A DNA stretch of 64,000 nt, taken from positions 41,333,319-41,397,318 of the forward strand of contig CM069457.1 of assembly GCA_035610835.1 (NCBI GenBank), given 5' to 3'. The translations under genes were made by a program, and so were the position numbers. Source of the stretch: Ophiura sarsii. Taxonomy: Eukaryota; Echinodermata; Ophiuroidea; Amphilepidida; Ophiuridae. Positions 1 through 64,000 of the stretch are shown here, piece by piece (the stretch's first letter is position 1; every line of letters begins with the position of its first letter). Below the pieces are notes generated by a model. It was given only the letters and a program-made list of their open reading frames with translations, made no database searches and had not been told where the DNA came from.

Positions 1-3000
1 AATTAGTTGTTATCACTTAATTTTGAGAACACAATCCAATTCAAATTTTGCTGTCTATTCAGCTGTATATGGTCATATTTTTTAACCAGAGCTCAATTGT
101 GTTGCACTAGCACGGAGAGGCAGACGGGAGTATGCAGAACTGAATTCTACCTTAACTTTTTGGTAAAGATCGTTAGTGTCAATTCCACGTGGTTTATAGA
201 ACCGGAGATGTATCTTTAATAGTGACATTAGAACACTTTAGACCCCGTGCCTACCGAGAGAAAGGGGGGCGGAAGCAGTGCAGACCTTAAAGATCATTAG
301 TGTCCGTTTAACACTTTCCACGCGGCATGCGTCTGTAGACGACATTCCAAAAGTTTAAAAAAATGTCTAAAAAATAACATATTGTATCACTTTTCCACGT
401 GGAGATGTATCTTTACTAATGACATTTTAGAACATTGGAGACCCCGAGTGCCTTATTGAGAGAGAGAGGGGGGGGGGGGGGGGGGCGGAAGTAAGCAGAA
501 TTAATTCAACCTTAAATCATGTAAATATTTAGTAAAGATCATTAGTGTCAACACTTTTCCACGCGGCATGCGTAAAGTACTTACTATTATCATGATTATG
601 AACATTGTCACGCACGAGAAGCTATCACCATTTTGGCCCGGGGGGGGGTACTTAATTAATGACTAGATTGTCATCGCGCACGGGAAGCTACAGCCATTTT
701 TGCCGGGGGGGGGGGCGGCACTCATATGCCGTATCTACGTAGGCTTATATGTTAGCACAGCAAATATTTGAAGGTCTATAAGAATAGTCTTAGAAATTCG
801 GAACTTAGCTGGTATTTTTTATTGATTGGCAAAAAATAATACAATATACGAAACCAGTCCCAACATGGCAAAAAATAGGTTAAAGGCTGTTTTTCTCAAG
901 AAAAAAGTAGGTCTCAAGAACTGGGGTTTTTTCCTCCTCAATCCAGTCATTCATTGTTGTCAAGGCCTACAGTTATGGGTATAGTTCACAGCATCTTTTT
1001 GTGCGTCTAAAATAAGACTAACCATTAGAGCTATGCAACTCAAACTTTGGAACACGACTTTTTTAAGGATGACCTTTCATGTAGAATAGAAAACTTCAAG
1101 TTGAAAATCGGAACATCTACCTTTAAGATAAGAAGGCGCGCTATCATTGAATCGTTGAATTAGTTGTTATCACTTAATTTTGAGGACAAAATCCAATTCA
1201 AATTTTGCTGTCTATTCAGCTGTATATGGTCATATTTTTTAACCAGAGCTCAATTGTGTTGCACTAGCACGGAGAGGCAGACGGGAGTATGCAGAACTGA
1301 ATTCTACCTTAACTTTTTGGTAAAGATCGTTAGTGTCAATTCCACGTGGTTTATAGAACCGGAGATGTATCTTTAATAGTGACATTAGAACACTTTAGAC
1401 CCCGTGCCTACCGAGAGAGGGGGGGGCGGAAGTATGCAGAACTTAATTCAACCTTAAAGATCATTAGTGTCCGTTTAACACTTTCCACGCGGCATGCGTC
1501 TGTAGACGACATTCCAAAAGTTTTAAAAAATGTCTAAAAAATAACATATTGTATCACTTTTCCACGTGGAGATGTATCTTTACTAATGACATTTTAGAAC
1601 ATTGGAGACCCCAAGTGCCTTATTGAGAGAGGGGGGGGGGGGGGGGGGGCGGAAGTATGCAGAATTAATTCAACCTTAAATCATGTAAATATTTAGTAAA
1701 GATCATTAGTGTCAACACTTTTCCACGCGGCATGCGTCTAGACGACATTCCAAAAGTTCACAAAATGTCTAAAAATGACATATTGTATCAATTCCACGTG
1801 GAGATGTATCTTTACTAATGACATTTTAGAACATTGTAGACCCCGTGCCGTACCGAGAAGGGGGGCGGAAGTATGCAGAACTTAATTCAACGTTGAATAT
1901 TTAGTAAAGATCATTAGTGTCATTAACACTTTCTACGCGGCATGCGTCTGTAGACGACATTCCAAAAGTTCACAAAATGTCTAAAAATGACATATTGTAT
2001 CAATTCCACGTGGAGATGTATCTGTACTAATGACATTTTAGAACATTGTAGACCCCGTGCCGTACCGAGAAGGGGAGGGGGGGGGGGGCGGAAGTATGCA
2101 GAACTTAATTCAACGTTAAATATTTAGTAAAGATCATTAGTGTCATTAACACTTTCTACGCGGCATGCGTCTGTAGACGACATTCCAAAAGTTCACAAAA
2201 TGCAAAATGTCTAAAAAGGACATACGGTATTGTATCAATTCGAACCACGTGAAGATGCATCTTTTACTAATGACATTTTAGAACATTGTAGACCCCGTGC
2301 CGTACCGAGAAGGGGGGGGGGGGGGGGGGGGGAAGTATGCAGAACTTAATTCAACGTTAAATATTTAGTAAAGATCATTAGTGTCATTAACACTTTCTAC
2401 GCGGCATGCGTCTGTAGACGACATTCCAAAATTTCACAAAATGTCTAAAAAATAACATATTGTATCACTTTTCCACGTGGAGATGTATCTTTACTAATGA
2501 CATTTTACTTAGAACATTAACCCCAAGTGCATTATTGAGAGAGGGCGGGGGGGGGGGGGGGGGGGGGGGGGCGGAAGTATGCAGAATTAATTCAACCTTA
2601 AATCATGTAAATATTTAGTAAAGATCATTAGTGTCATTAACACTTTCCACGCGGCATGCGTCTGTAGACGACATTCCAAAAGTTCACAAAATGTCTAAAA
2701 ATGACATATTGTATCAATTCCACGTGGAGATGTATCTGTACTAATGACATTTTAGAACATTGTAGACCCCGTGCCGTACTGAGAAGGGGGGGGGGGGCGG
2801 AAGTATGCAGAACTTAATTCAACGTTAAATATTTAGTAAAGATCATTAGTGTCATTAACACTTTCTACGCGGCATGCGTCTGTAGACGACATTCCAAAAG
2901 TTCACAAAATGTTTAAAAAGGACATTGTATCAATTCGATCCACGTGAAGATGCATCTTTACTAATGACATTTTAGAACAGTATAGACCCCGTGCCATACC

Positions 3001-3090
3001 GAGAGGGGGTGTGGGGCTGAAGTATGCAGAACTTAATTCAACCTGAACTATTTAGTAAAGATCATTAGTGTCAATTCCACGTGGTTAACT
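1..3090. repeat. Tandem array of a ~190-240 bp unit with embedded poly-G runs
   Basis: About a dozen copies of one unit are visible. Each contains a block starting with accccgtgcc, a poly-G run of 5 to over 25 bases, then gcggaagtatgcagaa, agtaaagatcattagtgtc, an aacactttcyacgcggcatg block with cgtctgtagacgacattcc, and a segment ending in cacgtggagatg. Copies differ mainly in poly-G length and small indels. At a larger scale, positions 1-560 recur almost unchanged at 1157-1730, so there is also a higher-order repeat of about 1.16 kb. The cgcggcatgcgtctgtagacgac block matches the ends of the TTAA-flanked MITE family found elsewhere in the window, so the array probably grew from a copy of that MITE. 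Short open frames in it are by-products of the repeat. Confidence 0.85.
1010..1125 (-). mobile_element. Truncated copy of TTAA MITE family A
   Basis: This stretch is the reverse complement of the left part of the elements at 18712-19065 and 54233-54596. Shared words include gagctatgcaactcaaactt, aaggatgacctttcatgtag and aacatctacctttaa. It ends in TTAA at 1122-1125, the target-site sequence of the complete copies. The other end is missing. Confidence 0.65.
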
Positions 3091-3210
3091 ACCGGTTCTG
3101 GCATGTAATAACAATGTAACAAACCACCTTTATGGAAACTGAAGTAATAAAACATGACCATTTACAAATACAAACCAACATTCGATCTAAACAGTACTTA
3201 CCTTTCAATA

Positions 3211-3445
3211 CAGTGGCGTAGCCAAGGGGGGGGGGGGGGGGGCAAGGGGGGGCAGCTGCCCCCCCCCTGTGGGGTTCTCTGCCCCCCCTGTTGCCCCCCC
3301 TGTGGGAAATGTCAGTTGAAATAATTTGGGACTAACCTATTCACAACACAAGGAAATTCAATCCTCAATTTGGTTGTTGCCCCCCCACCAAAACTCCCGG
3401 CCCCCCCTTTGCCCCCCCACTGAGAAAAACCTGGCTACGCCACTG
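3211..3445. mobile_element. hAT-like MITE (CAGTGGCGTAGCCA ends), copy 1
   Basis: The element opens with cagtggcgtagcca and closes with tggctacgccactg, which are inverted repeats. The interior holds poly-G and poly-C blocks. It is nearly identical to the element at 21607-21829, which has a perfect 8 bp duplication. Here the flanks ctttcaat and ctttcaaa match at 7 of 8 bases. CAG-starting ends with an 8 bp duplication are typical of hAT. There is no transposase, so the element is non-autonomous. Confidence 0.85.
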
Positions 3446-4661
3446 CTTTCAAACGGTGTTATGCATATGACTGTGGTCCATCATGACAATTATACAAAAA
3501 TATTAACATTTGTTTTACTTGTAGCACACAAATTCCTTAATTGCAATATTGTTCTTGTAAACAGATTTAGAATATAGTTATAAGCTATAGTTTAATTAGC
3601 TCCATCATAGCAAGATATATTCAGCTCATTATCAATCCGCGCACAAAATTTATCCAAGCCTATAAGAACGATTTTTGCAAACAAAACAACAAAAATGCAA
3701 GTATTTTAATTGCCTACTCTTCCAAATTCAATCATATGTAAACAGTTTTCGCCAATTTGGAACTAAGTAAACTATAGCACTCAACAATAATCGCAGAAGG
3801 AATATATCCTAGAAATTTCGTTTTTAATGAACAAACTACAAATGTTTTTATAGTAAAGATATTGTATGTGTGCATAATAAACATTGTTCGGCAAACAAAT
3901 AGCATACACTTTGTTTATATCCTACAAATATTGTCCCACTTTCACTTTACATAACCCACATCCACGTAAATGCGCCAATTAAAAATACATCTACAAAAAT
4001 TGAAAATAATATTAGCTTTGTAAATATGTCATATCCATCAATTCAATGTTTTAATAACCATGTTTATGCACCAAATTCAGTAAAACAGCATACCCCACGG
4101 TAACCTTAATATTTCAATGGGGACATTATCACTCATCTCATTATATCAGTTCGTCTGAAATCTGATAAAGACTGTTCCCCTTACAAATATACAACTCTAT
4201 TCACTAACAGGGCCCAGTCAGGTTTTGTTCAAAATCTCAAACCACAAACCCCGAGAACCGCGAAAGCCGAGAACCGCTCTAGTTTCACATTGTTAAGATA
4301 GATGATATACATTGTACATAGAAACCCTCTCATGTAAGATTTCTTAAAAAATAAATAAAATAAAGACATTTTGTCAGCATTTCCGAAGATATATTGGTGC
4401 TTTTCATTTTTTTGTTTGTATTTTGGTTAAAACTCACCACCAATTGAATCAGGGAGGTTATGACTAAGCATCACGTAATAAGCCATGGGGGGTCTTCAAG
4501 ATTATTTTGAATAAACATGAAACAAAAGTGAGAATCCATCTGGCCTTTTAGATGAATATGGGTAGTTTCGATTGGATCATAGAAACTCAAAATGCTAGCA
4601 AATCCATGAATTTCACATGAAATACGTTGTAAATTAAGCTCTATAATTTTGGATGGTAGTA
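3446..4661. other. AT-rich intergenic stretch, no feature recognised
   Basis: No supported coding sequence, RNA gene or clear repeat end was seen. A short direct repeat of the word ccgagaaccgc occurs near 4250-4280 and again at 8305-8355, which hints at another dispersed repeat. Confidence 0.4.
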
Positions 4662-6557
4662 CGAGGGGCAGTCAGTAAATAATGAAAGTGATCATGGTAT
4701 GGAATCAGGGATACTATTAATTTTGGGATAGGAAAGTCCTATACTAACGTACGTAGCGAAAACGGTCCCTTTTGCATATTTACATAAATTATGGTAATCA
4801 TCGGAATGTGTCGGTGACCGGCGTTTAACGTGTTTAACAATGTTAAACCAGGTTTAATAATGTTAAACCAGGTTTAACGTAATATTTGGTCGGCATAGGT
4901 TTGAGGGCGCTGTGGATTTACACAGACGACGGTGGCCACGCGAAACCTAAATGTTGAATACGCAATGAATAACACGTAATCGCGAATGTTAATCTTATCA
5001 TTTTGACAAATTCATCATAATTAAAAGAATTGTCATCGTTAACCGGGCGATGACTGTTAAAAATAATTCAAAATAGTGCACGATCCCGTTGACATAATGG
5101 GTCGTCTGAGAGACGCGTGGCCAGCGTCGTGTCGTCTGCTACAATCACGCCTGATCGGTATAGCGCCACCAGTTCTATGCCGACCAAATTTTAATTTAAA
5201 AGTGGCCTCCGATCGGCAAGCTCAGTGGCATACCCCTGATGGAATGCATGGGTGATTCTATTGAGGGATAATGTAATCAATACAAAGTATGAACCTTTGT
5301 CTTTCAAAAAATACACTTTTGGATTTCTAAGTATCAACTATGACGTCATAGCATTAGCGTAAACTAAGTACACTTGGGACACTGCCTGAAATTGGTCAAT
5401 ATTTGGCTGGATATGTAATAGGTTGAAATATGGGTTGTTTGAAACATTTGCGTGTATCTCGGCAATGCAAACATAGAAACAGTTAACAATTGGTGCATAG
5501 TTAGAACACATAATAATCTCTGTTTTACACCTTTATTTAGATCCGAATTCCTTAATACAAACAAGAAGGGACCATCTCAAATACGCTTTTATTTAGTAAA
5601 ATCCGCAACAATAAACCTTAGAAAACAACAAAGGATAAAGAACAATGGAGGGATTATAATTTAATAAATTGTTGTGGGATGTAAAGCAATAATAGTGGGC
5701 ATTTCAAAAGGAGCTGATCATAAGATTTCCTCTAACCATTGAAATGATGTGACGATTACTTACACAATACACATCTAGTAGCTCCAAAGATAGCAGTAAC
5801 AAGAGAGGTTGTGGCAGCCATCTTTGATTGATATATTCATGTATATCTTCATTTTGACTAGCACAATAATTATACACATTGATAAACGCATTTGTCAATA
5901 TTTCTGATTAGAATTTGAAGGCACAGTAAGCTTTTATCTGGTAAATTTCATGATTTCAGCAATTTTTGGCCGAGTTCAAAATTATCTGCCGTCTGCGCAT
6001 GCGCATATTTTCTGTAAATTTCATGTGAATAAGTTCAGATAATTAGTTAACTATCCTATGGAATCTCCCAAATGGGTTTATTGCTTTTTTATTTTCCGCA
6101 ATACTAGTGCTTGACTGACTGGGCATTTTTCAATGAAAATGGGCTATTTGAAATACTGATATTTGTATACCTTTCATTCAATTGCTTCTCCTTACTTTTT
6201 CCTCCTATACTACACATTTCAAATTACACAGGGATTAAAGTTATTGTCTTTTGTATCATTATTATGCGAAAAAAAAATATCGGGATTTACCTGCTTCTGA
6301 TGTCATGTTATGCAATCTTCTAACCACGTGTTTCATTTAAACAATTCAAATTTCCCGCCAAATAATTGATTTAGCAGTATCCCAAGTGTACTAACTTTAA
6401 GCTAATGCTATGACGTCATAGTTCATACTTAGAAATCCAAAAGTGTATTGTTTGAAAGACAAAGGTTCATACTTTGTATTGATTACATTATCCCTCAGTA
6501 GAATCACCCATGCATTCCATACCATGATCACTTTCATTATTTACTGACTGCCCCTCG
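4662..6557. mobile_element. Mariner-like non-autonomous foldback transposon with TA target duplication
   Basis: The left end cgaggggcagtcagtaaata and its reverse complement at the right end are flanked by TA (4660-4661 and 6558-6559), as in Tc1/mariner elements. Inverted homology continues far inward: the block at about 5240-5385, containing gaatgcatgggtgattct and ctatgacgtcatag, is mirrored at about 6375-6520. No transposase frame is present. A second element at 4706-5238 has inserted into the left arm, so the left repeat is split. Confidence 0.85.
4706..5238. mobile_element. hAT-like foldback MITE nested in the mariner-like element
   Basis: The ends are cagggatac and gcatacccctg, flanked by the 7 bp direct repeat atggaat (4699-4705 and 5239-5245). 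Removing the element and one flank restores the interrupted inverted repeat of the host element, which confirms the insertion. The interior is itself palindromic: ggtcggcatagg near 4888 is mirrored by ctatgccgacc near 5175. The repeated block gtttaa/ccaggtttaa lies at about 4830-4880. Confidence 0.8.
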
Positions 6558-6624
6558 TAGTAGATACGTATATAAAGCATTACGTATGTGAAAAACCCCA
6601 ACTTCTGAACAAATTGAGGACTCC

Positions 6625-6680
6625 TTCCATGAAGGATCTCTTAGTGCCCCTTTAAAGGGACACTAAGAGATGTGTTGTAG
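6625..6680. repeat. Short palindrome (hairpin-forming)
   Basis: The words ctcttagtgcccctttaaag and ggacactaagag form an imperfect inverted repeat with almost no loop. It may be a relic of a transposon end. Nothing else is recognised between 6560 and 7090. Confidence 0.5.
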
Positions 6681-7097
6681 GCTGCGCCCTCAATTATGAT
6701 AAAAACTGGGATTTGTATATTTACAATTATATTATATACATGTATGAACAATCAGCCCTCTTTGTACACCAAAACGTCGATTAAAATGCTGATCTTACAA
6801 GATCAGCATTTTACGTCAGCAGTGTCCCCCTGCAGTATGCGTGATACATAACGCGTACCATATTTACATAGATGGCGTTTTAAGAAAAGTTTCAATAAAG
6901 AGCGATGGAATTGTTTAAATCAAGTTTTGCTGTGTTTTTGTGAGTAGAAAAAAACCAGTAATGGTAATTTTTAATGTTCATCTTGAATTTTGAAGTAAAT
7001 CAATTTAAAAAAAAATGTCAACACCACTTTGTACCCCTTTAAGCCACACAGCGAAGTAGCAGTGTCAGTTTCCGTCAATTCAGTTGGACTGGTTTTC

Positions 7098-7917
7098 GAC
7101 AAGAGGAGAAATCGTAGTCGGCAAATAATGCACCACGATTTTAAAATATGGCAATAAAATCAAAATGACATGTGTATCAAGTTGTACAGGTTCCCTTACA
7201 AACATGCAGTTTTGAGCATTGGGGTTGACAATCTAATTGTTGATCATTAGTGGATTCATCAATATCACTGGGGAGGACTGTGTTTCTTCTCTCCAGATTT
7301 GGTTTTCTTTTCACTAATGATCACTGTTTTGAACCAATTTCAACCAATATGAAACAACCTATTCCTGGATTTGATGAAAAAAAGTTACACGAATCCAGCA
7401 AACTATTTTGTATGCCGACAAACCTTTTCAATCAATAGTATCATGACCTCGATCTATTCATTCATTAAAGGCGATTACGGCTAATACGCTTATGATTGTA
7501 AGTTTGAATGCGCACACCGCACAGCATGGATACACCTGATATTTAAAGTCGCGCGGTCATTCAAAATTGTTCAGCAAGGCATGACGATGGGCAAGAGCTA
7601 ACACTGTAGTAGAAACATACAGCGTGTTTTTACTGAAGAAAAAAAGCAGGCATATGACTGCTAACGGATTAAAAGACAACAGATTTTAATCCGTTTAGCA
7701 GTCATATGCCTGCTTTTTTTCTTCAGTAAAAACACGCTGATAGACTATAGAGTCTGTAGCAGAGATCACATGACTTAAAGATACTTTGTTGTACTCACGA
7801 TGAACTGATACGTCTGAAGAACACACTTTATTATGCATTATGGGATATAATAAGTTTGTCACAGTTTAACATAGTGCATTGTTTGCCAACTACGATTTCT
7901 CCTCTTGTTTTCGACAT
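7098..7917. mobile_element. Foldback transposon with long inner hairpin
   Basis: The outer inverted repeats read acaagaggagaaatcgtagt at the left and its near reverse complement at about 7882-7917. A second, almost perfect inverted repeat of about 54 bp per arm with a loop of about 10 bp sits at 7619-7739 (arms contain tactgaagaaaaaaagcagg and its complement). No coding capacity is seen. The superfamily is not determined because no target duplication was identified. Confidence 0.7.
7619..7739. repeat. Near-perfect ~54 bp inverted repeat (hairpin)
   Basis: Both arms share cagcgtgtttttactgaaga, the following poly-A, gcaggcatatgactgct and ggattaaa. The spacer is about ten bases around agacaacaga. 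It is strong enough to form a cruciform or a stable RNA stem. Confidence 0.85.
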
Positions 7918-8489
7918 ACCTCACGTCATTTCAAAACCAAATTAACAATGGCGATTATTGTATAACACATGATGAATTGAAGACATTCTGAGGCTTCTAT
8001 AACGTATAAACATGATCAATAATCCGCGGTGTAAAAGCGAAACTAGAGCTCCGTCAATATATGGTGCATGTAGTGGTAAACCGTCATTTTTCGTCAGTCT
8101 TCGATTGAATTAAACATGTCTTCGACATACCTGTCTTTACATGAGCAGGATAAGATTCCATTGTGTAAAAATTGAGTTAAAGATAACGAAATTTTAAACA
8201 TACACAAAATAAATCGGATCAGGAAAGTATATAGCATCTCTTATAAGTTGTCCTACCTATTAAGGACTACGTACTCTTATAACTAAGCCTAGAAAACTGC
8301 TCCCAATCCGAGAACCGCTATCAAGCCGAGAACCGCTATCAAGCCGAGAACCGCACTCTTTTGACTCAGCTAGGAGGATGGCTGACTCAGTGTTTCTATA
8401 TTCTATCTTAGTATTTCCCTGGATAGGCCGATTTTCGTGGCCCTACGAGGAGGGCTACATGTAATACAAGAGATAATATATTTGGCTAA

Positions 8490-9776
8490 TTATCCTGTTT
8501 CCGTTTCGGTCTCAGCACGTACTCTTAAGTACCGACATTCTCTCATCGCCTGAAACTGATCCTCGACACTGGGCTCTTCCATGGCGTCAACTCGTCCTTG
8601 TCGTCGTGGAGCACCACTAACGATGCCGCTAACAGTAGACTCTGTTGAAGAGTTTATTCGGCGCCGTTTTCGGCGCAACTCTGCTCCGGACTTTAATTTA
8701 TCTTGTAAACACATTCGGGTGGATCTGCCACCCGAACAGGAAGTTGCTGATGAAGGGCGGGATAGTGACAGAGATGGTTTGCGAGCAATATCTTGTAATT
8801 GCATCGGGGAAGATGTGCTGCCAATAGATATTGCCGACGAAGATCTTGATTGTTTCGGTTTATTACGAGCACTCCTTGTTGGTAACAGTTGGGCATGTCT
8901 GTCAGAGGAACACAAAGTGAGGTCTTTTATGCCTGATGATAAGCGGCGCCCTTGATATTTTTCATACGACGACCCTGGAGTGTGAGAAGACTCTGATTGC
9001 CTTCGAGGTAAATTGTAATTATTACAACAAGTGGAATCCTGAGGTTTTGATGGTGAAGGTATTTGAAGCGGTACTGAATTCCTCGGATATGAAGGAGATA
9101 GCTGCCGAAAGGTTGCAGAGACTACTTCTTCGTCGGCTGGATAACTGGTAATCAGAGAAGTTGAACTCTCATTCCGTGCTTGGAAAGAGATGGCATTCAA
9201 AGAGATTGCGTCATCGTTTGAGCAAGTTGCGGGAAAAGAACGTCTTCTAGTCGTTTTTATCGAACCTGGAACTGTTAAAAATGCATTTGTCTGTTGGCCG
9301 TTAATCCCAGCAAGACTCTCATCATCATTACTGTCATCGTTAGTGATGTCTGAACGTGTAAGAAGACTCTCCAACAGCTGATTTGGAGTACTGGCGTCAT
9401 CATCAACTACATCGTTGCCTATTTCAAGAGCAGTGTCATCAGCGGATAGCTGAGACACAGTAGCTACAGGTGGATCTGGAGGCGGGGAAATCTTAATGAT
9501 TGGCGGCAGTGAATGACGTCTCTGCAGGTGTTTCTTCATGCATAGTCTTTGGATTCCCACAAACCCAAACTCAGATGTCCTTTGTCGTTCCGCGGAGAGT
9601 TCAGATTTACGGAATTTTGTATCCATATATTTCAAGCGACGTTCGAGGAGACGCTCTTCAGACAAGTTGCTTTTACCTGCCCGCAACATGGCAGAAGTCC
9701 TGTGAACATCAATCGGCGATTCGGTCGCTCGTTTCTGTTGACGTAAATTTGTGCTTGAATTTGAAGAAAAATTCAT
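8490..9776 (-). CDS. Ser/Arg-rich disordered protein, paralog A (428 aa)
   Basis: This is an intact frame from ATG at 9774-9776 to TAA at 8490-8492, with an in-frame stop about 30 bases upstream of the start. The protein is low-complexity, rich in Ser, Arg and Asp, with no signal peptide or membrane segment. Residues 86-93 read RRHSLPPI and 177-183 read RRRSFPA. Both fit basophilic-kinase sites of the R-x-x-S-x-P type that can bind 14-3-3 when phosphorylated (inference). A basic cluster RRKRRR near 375 could act as a nuclear signal. The C-terminus (about 402-418) carries PSVEDQFQAMRECRYLR, also present in the neighbour at 13984-14892, so the two are tandem paralogs. No known domain is recognised. 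The frame may be a whole intronless gene or the terminal exon of a longer one. Confidence 0.72.
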   Translation of the reverse strand: MNFSSNSSTNLRQQKRATESPIDVHRTSAMLRAGKSNLSEERLLERRLKYMDTKFRKSELSAERQRTSEFGFVGIQRLCMKKHLQRRHSLPPIIKISPPPDPPVATVSQLSADDTALEIGNDVVDDDASTPNQLLESLLTRSDITNDDSNDDESLAGINGQQTNAFLTVPGSIKTTRRRSFPATCSNDDAISLNAISFQARNESSTSLITSYPADEEVVSATFRQLSPSYPRNSVPLQIPSPSKPQDSTCCNNYNLPRRQSESSHTPGSSYEKYQGRRLSSGIKDLTLCSSDRHAQLLPTRSARNKPKQSRSSSAISIGSTSSPMQLQDIARKPSLSLSRPSSATSCSGGRSTRMCLQDKLKSGAELRRKRRRINSSTESTVSGIVSGAPRRQGRVDAMEEPSVEDQFQAMRECRYLRVRAETETETG

Positions 9777-10444
9777 GATGAAAATGTCCCGAAAATGGAA
9801 TAGTTTTCTTTAATTAACTCCGTATAAATCACCATTAATTACCTTGTCATATACCGTATGTCATTCACTATAAAACTGATCGGTTTTGAAAGTTACATAT
9901 CTATTTTAATAACATAACCTTTAGACCACAAATATAAAACTATGTTTGGTTTGGGCTCAAGGTATGTTTCGTACAATTTTGCATTAAAGGCTCGAAGTAT
10001 TGAATCAAATACTTGCAATCTGATATTGAAAATATTCCTATCTTCAAATGTCCGATTTCTGTTCAAATTTCTGAAAGGTTTATACAATCTTACAATACAC
10101 TTTTGTAGGGGGGTTGACAAAGGTAATCGAACAAGAAATGTTTTTTTAAAAAAATCAAAGAAAGACTAAGGGTTGCTGCAATCATGTCAAACATATAACA
10201 TTTTCTATATGGCCATATTATTATCAGATCCAACTATATTTGTATTATAATTAAACATATTTGGATTATAATTAAATATACATCAATAACATATTTATCA
10301 TGTGCCACCTGTCACGCTGTTGTACTTTACAAACATATTTGTTGACTAGTAATCTGTCAAATTATGACTAATGTAAAAATCATGACAATGATCATATATA
10401 TAACCTTTTAACTTCAACGTGACTGATGAATACTCCGTTGATTA
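9777..10444. other. Intergenic AT-rich stretch, nothing recognised
   Basis: It lies upstream of paralog A and would contain its promoter, but no clear TATA box or other element can be supported. Short open frames on both strands overlap each other and look random. Confidence 0.4.
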
Positions 10445-12513
10445 TTAACGCTTTCCACGCGGCAGGCGTCTTGCAGACGACATTCCACAATTTCACAAAA
10501 TGTTTCAAAAATGTCAAAATTAATGAATTTCATTACCGTATTTGGAATCAACATGAGATATGCATTAAAATAAGTACAAACATGCCTATTATTGATTCAG
10601 TAATAAGGGGAATATGGGGCAACTGGACCGTGGGGCAAGTGGTCCGAAATGAAGGATTTTGTAATTGTATGGGCATACTGCTTTCTTTTGAACAATACGA
10701 CTTTTGTTGATACTTGACATATATCTTTACCTTCTACAATCCAAAACATTTGGAACTTTAGGGTATTTACACATGTGATTTTTCTCCATATCTTTGAAGC
10801 TAAAAAAACTCCTTGAGTGACTGATTGAAAATTCACAGGGCGATATATGAAGATGGGCTTAGATCATGTTTAATGTACTTTATATGATTGACAGATATGC
10901 AACAGTAAATATATACATGCAGTACAGTCGTCTTAAGATACTAGGTGCATATTGCATTTGATGGGTGCTATATTGTAGTGTGCTTAGGGACTTTCCGAAA
11001 TATGATTAAAACCATAGGTTGTGGTTGAAATGACCGTAAAATGGCGCATATTGTTAATTTGGGACATTGGTGGTTTGGATTTCCGATCAATATTATCATT
11101 TAAAGAATGCTTCAACTTAGTAAATCATTATCACGGGTATTCATTTGGTAGAGTTATTAGTTCATGAATTTGCAAATAACAAAGTACACCATTTCTTACT
11201 TATCTAAAGACACTCGTCTACTTGTAGGACCCGAACGCCGTAATATTTGCGAATTCAAAGATACTCACTGGCTACAGAAATCTGTGTAATGGCTAAAAAC
11301 AAAAATGCAGTTTTGCCTTTTTTTCTGAAATGTATTGGAGTTATTGATTATTATGACAAATGGTGGTATGTTTTAAAACATTTTGGCGTAAAATGTATTA
11401 CGTCACAGGCGTGTTTTAATAACGTTTCATCTCGACAAAGTGCTACGTCATTTGTTGGGGTAAGTGGTCCGAAGGGGTGTGGGGCAACTGGACCGCCTGC
11501 AAAAACTTAATCAAAATTGTAAAATTCATTTTGAAAATGAGTTGTTAGTGTCAATAAAACATGACTCGGTATTGAAATGTGAATAGAATATGAAATAATT
11601 CACATTCTTTCAAGTTCTTAGACATTTTGGGGCATTTCGGGTCTAATACCACTATTTCTGATATTGAAGGATTACAATATGACATGAAATTGCTTTAGAA
11701 TGGTTTAAAACCTCGGTAGTATGAATTACATCTTTATTATATTTTGAATGGTGTCTGTAAAGGTATTTGCTATGACGAAATATCATGATTTATGTATTTT
11801 ATCCACTGCTTTTTGTGTATATCAACCGTTGGGTCATCATTGTCATATTGACTAACTTCCCCTGTAACTTGAAAAGCTGGCTAAATATCAAGATGGTTTA
11901 TTATAAGTACTAAATGATGATTATATGAAGTAAATCAAATCATTAAAGGGGTATATATAGACAAATGTATGGGGCGTCTGAATATCACAACCATGTAACC
12001 ATTTAACTAGGTTCATACCGTTTTATCTATAATAAACGTGCAGTCGAAAATTGCGCTTGCTTTGTACACTGAAAACTGTATAAAACATGGGTTTCATGAG
12101 ACCTGTATCATTTTTACACGTTAAATAATATGGAAATGAGTTTGTAAAGAAAATACTGCTTAGTTACCGTGTTGTCAATCAATGATTTCTGTGTATTCTA
12201 ACCGTTGGAACATATAGGACCAGTTGCCCCAACGATGGGGTAACTGGACCGTGCCAAGTAAAGTTTTTAGTTAGTGGTAATTGGCCTTTTGTTTGGATAT
12301 TTTTTAACATTGATTATATGTTATATGTAAACAGTTACATGGGTGATATTTTCATAGCAATTCCATAAATATTTACACGAGCTTTAAGCTTTTATATCAT
12401 GAAATATGCTTAACCGGTCCAGTTGCCCCATCCTCCCCTATTGAGATAAATTTTGAAAATTGACAAATCTGTTTTGCATGTGGTAAAAGTCTTAGCCGCC
12501 TGGAAAGTGTTAA
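10445..12513. mobile_element. TTAA-flanked MITE (CACTTTCCACGCGG family) split by a nested element
   Basis: The left end is TTAA followed by cgctttccacgcggcaggcg. The right end is ccgcctggaaagtg followed by TTAA (12510-12513). TTAA target duplications point to the piggyBac group. The interior (ttgcagacgacattccacaa and tttcattaccgtatttggaatc) matches the copies at 17648, 25157, 36517 and 41284. Those copies are mostly about 250 bp, so most of this 2.07 kb is a later insertion (10606-12437). Confidence 0.8.
10606..12437. mobile_element. Nested transposon with GGGGCAACTGGACC ends and internal copies of them
   Basis: The left end aggggaatatggggcaactg is mirrored at the right end by cagttgccccatcctcccct. 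TA dinucleotides flank the ends, suggesting a Tc1/mariner-type insertion. The core motif ggggcaactggacc, or a variant, recurs inside at about 10634 (ggggcaagtggtccg), 11456-11492 (two copies) and 12218-12252 (two copies in opposite orientation). No transposase remnant was recognised. Confidence 0.65.
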
Positions 12514-13983
12514 GTGTGGTGTATATAAGAGGTCCCTATATAAGCCTATCCGGCGGCATTTTGTAAAATTCACTTTATTCCGTTTATGATCGTTTCCCGT
12601 GTTATAGGCCGCTGGTGGCATGATGCTCAGTTTAAATTCACGCGCTTTTGCGGACTAGTTTTCCAGCCAATCGGTCCTCGATGGCCGCTGTGTAATCCGT
12701 GTTCACTGTACCCCTGTCCAATTGTGACGGACCGACTAGCGACTGCATTTCAATTCCAGTCATACATTTCCATTATTGTAACGAGAGAGCTAGAGGTCCT
12801 CTTTATTAATTTATTCCAGTGGAGGACAACTCAATCTAATCAATAGTTAAGAACAACACTGTACAGGGTGTCCCGAAAGTTTTAGAAAACTGCTGAATTC
12901 ATAAGCCATTTCCGATGAAGACATAAATTATACTAATACATTGGCTATCGTATGAAGCCTTTATTTACTACTCCCTATCAAATTACACCTTATAAATGCA
13001 AATAGGACACGGACTTATTTGAACACAATTGATAGTGATGGTGTCGGTTTATGACTGCTATAAATGATAAAATAGGAAAACAAAACATTTTATGGTTTAT
13101 AAAATTTGTCTGGTATTTGAACTACGTAGAACTTTATAATGGTTTACACAAACACAGGTGCCTACTATAACGATTATAGCATTTTCGGTAAGGTCAAGGA
13201 AACCGGTTTAACAGTCTGCTCCGGAACGGGAGCGCGTTCGGTTTGAGGGCGTGCTATATTTAGTGACGCACTGCTGTCAAATTTATTTTAGGGAACGGGA
13301 CTGCGTTTCCAAGGAACGGCTTCACGTCACAGATTGAAACAAATCCGATTTTGCCGATTTTCAACCAGAAAAAAAGTCTCTTATCGATCTCTGAGATAAT
13401 GTTTAAAAAATCATCACTAATAATACTACAAGTCTTATATTTAATATAAAAATCATCACACATACCATAACAATTTATTAAAATGGTGTAAACTCGCCTT
13501 GAAAATGGAAGTCTCATCGCTGTATACAGCGTGTCCCAAAAAACTGGGTTCAAAAGTTTGCGAGCTTATAACTAAAAAAGTAGGAAATATGGATAGTTTA
13601 TATTTAGGGATATTAAACAAAATATACTTGACCTTAATTGGTTCAACTCTGTTATTAATCCAATATACGCTTTTTGAAATACAAAGATTTTATTAGAGCG
13701 TGGTCAAAACCCATTTGTCCCACTTTTCAAGGACCACCCCCGATGTGTTGCAATTGCGTATTGTTGTGACTTCATCCAAGTTTTGCCTTTGCATTCATTC
13801 TTTACAAAGACTTGGGCAGTAAACAAAATTATCTTGGTCATATTGTGTTTAGTCTGGCTATAGAAAATGAGGTTATCCACCAATAGACAACGAATATTAA
13901 ATCATCTTTTTAGGTTGTCCATCCGGCAATCAATGTTGTTATCTATGAAAAAAATAACAACACTTAGGCCTAAGAAATAAACA
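12514..13983. other. Intergenic stretch with two Tc1-like end fragments
   Basis: The words acagggtgtcccgaaagttt (12866) and cagcgtgtcccaaaaaactg (13528) resemble the acagggtgtcccaaaag terminus of the complete Tc1/mariner element at 38276-39362. Both lie in the same orientation and no matching right ends were found, so they are probably truncated copies. No gene is supported. Confidence 0.45.
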
Positions 13984-14892
13984 TCAAAATATATTTTCAT
14001 TCTCATCCTCATCATCACTCTCATCATTCGAAGCTGGATTTCTGAGGTATCGGCAAGATCTCAACTGGCGAAACTGACTTTCCAAACTCGGCTGACTAGC
14101 AGAGACCCTCCCTGCATCTCCTGCAGTTGCTTCATCTTCAAGCGCCGTTAGATCACTAAGTCTGGTAAATTTCGCACAACGGGTACAATTTCTTAATGAA
14201 CACTCGTGTAATCCATTATGAGTAGATGATCTTCTGAGGGTATGGTCTCTTCCTCCTGCTGCTCCTACCCGTTGCTTAAATAATATGGGGTTATAGACTG
14301 GGTCAGAGAATAGGCCTACCTCATGTTGGCTGGCTCTCCGGCGCGAACTTTGTTCTGGGGCCGTGACGGAACGCCGACGTGGAAGCAAGTGAGAAGTTTG
14401 TTCGTGACGTCCCGTGACAGAGTCACGGCGATATTGAGAGTGTGAGTGGGGCGAGCCATCAGCGGATACGCTTACCAAATTGTCTGCAGTTAGAGGTTGA
14501 CTGGGTTGGTGGTTCAACGTATTTGGACGGGACACTCGTCTTCCAAAGTGCGGCTGAGAGAAGCTTCGATTGCAATACGCGGAGACGTCGATTGACTGAG
14601 AGCGTTTTTTACGATGCAATTCCGGCGAAGAAAAACCATCATGGCTTGGTTTACGTTGAGATGAAAGTGGTACTACAGAGGTTGATAATGCATGTACATC
14701 ATCAGCAGTTCCTTCGTTAGCTGGAATGGCTCTTTCATTTGGACTTGTGTCATCATTGGGCACAGTGCTGCTGCTTTGGCGACGAGAAGTGGATGCAATT
14801 ACCAAAGGTGGTAAAGTGAATCGACGTCGCAACAGCTTTTTAGTCTCGATAAAATCCGTTAAACGTTTACGGTCGGCATCCATACTTGTCAT
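13984..14892 (-). CDS. Ser/Arg-rich disordered protein, paralog B (302 aa)
   Basis: The frame is intact from ATG at 14890-14892, directly preceded by an in-frame TAA, to TGA at 13984-13986. A second Met at codon 4 could also serve as the start. The protein is Ser/Arg-rich and without membrane segments. Residues 22-30 read RRRFTLPPL, aligning with RRHSLPPI of paralog A. About residues 268-284 read PSLESQFRQLRSCRYLR, aligning with the C-terminal motif of paralog A. A Cys cluster (C-x4-C-x2-C in HECSLRNCTRC) lies near residue 230, and the tail after the shared motif is acidic. The sequence between the two conserved blocks has diverged, as expected of a disordered linker. No known family is recognised. 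Confidence 0.72.
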   Translation of the reverse strand: MTSMDADRKRLTDFIETKKLLRRRFTLPPLVIASTSRRQSSSTVPNDDTSPNERAIPANEGTADDVHALSTSVVPLSSQRKPSHDGFSSPELHRKKRSQSIDVSAYCNRSFSQPHFGRRVSRPNTLNHQPSQPLTADNLVSVSADGSPHSHSQYRRDSVTGRHEQTSHLLPRRRSVTAPEQSSRRRASQHEVGLFSDPVYNPILFKQRVGAAGGRDHTLRRSSTHNGLHECSLRNCTRCAKFTRLSDLTALEDEATAGDAGRVSASQPSLESQFRQLRSCRYLRNPASNDESDDEDENENIF

Positions 14893-14927
14893 TTAATAGT
14901 GTTGCTATCAGTCAGTCTGTAACATAT

Positions 14928-15462
14928 CAACTTGAAGATGATTATTGCTCTCTAACTCTACTATGAAGTCTCACGATTAAATACGAGGTGACGATCATGA
15001 CGATGGATTGGACAATTGAAGAACGGCAAACAGTCTAGCTTGAACACCATCCATATATTTTATCCGTGGGATTCGACAAGCTGAGATGGAGGTCCACATT
15101 TGCTCTGGCATTTTCAGTACCTCCATTGATATTCCTTCAATATGACAAATAATACAACCTTGCTTGGAATTTTAATAACGACTGGCGCGAGGAGATTAAT
15201 GGTTGTTTATACGTATCAACTTGCAGACGATGCTTGCTCTCTAACTATGAACTCGTGATGATTAAATACTACAAGATGAGGATGGATCGAGCAACCCGAG
15301 AACGGCAATCAGTCTAGTTTCAACAGAATCCAACATCTTTCATCAGTGTGATTTGACGCGCTTTTAAGAGTAGCTTCATTTCATCCTCATTTCCAATACC
15401 TTTAGTCCATCGATATTTAGATGACAAATATACAACCTCACTTAAAAGTTAACAACTGGAGG
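14928..15462. repeat. Diverged tandem duplication (~270 bp unit) upstream of paralog B
   Basis: Two successive blocks, about 14928-15195 and 15206-15462, share words in the same order: tcaacttg then gatgattattgctctctaac (copy 1) or gatgcttgctctctaac (copy 2), then gattaaatac, gaacggcaa, cagtctag, and finally atgacaaatatacaacct (or a close variant). They lie just 5' of the paralog B start on the minus strand, so they probably contain duplicated 5' UTR or promoter sequence. Confidence 0.65.
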
Positions 15463-16171
15463 TGCGAAAAAGGTGTATTATGGTTTACGTAATACAGAGA
15501 TGCAGCTCCTCCGATTTGATGCAGGATCTCGCTCGAACCGTCGCTATTCTGCCGCGTATATTCAACGGTGGTGGTGGTGTCGAATCTAAGGGATTCACCT
15601 TATTCGTTCTACATACAACCGGAATTGAAATATTCCCAAATTATCTCCAAAACAAAGAGTCCCGATGGTTCATGCGAAAGAGAATGAACGTGTAAATCTT
15701 TGAAGATAACTTTTTTTTCTTGATCTTGAAAGCTGAACTGAATCACATCCAAGTCCTGTTTATGTAGCCGCGTCGAGCCCCCGTCGAGCTAAGAGTAGAT
15801 AATTATACAAGCACTTAAACATTAATTTTGTTATATATTAACTTTCATCATATACTCAGTCTAATGTATGTTCTCATAAAATGTGGGAACTATAAATAGG
15901 CTAGTATAGTAACATGAGTAATGAAATTGAGCAACACATGCTGTGACTGTGAGATTTTCAATCGAGTTCTCGGGCGTTGTTCTTCGATGCCTGGCAACCG
16001 AATGTCTTCGAAAATATCTCGGCATGATCTTAAACAGTATCCGTCGCTTTACCTGGTATAATAACCCATAAGCTTATCAATGGTAAATATTAGGATAAGA
16101 TAACCATTATTGACTTAAATGTCCATGCCTTTAATGCAATAATCAAAGGCCAGTGGATGTGGGAATATTTA
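15463..16171. other. Intergenic, nothing recognised
   Basis: A short plus-strand frame at 15462-15695 has no recognisable motif and no codon signature that I can defend. No repeats were recognised. Confidence 0.35.
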
Positions 16172-16419
16172 CAGTGACGGCGCCATGGTGGGGGTGTGTG
16201 TGTGGGGGGGGGGGGGGGGGGGGCGAGGTCTGGGGAGGGATAAATCTTTTTCTGGCCCCCAATAAAGTTCAATTTAGTTAAAATAACCATTTTAGCATAA
16301 AATGGCAAAACAATTTGCGCGATTCCGGCGCCTCTTCTTTTCTTCATGTCCCCATAAAAAACCTCTGCCCCCTTTGAACACCCCCCCCACACCAAATTAT
16401 GATGCTGGCGCCGCCACTG
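16172..16419. mobile_element. hAT-like MITE with internal poly-G
   Basis: The ends are cagtgacggcgccat and tggcgccgccactg. The flanking 8-mers aatattta (16164-16171) and aatatttc (16420-16427) match at 7 of 8 positions. The interior includes a G run of about 19 bases. No coding capacity. Confidence 0.8.
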
Positions 16420-16427
16420 AATATTTC

Positions 16428-17206
16428 GATGATTTTCAAATATAAATGTGTACACCTAAGAAAAGAAGGGTGCACGTGTTCCATGCCATTGCCCTCATAT
16501 AATTTTAATAGTATTTAGCATATCTTTATATTATTATAAACTAAAAGATAATTTAGCTGGCTTTCAAATGCCGTTTATTTAACTGTATTTACTTTTATCG
16601 ATCTAAATATATGTTTGATCAACTACGAGCACTGGAAATAGGGCTTGTGCTACTTTTAGAAAAAGATAGTTTTTAGGGAATTTGTCATTTTGATCATTAA
16701 ACATTTTGCATTTGGATTTGATATTTAGGCCTACATTTAATACATTAAACTAAATGACCTTTCAGACAGTTGTTTTGTCGAAAATATGTCTATCAAAGAT
16801 ATGATTGTTTAACCATGGAGCAATCAAAATCAAAGTTGTGTCAGATTTTTGAATCAAATCATTCATATAGCACGATTATTTGACTTTAAGTTTCCAACTT
16901 TATTAGTCAAGTATATTTTGTGGTAGGGTAGCATAAAGCAAATGCGACCAAACAAACGGAATTTGAAAACTTATTTTGGAGCTCATTTGGACATCAATTA
17001 GAAAATACTGAATATTCATATTGAATGAGCAATATTTGTTCTTCTATCTTAAAAAAAATGGCACAACCCATTTTTATATTCCCGTGGTTGATCAAGCATT
17101 GTTGAATTCGTAAGAGCAATTATTCTTACAATCGAGTAAACGGCATTTGGAAGTCAATATAAATTGTCTACATATTCATTAATGCCAAATACTGAAAATG
17201 TAAAGA
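16428..17206. other. AT-rich intergenic stretch, nothing recognised
   Basis: No transposon ends, open reading frames with recognisable motifs or RNA genes were found. Confidence 0.35.
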
Positions 17207-17214
17207 GAATAATG

Positions 17215-17620
17215 CCCGGGGGGGGGGGGGGGGGGCAGTCAAACATAATGTTGTACACATGCGTGACCAAAAAAACGCGTAAAAAGGGGTGTTTTTTCAG
17301 TGTTGGACGCATCACGCGAGTGACGCGTTAAGGGTATCAAAAACGCTGATTTTCAAGAAAAAGGGTGGCTTAAAATCCCGGCTTAAAATACAGGTCGAAC
17401 GTGTTTAGGGTAACTTATTTTGTTCCCCGTTAAATAGACAAAACTTGTTAGGAGTCATATTTTGGCAAGAACTTGTTATGGGGTCAAAATTTGCAAGGAA
17501 AGCGCGCTAAAAACTTGTTTAGGGGGTAATTTTGCTTGCAGGGTAAAACTTGTTTAGGGGGTGTCTGGAAAAAATTTGGTCACGCATGTGTACACCATTA
17601 TGTTTGACTGGCCCCCCCGG
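17215..17620. mobile_element. CCCGGG-ended MITE family 1, copy 1
   Basis: It begins cccggg with a long G run, then cagtcaaacataatgttgta and cacatgcgtgacc. It closes with the inverted sequence ggtcacgcatgtgtacacca and ccccccgg. The flanks are an exact 8 bp duplication, gaataatg (17207-17214 and 17621-17628). A second copy with its own duplication lies at 21035-21449. Confidence 0.88.
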
Positions 17621-17647
17621 GAATAATGACGCGGAACACGTGTACCC

Positions 17648-18263
17648 TTAACACTTTCCACGCGGCAGGCGTCTGCAGACGACATTCCAAATGTTCACAA
17701 AATGTTCAAAAAAATGTCAAAATAATTAAATTTCATTACCATATTTGGAATCACCATGAGAAATGCATTGAAATAAATAAATGCAAACATTCCTATAATA
17801 ATATTGGTTCAGTAATTCTTGAGATAGGCTTTGAATGTTGGGACAGTCTTCTGAAATGGTTTTGAAATGGTAAAACAAAGGCCAAGTAACAACAATAAAG
17901 TGTTTCACGTCCGGACTTTTTAAAAATTCTGTGAGGGAGGCCCTTGTTTGTCACAAATTTGTTATTGATTTCCCATCGTTGAAGCTTTATCGTCAACAAT
18001 AAAAACGGGGAGGCCCTCATTATTTCTTGTTTTTTCCTCATTGCTCTACCCCTAGCCTGGACATTTTGTGTGGACTGTGCTTATGATGCCAAGCAATTCA
18101 TATCATCTCTTTTCATCACAACAATTGATGAAACAATGTTAAAGAGCAAATAAAAAACGTAAACAAACATTTGACCATCTCAAAAAATTGGTGAAGGCGG
18201 GGACGAGAAACACGTTTATTATTTTACTTGGCCTAATACTAATAGCTGCGTGGAAAGTGTTAA
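17648..18263. mobile_element. TTAA MITE of the CACTTTCCACGCGG family, expanded copy
   Basis: TTAA (17648-17651) is followed by cactttccacgcggcaggcg. The right end agctgcgtggaaagtg precedes TTAA (18260-18263). The outer 200 bp match the compact copies. The middle of about 350 bp is extra sequence, including a poly-T/AAAA-rich section. Confidence 0.8.
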
Positions 18264-18285
18264 TTAAGAATGGTGAGGACAATCA

Positions 18286-18648
18286 AGGAGTTATCATAGT
18301 TAAGGGGGGACTTAGGGAAGTTTTTGGTTGAATTTGGTTAGTGCTGTAATTATTGAACCATGACTCAAATGTATATAAAAGTATACTTTTTTGGAAAGGA
18401 AATGGATCAGAGAATCCAAATTTGGCATCAATATTGACCAAAAATGTTGATATTTTGAGAAAATCACAAAAAACCCCACTTTTTTACTACTTTTTGGGTC
18501 AAAATTGACGCCAAATTTGGATTCTCTGATCCATTTCCTTACCAAAAATGTATACTTTTATATACATTTGATTAATAGTTTAATAATTACAGCACTCACA
18601 AAATTCAAAAAATCAAATCAAAAACTTCCTTAATATAATAACTCCTTG
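18286..18648. mobile_element. Foldback element, ~360 bp
   Basis: Long inverted arms meet near 18465. The left arm has aaggagttat, ggaaatggatcagagaatcc and gtatacttttttgg. The right arm has the complements ggattctctgatccatttcc and aataactcctt. No target duplication was identified with confidence. Confidence 0.7.
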
Positions 18649-18711
18649 GGACAATGGACAACTTGGCATAAATCGTCACACACGTTATTGGGCATCTGTT
18701 TTGGTAAGGAT

Positions 18712-19065
18712 TTAAAGGTAGATGTTCTGATTTCTGGCCCGATATTCAACTTGATGTTTTCTATTTAACATGAAAGGTCAGCCTTAAAATTGTCGCATTC
18801 TAAAGTTTGAGTTGCATAACTGCAATGGTTCTATCTTTAGAAGCACAAGGTCACAATACATTTGCCCATTGAGTAGTACACAAACTGCCTGGTGGTTAAT
18901 CACCTTTGTCAGTAATTCACCACATTTCAGCCTATCATTTATAAATGGAACATTTCTGGCCCTATGATTTTACAGACATGATGAGAAAAATATGGAGATT
19001 CTTCTGATATATTAATGTGAACAAAAATCATAGCCAAAAAAAGGTGATCGGAACACACACTTTAA
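18712..19065. mobile_element. TTAA MITE family A, copy 1
   Basis: It starts TTAAAGGTAGAT and ends with a diverged complement before TTAA (19062-19065). The interior words caacttgatgttttctattt and aacatgaaaggtcagcctta match 54233-54596 and 1010-1125. Its right TTAA is also the left TTAA of the next element. Confidence 0.75.
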
Positions 19066-19449
19066 AGGCATATTATGTGATCTTTTCCAGAGAGCGCCCT
19101 CTATTTATAATCTTTTTTAGAAAGTAGATTTTTTTGCAGATTTACATTTTTGATCATAAATCATACATATATTCCAAGTTACAGAGCGATACGATTCCTA
19201 ATTACCTCAAAATCATGGTTTTAGAGTGAATTTAGAGTGAAAATATAAACTGCCATGCCGTGTTAACCGGACAGTTTTTTTTCACTCTAAAACCATGATT
19301 TTGAAGTAATTAAGAATCGTATCGCCCTGTAACTTGGAATGTATGTACGATTTATGATCAGAAATGTAAATCTGCAAGAAAATCTGCTTTCAATTTTTTT
19401 TTTCGATGTTGAGGGCGTTCCCTGGAAAGATCACATAATATACCTTTAA
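19062..19449. mobile_element. TTAA MITE family B, copy 1
   Basis: The ends TTAAAGGCATATTATGTGAT and atcacataatatacctttaa are inverted repeats. The inner arms also fold: cacttta..ccatgatttt words near 19205 and 19280. It matches the elements at 58912-59264 and 59879-60232. It abuts family A through a shared TTAA. Confidence 0.8.
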
Positions 19450-19717
19450 TTAAACATTGTATCCCGTCCTTGGGCTTCCGTTGTTGATTCTAATTGATCT
19501 GATATTGTTATAACGTCAGAAACATTTATAATGTTCAATGTGTTTAATAATGTCGTTATCATTAAAACATTCCAAAGGTTCATAAAGGAGATTAAACCCC
19601 AACAAATCCGTCTAAGACGTTGGTTGAGAGTCGGATTCTAGTACAGGAAACCCATACGTTGGTTTGTATTTTATTTGATTATTATTATTATTATTTTATT
19701 TTTATTTATTTTATATA

Positions 19718-20103
19718 TTTCATTTCATTTCATTTCATTTCATTTCATTTCATTTCATTTCATTTCATTTCATTTCATTTCATTTCATTTCATTTCATTT
19801 CATTTCATTTCATTTCATTTCATTTCATTTCATTTCATTTCATTTCATTTCATTTCATTTCATTTCATTCATTTCATTTCATTTCATTTCATTTCATTTC
19901 ATTTCATTTCATTTCATTTCATTTCATTTCATTTCATTTCATTTCATTTCATTTCATTTCATTTCATTTCATTTCATTTCATTTCATTTCATTTCATTTC
20001 ATTTCATTTCATTTCATTTCATTTCATTTCATTTCATTTCATTTCATTTCATTTCATTTCATTTCATTTCATTTTATTTTATTTTATTTTATTTTATTTT
20101 ATT

Positions 20104-20142
<39 letters not shown>

Positions 20143-20160
20143 TTATTATTATTATTATTT
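19718..20160. repeat. (TTTCA)n / (TTTTA)n / (TTTA)n compound microsatellite
   Basis: About 70 contiguous TTTCA pentanucleotides run from about 19720 to 20070, interrupted once near 19866 by a one-base deletion. About seven TTTTA units follow, then TTTA tetranucleotides, ATT triplets, a T run and a G run. Frames remain open through it because the pentamer lacks stops, giving artefactual FHFIS-type translations. Confidence 0.97.
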
Positions 20161-20468
20161 TTTTTTTTTGGGGGGGGGGGACAGATAATGAAACATGCAA
20201 AATATCCCTATGATGAATAATACCAACTGATGACAAATTACTTTAAGTATGACTTGTTGTACTAGGCGGACTACAATAACATTCTACAGGCGGAGTGTTG
20301 AAAAAGCGCTCTGGTTGAAAGTATATCAGATTTTTTTTCTCGATGAATTTGAGTTTCGTGTTTTACATGTTACTTTCATGGTTTTACTATAGATTTTTGA
20401 GACTTCTCAAGGATCTATGGTTTTACTAACTAACAGCAAAAACGTATCGTTGATACGTGACCCATTGG

Positions 20469-20626
20469 CAGGGGCGGACTGGGACCTGAAAGCGGCCGTG
20501 GCAAAATTATTAAAGCGGCCCTTTTTGACCATGTCAGGCAGAAGTATGTCGTCCCGGTAGTAAATTTTCGTAAAAGGTTGCCCCAATTTTTTTCCCAGTC
20601 AGTCACCTCGTGAATTTCACGTAAGT

Positions 20627-20662
<36 letters not shown>

Positions 20663-20841
20663 CAAAATTTTTCGCACGGCCACAACATTTCGCACGGTCA
20701 CACAATTTCGCACGGTCACAACATTTCGCAGTCACAAATTTTCGCACGGTCACAAAATTTGAGTAACCGGCCCTGAGAGGCCCAAAACCAAGCGGCCCAT
20801 GTGGCGATCGCCACAACGCCACAGTGGCCAGTCCGCCCCTG
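20469..20841. mobile_element. hAT-like MITE with a 32-base G run
   Basis: The ends are caggggcggactggga and ggccagtccgcccctg, with an exact 8 bp target duplication cccattgg (20461-20468 and 20842-20849). Inside, the motif ttcgcacggtcacaa is repeated five times in tandem (about 20680-20760), next to a run of 32 G at 20627-20658. Confidence 0.92.
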
Positions 20842-21034
20842 CCCATTGGTCATGCTTATTATTACCGCAACATGCACCATTATCCGTACCAATAATACCG
20901 AGGATATGTCTGGTTGCGACCCTAAATTTCGCCACGGGCGGGGAAAAAGTGCAGTGACAAAATGTATTCGCAGTTGCGAAAAATTGGCCAAAGTTGACAG
21001 GGAAAGCTTGCATTTCAGAGGACTTAATATGAAG

Positions 21035-21449
21035 CCGGGGGGGGGGGGGGGGGGGGGGGGGGCCAGTCAAACATAATGTTGTACACATGCGTGACCAAAA
21101 AAACGCGTAAAAAGGGGTGTTTTTCCAGTGTTGGACGCGTCACGCGCGTGACGCGTTAAGGGTATCAAAAACGCTGATTTTCAAGAAAAAGGGTGGCTTA
21201 AAATCCCGGCTTAAAATACAGGTCGAACGTGTTTAGGGTAACTTATTTTGTTCCCCGTTAAATAGACAAAACTTGTTTAGGGGTCATATTCTGGCAAGAA
21301 CTTGTTTAGGGGTCAAAATTTGCAAGGAAAGCGCGCTAAAAACTTGTTTAGGGGGTAATTTTGCTTGCAGGGTAAAACTTGTTTAGGGGGTGTCTGGAAA
21401 AAATTTGGTCACGCATGTGTACACCATTATGTTTGACTGGCCCCCCGGG
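21035..21449. mobile_element. CCCGGG-ended MITE family 1, copy 2
   Basis: Sequence and inverted ends are almost identical to 17215-17620. The exact 8 bp duplication atatgaag flanks it (21027-21034 and 21450-21457). The copies differ mainly in the length of the terminal G run. Confidence 0.9.
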
Positions 21450-21606
21450 ATATGAAGGAGTGTGTGAGTCTCGGCTTTATGAAGGAAACCGTTGCGAAAT
21501 ATTTTCGTTCGGAACTTTTCGCAACTTCATGAACATTTATGGAAGATTTCACCACTTTCGGAATATCAGATTTTTTTCCAGAAATATAACGTACGGTCCT
21601 GTTATC

Positions 21607-21829
21607 CAGTGGCGTAGCCAAGGGGGGGCAAGGGGGGGCAGCTGCCCCCCCTGTGGGGTTCTCTGCCCCCCCTGTTGCCCCCCCTGTGGGAAATGTCAGT
21701 TGAAATAATTTGGGACTAACCTATTCACAACACAAGGAAATTCAATCCTCAATTTGGTTGTTGCCCCCCCACCAAAACTCCCGGCCCCCCCTTTGCCCCC
21801 CCACTGAGAAAAACCTGGCTACGCCACTG
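21607..21829. mobile_element. hAT-like MITE (CAGTGGCGTAGCCA ends), copy 2
   Basis: The inverted ends cagtggcgtagcca and tggctacgccactg are flanked by the exact 8 bp duplication ctgttatc (21599-21606 and 21830-21837). The interior matches 3211-3445 base for base over long stretches. Confidence 0.93.
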
Positions 21830-21837
21830 CTGTTATC

Positions 21838-24368
21838 TACAACCGACCCGGATCCGACGGCCTCAACCCCAAACGGAAGCCTCTACAGGTCCCGGCGTAG
21901 TAACTTAGCAATCTCATTATGTGGCTAATTCTCAGTTAGCTTTGTGATAATCAAATCGATATCTGATAATGATCTATAATGATCATCCTAATTGGATAAT
22001 TAGTTTGTCTACGTACGACGAGTAAAAAAGTAAATAGCAAAGCAAGTCCTATTTTTCAGAGCTATTATTTTACAATGTCTTTGCTACATTGATATAGGAA
22101 GGCATGTGATCAGGGGAGGGGGGGGGAGGCATAACCGATTTTGTATATACAAAGAGTGTGTCATTTCATTTGGGGGAGGCAGGAGGGGGGGGGGGGAGCA
22201 AACTCAAGTAATTCCCCTGGATATAAATGTATTTTTTAAATGTATTATTTGTAAAAGTATATGATTATTTATAGATACTACAGGGTCAATCAATAAGTTC
22301 TACCTCCAACATTATAACTTTGCTATTCCACACTTGTGCAGCTTTCTTCCTATTCGCTACACAGTCAACATGAATAATCAGCCTCAATTTACCGGATTTA
22401 TAAAAATGACTATAACAGAAAAAGTTTTCAACCTATGATAGCAAAAGTATACATTTTTGGAAAGCTTGTAACTAGAGGAATTCAGAAATGCAGGTTATAT
22501 CAGGGAAGGGTTCATCCTTAAACAAATATTTCTGAAAATTCTAAAAATATATAAAATAAAAATTGGAGATATTCACTAGCCGGTTAATTACCATACCGAC
22601 GTAGTAACTTTGACAATTATATATCATCTAATGGGTAATTTCATGAGGAATTCAAATATGTAAAGTAAATAATGAGAGGGGTAGGTATAAAAAATATATG
22701 GATCTCAATTAAAAAAAAAAAACCCTCTGATATTTTCCCGAACATTTCCGATCATACCATTTTAGTTCTTGGTCGTACTATAATTTTAATGGCATATTTG
22801 GTTTCCTCATGCAATTTCCCTTCAGAAAATGTATACTTTTACTACCTCAGGGGGGTATACAAGCAAATGTGTAAAGTTAAAATCATGTCGCGAAAGCCAA
22901 AATCCGTGTGTAACGCGAAAGGAGGCGAGCTTAAAACACATGACCCTATATGAATGAAGTAATTTTTTGACTTCTATTAAAATGTCATTTTAAAACAACC
23001 CCTTATAAGTTAATTTTGACCCCCATATAGGGTTGTCCTTCATCTTTTGACTTGGTATGTATGAAGTGGAAAATGACTATGTTAACATAGTAGTAATTTG
23101 ACTGGTTTGGGGGTCACTTTGGAATAGCCCTGGATGTAGTTAATTTGACCACCATTATACGGGGTTGATATTTGCCTTTCGACTTTGAATGTAGTTAAAT
23201 TCGACTTTGTATGTAGTTAATAATAACTAGGTCTATATGGAGTTACAATTTAACTGCAGCAAAAATCGTCAAAATGACTACCATGCCAGCCAAATATTAA
23301 ATATTTTATGAATATTTTTGACATAACAATGGGTCAATCCTTCAACCAATTCAAAGAATAACAGCACATATTATTTCTATGTATTCAATTTCATCTACAA
23401 TAATATGAAATTTAATTAAACACTATTTGAAAAACATGTCTCACAACGCCGGCGTCTTGATTAGGCAAATCATCTCACAACTAACGTGAATAACACCATG
23501 GAAAGTCGATTCGTAGGATAGTATACTGGTACATATCTAACCAAAAGAATTTAAGACATCACTGCTTGATGGCAGTGATTGTTCATATATCAGAAGCACA
23601 TTATTGTTTTTATGAAGTAAAAAACACAATGTTTAAAGCCGTTATACAGGTTTTCTTGGCCGGAATGAATGCCGACCTCGTGTTTCCCGACTTACAAATT
23701 AAATCTAAGTTAAACCTTTGACTGCAATGAAGTCAACATTTGACTATAACGAAGTCAAAATTTGACTACAATGAAGTCTAAAGGTAAATGAATAAAATGA
23801 CCCTATTGTCAAATGGATTTGACCCTTTCCATATTATTATTGACTACATTCAAGTCATTATTGACTACCATCTTGACCCTTTCCATAAATATTGACTAGT
23901 AATTAATGACTACATTCAGGTCATATTGACTACCACCAGGGTCAAAATTATTTGACTACATCTACAGGGTTATAAATGACCCTAATGGGTTCGGTGCATA
24001 GTTGACCCTCAAAATGGGGTCAAAAATGACTATTATAGGGTCATTTTTGACTACCTATTTTTAAGTGTGTAGCTTTGAATCTCAGCTACTAATGAATAGT
24101 TAATTGGTCTGAATATTGGTTTTACTTTTTTGGAGATGCAGTAAAAACGGAATGTCCATTAAGTGAGACGGATGAAAAACAGCAATATATCTCCTCTAAA
24201 TGCTGATCATTTGACCAATTCTAAGGGACAAAATGAACCTTATCGGCCATTATAACCGTTCTAAATTGAAGATATCTCTTTAACAGACTAAAATCAATAA
24301 AACTGACTGTTAGTTAGGATAAATATGCCCTCTGGTTAGCCAGAACCAGATCAGGACAACCGTTAACA
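21838..24368. other. Intergenic stretch with dispersed TGACTACATT-type words
   Basis: No gene is supported. From about 22930 to 24060 the sequence is built from recurring words such as tgaccctata, gactacattcaagtc and gaagtcaaaatttgac on both strands. The outer copies (catgaccctatatga near 22940 and tatagggtcatttttgac near 24037) are inverted. This suggests an old foldback element, but its borders are unclear. Confidence 0.4.
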
Positions 24369-24599
24369 AGCTTCCTGATTGGAACAGGCTTCCTGATTGG
24401 AACATGCTTCCTGACTGGAACAGGCTTCCTGATTAAAACATGCTTCCTGATTGGAACAGGCTTCCTGACTGGAACAGGCTTCCTGATTGGAACAGGCTTC
24501 CAGATTGGAACAGGCTTTCTGATTGGAACAGGCTTCCCGACTGGAACAGGCTTCCCGATTGGAACATGTATTTTGTTTGGAACAGGCTTCCTGACAATG
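24369..24599. repeat. 18 bp minisatellite, about 13 copies
   Basis: The unit is cttcctgattggaacagg with point variants (gactgg, acatgc, cccgat). Eighteen is a multiple of three, so frames stay open and translate as LPDWNR repeats. There is no start context or splice signal to support a gene. Confidence 0.95.
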
Positions 24600-25156
24600 T
24601 TAATGTCAACATAATGTCAGTCAAAAAAGCTACAAATTACCTCTTGAATCACACGGATGTCTAGTTTTATATTTGTCTGGTGTTTTTATGCATAACTATT
24701 CTTATTTGTGTAAGTTGCTTCTATTGACCATGGCTGGGCATCTTTGATACATCAAATCTCTACATAGTACTGTCAACAAGTGCCTTTGATTGATCACTAA
24801 TTGAACATTTAAGGCATATCCTAGCTTAACATATATAGTATGGTAGTGTTAAAATGCATCGCAGGCCCGTTTGGGGATCTTAAAGCATATAACAGCTGCT
24901 CTATATAGTTCTGTCAAAAAGTTGGTTGGTTTGAGCAGATTGGGTATCTATCAAGCACACCACAGTTTTGGAAAGTACTATTTACAAGTTCATTTGTTTG
25001 ACCATGTACTAATAGAGTGTCAGACGCAAATCACAGCTGTATTTAGTACTGTGTAAAATTTGTTTTGCTTAAATAATGGCAGCCCATACACTACCAAGCA
25101 CTGCCATAAAACTCCTAATTAGTTTGACTAATGGCGTCTAAGGCATATATCTATGT

Positions 25157-25407
25157 TTAACACTTTCCACTCCGCTATTAATTAGTTTTACCATATTATA
25201 CAAACCCGATTTTTCAGAAACCTTTCCCAATTTTCAATGGATTACTAAACCAATACTAGGCATGTTTGTACTTATTCAAATGCATTTCTCAAGGTGATTC
25301 CAACTATGGTAATACAATTCAATCATTTTGACATTTTTGAAAAGATTAGTAGGCCTACATTTTTTTGGAATGTCGTCTACAAACGCCTGGCGGGTGGATA
25401 GTGTTAA
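25157..25407. mobile_element. TTAA MITE of the CACTTTCCACGCGG family, compact copy
   Basis: TTAA at 25157-25160 is followed by cactttccac. The right end has aatgtcgtctacaaacgcct, ggcgggtggatagtg and TTAA (25404-25407). The length of 251 bp is probably the unit size of the family. Confidence 0.8.
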
Positions 25408-25610
25408 AAATATTATTGGTAAAATTGCTGTGCAGTGCAGGTCAAGTGGGAAAAGATTTCTTGTGCAGTTCAGCATGCTTCACTTTCATCACATGACCTC
25501 TGGTTTCTGTCACCAGTGTCTACTGGTTCCCATTGACATTATGTTGCAAAGAAAGGCATATAATGTTGTTAAACAAGGATATATCTGTAAGAAAATCCTG
25601 CTGCAAGTAC

Positions 25611-25948
25611 CAGTGGCGTACCTAGCTTTAGGAAACTGGGGGGGGGGGGGGGGGCACGACCATAGTTGTACCGACGAAAGGCATGATGTACCGACATTTT
25701 TTTTTACAGACTCCCAACAAAAATCGTAAAACATGCACAATGTTTTTCCCGTCAGCAGCTGAAATCTTGATTAGTGGGGGGGGGGGGGGGGGGGGGGGGG
25801 GTAGCGATGAAGTTGTCCGCATAACCAGCCAAAAAACCTACATGATCAAAATCGCAAATCTAACGACGGAGGGTCGTTTTTACCGACAGGGTTATTTCAG
25901 GGGGGGGGGGGGGCACCGGCCCCCTGGACCCCCCTGGGTACGCCACTG
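25611..25948. mobile_element. hAT-like MITE with three poly-G runs
   Basis: The ends cagtggcgtacctag and ggtacgccactg are flanked by the exact 8 bp duplication gcaagtac (25603-25610 and 25949-25956). It contains G runs near 25638, 25777 and 25902. It is related in its ends, not its interior, to 3211 and 21607. Confidence 0.92.
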
Positions 25949-26264
25949 GCAAGTACTACAGTTGATGTGACATTAATCCTCTCTTGTTTTTGTTAAAGAA
26001 ATTCTATCTATTTTAATAACACATATGCACGTTTTAGTTGGGATTCAATTTCTTCTTTTGAGTTATGACTATTTGCACCATGTATTATAGGGTGGAAGTC
26101 CAATGAACTGCATCTGTAAATGACTTTAACACATGTTTTGCACTGTTTGTTTTGGGGAAAAGCCCTGTTGGCACTGTTGTGGTGCTAAGCAACAAGAAAT
26201 CTTCTTTGCCAAATGGGCATCTTAGACATAAAATAGCTCTGCATAGTCCTGTTGAAAATGTTCA

Positions 26265-26270
26265 TTTATT
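26265..26270 (-). promoter_or_regulatory. Possible poly(A) signal of the long minus-strand gene
   Basis: On the minus strand this reads AATAAA, about 510 bases after the stop codon at 26784-26786. It is the first canonical hexamer I noticed downstream. Nothing else supports its use. Confidence 0.25.
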
Positions 26271-26297
26271 TTGGCCAATAGAGTGGACATCACGCAT

Positions 26298-26645
26298 GGA
26301 GCGTGTGTGGTCTAGTGGATAAGACGCCGGTCTCACGATGCAAAGACTTTGAGTTCGAGCCCCGCTACGGCCAACATGTTTGTATCCTTGGGCAAGGTAC
26401 TTAGTCTCAATTGCTTCGTCGACCCAAGCGATATTTGGGGAGCTGTTAGGATATCAAAATCTAAGTAGTGCTGATAGGCTTGTGCACTTGTCGACTGGTA
26501 GCCGCCTAAGTGTAGCGACCAAAGGATTCTGATATCTAAACTGGCAGCAATAATAATTGATTTAAAAAGCGCTTTGGGACTGTGCTTGCATTGTGGAAAG
26601 CGCTATATAAGAACGGTAATATTATTATTATTATTATTATTACTT
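26298..26645 (+). mobile_element. tRNA-derived SINE
   Basis: The head contains a tRNA-like A box (tggtctagtggataagacgc) and B box (gagttcgagccccgc), the internal promoter for RNA polymerase III. It is followed by a tRNA-unrelated body with the word gcgctttgggactgtgc and by cgctatataagaacggtaat. It ends in an (ATT)n tail. The would-be acceptor stem does not pair, so this is not a functional tRNA gene. Confidence 0.8.
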
Positions 26646-26783
26646 ATAGTAGGGTCAAAAGTTTCTTTGCTATTGTCACTTGACTTGAATCATGTGTCTT
26701 TGGCATACCATAGTACTATATTTACAGTTCAGTACTGACAAAAACTTGTTTGACCACATAGGTGCCTTTGGCAGGTCACAGCT

Positions 26784-26953
26784 CTAAGTTGCACCGTCAA
26801 AAAGTTGCTGGACCAGTGATTTGTGATTTTGAATCATATTTTGATACATATCTGAGCCTGATTTCTCCCCATCAAGGCTTTGCTTAGCAGTCGTTGGCTT
26901 CTGTTTCCGAGGACTTCTCCTCCTCTGGTTGAGCCTCTTCAAAATTTGAGACA
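26784..26953 (-). CDS. Exon 11 of the long gene (C-terminus and stop)
   Basis: The acceptor is ttttcaaaacag. The frame runs in phase 1 for 170 nt to TAG at 26784-26786. It encodes VSQILKRLNQRRRSPRKQKP, a Lys/Ser linker, and a final helix MIQNHKSLVQQLFDGAT. Confidence 0.84.
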
Positions 26954-29900
26954 CTGTTTTGAAAAAAGAAATTATGCAGAAATAAGAAATGAGAAATTAA
27001 TTAACTTTCACTATTCATTCCTTTTTCAACCACTCTCCGTTGCATGTCGGTAATTGATAGTAAACTTGTCAGTGCTCAAATAAAAGAGAGTTTGATGGAT
27101 GAAAAACATAACTTCCGACACAAATTTTGTTATGAAAAACCTTTTTTTCCCCATTTGGTATGTTGCCATATTTTTTTTTAAAAAAAGTGTTTGAAATGTT
27201 TTGAAAAATGTTTAAAAGGTCAACCAAAATGGTGATTCAAGTTTGTTTTATTCGATGAAGGATACTGTAAAGAACAAAATACAAAAAGAATTACTCTTTA
27301 ATGTTGCCATGGAAACAAAATAATATAGAGTTTCTAAGCATGTATATTATACTCTATTTGGCTTCCTCTGGACAGTGACGTAACTTAACAGGCGCAGGTT
27401 TTACTCACGCGTATGTATCTTCTGCCTTTCAACGCTCGTGTGTAAACGCCAGCACCACGAACAGGCGCGCGATTTATGTGCTGCAATTAGTAGAATATGT
27501 GGTTACGTTGCTGTCTCGGGATGGTCAAATAGACTAAATCAATAATAAGTCAAATTCAGAACAGGTCTTATTTCTAATCATTGATACATCTTGTATCTAA
27601 CCAAAGACTCAAATTCATGAAAATAAAGAGTTAAACTACCATTTGAGGTATTTAGTTTTCATTTACTCACTCCATTTATTTGTTAACAAAACTAAAACTT
27701 TAATTGCCCATAACTTGACAATTTGTATGAGATGAAGTGATTTCAATCATTCATGAAAGCATTTATATAGCGCTGCTACCTCGAGATTGTAGCGCTCATC
27801 CAAAAGATGTGTGAACAGATACAGACCGGGATGATCCCCTACTCTTTACGAAAGAGTCTGTAACCTTTTTAATGTGCTCGGGTATTGCTCTTCCAATCAT
27901 CTGTAACTATGGTTTTGAATGTGATATGACATTGACTTTGGTACCAAAATGTCCTATAATATAAACATATTATCATGATATCAATAACTCAACATTCATA
28001 TTTCTCTCATTGTGCCCAGGGTTGTAGCTAGACCAGATTGAGTGCCGGACAATTTTACTAACAGCGAACGGAGTAAGTGTAGTGAACGAAGTGCAGTGGA
28101 TCATGGAGTGGAGTCTAGAGGCCTTCCTAATGTTTTTAAGGGTTATAAATACACTTTGAGGGTTCCTGCCACGTAATTTCTGGTTTTATGATGCAGTTTA
28201 ATGATTTTTCCACAAATTGTAAAAAAAGAAAAAAGATTTTTAAGCGCCGTTCTTTTTACCCTTATTTTTTAAGAGTGCCGGACGCTGGGCACAACTTCCG
28301 GACGCCCCGTCCGGCGTAGCTACAACCCTGATTGTGCCTAATTTACTCGCGTTGGGTTACATATTGTTTCTTACCAAGTGACTTTGTCCTATCTAGTTCT
28401 TCCTTGAACTCCGTGTCGGTGCAGCTATTCAGATTTGAGTCTATTTCCTTCAGCTGATCATGGAGTTCCTAAACGAAATAGAAAAGGAAATTATATTAAG
28501 TGATGAAATTGAAGGATATTCATTTCCAGTACTATATGGATTAATAAACAGCACCATGATAGAGAAAGTCCACACTCATTTAGAGGAATCATAACTTAAT
28601 TTTCTAACCATGCTCTGATGCTGTAATTATAGCTCTGCTTCAGAGCCTCTCTCTCAATCCCCCTATCACCAACCATACACTGATACATGTACATCATAGA
28701 CCCTGGATACATACAGACTGTGATAAAGTTGTTGTTGTTGATATGGGAACATTCTATTTTTAGTGATTATGTAAGAAGTGTGAGTAAAACCTGGGACAAG
28801 AACATGATCTGTGCATGCATGTCCTTGAATGTGATTGGTCAGTGAGAATGGTCTGAGGTGAGAGTGGGGGCTTGGTAGATTGACAGGACAGGTGTCAGGA
28901 TGTGCATGCTGGAAGTAGCTGGACCGCATGTTAAAGCACATGGGTTGTATGAGAGAGAGAAAGTGGGTAGCTTAGTTTTACATAGGATTTCAACATGGAT
29001 GGATGCTGGTGAAATACAGTAGAAAGTAGAGATTTGAATATAAAGTTATAAGAGAATGTCGTTGGTGTGTGACTTATTCAGAACTTTATAATAATAAGAC
29101 TATATGTTCAGCTTTAGCCAATTCACATTGGCACCCATGGCTAGAAAAAATGGGGAATTCAGGAACCTGGTTCACAGGAGATTTTGACTTTGGAGGGAAT
29201 TTTTAGGCTTTGGAGGGAATTTTTAGGCTTTGGAGGGAGATTTTAGGTAAAAAAATAAAGAAATACAAAAGAATTTGTAGGGAAATTTGCTCCATGAAGG
29301 GACATTTTTAAAGTTAGGTTCCCGGGAAATTTACATTTTTTCTGGCACGGTTGGCACCCCTACTGAAACTGTTTACATACAGTGATCAGGGGTCGATTTT
29401 AACTTTTTTAACAACTTGTCCGTTGAAAAAGCTTGGGCCAGTTGTTGTATTTTACAACTTGCCCGCCAGCATTTCAGCTTGCCCTTACATTTTTCTGAGT
29501 TTCAAGGTTTTCAGAGTAACATTTTTTCCTCATAATAAATCCAAATTCATGGCGTCGGAGCTATACACACGTGTGTACACACACAGAAAATCCTGTATTG
29601 ACATCGATATTTGGCCATCGTATTACTGTTTTGGTACACCATAAAATACCGTCAAGTTCTACATTTCAATAGATAAAACATAGATTTAGTTGCTTATAAT
29701 AGTTTCAAGAAAGGTACTAAACACCTTCAGATTCCACGCCAGTAAATAATTTCAGTCCTTGTAGAGACGACAATCAAAAGTTTTTTCTTAGCTTTCATCC
29801 TGTGGCCCATTGATTATAGAATTAATCAGAAATGGTACTTATTGCTCCCAAATGATTAAAGTTGTAGTTTAATCCTGATTTTAGGACTACTACCTAATAC

Positions 29901-32900
29901 CACAGTGGAAAAAGACATATTTTCAATGCATTTTGTAGGTTTTTTGGATGTATTTTGATTGTAAATGATCTGGCAACATTTCTCAACTTTTTCTGATAAA
30001 TGAGGGCGCTACACCCATTGTCCAACTTTGGGGTCTTATTGCTCAGAACTTTCGGGGATACCATATATATTTGTTTTGATTAAATGATCAAATATATCAT
30101 GAAATTTAAGGAAAATGTCAAATTGAAAATTCCAGTCGCTTTATAAGCGAGAAAATGGGCTTTTTGTAACTACCATTTTACATGTAAACGCATAGGGAAA
30201 CCATTTGGTGGTGTGAATTCTGAAGATACTGGTCTTTGCTGGAGTGTTATGATATCGCCTGCTTAATATCGGCTGTTTTGATGATATTTTGAATGAGTCT
30301 TCTACCACAAAAGTTCAATTTGCTTGAAATTCACTGCGATCGGGTTCAATTTGACATTTCCACTACTAAACAATGGTAAGATAGGGCAAAATATTCGATT
30401 TCATAAGCAAATTATACAGGCAAATTACTCGATGAAAAAATAGCTCACCGAATTCGACAGTCTTGTCATCATCGGCAACAGTGTAAACAAAGTGAAATCA
30501 TTGATAAGCTTACTACATCATGCCATTCACCTACTATGTTACGGTCATATTAGAAGCTTAAATTATAATAAATAGCTGCCTTGAAATATACTCACCTTGC
30601 AAACAAGGTCAATCTGAGAGTTGGTGGAAAGTGAAATTAAGATTAAGGTGGTGTCTTTTTTATGTTGAAATCAATTAAGATTAAGGTGGTGTCTTTTTTA
30701 TGTTGAAATCAGTCTTAAAAAGATTAGTCTAGATCCCTAGGCTATGCCAGAGACCGGAGGTCCAGTCTACCTTGAAGCAGCTATTTAATGACTCAGGTTA
30801 GTTTTGTGCTGAATCAAGGCATACAATATCGGCTAGTTGAATTGATAAAGCTTCAAAATTCAACAGTGTGGGAAGGATACATTGCCTAGCTATTGGATTT
30901 TGAAGCTTACTTTGAATTCTAGCCTAAATTAGTGTTATGTGTGCAAATTGGGGACATATTTTCAATTGCTACATCTAATAGATTCATTTGCCAGTCATAA
31001 ATTATCCCCCGATCAAATCATCATGCCCCCCCCCCCCATGTATAAAAAAAATAAAAAATAAAAAAGTTTTTAAAATTAAGGGGTCTAGAGGGTTTCAGTA
31101 TCCATGATCAAAAAGTGTTTAAAAAATACATTGATTAGATCAATTCACATGATCAGGTTTTATGTGATTCAGCATAATTTGCATGTAGGGCAGGCCAAAT
31201 ATCCAACCTAATCATATTTCATGGTATTTCACACTAAACTAACACAGTGCTCCACTTTGCTGTAAAAATTACAAAAGCAGGTGAAAAGATGTAAATTAAC
31301 ATTATAATGACTAAAATGGACTCTGTTACTTCTTCTTTCCACATTCAGTCCTAAAATATTAATTGGTGTGACCCAAAAAGCCCAGGTTATATTTTGACAA
31401 TTTGCTGTCTTCAGTAGATAGTACATGTGTAAGGGGTAGGCCAAGATTGGCTCTGATTTGAAATGGTAAAAAAATCATGTGTAGCTCATTGATTTTGCAA
31501 AAGAATAGTTTTTATATCATTATGAGGATTGAAATTGAAAGTAAAAACAATAAAAATTAAAACAATTGTCCCTTTAGATTCCACGCCAGTAAATAATTTC
31601 AGTCCTTGTAGAGACGACAATCAAAAGTTTTTTCTTAGCTTTCATCCTGTGGCCCATTGATTATAGAATTAATCAGAAATGGTACTTATTGCTCCCAAAT
31701 GATTAAAGTTGTAGTTTAATCCTGATTTTAGGACTACTACCTAATACCACAGTGGAAAAAGACATATTTTCAATGCATTTTGTAGGTTTTTTGGATGTAT
31801 TTTGATTGTAAATGATCTGGCAACATTTCTCAACTTTTTCTGATAAATGAGGGCGCTACACCCATTGTCCAACTTTGGGGTCTTATTGCTCAGAACTTTC
31901 GGGGATACCATATATATTTGTTTTGATTAAATGATCAAATATATCATGAAATTTAAGGAAAATGTCAAATTGAAAATTCCAGTCGCTTTATAAGCGAGAA
32001 AATGGGCTTTTTGTAACTACCATTTTACATGTAAACGCATAGGGAAACCATTTGGTGGTGTGAATTCTTCAGCAAACCATCAATGTTTTACTTGCCGAAC
32101 GACGATGTACTTTTTTTCTTTTTCTTTTTTGGATATTTTTAGATTGACCTGAGAGGTCAATAAATTTGTGAATACGTCATCAGTATATGCGCAGACTGGA
32201 TAAATAATTAAACATAAAATATAAATAATTAAATGTGTGCATACGTCATTAAAAGCATCATATTTAGGGTGTATCGGTACCATACAGCGCATTTGATCGG
32301 CGAAGTTGACATTTCTGACAAAATGAGAACGAGGCAAACCCGGAAGATAGAAGGTGATTGCTGTGAGTGAAATATGGAAATACGCACATACTTCTTCTTC
32401 TTGTAAAGTTCAAACTTCAGTAACTGAAGATAGTCCAACTGTGTACCTACGAGTCATAATAAGCTTAGATTGACAACTGGACACACGGGCAAGTAAAGGC
32501 TGTACTACAACTTGCCCGACGCATTTACAACTCTCAATTGCCAACGGGCAAGCGTTAATGTCGAACCCTGCAGTGATCATAGACAACAGTGTCTAGATCA
32601 GAGACAAACTGCTCAAATGACTAATATAGAATGCTTCACTGACCATTGATCGGTACAGCAAAGTCTGTGTAACATTTTATAAAGCTTTCTGATTAACATG
32701 AGCAGTGATTTCATAGATTTACAGCAGAGATTGTTTCATCCAACTTTCAATTTTAACAAGATAGTCAGTCTGTTATTTCTATTTCTATCAGAAACATCCC
32801 ATTTACAGAAACCTGAAAAAACTTAGATTTCAGACAAAGCTCAAATGGATGTAGAAGTTCAGAGCACATGAAATGGTTGCAATAAGAATGTTATTAATGG

Positions 32901-35900
32901 CTAAATAAATCCAAATAAACTGCTCTAAAAAAGTTCTGAAATTTGTTTCAATCACAATTTGTTCAAATATATTTAGTGTAATATATCCTTTAGAAGCTGA
33001 TGTGTTCATATCTTTACAATGATATCCAATTTGAAGCAATCCCTTGTTCCAGTGCTCAGCCACATGCTTGAGAACTTGAGGTAGCAATCAGAAAGTGCCA
33101 CACTATTTTGTGCTTAAAAATCAATAGATCAACACACTACATGTATACTGTAGTGGTCAATGTAACACTTCATCGAACAGACGGCAAAGATGTTCTTTTG
33201 AGCACGAAATAGTGTTGATTTTGGCACATTCAGATAGTGACCTCCCCATGTTCTCAAGCAATTAGCTGAGCACAGGAGCAAGGGATTGCTTTAAATTTGG
33301 TATCATTGTAAAGATGAACACATCAGCTTTACATGGATATAAAACACTTAATGAACATATCCCATGATATTTGAAAATGTTGTGCTCGAAAAAAAAACCA
33401 GAACTTTTTTTGAGCAGTTTATATCATTCTGTCACATCACATCCTGTAACCTGCCATGTCAATCCTGATTTGCTTTAATTGTTGACTCACAAGATCTTTT
33501 TCAAAGGATTCATAGTGCTCTAAAATGAACAGAAAATATTAGGCCAAATAAAAATATATATATGTGTTTAGCATGCAAGCTCGCTCCTGGATCCGCTTCA
33601 ATTTAATTTAATTTTCATTTCAGTCATAACATTTTTGTTCAGGTGTTTCAGAGTTAATGTTTGTAACAGCTTTGTCTCTACCTTATCATCATATTAAACA
33701 AGTTTTGTGGTGAAAAAATCCCTCAGAACCATGAAATAAAAAGCTTTAAAGCTCGGAAAGTTTATTGCTAACAAGGAAGATTTTGCACTAAAAAGTTGTT
33801 TAAAACAGGGGAGAAATGGTCGTCCTCCTTCCTTTTTTGAAAAAGTATGGGCGCTAAACATGTGGTGTTTTTACTTTGCCTTAGGCCCCCTACAAATTGT
33901 TTGTTTGTCGATGTCCGACTGACCGTGTACTATATTATTATATAGTCCCGACTGTGTAACTTTTTTCCTTTCTTTTTTCATCAAAAAAACCACCAAATTA
34001 TTGAAATATATTTTTTCTATTTTTTACAATTGTTTTTTCAAAGTCATGTATATGGCCTTAATCGACCCCACATGACCCTTCAAGTGACCTCATACCATGT
34101 ATAGTATTATGTGAGTTATTTTGGGTCAAGTATAGGTCATCCAAAAGATCTGACATTGTTCAGAATTTGGCGTACTGGCTAGGACTGGGCCAGAACCACT
34201 AGCAAAAAAAATCAAAACAAATCCAACCTTGCGACCATACCTTTTGAGGACCCTCTATGGACAAGGACTGGGTCAGAACAACCACTAGCAAAACAAAACA
34301 CACAAAAAATCCGACCCGCCTACCCTACCTTTTGAGGACCCTCTATGGACAAACAAACCATACTTTTTGCCTTATCAACATACCTGCATGTGTCTATGTT
34401 CGGCTTCCTTAACAGCCAATTGCTGACTAATCGTGGACAGCCTGGCCCGTACTTCAGCATACCTACAATATATAATATTAAATACCTGAAGTTGTGAATT
34501 AGAGGTTAATGACTGCGCATCAGTTGTTTAGAGGGTACTGTGGAAATTCAAAACATTTCACTTTGGTACCGAGGGATTTCCTAAGGGGCGTAGCCTCATG
34601 GGAAAGGTCATTCTCTACCGGAACATTTGATCACCGCGAAGTATTAAAATTGCGTGTTGAGAGATGGCAGTTTTTAATCATTTTTATGATATGTATGATG
34701 CGTTCGTTGTTCTATATAACTACGTGATTTAGGCTCGATAATTCGACAGTGTTGTGCTTGCTGGACACCTCCTTTAACCCCCTGGGGTCTACCTGTCTAT
34801 CTTACAGTGGTTCTGATTGGTTTATTACAATACAAGATGTACTCATTTGAATAGCCAATTAAAATGCAGTTCGTAAACAATTTCACTCCAATCTTTATCA
34901 GGGATACAACTATTCTAACACTGTTTCTGATTGGTGCAATAAATGATGTATCTATCTTTCTGACCAATCGGCCGGTAGTTCTCAGGGGGTTAATGCAACC
35001 AGCAACTTACCTGTTGCTCAATTGGTCCATCTGTTCTGATGTAGAACCATCACCATTACCGGCAGCAGGCCATTCACATGGATAGTGCTCTAGAATCCTG
35101 ATAAATGGACCTGTCTATCTTACAGTGGTTCTGATTGGTTTATTACAAGATGTACTCATATGAATAGCCAATTAAAATGCAGTTCGTAAACAATTTCACT
35201 CCAATCTTTATCAGGGATACAACTATTCTAACACTGTTTCTGATTGGTGCAATAAATGATGTATCTATCTTTCTGACCAATCGGGCGGTAGTTCTCAATG
35301 CAACCAGCAACTTACCTGTTGCTCAATTGGTCCATCTGTTCTGATGTAGAACCATCACCATTACCAGCAGCAGGCCATTCACATGGATAGTGCTCTAGAA
35401 TCCTGATAAATGGAACAGGCGCAGACTAGAAACATTAATTATTCTACACAGTTGGTGTGGATTTAGATGTCAGCAGGCAATTTGATATTGTGTCAGAGTA
35501 AAAAAATTGCATGCATGTTCCAAAACATTCTTTAAAAAAAGATGACAATCTTTAAAAACACACACTTACATGTATTCAGACTAATAGTCAGTTGCACTTA
35601 AAAGTGGGCTTTAAAAGTGAACACTTTTTAACAAGTGATTGCATTTTATTTAGGGAAACCATTTTGGGGAAGTCATTCAGGGAAGGGAGAGCCTGCTGCC
35701 CCTCCCCCCCACCAACGTGTAGTGAAATCCGACCAACAGCACTGTGTCAACAATTGTTGTTTTAGGCCATGAAAAAACCTTGTTCTTCAGGTAAACTTTG
35801 ACACTTTATTAACACTCTTTGTTACTTACGTTAAAATTTACGTACAGAGCTTAAGTAACTTTTTACCCCCCTCTCCTTGCGTTACGTATGCAATAAATGG

Positions 35901-38900
35901 TAGCCATTTCATTACTCATATGAGAGTGTTGTTAAAAAATATTGTATTGAAGATGAATTGCCGTATTTTACAACATATGAAACTGACACCCCCACATTCC
36001 CTAAAGAAAGAAACAGTTATATATTTAGAAACTTCAGGTATCATCATGCAGACGTGACGTAGCGAGGGGTGGGGGGGGGGGGGGGGGGGGGCGCTTATGT
36101 ACAGAAGCACAAAATAAGCCATGTAAGAAGCGGATCTAGGCAACCTTAAACTCTTCTTAAGCCTTGTTCAGAGAAATGTTATCGCCCTCAAAAACGATGC
36201 AGTGGGGCAAACGCGGGGCAAGAAAACATCTGGGGCATGCAACACTTGTGGGGGGGGGGGGGGGGGGAGGTCTGAAATTAGATTAGCTTGGGAATTTGAT
36301 GACCCACTCCCCATGTTAGGTACGCTTTGTACGTAACTGTAAATTACAAACATCATGGATGGCCCCTTAGTCCATGAAAATCCTTGCTCTATGGGCACAC
36401 AGACCTCTGTTGGTGAATTTTCAACAACAACAATAACAACAACAAATCAAAATTGTCAAACATTTTGACAAAATGGATCGGTCGGGCCCTTAGAACAGGG
36501 TTCCTATTTGTGGCCATAACACTTTCCATGCGGCTATTATAGTTATACCATACAAAACAGATTTTTCAGAAACCTTTACCAACTTTCAAAGTCTATCTCA
36601 TGAATTACTGAACAAAATAAAAGGCATCTTTGTACCTATATTGTAATGCAATTCTCATGGTGACTCCAAATACGGTGATGAAATTCAATAATGTTACATT
36701 TATGAAATATTTTGTGAAACTTTTGAACTGTCGTCTGCAGACGACCACCGCGTGGAAAGTGTTAAGGGGGCTGTAAACCTTCAGCAGTTTTATACTGCTG
36801 TAACTTCTTCATTATTCATTTAATCTATATAAAAGTATACAGTTTTTTGCAGAAAAGGGTTCAATGAATTCAACCATGATAATAAAATTGTCCATTTTGG
36901 AGAAAATTATAAAAAAAACGTTTTTTGACCCATTTTAGGTTCTGCAAAGATAACTCAAAATATATTTTGTCAAATTTTGTCATACTAGTTTTATTATATT
37001 CCTAATACAATTCCCTAGGAATGGTTTTTTTTTAAAAACTCTTTATCATTTTTTGAATTATTGACCCAAAAATCACAAAAAGTGCCAAAAATGTGATTTT
37101 CATGATTTTGGAGCTAAAAAAATAATCATCATATTTTCACATGCTGAAGGTGTACAGCCCCCTTAAGGCTAGCTCTATTTGTGACATGACCTTGGTTTTT
37201 TTTTAAAACTTACTCATCCAATGATGCTCCAATCCTGAGACTGCCTCGAAGTTTTCCTACCCCTCCTTGTGTTCTCGTTTTCTGCTCTTGACCTCTAATC
37301 TCATCCAACTTTATGAGTACTTTTCTCTGGTTATGACGACTCAGGCTACGACCAAGCTCAGAACTCATTGCTATATTCACTGAATATACAAAACATGGAT
37401 GTCATAAGGCCAAAAAAAAGAAGGTCTGTGTCTCACATAAATTAACAGGTATTAACAGGTATTTGAAACAACAGAACACAAACAAATTTCTACCCATTGT
37501 TTGGTTATAGGACGGCGCGGACATACGGGAGTTTTTAGCTATTTTGAGCAAATTTTCTTGGCAACCAGTGTTTCAAAAGCAAAATATTCCATGCACGCAC
37601 TCAATGCTGAGCGTTACGCACTTGATTCGCAGTAGGCGCAATGTGCGGTTGCCTTAATTGATTGATCTGCACAAGTTGTTTTTGTTTTCACCAGCATTTG
37701 ATTGTTTTCACCGGCATGACGTAGGTCCGCCCCAACCTATATAGCTCAAAATTAACATTGGTGATTTCCGACTCATATTTTCTATTTTCTGTAAAGTAAT
37801 GAACTGATCTTCTATTTCATATAAGTATTGGCCTAATTTATCTAACAGGAATCTGTTATATAAACTGCTCAAAAAAGTTCAGAAATCACAGATACAAAAG
37901 ATGGATCAGAGAGGCTATCAAGATCAGAAAGAGAGGGACCTCCATGATGAACCGCGTAAGGGGTAATACAATCTCATCCACATTTTCGATGATCTTTTAT
38001 CATCTGGCAAAAAATCCCCAGATGAAAAATCAACTGGCAACTACAAGACTGCAAAAAAGCGTTGCGAGTCGTCAAGATCATCACACTCAAAAGTGTTGAC
38101 AAAGGATACAGAGGTATCCGAAATGTACACGCGTGAGTACCTTTACACTGGATCAGTAAAATGAACATTCAATATCAGTTAAGGGACCTAACCACCGTTA
38201 AGGGGGTGTGGACTCTCTTGTACAGCCTCTGTAAAACTGCTGTAACTTCTTCAATATTCATTTAATCTTTATATACAGGGTGTCCCAAAAGTCTATGCAC
38301 GACTTTGAAGCTGTGGATTTCACAAAATATAAGTCGTATTGAAAATATGAATACATATTTAGAAAGAGGAGATGTGGGAGATAATGTTGATACCAAACAT
38401 TGGAGTAACATCTGTTTGTAATGCCACCCTATGAAAAATATGTATTACTGCAAAAATGTAATTTTATACTTCGGAGGAATAAAGTTCATAAATCCATACC
38501 TATTGAGATTAACAAAAAGACGGGTAGAGTTGGTTACACGGAAAGTGATCCGTCAAATGTAATATTTAAAATTTTACCTCACAGTGATCCCATTCATAAT
38601 AACAAACTATATCACACATAATTTTCGTTTATAGTGAAATATAGTTTAAATGTTTTGTTTGATCTGAATCTTGTATGGAAACTTCTTCAAGTCCTCACGC
38701 ATAATTCTGTGAACAGTTGATCTTTTAATCTTGTTTTCTGCGGAAAGTCGGCGAATAGATCTCTTTGGTCTTATAACATCAATGTGACTTGTTGATCAAC
38801 CAGTCTTTTTTCTACCACATCAAGACAAATCATGCACAGTTCCTGTGTTCAAAAATGTATCCACCAACTTCACAATGGATATTCTTCCTGGTGCGCGTTT

Positions 38901-41900
38901 CACTTTGAAATGTTTTTTGAACTTTTGTTGAGTAAGTTGAACTGAATTTGTTTCAGCGTAGAACCATACAATTTGTATTCGATGCAGTAAACCATCTTGA
39001 ATGAAGACTTTTGCTGTGCAATGTTGTCTACTGCGCCTATTCATGTTGTGAGTGACCGAGTTTGGTAATAACATTAATGTTTCAAGGCAAACAGTGAACT
39101 GTGACTAATGCTTTCATACCGTTAATTTATGCGCACCTGGTTTTAGCAACAATGTGTGGTATTTGGTATGGGTAGGTCTCACACGGCCAAAAACTTTCAA
39201 CCAGATTTATAATGTTGGTTGTTTACCAATAGGGTTGTGTTTGGTATCAAAATCTTTCCCAAATCTCGTCTATCAAAATATGGTTAAATTTATACCATAT
39301 GATTTATATTTTATGAGATATGACTCTTCAAAAACGTGCATAGACTTTTGGGACACCCTGTAGGTATACATTTGTTTGCAGAAAAGAGTTCAATGAATCC
39401 AACCATGATAATAAAATTGACCGTTTGGGAGAAAATTATAGAAAACATGTTTTTTGACCCATTTTAGGTTCTGCAAAGATAACTCAAAATATATTTTGTC
39501 AAATTTTGTCATACCGTAAAACGTTTCAATTTTTGTCCCAATTCACCCCCATGTCCCTATATTCACCCCGTTTTACGGTACCGTACTAGTTTTATGCTAA
39601 TCCTGATAACATTCCCCAAGGTGCTTTTTTGTTTTGAATATCTTATTTAATTTTTGAGTTATAGACCAAAAAGTGCCAAAAAATCACATTGTAAATAACT
39701 CAATGTTTATATTTTTCTCAATATGCCTCATTTACTCATGTTAGGTCAGTGGGTCACTACAACAACTGTATTAACCATAGATTTAAAAAGGAGATCTAGT
39801 ACGCCGCCACCATTTTGGAGGTATGTCGGTATTTTTCGTAAAATGCGCATAAATTCCGGAAAGCATCGCTCATTCCATGTGTTTAAACGCGGAGAGAGAT
39901 ACGACTCCAGTACGCGTACGCGACAGTCTTCATTCTTTTCTGTATAGTTCCGAAAAATTCTAACATACCTCCCAATTTCTCCCCATGGTGGAAATTCAAA
40001 ATGGCGCCCGTTACACGTAAAGAGATAGGGCAATACATTTTGTACTGAATCTCCTTTATAAATCTGTGGAATTAACTTACACTTTGCCGTTGCCTTGTGG
40101 ATTACTCTCTCTGGGAGCTCATCACTTTCATCATCCTCAAATACATACGATTCTCGAGCTGTATAATAGATGAAAAAAAAGATATTGGGTAGTACAATTT
40201 TACTTTCCCTGCTTGAGTGAGCATAAAGATCATGCTACAATCAAGGAAAATAATAGTTGGCACACTTGATACAATTTAATACAACTATCCCTGTGCTCAC
40301 AATAGAGAACCGACTTGGGACATAGCACTCTTTAATAGCACGCAGAGGTCTCTCCCTCTCTCTCATCCTTCCCCACCCCCCATCAATCAATGGTGAGAGA
40401 GCTGCCAAAGCTTCTGATGACATGTGGCTCGGATCAACATTGCCTCAGGGGAGAGGGGCACTTTTTTCCTTAATTGGGACAAAGTGTGCCAACCTTTTTT
40501 TCCTTGATTGTAGCACCCTCTCAGTGTCGTGCAAAAATACAGGATGATGATTCCTAATTAATAATATTGTGTCATAGTTTGCTGTCGTATTAAATCTGCT
40601 GCAATCAAGCAATAAATCAACACAAATTATGAAGTCTGTACTACACAAGAAACTTCTCGACCCGGGGGGGGGGGGGGGGGGGGGGGGGGGCACTCAACTT
40701 TTTTTTTTGTAGGGGTGTGCCGCACAGGGTCTCAAAAAGGGGGGATACAGAACTGAACTGAGTGGATTTTATGACGAAAAATAGGGTCTTAGGAACTGAT
40801 TTTTTTTCAAAAAGTAGGTCTTGAGAACTGGCCTATAGTTCAATTTTGATTAGCAAGAACGCACATTTTCTTGTTTTTTTGGTTTTAGAGCACAAAATTT
40901 AAAGAAAATTGGGGCTTTGGAACGCAAAATTTCGCGATTTTTGATTTTTCAATAAAATTGGGGTCTTAAGAATTGATGCAGGCTCAAAAGGGGGATCATA
41001 AGAGCTAGCAGCAGAGGGTGAAAAAGGGGGTCTTCAGCACGGCACATACCTATACCCTTTTCCAATGTCAGTGCCCCCCCCCCCCCCCCCCCCCGGGCTT
41101 CTCGACAGAATGTAATCATCAACGAATCAGAATAATTCAATCATTTTTTTAAAATAGTCAGGTTCGTAATTATTTATATCATGTAACATTAATGAGAACA
41201 GGCGAGATTTCCATCATCTCATAAAGTTAGCAAATTTGTTCTACATAATATGATATGTCATAAAAACTGAAATTAATAGATATTTAACGCTTTCCACGCG
41301 GCTATTATTTTTACCATGTATATAAGCCAGAATTTTCAGAAACCTTTCCCAATTTTCAAGATCTATCTCAAGGATTACTGTTCCAATGCTAGCCATGTTT
41401 GTACTTATTTCAATGCATTTCTTATGGTGATTCCAAATATGGTAATGAAATTCAATACTTTTGTTGACATTTTTGAAACATTTTGTGAAATTTTGCAATG
41501 TCGTCTGCAGACGCCTGCCACGTGGAAAGTGTTAAAGGCCATACTTTTTTGGCCTGGCCAAAAGAAAAGGGAACACACATTGGTGCAGTATCAATTACCC
41601 AGCGTAAAACAAATGCCTGCTGTGTCAAGTGTTTATGGGATAAATGATGACAACTTGGCAGCTCACATTTCAAGTCAGGTTTGTGGTAAAATGCAAGTTC
41701 ACTTGAATCAATATGGCACAAAGTCTGTGTTACTTGAAAACACCCAGATAATTATGAATATAACTTGTTTTGTCCAGTTTCTATAGTATTGCAAACAATA
41801 ATTATAATATTATAAATTGCAAACATTTTAAGTATTCTATTTCCATTTTAATACAAAACCATAGACACTGTGCTGTGTGTATATTGGCAGTGCAGGGCTC

Positions 41901-44900
41901 TGGTCTGAGCTGTGGGTACTTGTCACTTCACCTCTCTCAAGGTGATCATAAATATGTTGTGGAACTAATTCCCCTTTCTTCATACTGGCAGGCACACTTT
42001 ATCATCGTCTTTATGTATACCAGATTTTCAGTATGGCCTTTAAGTGACCAGACCCAATGGAGAAAAAGTTGTTGCAAATGCAAATTATTTGTCAATAATT
42101 GTTCTGGAATGGTCACCCACTCACAGTGTATAGCTTTAATTAAATTTGGTGTTAGGCAAATGCATTGTGTTATGTTTTATGTTATTGTATATTAGATTCA
42201 AACCATACTAGCATGCTTCCTAACATCAGCCGCCATGTCAACTCCTGTGAATTATTGGCTCTAAAATCAAAAGTTTCACTCAAATTGATGTAAAATAACA
42301 CAAAGGTAAAATTCTTATTTGATTCATGCTATTGATTTATATGAATGTTATTGGCTAAATTTTTCTGACACTTTTGCTAAAATTTGCCCCTCTTTCTGAC
42401 TCAACAATACCTCTATCTAATTGCAAAGGTCCTGTGAAGTGTAGACATATTATGAACCTGACTTGATAAGAACTCTTTGTCAGCCATATGGGTCAGCGCT
42501 TACCTTTCCAAACTTGCAACCTGAGTGCGAAGGTCTTGCATCCATACTAAATGGTTTAGACATTGTATGAACCTGACTAGGTCTGCCCTTACCTTTCCAA
42601 ACTTGCATCCATTGCGAAGGTCCTGCATCCATACTAAATGGTTTAGACATTGTATGAACCTGACTAGGTCTGCCCTTACCTTTCCAAACTTGCATCCATT
42701 GCGAAGGTCCTGCATCCATACTAAATGGTTTAGACATTGTATGAACCTGACTAGCTAGGAACTCTTTGTCAACCATTGGTCAGCCCTTACCTTTCCAAAC
42801 TTGTATCCATTGCGAAGGTCCTGCATCCATACTAAATGGTTAAGACATTGTCTGAACCTGACTTGATATGAACTCTTTGTCAACTTTATGGGTCAGCCCT
42901 TACCTTTCCAAACTTGCATCCATTGCGAAGGTCCGGCATCCATACTAAATGGTTTAGACATTGTATGAACCTGACTAGCTAGGAACTCTTTGTCAACCAT
43001 TGGTCAGCCCTTACCTTTCTAAACTTGTATCCATTGCGAAGGTCCTGCATCCATACTAAATGGTTAAGACATTGTCTGAACCTGACTTGATATGAACTCT
43101 TTGTCAACTTTATGGGTCACCCCTTACCTTTCCAAACTTGCATCCATTGCGAAGGTCCTGCATCCATACTAAATGGTTTAGACATTGTATGAACCTGACT
43201 TGATATGAACTATTTGTCAGTCATGTGAGTCAGTCCTTACCATTCCAAACTTGCATCCATTGCGAAGGTCCTGCATCCGTACGAAATGGTTTAGACATTG
43301 TCTGAAACTGACTTGATATGAACTCTTTGTCAACCATGTGGGTCAGCGCTTACCTTTCCAAACTTGCATCCATTGCGAAGGTCCGGCATCCATACTAAAT
43401 GGTTTAGACATTGTATGAACCTGACTTGATATGAACTATTTGTCAGTCATGTGAGTCAGTCCTTACCATTCCAAACTTGCATCCATTGCGAAGGTCCTGC
43501 ATCCGTACGAAATGGTTTAGACATTGTCTGAAACTGACTTGATATGAACTCTTTGTCAACCATGTGGGTCAGCGCTTACCTTTCCAAACTTGCATCCATT
43601 GCGAAGGTCCGGCATCTATACTAAATGATTTAGACATTGTCTGAACCAGACTTGATATGAGCCCTTTGTCAACTATATGGATCAGCCCTTATCTTTCCAA
43701 ACTTGCATCCATTGCGAAGGTCCTGCATCCATACTAAATGGTTTAGACATTGTCTGAACCAGACTTGATATGAACTCTTTGTCAGCCATGTGAGTCAGTC
43801 CTTACCTTTCCAAACTTGCATCCATTGCGAAGGTCCTGCATCCATACTAAATGGTTTAGACATTGTCTGAACCAGACTTGATACGAGCCCTTTGTCAACC
43901 ATATGTGTCAGCCCTAACCTTTCCAAACTTGCATCCATTGCGAAGGTCCTACATCCATACCAAATGGTTTAGACATTGTTTGGACCTGACTTGATATGAA
44001 TTCTTTCAACAATATGTGTCAGCCCTTACCTTTCCAAACTTGCATCCATTGCGAAGGTCCAGCATCCATACTAAATGGTTTAGACATTGTATGAACCTGA
44101 CTAGCTAGGAACTCTTTGTCAGCTATATGGGTCACCCCTATACCTTTCCAAACTTGCATCTATTGCAAAGGTCCTGCATCCATACTAAATGGTTTAGACA
44201 TTGTATGAACCTGACTAGCTAGGAACTCTTTGTCAGCTATATGGGTCACCCCTATACCTTTCCAAACTTGCATCCATTGCAAAGGTCCTGCATCCATACT
44301 AAATGGTTTAGACATTGTCTGAACCAGACTTGATATGAACTCTTTGTCAATCATATGTGTCAGTCCTTACCTTTCCAAACTTGCATCCATTGCGAAGGTC
44401 CGGCATCTATACTAAATGGGTTAGATATTGTCTAAACCTGACTTGAAATGAACTCTTTGTAAAGCCATATGGATCAGCCCTTACCTTTCCAAACTTGCAT
44501 CCATTGCGAAGGTCCGGCATCCATACTAAATGGTTTAGACATTGTAGGAACCTGACTTGCTAGGAACTCTTTGTCAACCATATGGATCAGCCCTTACCTT
44601 TCCAAACTTGCATCCATTGCGAAGGTCCGGCATCCATACTAAATGGTTTAGACATTGTCTGAACCAGACTTGATATGAACTCTTTGTCAACCATATGGAT
44701 CAGCCCTTACCTTTCCAAACTTGCATCTATTGCGAAGGTCCTGCATCCATACTAAATGCTTTAGACATTGTCTGAACCAGACTTGATATGAACTCTTTGT
44801 CAACCATATGGATCAGCCCTTACCTTTCCAAACTTGCATCCATTGCGAAGGTCCTGCATCCATACTAAATGGTTTAGACATTGTCTGAACCAGACTTGAT

Positions 44901-47900
44901 ATGAACTCTTTGTCAACCATATGGATCAGCCCTTACCTTTCCAAACTTGCATCCATTGCGAAGGTCCTGCATCCATACTAAATGGTTTAGACATTGTATG
45001 AACCTGACTTGCTAGGAACTCTTTGTCAACCATATGGATCAGCCCTTACCTTTCCAAACTTGCATCCATTGCGAAGGTCCTGCATCCATACTAAATGGTT
45101 TAGACATTGTATGAACCTGACTTGCTAGGAACTCTTTGTCAACCATATGGATCAGCCCTTACCTTTCCAAACTTGCATCCACTGCGAAGGTCCTGCATCC
45201 ATACTAAATGGTTTAGACATTGTATGAACCTGACTTGCTAGGAACTCTTTGTCAACCATATGGATCAGCCCTTACCTTTCCAAACTTGCATCCATTGCGA
45301 AGGTCCGGCATCCATACTAAATGCTTTAGACATTGTCTGAACCAGACTTGCTAGGAACTCTTTGTCAACCATATGGATCAGCCCTTACCTTTCCAAACTT
45401 GCATCCATTGCGAAGGTCCTGCATCCATACTAAATGCTTTAGACATTGTATGAACCTGACTTGATATGAACTCTTTGTCAACCATATGGATCAGCCCTTA
45501 CCTTTCCAAACTTGCATCCATTGCGAAGGTCCTGCATCCATACTAAATGCTTTAGACATTGTCTGAACCAGACTTGATATGAACTCTTTGTCAACCATAT
45601 GGATCAGCCCTTACCTTTCTAAACTTGCATCCATTGCGAAGGTCCGGCATCCATACTAAATGGTTTAGACATTGAATGAACCTGACTTGCTAGGAACTCT
45701 TTATCAACCATATGGATCAGCCCTTACCTTTCCAAACTTGCATCCATTGCGAAGGTCCTGCATCCATACTAAATGCTTTAGACATTGTCTGAACCAGACT
45801 TGATATGAACTCTTTGTCAACCATATGGACGAGCCCTTACCTTTCCAAACTTGCATCCATTGCGAAGGTCCTGCATCCATACTAAATGGTTTAGACATTG
45901 TATGAACCTTACTAGCTAGGAACTCTTTGTCAACCATATGGTTCAGCCCTTACCTTTCCAAACTTGCATCCATTGCGAAGGTCCTGCATCCATACTAAAT
46001 GCTTTAGACATTGTCTGAACCAGACTTGATATGAACTCTTTGTCAACCATATGTATCAGCCCTTACCTTTCCAAACTTGCATCCATTACGAAGGTCCTGC
46101 ATCCATACTAAATGGTTTAGACATTGTATGAACCTGACTAGCTAGGAACTCTTTGTCAACCATATGGATCAGCCCTTACCTTTCCAAACTTGCATCCATT
46201 GCGAAGGTCCGGCATCTATACTAAATGGGTTAGATATTGTCTAAACCTGACTTGAAATGAACTCTTTGTCAGCCATATGGATCAGACCTTACCTTTCCAA
46301 ACTTGCATCCATTGCGAAGGTCCAGCATCCATACTAAATGGTTTAGACATTGTCTGAACCAGACTTGATATGAACTCTTTGTCAGTCATGTGGTCAGCCC
46401 TTACCTTTCCAAACTTGCATCTATTGCGAAGGTCCTGCATCCATACTAAATGCTTTAGACATTGTCTGAACCAGACTTGATATGAACTCTTTGTCACCCA
46501 TATGGATCAGCCCTTACCTTTCCAAACTTACATCCATTGCGAAGGTCCGGCATCCATACTAAATGGTTTAGACATTGTATGAACCTGACTTGCTAGGAAC
46601 TCTTTGTCAGCCATATGGATCAGCCCTTACCTTTCCAAACTTGCATCCATTGCGAAGGTCCTGCATCCATACTAAATGGTTTAGACATTGTCTGAACCAG
46701 ACTTGATATGAACTCTTTGTCAACCATATGGATCAGCCCTTACCTTTCCAAACTTGCATCCATTGCGAAGGTCCTGCATCCATACTAAATGGTTTAGACA
46801 TTGTATGAACCTGACTTGCTAGGAACTCTTTGTCAACCATATGGATCAGACCTTACCTTTCCAAACTTGCATCCATTGCGAAGGTCCTACATCCATACTA
46901 AATGGTTTAGACATTGTATGAACCTGACTTGCTAGGAACTCTTTGTCAACCATATGGATCAGCCCTTACCTTTCCAAACTTGCATCCATTGCGAAGGTCC
47001 TGCATCCATACTAAATGCTTTAGACATTGTCTGAACCAGACTTGATACGAACTCTTTGTCAACCATGTGGGTCAGTGCTTACCTTTCCAAACTTGCATCC
47101 ATTGCGAAGGTCCTGCATCCATACTAAATGGTTTAGACATTGTCTGAACCAGACTTGATATGAACTCTTTGTCAACCATGTGGGTCAGCGCTTACCTTTC
47201 CAAACTTGCATCCATTGCGAAGGTCCGACATTCATACTAAATGGTTTAGACATTGTATATATGAACCAGACTTGCTAGGAACTTTTTGTCAGCAATATGG
47301 GTCTGCCCTTACCTTTCCAAACTTGCATCCATTGCGAAGGTCCAGCATCCATACTAAATGGTTTAGACATTGTCTGAACCAGACTTGATATGAACTCTTT
47401 GTCAACCATGTGGGTCAGCACTTACCTTTCCAAACTTGCATCCATTGCGAAGGTCCTGCATCCATACTAAATGGTTTAGACATTGTCTGAACCAGACTTG
47501 ATATGAACTCTTTGTCAACCATGTGGGTCAGCGCTTACCTTTCCAAACTTGCATCCATTGCGAAGGTCCGACATTCATACTAAATGGTTTAGACATTGTA
47601 TATATGAACCTGACTTGCTAGGAACTCTTTGTCAGCCATATGGATCAGCCCTTACCTTTCCAAACTTGCATCCATTGCAAAGGTCCGGCATTCATACGAA
47701 ATGGTTTAGACATTGTCTGAACCAGACTTGATATGAACTCTTTGTCAACCATGTGGGTCAACGCTTACCTATTGCAAACTAGCATCCATTGCGAAGGTCC
47801 TGCATCCATACTAAATGGTTTAGACATTGTCTGAACCCGACTTGATATGAACTCTTTGTTAGCCATATGGATCAGCCCTTACCTTTCCAAACTTGCATCC

Positions 47901-50900
47901 ATTGCGAAGGTCTTGCATCAATACTAAATGGTTTAGACATTGTCTGAACCCGACTTGATATGAACTCTTTGTTAGCCATATGGGTCAGCCCTTACCTTTC
48001 CAAACTTGCATCCATTGCGAAGGTCTTGCATCAATACTAAATGGTTTAGACATTGTCTGAACCCGACTTGATATGAACTCTTTGTTAGCCATATGGGTCA
48101 GTCCTTACCTTTCCAAACTTGCATCCATTGCGAAGGTCTTGCATCAATACTAAATGGTTTAGACATTGTCTGAACCCGACTTGATATGAACTCTTTGTTA
48201 GCCATATGGGTCAGCCCTTACCTTTCCAAACTTGCATCCATTGCGAAGGTCTTGCATCAATACTAAATGGTTTAGACATTGTCTGAACCCGACTTGATAT
48301 GAACTCTTTGTTAGCCATATGGGTCAGCCCTTACCTTTCCAAACTTGCATCCATTGCGAAGGTCTTGCATCAATACTAAATGGTTTAGACATTGTCTGAA
48401 CCCGACTTGATATGAACTCTTTGTTAGCCATATGGGTCAGCCCTTACCTTTCCAAACTTGCATCCATTGCGAAGGTCTTGCATCAATACTAAATGGTTTA
48501 GACATTGTCTGAACCCGACTTGATATGAACTCTTTGTTAGCCATATGGGTCAGCCCTTACCTTTCCAAACTTGCATCCATTGCGAAGGTCTTGCATCCTT
48601 ACTAAATGGTTTAGACATTGTCTGAACCTGACTAGCTAGGAACTCTTTGTCAGCCATATGGGTCAGCCCTTATCTTTCCAAACATGCATTCATTGCAAAA
48701 GTCCTGCATCAATACTAAATGGTTTAGACATTGTATGAACCTAACTTGATATGAACTCTTTGTCAACCATGTGGGTCAGCGCTTATCTTTCCAAACTTGC
48801 ATCCCTTGCGAAGGTTCTGCATCCATACTAAATGGTTTAGACCTTGTAGGAACCTGACTTGATATGAACTCTGTGTGAACCATGTGGGTCAGCGCTTACC
48901 TTTCCAAACTTGCATCCCTTGCGAAGGTCCTGCATCCATACTAAATGGTTTAGACATTGTAGGAACCTGACTTGATATGAACTCTGTGTGAACCATGTGG
49001 GTCAGCGCTTACCTTTCCAAACTTGCATCCCTTGCGAAGGTCCTGCATCCATACTAAATGGTTTAGACCTTGTAGGAACCTGACTTGATATGAACTCTGT
49101 GTGAACCATGTGGGTCAACCCTTACCTTTCCAAACTTGCATCCATTGCGAAGGTCCGGAATCTATACTAAATAGTTTAGACCTTGTAGGAACCTGACTTG
49201 ATATGAACTCTGTGTGAACCATGTGGGTCAGCGCTTACATTTCCAAACTTGCATCCCTTGCGAAGGTCCTGCATCCATACTAAATGGTTTAGACCTTGTA
49301 GGAACCTGACTTGATATGAACTCTGTGTGAACCATGTGGGTCAGCGCTTACCTTTCCAAACTTGCATCCCTTGTGAAAGTCCTGCATCCATACTAAATGG
49401 TTTAGACCTTTTAGGAACCTGACTTGATATGAACTCTTTGTCAACCATGTGGGTCACCCCTTACCTTTCCAAACTTGCATCCATTGCGAAGGTCCGGAAT
49501 CTATACTAAATAGTTTAGACATTGTATGAACCAGACTTGATATGAACTCTTTGTCAACCATATGGGTTAGCCCTTACCTTTCCAAACTTGCATCCATTGC
49601 GAAGGTCCTGCATCCATATTAAATGGTTTAGACATTGTATGAACCTGACTAGCAAGGAACTCTTTGTCAGCCATATGGGTCTTCACGTCACCACTCGCCA
49701 TGAAGTTGGTAGAGGCTGAGGAAGGAAACAAAAGTCAATTAATCAAAGATTCAATCAGATTTGTATTCTGAAAATGCTTATACGCACTTACCAAATTCGT
49801 TTCCATGTTTTCGCTCGAATCCCACAATTATCCAATGTGAAACGAAAATGGAACTAAAAACAATACCAGAGAGGTATGCTGATGAAGCCTTTCATATATC
49901 AGTGAGGTTCTCTACAGTGTAAGTGTACAATACAATACAGAAAGCATTAATTGTGCCATTTCCAAAAGGCTCAGAGAGCTTACAAGATAAAAACCTTAAA
50001 ATTACAACTCAAACTACAAAATGTGAGTGTAACTTGAGCATAGTACAATATATTATTTATAGTATACAAAATAGATTAGAAACAAAATACATACAGAAAA
50101 ACTGTTAAGGGAACAAATAAGTTTTATGAGCTTTTTTGAACACACTTGTAGATGATGATTGTCTAATACAGATAGGTAGCTTATTCCACTCTTTTGACGC
50201 ACCAACTGTGAAAGTTCTATCACCAGCTAGATCTCTATGATAGGGTATTGAAGACGTAGATAGTCATTAGAAGATCCGAGTGGTCTCTTTGGAACATATA
50301 ATGATAAACAATTTGACAAGTAGATTGGTCCTTGGTTATGAAGACATTGTATACACACACAGGAGTAATTTAAAGATGATCCGTTGGCGTATTGGAAACC
50401 AATGCAGTGATTTTAAAATTGGTCCAGGCGAATGTTTTCAGTCGACTTCAAAAACAAGATGTGCAAGCCCAGTTTTACAAACGTTGCAGGCGAATGATGT
50501 AAGCAGATGGTCGTGAAGAGAAGGCCATTATAATAATCGAGACGTAAGAGTATTAGTGAGAGTGTAGTCCCGGGGGCGGGGGGGGGGGCACTGACATTGG
50601 AAAAGGGTATAGGTATGTGCCGTGCTGAAGACCACTTTTTCACCCTCTGCTGCTAGCATTTTCATGCAAAATTCAAAAATCGCGACATATTGTGTTCCAA
50701 AGCCCGAATTCTTTGAAAATCTTGCGTTCTAAAACCAATTTTTTTTCTTCGTTCTTGTTAATCAAAATGGAAAATATAGGCCAGTTCTCAAGACCTAATA
50801 TTTTGAAAAAATCAGTTCCTAAGACCCTATTTTTCGTCATAAAATCCACTCAGTTCAGTTATGTAGCCCCCCTTTTTGAGACCCTGGGCGGCACACCCCT

Positions 50901-53900
50901 ACCCCCAAAAAAAGTTGAGTAATTTTTTAACTATTAACCCTAACTCAACTGAATCTCACTAAATCTCACTGCCAGAAACTATCTCCAAGCACGTGCTGCT
51001 GCATTGCCTTGATGACGTCACCTACCGCAGGCATATGTGGGCAGGAAGTTGCTGCCCGCATATGCGCTGGGAGTTTGGTAGAGGGACAGACTGGGGTGCG
51101 GATGGTCCCGCGATCGAATCTCGTGGGGGGGGGGGGGTGCTAGGTGATTTTTCGGGTCCAAAAATAGTACTTTTCCCCCCTCCCCCCCATACGCACAAAA
51201 ACATCTATAGCCATACCGGTTAGGGTTAATATGATGTAAAATGTTGACCAAAATGTGCCAACAATGTGATGAAATGTTAATTCCCCTGGCACTTTTGGGT
51301 CAACATTTTAAAAACTACAAAAGAGTCCCAGTGGAAATGTCTTTAGATAAATTTGGTGCAATTTCAGCATTTTTCACCAAAAACTGAATTTGCTACAAAT
51401 GCAGCAAATTTTGAGCGAAAAAAAGTGATTTTTTGAGCAAAAAAAAGTGATTTTTTGAGCAAAAATAAAATTTGATAAAAAAGACTCCTTTTATATACAT
51501 CATATAAATAGTTCAAGAGTTACAGCGCTTGATACATTTCATGTTGTGAGGGTTGACAGCCCCCTTAACCCCCGATTGGGGGGGGGGGGGGGGGGGGTGA
51601 ATGACCTCTTCAAATGAAATTTTCACAAATGTTCACCTTTCATATTGGGACTTTTTGAAAGCTCTGGGATGAAATCAGACCCCAACTTTTGGACCTGTAG
51701 CTCTAGTAGAGCTCTACGGCAAAAATATTTGTCATCCACTAAAATTTATTTTCACCCCCACCCCCCATTTTTTGTATTCTTTGCATGCTCGGCTGAAAAA
51801 AGACCCTCAGCTGTTTGGGCCTTAATGCTACACCTGATCAGGCATCCTATAATCTTTACATTTCAACAAAGATGTTTCTATTTTAGGTATTTCTGGTTAA
51901 ACTTTTTGAAAACTTTACCTCTGATTTTTTGTATTGAAACTTCCTCATCACTTGTCACTTCATTGTCTTCAGAAATGTCTCCCTTACGAGGTGCCTTTTG
52001 CTTTTTGCTGGCAGAGGTTGGAACTGAGTCACTGGACTTCCTTTTAGCACCTATATTGGAATTAGTGTTTAAAAATGATATCATTTATCCAAATTAGAGT
52101 TATAGTTTTGGACTGATTTCATCAAGGATTCATGAAAAATAGTTATTAAATTATGCATATTAAAGTGATTAATAGGTTTTTAGACTTTTCAGGACTCAGG
52201 TAGAGTTGGCCGATCAGGCGTGTTTGGATTTTTTTATTTGTGGCATTTTTATAAATTTCAGGTGGCTAAGCTCTGTAACAAGTAATGGCTACAAATGAGG
52301 TATCATTGGAAAGAGGAACACATCAGATTTTTCATTGATATGAAACACAATATGAATATATCACATATCTTAAATTTTGCGATTGAACAAAATGTCCAAA
52401 CTTTTTTTGAGCAGATTATTTACGAACCTTTTGATTTTGGCTTGTTTTCTCTGTAGTCTGCTTGTTTGGATCCATGATGGTAACGTGGCACTTTGTCGTC
52501 GTCTGCTGATAATGATGATGTACCTCTTAATTTTTGCTGTTTACCCTAGAAGAAAAATCACAACAGCCACAGATGAGAAAAATATGCGACCATTGTTATC
52601 ACAACAAACAGGACATGTTGTTGGCAAACACAGTTTGGAGATAGATGCCAAAATATTTAAGTGAAATATAAAGAAAAAAATTGAAAAAAAATTATGCTTC
52701 TTCAAATCATATCTAATGATTACAAAGTCTGATTATCTTCAACATGGTATCATTTCAAAGCTTAAAATGTACTCTTTCTAAAGTCATACCAATAACTCAT
52801 ATTTGACTCAGGCCTCCAACTTGTTCATTTGGGAAACACTTATGGCAGACTCTTAAAAAACCCTTTTCAGCCACATTATTGTCATCCAAACACACATTTT
52901 TTTTAAAAATGTTACCAAAAGGCATGAACATTTTGAGTCGTTTTTTTGTGCCTTCTACAGGGTCAGCTTAATTGAAGCAATTTGAATTTCTAAACCCCCA
53001 GTATGGCGGCCATATAGGAATTGGCCAATATGGCTGTCCCAATAGGCTCCAATTTTGACGTCCATCAAAAATCAAAAGAGTATGGTATGAGCAACATAAA
53101 TAGGCCAAATTTGGTGCTTTTAGAAGAATGTGAACCAAACCTCCCCTGTGATGCCCTTAGCCCCCCAACTTGGTATGAAACTGTTGGAGAAAAATAAACT
53201 GTTGCCAGGAAGTTATCTGTTTCCAACCTGACTGATACAAATTAGGTGGAGCCAAACAGTGATTTTAGTTACCTTTCGCTGTGGCGATCCTTTGTGCTTG
53301 CTTCTGAGTTGACTGTTCACTTCATCCGCTGTATGGGATGATTTTGGATCATCATCATCATCATCATCATCATCATCTTCATCATCATCATCTTCATCTT
53401 CATCTTTGTCACTCATGTCATCAAAACGGCTGCCTCTAGGAAACCTCGTCGGTGTCGAGACGAGTCTATTGCTGCAATCTGGGGACATAAATTTGTCGAT
53501 GGTTGCAGTTGACAAAGACGAGGTTTGTCTAGACTTATCGCCGCCTCTCTTACGACTGGTACTCGACTCTCTAGCTTTGCTTGATTTTCTTGATACTGCG
53601 ACATTTTTCCGCTTCCTAACAGTTCTATTCGGCGAATCTTCTTCACCTGCAGATGACATAGCGCTTTCTACATTTCTATTTCTTTCCATTCTTTGCGAAT
53701 TCTGTGACTTTATTCTGTTTGTCTCAGCGCCATCGCTTGACCCAGATTGACCGTTGACCCCAGACAACCTGCCATGGCCATCGCTATCAACAGTGCTGCT
53801 TCCCAAATCCAGATTTTCCAGGTGTGAAGGTGAGCCAGTAATTTTACTGATGTTCCCCGGTGACATGTAGCTTTCTATTCTACTTTTGCTCGGTGTAGAG

Positions 53901-53962
53901 GTCTTTTGCTTTGCACGTCGTCTTGACGATCCTGGTCTTGCTTTGTGCTTAACTGGCGCCAT
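26784..53962 (-). CDS. Eleven-exon gene for a basic/acidic coiled-coil protein (592 aa), function unknown
   Basis: This is the join of exons 1 (53962) to 11 (stop at 26784). All junctions are GT-AG and all phases agree, for 1779 nt in total. The start is ATG at 53960-53962 with A at -3 and G at +4, and an in-frame stop lies just upstream. Residues 1-230 are basic and Ser-rich, with clusters SRRRAKQK (13-20) and VRKRKN (115-120). A repeated (I)xx(Y/F)MSP motif occurs at 28-35 and 154-161, and a nearly pure Asp/Glu tract at about 185-205. Residues 231-360 continue as a Lys/Ser-rich linker. From about 375 onward the chain becomes helical, with heptad-like stretches in exons 8-10. The composition suggests a nuclear, chromatin- or chromosome-associated scaffold (inference). 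I do not recognise the family. Three exons show tandem duplication (exons 4, 7 and 11). Confidence 0.8.
28017..28330. mobile_element. hAT-like MITE (CAGGGTTGTAGCTA ends)
   Basis: The inverted ends cagggttgtagcta and tagctacaaccctg are flanked by the exact 8 bp duplication attgtgcc (28009-28016 and 28331-28338). It lies in intron 10, 45 bp beyond the exon 10 donor. Confidence 0.94.
28375..28468 (-). CDS. Exon 10 of the long gene
   Basis: The acceptor is tatttcgtttag and the donor is tcacttg then gtaaga. The exon is 94 nt (phase 0 in, phase 1 out), encoding ELHDQLKEIDSNLNSC then TDTEFKEELDRTKSL, a charged helix. Confidence 0.84.
29188..29245. repeat. Three tandem copies of a ~23 bp unit
   Basis: The unit ctttggagggaatttttagg is repeated with minor variation in intron 10. 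Confidence 0.85.
29729..30221 (+). repeat. 493 bp direct repeat, copy 1
   Basis: It runs from agattccacgcc to ggtgtgaattct and appears identical in length and sequence to 31576-32068. The ends are short imperfect inverted repeats (agattccac and gtgtgaattct), so it may be a small transposon of its own. Confidence 0.85.
30596..30613 (-). CDS. Candidate 18 nt microexon between exons 9 and 10
   Basis: A pyrimidine-rich acceptor (tttccaccaactctcag) and a consensus donor (gtgagt) bound attgaccttgtttgcaag, which encodes IDLVCK. It is phase 0 at both ends and so would fit exactly between exons 9 and 10, extending the coiled coil. It lies inside a stretch bounded by transposon ends (29387-32570), so it may be an exonised transposon fragment or a chance match. 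Confidence 0.35.
30635..30708. repeat. 37 bp perfect tandem duplication
   Basis: The block attaagattaaggtggtgtc followed by ttttttatgttgaaatc occurs twice in a row, just upstream (in transcription) of the candidate microexon acceptor. Confidence 0.9.
31576..32068 (+). repeat. 493 bp direct repeat, copy 2
   Basis: This is the second copy, at an offset of 1847 bp. High identity implies a recent duplication. The ends are not TG...CA, so a pair of retroviral-type LTRs is unlikely. Confidence 0.85.
32918..33422. mobile_element. Foldback element with AAACTGCTC ends
   Basis: The left end aaactgctctaaaaaagttc is mirrored by gaactttttttgagcagttt. The inner arms also match (caatcccttgttcc and the complement of ggagcaagggattg). 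It lies in intron 9, 69 bp beyond the exon 9 donor. Single ends of the same family occur at 37859 and 52405. Confidence 0.75.
33491..33517 (-). CDS. Exon 9 of the long gene (27 nt microexon)
   Basis: The acceptor is cattttagag and the donor is gatctt then gtgagt. The exon is phase 0 at both ends and encodes HYESFEKDL. Using the AG two bases upstream would shift the frame and create a stop in exon 10, so the second AG is preferred. Confidence 0.65.
34384..34462 (-). CDS. Exon 8 of the long gene
   Basis: The acceptor is atattgtag and the donor is atgcag then gtatgt. The exon is 79 nt (phase 2 in, phase 0 out), encoding YAEVRARLSTISQQLAVKEA then EHRHMQ. The pattern of Val, Leu and Ile fits a coiled coil. 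Confidence 0.82.
35011..35097 (-). CDS. Exon 7, downstream duplicate copy (7b)
   Basis: This 87 nt copy has the same donor (gtaagt) and the same ccatttatcag acceptor core, but the sequence upstream of the acceptor differs and is less pyrimidine-rich. The one difference seen is a synonymous Ala codon (gct/gcc). Because both copies are symmetric phase 2, transcripts could use either one or both without a frame change. Confidence 0.65.
35316..35402 (-). CDS. Exon 7, upstream copy (7a in transcript order)
   Basis: The acceptor is ctgttccatttatcag and the donor is caacag then gtaagt. The exon is 87 nt with phase 2 at both ends, encoding ILEHYPCEWPAAGNGDGS then TSEQMDQLSN. Only this phase avoids stops. 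A second copy lies about 305 bp downstream in the transcript. Confidence 0.82.
36517..36765. mobile_element. TTAA MITE of the CACTTTCCACGCGG family
   Basis: The left end is cactttccatgcggctatt after ataa (a mutated TTAA). The right end is cgtctgcagacgaccaccgc, gtggaaagtg and TTAA (36762-36765). Confidence 0.8.
36762..37166. mobile_element. TTAA MITE with GGGGGCTGTA ends
   Basis: TTAA then gggggctgtaaaccttcagc is mirrored by gctgaaggtgtacagccccc then TTAA. It shares its left TTAA with the preceding MITE. A second copy begins at 38199, and a right-end fragment occurs near 51545. Confidence 0.8.
37214..37379 (-). CDS. Exon 6 of the long gene
   Basis: The acceptor is tatattcag and the donor is ggatga then gtaagt. 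The exon is 166 nt (phase 1 in, phase 2 out). It encodes a predicted helix with LGRSLSRHNQRKVLIKLDEI followed by a basic Gly-rich segment and GASLDE. Confidence 0.82.
38276..39362. mobile_element. Tc1/mariner-like element with decayed transposase
   Basis: The inverted ends acagggtgtcccaaaagtct and agacttttgggacaccctgt are flanked by TA. The length is 1.09 kb. The minus strand retains the N-terminal helix-turn-helix part of a transposase (38820-39074 and about 38640-38820). No catalytic DDE region is left. Confidence 0.82.
38640..39074 (-). pseudogene. Transposase remnant, DNA-binding region
   Basis: The frame has VQLTQQKFKKHFKVKRAPGR followed by a TGTVHD segment, in the pattern of the helix-turn-helix region of IS630/Tc1-mariner transposases (DUF4817-type). 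After a stop and frame change, the segment containing RRLSAENKIKRSTVHRIMR fits the next helix-turn-helix region. Stops and shifts disrupt it and the catalytic half is absent. Confidence 0.6.
39513..39582. mobile_element. ~70 bp mini-MITE with CCGTAAAACG ends
   Basis: The ends ccgtaaaacg and cgttttacgg sit between TA dinucleotides, and the block is absent from the matching place of the 36762 MITE (tcatactag). The interior is repetitive (attcaccccc and attcaccccg). Confidence 0.65.
40081..40158 (-). CDS. Exon 5 of the long gene
   Basis: The acceptor is tattatacag and the donor is gcaaagt then gtaagtt. The exon is 78 nt, symmetric phase 1. It encodes ARESYVFEDDESDELPERV then IHKATAK, an acidic patch leading into a helix. 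Confidence 0.8.
40661..41097. mobile_element. CCCGGG-ended MITE family 2, complete copy
   Basis: It begins cccggg with about 30 G and ends with about 30 C then ggg. The exact 8 bp duplication cttctcga flanks it (40653-40660 and 41098-41105). The interior has gggtctcaaaaagggggg and aactgatttttt. A partial copy in the other orientation lies at 50569-50923. Confidence 0.9.
41284..41535. mobile_element. TTAA MITE of the CACTTTCCACGCGG family, compact copy
   Basis: TTAA then cgctttccacgcggctatt opens the element. The right end has gtcgtctgcagacgcctgcc, acgtggaaagtg and TTAA (41532-41535). It is 252 bp long, like 25157-25407. Confidence 0.85.
41536..42426. other. Intronic sequence, nothing recognised
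   Basis: Open frames on both strands here have no splice context that fits phase 1 between exons 4 and 5 with confidence. Confidence 0.35.
42427..49577 (-). repeat. Exon-derived 113 bp tandem array, ~63 copies, each with a 5' splice site
   Basis: Contiguous units of 113 bp, with a few of 87 bp, run without spacers. On the minus strand a unit is 97 bp matching the end of exon 4 (MxDKEF..., SKPFSMDAGPSQWMQVWK) followed by gtaagggctgatccat. Two subtypes alternate, FLASQVHT and FISSLVQT. Homogeneous sub-blocks (about 47870-48590 and 48780-49440) show local amplification. Almost every copy keeps the GTAAGG donor, but none has the pyrimidine-rich acceptor of exon 4. In the 113 bp units the frame runs into TGA just after the donor. 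The 87 bp units lack this and stay open. Confidence 0.93.
49578..49715 (-). CDS. Exon 4 of the long gene, source unit of the 113 bp array
   Basis: A strong acceptor (ttttgtttccttcctcag) and a consensus donor (ggaaag then gtaaggg) bound 138 nt, symmetric phase 1. It encodes 46 residues starting STNFMASGDV and ending PSQWMQVWK. The first 41 nt are unique. The last 97 nt plus 16 intronic bases are the unit of the tandem array that continues downstream in the transcription direction. It is the only unit preceded by a good polypyrimidine tract and AG. Confidence 0.85.
49716..50568. other. Intron 3 sequence, nothing recognised
   Basis: AT-rich. No transposon ends were found. Confidence 0.35.
50569..50923. 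mobile_element. CCCGGG-ended MITE family 2, one-ended copy
   Basis: It is the reverse complement of much of 40661-41097: ggcactgacattggaaaagg and caccctctgctgctagc at the left, cacccctaccccc and aaaaaagttgag at the right. The poly-G terminus remains only on the left. Confidence 0.8.
51545..51600. mobile_element. Right-end fragment of the GGGGGCTGT MITE plus G run
   Basis: The word ggttgacagcccccttaa matches the right terminus of 36762-37166 and ends in TTAA. A run of 19 G follows. The left end was not found. Confidence 0.5.
51919..52050 (-). CDS. Exon 3 of the long gene
   Basis: The acceptor is ccaatatag and the donor is atcagag then gtaaag. The exon is 132 nt, symmetric phase 1. It begins AKRKSSDS and ends EEVSIQKIR, basic then acidic. 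The frame is open across the exon in the predicted phase only. Confidence 0.85.
52428..52545 (-). CDS. Exon 2 of the long gene
   Basis: The acceptor ends ccttctag or similar before ggtaaacagc. The donor is aaaag then gttcgt. The exon is 118 nt (phase 0 in, phase 1 out) and encodes a Lys/Asp/Ser-rich linker starting GKQQKLRG and ending KPKSK. It is preceded on the genome by a copy of the gcagttt/ttttttgagcag element end at about 52405. Confidence 0.8.
53273..53962 (-). CDS. Exon 1 of the long gene (residues 1-230)
   Basis: The coding part is 690 nt and ends ...GSPQRK before the donor gtaact (phase 0). It encodes the basic Ser-rich N-terminus, the two MSP motifs (RIESYMSP and TIDKFMSP, loosely like PCNA-binding boxes but with Met in place of an aromatic) and the Asp/Glu tract coded by repeated gat/atc triplets. 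Reading past the donor meets a stop soon after a hydrophobic stretch, which supports splicing here. Confidence 0.85.
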
Positions 53963-54232
53963 GATACAAATTGTACTTCAGATGCCAAATGAGACCTGTT
54001 AAATGGTCACAAAAAATAGAAGGGAATTACTGTAAAGCATTTTAATTTTGCGTGCATTTTAATTTCATGAATTTTGCAAAATTTGTATGCATGCAAAAAT
54101 GTGTTCCACGATTGCCAGCCAGTAAAGAACTTTGCCATCACAAAATTTTCATGATGGGAAAATGACCACCAGAGCCAACTTTATCTCTTAATATTTTCAG
54201 AATGACCACTATAATAGTGACTATAAATATTG

Positions 54233-54596
54233 TTAAAGGTAGATGACCCGATCACATTCCGATTTTCAACTTGAAGTTTTCTATTCTACATGAAAGGTCA
54301 TCCTTAAAAAAGTCGTGTTCCAAAGTTTGAGTTGCATAGCTCTAATGGTTCTTATTTTAGACCCACAAGATGCTGTGAACTGTACCCATTGAGTTGTACA
54401 CAAACTATATCGGTGGTTACCACCATTCGCGGTAATTCGACGTTATTTCATCGATTTCTTCGTAATTATACCGATCTAGGCCGTCAAATTTCAGTATGAT
54501 GATGAGAAAAATACGAGCTTTCATATGATATGAAAATCTCCGTATGTTTGAAATAATTCTGTGTTACGAAAATGTGATCGGGTCATCTACCTTTAA
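54233..54596. mobile_element. TTAA MITE family A, complete copy
   Basis: TTAAAGGTAGATGACCCGAT is mirrored by atcgggtcatctacctttaa, with TTAA at both ends. It lies about 270 bp upstream of the long gene's start codon, so it may sit in the promoter region. Confidence 0.88.
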
Positions 54597-54910
54597 TTTG
54601 CGATGAATGTTATGCTATGTTTCATGCTTTACAGTATTTGGACTTCATGAAAGAATTTACTAAAATAATCACTAGGAAACTTTGAAAGGATGGTACCCAT
54701 GGATTTATTCAAATGAATAAGCCAATGCCATTAGGACGGCCATAAATACTGCATTACCCATTTTTAGAAACACATTTTGGTAAATGCACTTATCAATTGC
54801 AAGCCCGGGACTAGCGGGGACTTGGGCCGCGACGTACAAATTGCCAATGTGACGTCCCCGCTACATTCGTGTACGGTACCCGCAGGGCAGGGCACCATTT
54901 TTTATACGTC

Positions 54911-55098
54911 CAGCCCTCAAATTAAGAAATGGAAAGGGCAAGGCAATTTCAGGCAATTTGAAAGGGGCACCAACTTCCACCAAGGCAATTATGTACTTTT
55001 CAATGGAGTAAAAACAGCCAGAAGTTGAGGGCATCGAGGCAACTAGGTGGGGCACCGATGGCAATTGCCTTCGGTGCCTTCGGTTAATTTGAGGGCTG
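54911..55098. mobile_element. hAT-like MITE, 188 bp (CAGCCCTCAAATTAA ends)
   Basis: The inverted ends cagccctcaaattaa and ttaatttgagggctg are flanked by the exact 8 bp duplication tatacgtc (54903-54910 and 55099-55106). Confidence 0.94.
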
Positions 55099-56190
55099 TA
55101 TACGTCCCCGCATACGCCTTGGCTACAGTCCCGGCCACCAATAGCCAGGACATAGTGTGTCTGGAAGAATCAAGTCTTATGCCTTAAGATTAACCAGTGT
55201 TATCATCTGTACTCGTTTGAACATAATCCTCTTGTGCTAACTCACAATAGCCGCCAGGTTATACTTCCCTGGCTCATTTTTGCAATGATGTACGTCCCCG
55301 CTACGTCCCGGCTAGCTGGGGCACACTTTGTACGTCCCGGTAGGCCTACATTCATTCATAAAAGGTTTATTAAAAACTGTTCTTGCAGCAAATACAAAGT
55401 AGCTGAATTACAACAATTTTACAATTTTTCACATAAAAATATAATCATTAAAGGAAACATAAAATCTATTAAAATTAATTACATGAACCCAATCTTCACA
55501 CTCACCGAATACCACTGAACAACCCACACTCAAAAACATCCACACACACACATCCAACACACGCACTCCTACCATTCAGATTAGGATCGATCATTCATAT
55601 ATAACTGGTTTATTAACACTGATATTATAGTTATAATATAAAAGACCATTAGATTATAAAATATTGCACATAGAATTAAAACATCAAAAAATTGAAAACC
55701 CCGAGCCCGCACACATCAAACAGTCATGCAAACTCCACTTAAACTTCAAAACTTACTTAACGAAACACAACCCTCACAAATAATCATTACATTTACACCC
55801 TCATTTAACTCATAAACACACACCGCAACCCCCCCACCCCCACCACACCGCCCTCCCCAACCTCAAAACTAACTGAACAAAACACTACCCTCACAAATAA
55901 TCAATACATTTACACCCTCTTTTAACTTAAGGACACACAACGCAACCCCCCCCCCCCCCCCCCCACACCACACACACACACAGAAAAATTGCACAATAAG
56001 ACACATAAGATGCATTTAAGTCACAGGAGATTTGAAAGTGGAATTTCATTGATCATTGAACAATTTGGTCATGTACAGCAGTGGACTGTTCTGGTAGCGA
56101 ACAGTCCTAAATTTTGGCAGGGCAAGTTTGTCTGAGTTTCGTAACTCTCTACCATGAGTACCTGATTTGTGATTGGCTATGAACCGTAAT
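55099..56190. other. Intergenic, low-complexity CA/CCC-rich
   Basis: Repeated words caaccc, acacaca and ccctcacaaataatca with poly-C near 55948. A direct repeat (actacc/aacctcacaaataatcattac and tttacaccctc) recurs at about 55775 and 55885. No gene is supported. Confidence 0.4.
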
Positions 56191-57760
56191 GCGAATAGTA
56201 GACAAACTGTCATAATTCGCAGTGTCGTACTGCTAATAGCCAGTTCGTTGATGTAAATGACTTTAAGGGTATTGCTAATAGTATTAATGACATCTTTGCT
56301 TCAGTGTCCAATGATCTCGAACCACTTGATATTAACAAGCTTCCAGCATATCTGCCTGACTCCAAACCAAGTCCTATTGTCGAAGAGTTTGAGGTTTTTA
56401 AGATGTTAAATAAAGTTAAGGTGGGGAAAGCAGGGGGACCTGATGGTATATCTGCCAGGTTGATAAAGGAGTTCTCTTATGAATTAAAGAACCACTTACA
56501 TATTATCCTAAATCAGTCTTACAAGGAAGGGTCTGTGCCATCTCAGTGGAAAAAGGCTGTGGTGGTCCCAATTCCAAAAACCAAGCCTGCAAATTGGGAA
56601 AAATTAAGACCTATTTCCCTGACTGACCACTTCGCCAAGGTAGCTGAGGGGTTTATGGCCAAGTGGTTATTAAATGATTTGGAAAGTAACATCGATCCCA
56701 ATCAATATGGCAATAGGAAGGGTGTTTCCACTACCCACTACCTTGTGAAACTGATGGATACCTTGCTGAATAATTCTGATAAACCTGGTCACTTTAACTC
56801 TGTTGTTATTACTGATTTCAGCAAAGCCTTTGACTTAGTCGATCACAATCTCTTAATTAACAAATTCATCACTCTTGGTGTGCGTCCATCTGTTATTGCA
56901 TGGATTGCAAACTTTCTTGATGGACGTGAACAATGTGTCAGGTATAAGGGACATAATAGCAAGTGGTTGAAACTCAAAGGTGGTGTTCTACAAGGTACAC
57001 GGATAGGTCCACTTGGATTTGTCACTTTGGTCAATGACGCGGCTACCGATAATGCTCTTACGACATTGAAATATGTCGATGACCTTACCTTGATTGAGAC
57101 GAGATCACGTGATAAACCTCCGGTCATACAAGATCATCTTGACAAATTCAGTGACTGGGCCAAGAACAATCATATGAAGTTGAACCCTTCTAAATGTGCT
57201 TACATGAAAGTTTCCTTTCTTAAGAAACAAGATGAGGATCAAATTCCTACAATTGATCAAGTGCCACTTCAAGAGGTGTCAACAGCAAAAGTACTGGGTG
57301 TCCATGTCAGTTCAGACCTAAAATGGAGTTAACCATATCTGCGAGGTGCTCAAAAAAGCTAACTCCAGACTGTATCTACTGAAGCTTCTCAAACATTTCA
57401 ACTTGCCAACTGATGATCTTGTAACCATATATTCTGGATTCGTTCGCCCAATGGCTGAATACGCTGCCCCTGTGTGGCATCCTGGGCTTACTGTTCATGA
57501 AGATCTCGCTCTTGAACGGATCCAGAAGAGGGCATGCAGGATCATCGTTGGCAAATACTACACAACTTATCATGAAGCCCTTGAGCTTTGCCATCTTCAA
57601 GCTTTACATGATAGACATAAGCAGCTTTGTCTGAAATTCTTCAACTCTCTTATTGAGTCCGAGCATTTCAACAGTTGGGTGCCACCCAGGAGAGGCACCT
57701 TCCGGAAAATACCCGGATGTCCTTTGGTCTATCCCTCAAGCTTTCACTTTAGTTATTAAA
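56190..57760 (+). pseudogene. Non-LTR retrotransposon reverse transcriptase, 5'-truncated and frameshifted
   Basis: An open frame from about 56210 to 57332 and a second from 57346 to 57759 together cover a LINE-type reverse transcriptase and the region after it. Visible motifs are AGGPDGISARLIKE, PIPKTKPANWEKLRPISLTD, TDFSKAFDLVDH and the catalytic box as YVDD rather than the commoner YADD. The second frame has RLYLLKLLKHF and FVRPMAEYAAPVWHPGLT, usual for CR1/L2/jockey-like elements. A single extra base near 57330 breaks the frame. The endonuclease and first frame are missing, as in normal 5' truncation. I noticed no poly-A tail or short 3' repeat, so the 3' end is uncertain. Confidence 0.88.
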
Positions 57761-58049
57761 ATTTGCAAATATTGCTTTGGTCACTGGCACTTCAGATAAA
57801 TGAAAGTTTATTGACTTTTACTTAAAAATACTGACTTCTTCTCACCCACTTACAATTGCATTCGTGATTGATGGTGACAAGGGAGACTTTTACACATATT
57901 GATGTATTGATGTAATTCCAGAAGTTTGTTTTGCAGTTGATTAAAATATTTACTCTATCCAGAATCCGGAACATGTTGTTTTATATTTCGTACAAGCTTT
58001 GACAATCAATTTGTTGTCCATAGGCCTATTCATTTTAGGCCCAAATTAA

Positions 58050-58360
58050 ACTAGTTGTGTTGCCCTCCCTCACCAACTTTTTGGGAACTGAGTTTACCCC
58101 TCTCAACTACTAACCTAAGACTCTAACCTTTTTGACGCCAACATCTATTCTAATGACATTTATAAGAGGGTTCTTAGGTTAGTAGTTTACCCCCTCTCAA
58201 CTACTATGAGACCCTAACTCTTTTGGCACCAACATCGATTCTAATGACATTTAAGAGGGGGTCTTGTCAGTAGTTTACCCCCCCCCCCCCCTCTCAACTA
58301 CTAATCTGAGACACTTACTCTTTTGGCACCAAAATCAATTTGAATGACATTTAAGAGGGG
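58050..58360. repeat. Short degenerate tandem repeats
   Basis: The phrase cctctcaactactaacctaa, gaccctaactcttttggc, gccaacatcgattctaatga and catttaagagggggtcttag recurs three or four times, and again around 58640-58760. Confidence 0.75.
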
Positions 58361-58366
58361 GTCTTA

Positions 58367-58635
58367 GGGACGCACCATTAGATTTTCAGGTGGGGGTAGG
58401 AAGTTTTTGGAGAAAGAAAAAAATCCCCCTCTATAATTTATCCAGGCCAAAAAAAACCAACAACAAAATAACCCCTCTACCCCACCCGACTCAATATGAA
58501 TGAATACATTTTGTTTAAAAATTCGCCCCGCTTCGGCGGCGCAAAAAAAATCCTCCCTACGGCGGCCAAATAAAAAAAGATTTCCCCGAACCCAACTTCC
58601 TACCCCCTGAAACAAATCTATAAATGGTGCGTCCC
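58367..58635. mobile_element. PIF/Harbinger-like MITE (GGGACGCACCATT ends)
   Basis: The ends gggacgcaccatt and aatggtgcgtccc (approximate complements with small indels) are flanked by a 3 bp TTA duplication (58364-58366 and 58636-58638). The family assignment rests only on the target length. Confidence 0.7.
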
Positions 58636-58911
58636 TTAAATAGTAGTTTACCCCTTTCAACACTAACCTAAGACCCTATTTTTTTGGCGCCAAAATCGAT
58701 TAGGTTAGTAGTTTACCCTCTCTCAACTACTAACCTTTTTTGGCGCCAAAATCGATTTGAATGACATTTGATACCCAAAATAGAGTCTCTGACTCTGACT
58801 AATTTCATTAAAAAAGTTTAATTCTTTTATGTACACATTTATAGTTTAAAAGTTACAATGCTTGTTAAATCAAGGAGTTAAATTTGGCGCCAAAAAGGGT
58901 TGACACTTCCC

Positions 58912-59264
58912 TTAAAGGCATATTATGTGATCTTTTCCAGGGAGCGCCCTCTATTCATGATTTTTTTTAGTAAGTAGATTTTCTTGTAGATTTACATTTC
59001 TGATCATAAATCGTACTTACATTCTAAGTTACAGAGCGATACGATTCCTAATTACCTCAAAATCATGGTTTAGAGTGAATTTATACTAGAGTAAAATAAG
59101 TTGTCAGTAATCCGACAGTTTTTTTTCACTCTAAAACCATGATTTTGAAGTAATTAAGAATCGTATCGCCATGATCAGAATGTAAATCTGCAAGAAAATC
59201 TGTTTTCAATTTTTTTTTCGATGTTGAGGATGTTCCCTGGAAAGATCACATAATATACCTTTAA
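58912..59264. mobile_element. TTAA MITE family B, copy 2
   Basis: TTAAAGGCATATTATGTGAT and the complement atcacataatatacctttaa bound the element. The arms fold around ccgacagttttttttcac. It matches 19062-19449. Confidence 0.88.
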
Positions 59265-59878
59265 AAGGGGACATAAAAACCCCTACCCATTTCTAAGGCC
59301 AAAAAAAAAAAATTGTTATGTTGTCCTCAACAGCTTTCAGAGAGGAGGGGCGGGTGGGCGGATTTTTTTTTAATTTTTTTTTTTTTTTTAATTTTCTTTT
59401 ACCAGCAGAAGCTCAAAGTTCAGCCAACAAGAAGTTAAAATCACTCTAAGAGCCGCACATATGTTATAAACACTTAATTTAATATTAATGCCATTTAAAC
59501 TATTTTTAAAAAAATCTGAAAAAAATCTGAAAAAAAAACTGAAAAAAAAAAAAATCTGAAAAAAAAAAAAATCGGAGCGGCCCTAAAATGACGAGCGGGC
59601 GGTCGAGGACAACATAACAATTTATTTATTTTTTGGCCTAAGGGTGATTTTGGAAAAATCGGTACCCATTTTTAGGGGTTTTGCTTCATTTTAGACCAAA
59701 TTTTAGCAAATTATCACATCGATTTGAATGACATTTGATACCCAAAATAGAGTCTCTGACTCTGACTCATTTCATTAAAAAAGTTTAATTCTTTTATGTA
59801 CACATTTATAGTTTAAAAGTTACAATGCTTGTTAAATCAAGGAGTTAAATTTGGCGCCAAAAAGGGTTGACACTTCCC

Positions 59879-60232
59879 TTAAAGGCATATTATGTGATCT
59901 TTTCCAGGGAGCGCCCTCTATTCATGATTTTTTTTAGTAAGTAGATTTTCTTGTAGATTTACATTTCTGATCATAAATCGTACTTACATTCTAAGTTACA
60001 GAGCGATACGATTCCTAATTACCTCAAAATCATGGTTTTAGAGTGAATTTATACTAGAGTAAAATAAGTTGTCAGTAATCCGACAGTTTTTTTTCACTCT
60101 AAAACCATGATTTTGAAGTAATTAAGAATCGTATCGCCATGATCAGAATGTAAATCTGCAAGAAAATCTGTTTTCAATTTTTTTTTCGATGTTGAGGATG
60201 TTCCCTGGAAAGATCACATAATATACCTTTAA
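59879..60232. mobile_element. TTAA MITE family B, copy 3 (within the duplicated segment)
   Basis: This is the same element as 58912-59264, carried along by the 967 bp duplication rather than by a separate insertion. Confidence 0.88.
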
Positions 60233-60709
60233 AAGGGGACATAAAAACCCCTACCCATTTCTAAGGCCAAAAAAAAAAATTGTTATGTTGTCCTCGACAG
60301 CTTTCAGAGAGGAGGGGCGGGCGGGCGGATTTTTTTTTAATTTAATTTTTTTTTTAAATTTTCTTTTACCAGCAGAAGCTCAAAGTTCAGCCAACAAGAA
60401 GTTAAAATCACTCTAAGAGCCGCACATATGTTATAAACACTTAATTTAATATTAATGCCATTTAAACTATTTTTAAAAAAATCTGAAAAAAATCTGAAAA
60501 AAAAAAAAAATCTGAAAAAAAAAAAAAAAAATCTGAATTTTTTGATGTTCCATTATATTAATTAATTACAATATCATTAGTTTGTTTATTAACGAGACTC
60601 TTTTTGGGGGTACGAGTGAGCACTTTATTTAATCACGATTTTCTTTTTTTGATTCGGCTGTTGTGTTGTGTTGTGTTGTGAATGTGATGTTCGTGATTTA
60701 TTTTTACAC

Positions 60710-60757
60710 TAGCGGAACGCCCGTCCTTCGGACGGGCTCTCCCGCTAGGGAGTAGGG
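60710..60757 (+). mobile_element. Helitron-like 3' terminus (hairpin plus CTAG)
   Basis: The hairpin gcccgtccttcggacgggc is followed by tctcccgctag. A GC-rich hairpin about ten bases before a terminal CTAG is the usual Helitron 3' end. The base after it is g rather than the usual t, and no 5' TC end was identified. Confidence 0.4.
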
Positions 60758-60919
60758 CCTACCATATAGAACACCTACAAAATGAAACACTTAGAGTTTT
60801 GGAAAATCTATAACGAAACACATAGGAATAGAACAATATTTAAAAGGTTTTGTATTGAGTAGGCCTAATTCAAAAGTTTTCATATTTCAATTTAAAAAAA
60901 TTGAAAAAGAACCCCAGCC

Positions 60920-61520
60920 TGCCCACGCCCCGTGGCATATTTCAACTCCAAGGCCTAGACCTTAGACCATCTCCCGTACCCCACCCATCCCTCCCGCCCC
61001 AACAACGTGGCATATCCGTTACGCAATTTAGCATCACATTTCTTCATTAACCCCCTGTCTCCACACCACATTACATCATTACACACAACCCCCATTCGTC
61101 ACCGCCCCCGCCCGCCCCGCCCCCGTGGCATATCTCAACTCCAAGGCCAAAAGTTCTCCGCCCCGCTACTTATCTCAATGCCAAGGCCTAAGTAGCGCGG
61201 CGTATTTTTCCAATATGTGTCCGCCCGCGTGTTACATAATACAGTATCAAATCCCACATCTGACACCATCGTTACGCAATTTAATAATACATGTCTTTAT
61301 TTCATTATTAACCCCATCCCAAACCACATACAAGTAACCCTAACATAAGCTAGGCCCTAAGGGTATCATTACACACAACCCCTAACCGTCACCGCTCCCG
61401 CCCCGGTGGCTTATGCAACCCCAAGGCCTAAACCGTAACCAACTCCTGTGGCGCAGCGTATTTCTCTAATATTTGTCCGCCCGCGTGTGTAGGGTGCGTG
61501 GGTGTAGTGCGTGTGCGCAT
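60920..61520. repeat. Degenerate ~240 bp repeats with GTGGCATATCTCAACTCCAAGGC words
   Basis: The phrases ccccgtggcatat, tcaactccaaggcct, gcgcggcgtatttttccaat and tgtccgcccgcgtg recur around 60930, 61130, 61200 and 61410-61490. They may belong to the Helitron-like sequence just upstream. Confidence 0.55.
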
Positions 61521-62376
61521 TTTTTTGCATGGCGCATTGCGACGCGTTATGTCCTACGCGCGCTGACTGCATGGTTACAGTGTACGCATGAGAAAAACAA
61601 ACATGGCCCGTCGTAGAAATAGTCTCAAAAGCCGGGCTGATAAGGCCCTGGATTTCCTGCTTTTGCTCATATCTCGGTCAATTCTGTACGGTTTTCAGCC
61701 ATTTATAGCTTATAACCCGTGTCAAGTCATCATCTATTATCAGTGCAACGTTCACGGCTTTTAGACGCAAAATGAGAAAGCCTTTTCAAGAGACACACAC
61801 ACATACATACAACATACGGTGAATTATAGTAAGATAACGATTGACTATTTATAGTATTAATAATAATTATCCTGGCGCCCCGGGAAAACCAAGTTATTTT
61901 GTTGCACTTTTGAATTTGTCATAAATTACGTTTTTCTCGTAATTAATAAACATTGGAATTTAAATTAAATTTTAAATTATGATATTTTTTTCTTCTTTTT
62001 TTCCCCATAGTAAACTTTACCACATATCGCTCACATAACGTCTCGGTGATTTTCTTCCAGAAACAACACACTAGTGATCCTCTTGCCGACTTCCACAAAA
62101 GTCAACAAAACCAATATCAAGTCTTCTCATCCTTTTGACACTTGTCCACCCAGTTTTTTAGAAGACCTTGTTGTTTTAATCATGAAAAATAGTGAATTTA
62201 TCAATTATGCATTTTCAATTTTGTCTTGGTGGCCAAATATGGCTCCCAAGCTTGGTGGCCAATTTGGTCCACCGGCAATGACTGAGTTACTTAGCCTAGG
62301 ACATGTAGGACTAGGTCAGGTCGCTCAATTTGCTAAATTTGACTAGTCTATACTGTGTTACGTGTAAAATTTAAAC

Positions 62377-62452
62377 ATGCTAAACTCTGATCATGCAGAT
62401 AATTTGTCACAGGCAGATTCTCGGGCAGATGGCGCTGGGAAAGAAGAATTGG
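62377..62452 (+). CDS. Weak candidate first coding exon, plus strand
   Basis: An ATG opens 76 nt encoding MLNSDHADNLSQADSRADG then AGKEEL, ending at a consensus donor (ttgg then gtaagt, phase 1). It would continue beyond the G-rich minisatellite. No downstream exon was found in the remaining 1.5 kb, so this is only a suggestion. Confidence 0.22.
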
Positions 62453-62589
62453 GTAAGTACAAATCAAGGTCGATGAAATACAAGGGGTGTGTCAGAAACA
62501 TCCATTCAGCACCAAGCAAAAGTTTTGTCTATTGTAAAAAAAGTTTTTGTAGTGATGGGCGGCGCAACGATAATCGATACCATGGTATA

Positions 62590-63320
62590 TTTGTAATGTT
62601 TGGTGTGAGGTGGGGTATAGGGAGGGTGTTTGTAATTGGGAAGGGGTTAGTGATGAGGGATTGTGGTTGGGAGGGGGTTAGTGATGGGGATTGTGGTTGG
62701 GGAGGGGGTTAGTGGTGGGGAGGGGTTGTGGTGGAGGGCAGGGATTTGTGGTGGCGAATGGGAATGGGATGGCCCTGGGGAGAGGGTTTATGGTGGGGAA
62801 GGGGGATGGTGGCGTGGATGCATGGGGTGGGAAGGGTTGGCCTAGGGGTGGGGTGGTTAGGGTGTCTGTGGTGGGGGAGGGGTTTGTGGTGCGGTGAGGA
62901 GGGTAGGCCGTGGACTGGGGAGTAGGCCGTGGGATGGATAGGGTGTTTGTGGTGGGAGAGGGGTTTTGTGGTGGAGAGGGGTTTTGTGAATGAAAGGGGA
63001 GGGGTTTGTGGTGGGGATGGGAAAGGGAGGGGGTTTGTGGAGGGGAGGGGGTTTGTGGTGGGGATGGGAAGGGGAGGGGGTTTATGGTGGGGATGGGAAG
63101 AGGAGGGGGTTTGTAGAAATTGTGGTGGGGATGGGAAGGGGAGGGAGTTTGTGGTGGGGGTTTTGGTGGCATGGGTGGGTGGGGAGGGGAGGTTGTAGGG
63201 GTGGTTTAGATTTGGAGGGGGCATTGCGGGAAGGTGGAGTAGGTTTGTGGTTGGGGTGGGGTGGGTTTGTGCATGTGGGATGGGGGTGAGAGGGGTTTGT
63301 GGTGGGGGAGGGGATTGGTG
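62590..63320. repeat. G-rich minisatellite, ~25-35 bp variable unit
   Basis: Units such as gggtttgtggtggggatggg and aaggggaggg repeat irregularly. The plus strand is almost free of C and has dense G tracts, so G-quadruplexes are likely. Open frames on both strands (Gly/Trp/Val-rich and Pro/His/Thr-rich) come from the repeat. Confidence 0.9.
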
Positions 63321-63479
63321 TGTGTACACCAATAAGTACACAATAAGGCCCCCAAAAAAGTTGTGTTGCCCTCAGCGACCGACCCTAAAAACTAGGGTCG
63401 CATTTTTTTTTTTTTTTTAAGATTTAAATTTGATTAAAAGTGTCTAAATGTTACTATTTCTTGCTTGAAATAAATAAGT

Positions 63480-64000
63480 ACCGTAATATCCCTATTAAGC
63501 GCGCAGGGCTCTTAGCAAAGTCTTTTAGGATGGGCGCTTATTAAGTTACTTTTTTTAAAGTCGTTTATCGTGGAAACTGTCAAATTGTTTCCGAATTTTG
63601 ATGCACATTTTTCCGAATTTTGATGCACATTTTTGGTGGAAAATGAGACCTGTCATCACGAAATGAGAGTTAAGTCGGAAAATTTGATTTTTAAGGTTTG
63701 TCCAGATTCAGAATACTCAAGAAACAAGCTTTAAAATGGTATGCAACATGTCATAATTGCTCAATGTTATCCTTGTCAAAATTCCTTTGTGTTCTATTGA
63801 TTTTTGGCGTGTTCATTGGACCATATCTCCTATGCACACTGGCGACTTAACGCTCATTTTGTGGTGACAGGTCTCAAATGTGCACAGCCCGCTGATACAT
63901 GGATCGCCAACATGTTGTTGATGCCGGGACTTTCGGACGCTACTTTCATGCTTTATTTTGAGCTGCAGTGGCTAAAAAGATGGGCGCTTATTAGATGTTA
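63480..64000. mobile_element. Element with ATTAAGCGC ends, incomplete at window edge
   Basis: The block ccctattaagcgcgc with gggcgcttattaagt near 63500-63545 is echoed by gatgggcgcttattagatgt at the window end. The short direct repeat ttttccgaattttgatgcac occurs twice at about 63590-63630. The right border is outside the window. Confidence 0.45.

Follow-up and report, generated by a model that had tools for sequence, protein, structure and literature searches.

The gene and its exons

The window, the whole stretch of 64,000 nucleotides from Ophiura sarsii analyzed here, carries on its minus strand a gene that appears, from its sequence relationships, to be an orthologue of CENP-U (CENP-50), a protein expected to matter for cell division. 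The gene and the features discussed below are collected in Table 1. Splice phases were consistent across all nine introns of the gene model, which stays open despite the repeat array that it contains. A 27-nt candidate exon near 33520, picked by eye, was left out of the model, and the exon labels thus run E8, E10, E11.

Table 1. Features of the putative CENP-U locus, in window coordinates.
Feature	Position	Strand	Basis
Gene model with ten predicted coding exons for a protein of 583 aa, closed by a stop codon; putative CENP-U/CENP-50 orthologue	26784..53962	-	Splice phases, Pfam, orthologue
Exon 4, from which the repeat derives (138 bp, phase 1-1)	49578..49715	-	Acceptor score; conserved peptide in orthologue
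Start of exon 4 (36 bp), present once in the window	49680..49715	-	35-mer search
Start of intron 4 (11 bp) at the donor of exon 4 itself, AAG/GTAAGGGCTAA	49567..49577	-	Gene model; U1 pairing
Array in intron 4: 63 units that have a donor position, then one degenerate terminal copy, period 113 bp	42420..49577	-	TRF, donor anchoring, alignment, BLASTN
Exon 5, predicted splice partner past the array	40081..40158	-	Gene model, orthologue
Exon 7, present twice in full at 98.9% identity (35402-35316, 35097-35011)	35011..35402	-	BLASTN

The assignment is based on two lines of comparison. The Pfam family FTA4 (PF13093) was matched at residues 330-534 with E = 1.1e-13 and 51.9 bits, above the Pfam gathering score of 24.8. 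A search of protein sequences with residues 305-583 as query yielded a single relative at E ≤ 0.01 among 2638 candidates, an uncharacterised protein of the brittle star Amphiura filiformis that is 52% identical over 99% of the query stretch (46% in a full-length alignment) and also carries PF13093. When the alignment of these two sequences was used for searching, a further relative was recovered, a 339-aa protein (P0002, ENA). Searches against solved structures gave nothing convincing (best E values 0.059 and 0.015).

The Amphiura filiformis protein also bears on exon 4, the source of the repeat. The FMASGDVKTHM..WK stretch that this exon encodes is well conserved there, and the junction between exons 4 and 5 reads WK-AR, as predicted. 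The earlier proposal that exon 4 is a true coding exon is supported. Its acceptor, TTTCCTTCCTCAG, had been called strong, and it scored 7.4, second best of the ten scored with a crude matrix. The exon 4 donor forms a duplex of -10.0 kcal/mol with the 5' end of U1, the second strongest among the nine donors of the gene.

Anatomy of the array

Intron 4 is 9419 bp long. TRF reported a 113-bp period with 62 copies and 92% matches (42667-49681), together with an 87-bp variant of the unit in 3 copies (42491-42754). Anchoring on the donor gave 64 donor positions, from 49577 to 42503 and with exon 4's own counted in; their spacing is exactly 113 in 51 of the 63 intervals, and the last two spacings are 87 and 89 bp. 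The array ends in a degenerate copy (42492-42420) that aligns to positions 1-84 of the unit consensus. Intronic copies with a donor position number 63, and the donors 64 when that of exon 4 is included; the degenerate copy comes on top.

The proposed composition of the unit, 97 bp of exon and 16 bp of intron, had to be corrected. In the unit alignment the repeat begins within the exon, at CCCATATGG, takes in the 102 bp from there to the donor and continues for 11 bp into intron 4. The claim that the donor was amplified without the acceptor proved right: the first 35 bp of exon 4 have no second copy in the window (14 mismatches in the next-best match), and the acceptor is likewise single-copy there. 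A reading of the copies as full exons was rejected, since each is devoid of the exon 4 acceptor.

When the ten exons were compared with the nine introns by BLASTN, exon 4 gave 64 matches above 42.1 bits in intron 4, none of them on the opposite strand, and 59 of the 64 ended at the exact exon border (exon base 138). The top score in 20 block-shuffled intron sets (mononucleotide shuffling, 50-base blocks) was 30.1 bits. Together with TRF and donor anchoring, this bears out the predicted tandem array of an exon edge within the intron; the array is real and beyond what chance gives. At the same threshold, the exon 7 copy in intron 7 accounted for one match, and the other eight exons gave none.

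The splice donor is retained in most units. Counting exon 4, GT is intact in 61 of 64, GTAAG in 58 and AG/GTAAG in 55. AGGTAAG occurs 55 times in 49715-42380, as against four times on the minus strand and never on the plus strand in the other 56.7 kb of the window. The GC content is 44.9% in exon 4, 42.1% in the array, 38.4% in the window and 37.6% in intron 4 beyond the array.

Two other roles for the repeated sequence were tried and rejected. Plus-strand coding found no backing, as no ORF among those listed (80 aa or more) lies on that strand in the array. A structured RNA was dismissed as an explanation because one unit folds no better than its shuffled versions (z = 0.78) and nothing in the window reached an Rfam gathering threshold.

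Variation among the copies

The 63 intronic units show a mean pairwise identity of 0.910, and exon 4 is 0.901 identical to them. Identical pairs number 16 of 1953, and in the consecutive run u10-u15 five of the six units are identical. Mean identity is 0.930 at lag 1 and 0.908-0.916 at lags 7-24; neighbouring units are thus more alike than distant ones, as local unequal exchange predicts. The identical neighbours, observed in one assembly, suggest that the array may have changed recently. Exon 4 has private states at -42 and +10, present in no other unit, implying that the exon and the array have not recently exchanged these positions.

Using the array's own 99-aa reading frame as a query, we retrieved a 62-aa fragment bearing the exon 4 motif (P0003, from a 578-bp contig). 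The 21 residues following the exon end in this fragment, read in its own frame, contain no recognisable repeat, which we take as weak evidence that the array is lineage-specific.

The exon part of the units is open in 47 of 64 cases; 12 units contain stops and 5 contain frameshifts, so that 17 of 64 are broken. Deviation per unit was alike at the three codon positions (0.051, 0.056 and 0.058). Synonymous and nonsynonymous differences between units, the comparison that had been put forward as a check, gave no sign of selection. With exon 4 left out, the 78 variant events relative to the consensus (in 33 codons) comprised 12 synonymous, 57 nonsynonymous and 9 stop changes, and 2000 reshufflings led us to expect 13.2, 57.5 and 7.3, respectively. 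Selection on the peptide was rejected on account of this match to random expectation. The repeats do keep a recognisable protein sequence, as originally stated; recent duplication and homogenisation account for it.

The donors fared similarly. Alleles per site were 0.89 at donor positions -3..+6 and 0.88 elsewhere, giving no indication that selection keeps the donors. Mean deviation per site was lower at the donor (0.042 vs 0.057 in the rest of the unit). Still, deviation was as low as at donor -3..+6, or lower, in 53 of 105 nine-base windows, about half of them, and as low as at GTAAG, or lower, in 45 of 109 five-base windows. No special conservation of the donor was found.

One observation speaks against the neutral reading: the -55..-4 part of the unit varies less than the part before it (0.030 vs 0.084 per site, in a raw comparison). 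The unit alignment splits into two subtypes, but this split cannot be the whole reason for the lower variation, because distinct variants are also fewer in the SKPF..WK core (35 in 54 sites) than ahead of it (43 in 45 sites). Within the core, deviation is lowest at the second codon position (0.032, 0.020 and 0.037), whereas the 4 synonymous and 25 nonsynonymous events are close to the 4.2 and 25.6 expected. The core may be under weak constraint. Taken as a whole, the array looks neutral, without detectable selection.

Origin of the array and its expected splicing

The explanation that we regard as highly probable is a tandem duplication across the exon-intron boundary that would have given rise to a 7.2-kb neutral intronic minisatellite, with exon 4's own donor remaining in use. 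A segment reaching from within exon 4 to base 11 of intron 4 would have been duplicated in tandem and would then have grown by unequal exchange or replication slippage, a course for which the term 'exon stuttering' has been coined. Of the options originally offered, a minisatellite that arose across the exon-intron boundary fits best, and this origin is well supported.

Because the acceptor was left out of the copied segment, the copies could contribute nothing but spare 5' splice sites. Most likely the spliceosome would commit to the donor of exon 4 itself, which is favoured by being transcribed first, by lying nearest to the strong acceptor and by keeping the frame, and the rest of the array would be removed with intron 4.

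Occasional use of a distal donor would have a predictable outcome. Reading through the exon 4 donor leads to TAA after four codons (KGKG), so use of any distal donor would lengthen exon 4 and introduce an early stop, and the resulting RNA would probably be consigned to decay. Such events might conceivably be regulated and appreciably frequent, the array acting as a poison-donor switch that tunes CENP-U dosage through degradation of the RNAs with the stop after KGKG. Besides the in-frame stop, this idea could draw on the quality of the array donors, whose pairing with U1 is similar to that of the exon 4 donor (-10.0 kcal/mol at 44 of 64 donors, exon 4 included). A switch of this kind is nonetheless improbable in our judgment, given that the donor sites show no detectable extra conservation. 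We likewise think it unlikely that the array is, more generally, a working splicing device, in which dozens of AG/GTAAG motifs spaced at 113 nt would channel a regulated fraction of CENP-U transcripts into extended exons with a stop, or would remove intron 4 repeat by repeat, with copy number setting the dosage.

Dual-specific or recursive splicing would treat AG/GTAAG as acceptor and donor at once, generating 113-nt steps or ladders of retained units, as for UBC. The sequence at the repeat boundary would permit it in principle, with AG/GT kept in 58 of 64 units. The AGs at the unit ends, however, are poor acceptors: at 60 sites (three of them followed by AT), the scores averaged -6.8 and reached -5.0 at best, and the mean lies under both the median AG on that strand (-5.5) and the lowest of the ten acceptors scored in the gene (-3.3). 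Splicing in steps or ladders is thus very improbable, and spare donors are the best reading of the copies.

Potential cryptic acceptors are scarcer in the array, 109 of its 608 AGs reaching -3.3, as compared to 934 of 2850 elsewhere on the strand. Some array AGs do match the weaker real acceptors, the best of them (at 42431) scoring 2.3 and beating five of the ten scored, so that cryptic exons in the array would be possible. An AG at 41553, between the array and exon 5, scored 9.8, against 5.7 for exon 5's own.

The density of near-consensus donors, with 55 AGGTAAG in 7.3 kb, raises the thought of a donor sink, holding U1 snRNP on the nascent RNA and averting early cleavage, or of back-splicing to the exon 4 acceptor, which would produce circular RNAs of exon 4 plus units. 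The donors show no detectable conservation, and 63 extra sites at one locus are unlikely to titrate an abundant snRNP; we give these ideas very little credence. More broadly, the functional suggestions originally made for the array (U1 titration, back-splicing, alternative exon ends) are not favoured.

An assembly artefact, with copies collapsed or expanded, might be suspected from runs of identical units such as u10-u12, but is extremely improbable in view of the many distinct variants and the low share of identical pairs noted above. The exact length of the array may be wrong in the assembly.

Comparison with known systems

Minisatellites and tandem duplications have been found at splice sites before, in forms that share some features with the present array. 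A splice-donor minisatellite was reported in IFI6 by Turri et al. in 1995. Its units are short, 12 nt each. In that gene (IFI6, or 6-16), two downstream repeat units are described as serving as splice donors (PMC4526556). The array units here carry splice donors too; they differ in measuring 113 bp, and their use, if it occurs, would bring a stop.

The polyubiquitin gene UBC, as described, contains an AGGT array that is spliced in a ladder, its units being coding and set at 228-nt intervals so that the frame is kept (PMC10809524). AGGT at regular repeat boundaries is a shared trait (58/64 here). In contrast, the array studied here lies within an intron, steps out of frame with each 113-nt unit and has weak acceptors. 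An account of C. elegans intronic minisatellites and splicing (PMC4039745) was judged a less close parallel.

In human duplicated genes, variable tandem repeats at exon-intron boundaries, with units averaging 30 bp repeated 4 times, are reported to form novel introns (PMC2812944). The expansion of a minisatellite at such a boundary is common to both cases, but there novel introns arose by the splicing out of repeats, whereas here one old intron was enlarged by 64 units. In the potato RdRp gene, according to the source, a new intron was made when the 3' part of an existing one, acceptor included, was duplicated once in tandem (PMC4974935). That event also crossed a splice boundary; the duplication studied here involves the donor side only and has reached 64 copies. 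A narrow literature search on repeats at exon-intron boundaries, and one on CENP-U, echinoderms and kinetochore evolution, returned no paper.

The closest match is the exon stuttering of chicken dot chromosomes, in which, as its authors describe it, exon edges with a donor or acceptor are copied through the adjoining intron (Hron et al. 2026, PMC12954441); no other paper among those searched used the term. The same account gives 1-44 copies (median 4) over spans of 112-23,555 bp, places 190 of 236 such introns on dot chromosomes and puts the source at most 1 base from the border in more than 90% of cases. The authors state that the pattern is found in birds and, among other vertebrates, only in gerbils (data not shown there), and suggest a link to GC-rich genes.

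We applied their threshold of 42.1 BLASTN bits. As in their cases, partial exon copies above that score lie in the adjoining intron, the copied block reaches the border (59/64) and includes the donor (GT in 61/64), and expansion is confined to one intron, leaving the coding sequence intact. The copied exon stretch, 102 bp, compares with 20-187 bp (median 36) in their set. The differences lie in the host, an echinoderm whose exon 4, at 44.9% GC, is not GC-rich, and in the 64 intronic copies, against the range and median given above. Echinoderm host, low GC and copy number (64 vs at most 44 in chicken) are what is unusual for an array of this type.

The array fits exon stuttering, a pattern already described mainly in birds, in an unexpected host. 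That an echinoderm gene of low GC content holds 64 copies suggests that the pattern requires neither GC-rich sequence nor vertebrate chromosomes, and the locus offers a natural test of how the spliceosome chooses one donor among 64 that are nearly identical.

Exon 7 Duplication and Sequences around the Intron 4 Array

In the predicted CENP-U gene (minus strand), exon 7 is present as two copies lying 305 bp apart and showing 98.9% identity across the exon. Because the phase of this exon is 2-2, splicing could include either copy alone or the two together without shifting the frame.

At the far end of the 113-bp-period array in intron 4, the final copies lack a 26-bp piece, and the spacing there is 87 and 89 bp. 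A step of 87 bp preserves the frame, which yields a 99-aa open frame consisting of repeated SKPFSMDAGPSQWMQVWKGKGRPSQVHTM. Between the array and exon 5, we found an AG that scored 9.8 as an acceptor, versus 5.7 for exon 5's own (both with a crude matrix); by this score it represents a possible cryptic acceptor.

Features mapped in the window
Feature	Position	Strand	Remarks
212-bp tandem repeat, or its motif	1455-3073; also about 36760-36520 and 41550-41290		
Long open frame	8490-9809	-	439 aa
Long open frame	13984-14892	-	302 aa
18-bp tandem repeat region	24314-24616	-	repeat proper 24365-24594, 12.8 copies
Exon 7 pair, CENP-U gene	35402-35011	-	whole exon and flanking intron doubled
Candidate acceptor AG	41553	-	between array and exon 5
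Terminal array copies	42480-42779	-	shortened units, spacings 87 and 89 bp
Reverse transcriptase remnant	56202-57759	+	upstream of CENP-U gene, opposite strand

Other Features of the Window

The 212-bp repeat, with its motif ACACTTTCCACGCGG..CGTCTGCAGACGAC, is probably a dispersed element. By eye, this motif (or a near version) reappears in introns of the CENP-U gene. The 18-bp repeat, open in both directions, encodes a PVPIRK-like repeat, and its region gave a Pfam DUF963 match barely exceeding the family cut-off.

The 439-aa and 302-aa frames are perhaps paralogous unknown proteins; neither was matched in a Pfam search (E up to 0.01). Their endings look alike by eye (VEDQFQAMRECRYLR and LESQFRQLRSCRYLR, respectively).

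The reverse transcriptase remnant matched Pfam RVT_1 (E 4.6e-28) over 56202-57332, and apparently continues in a different frame at 57322-57759.
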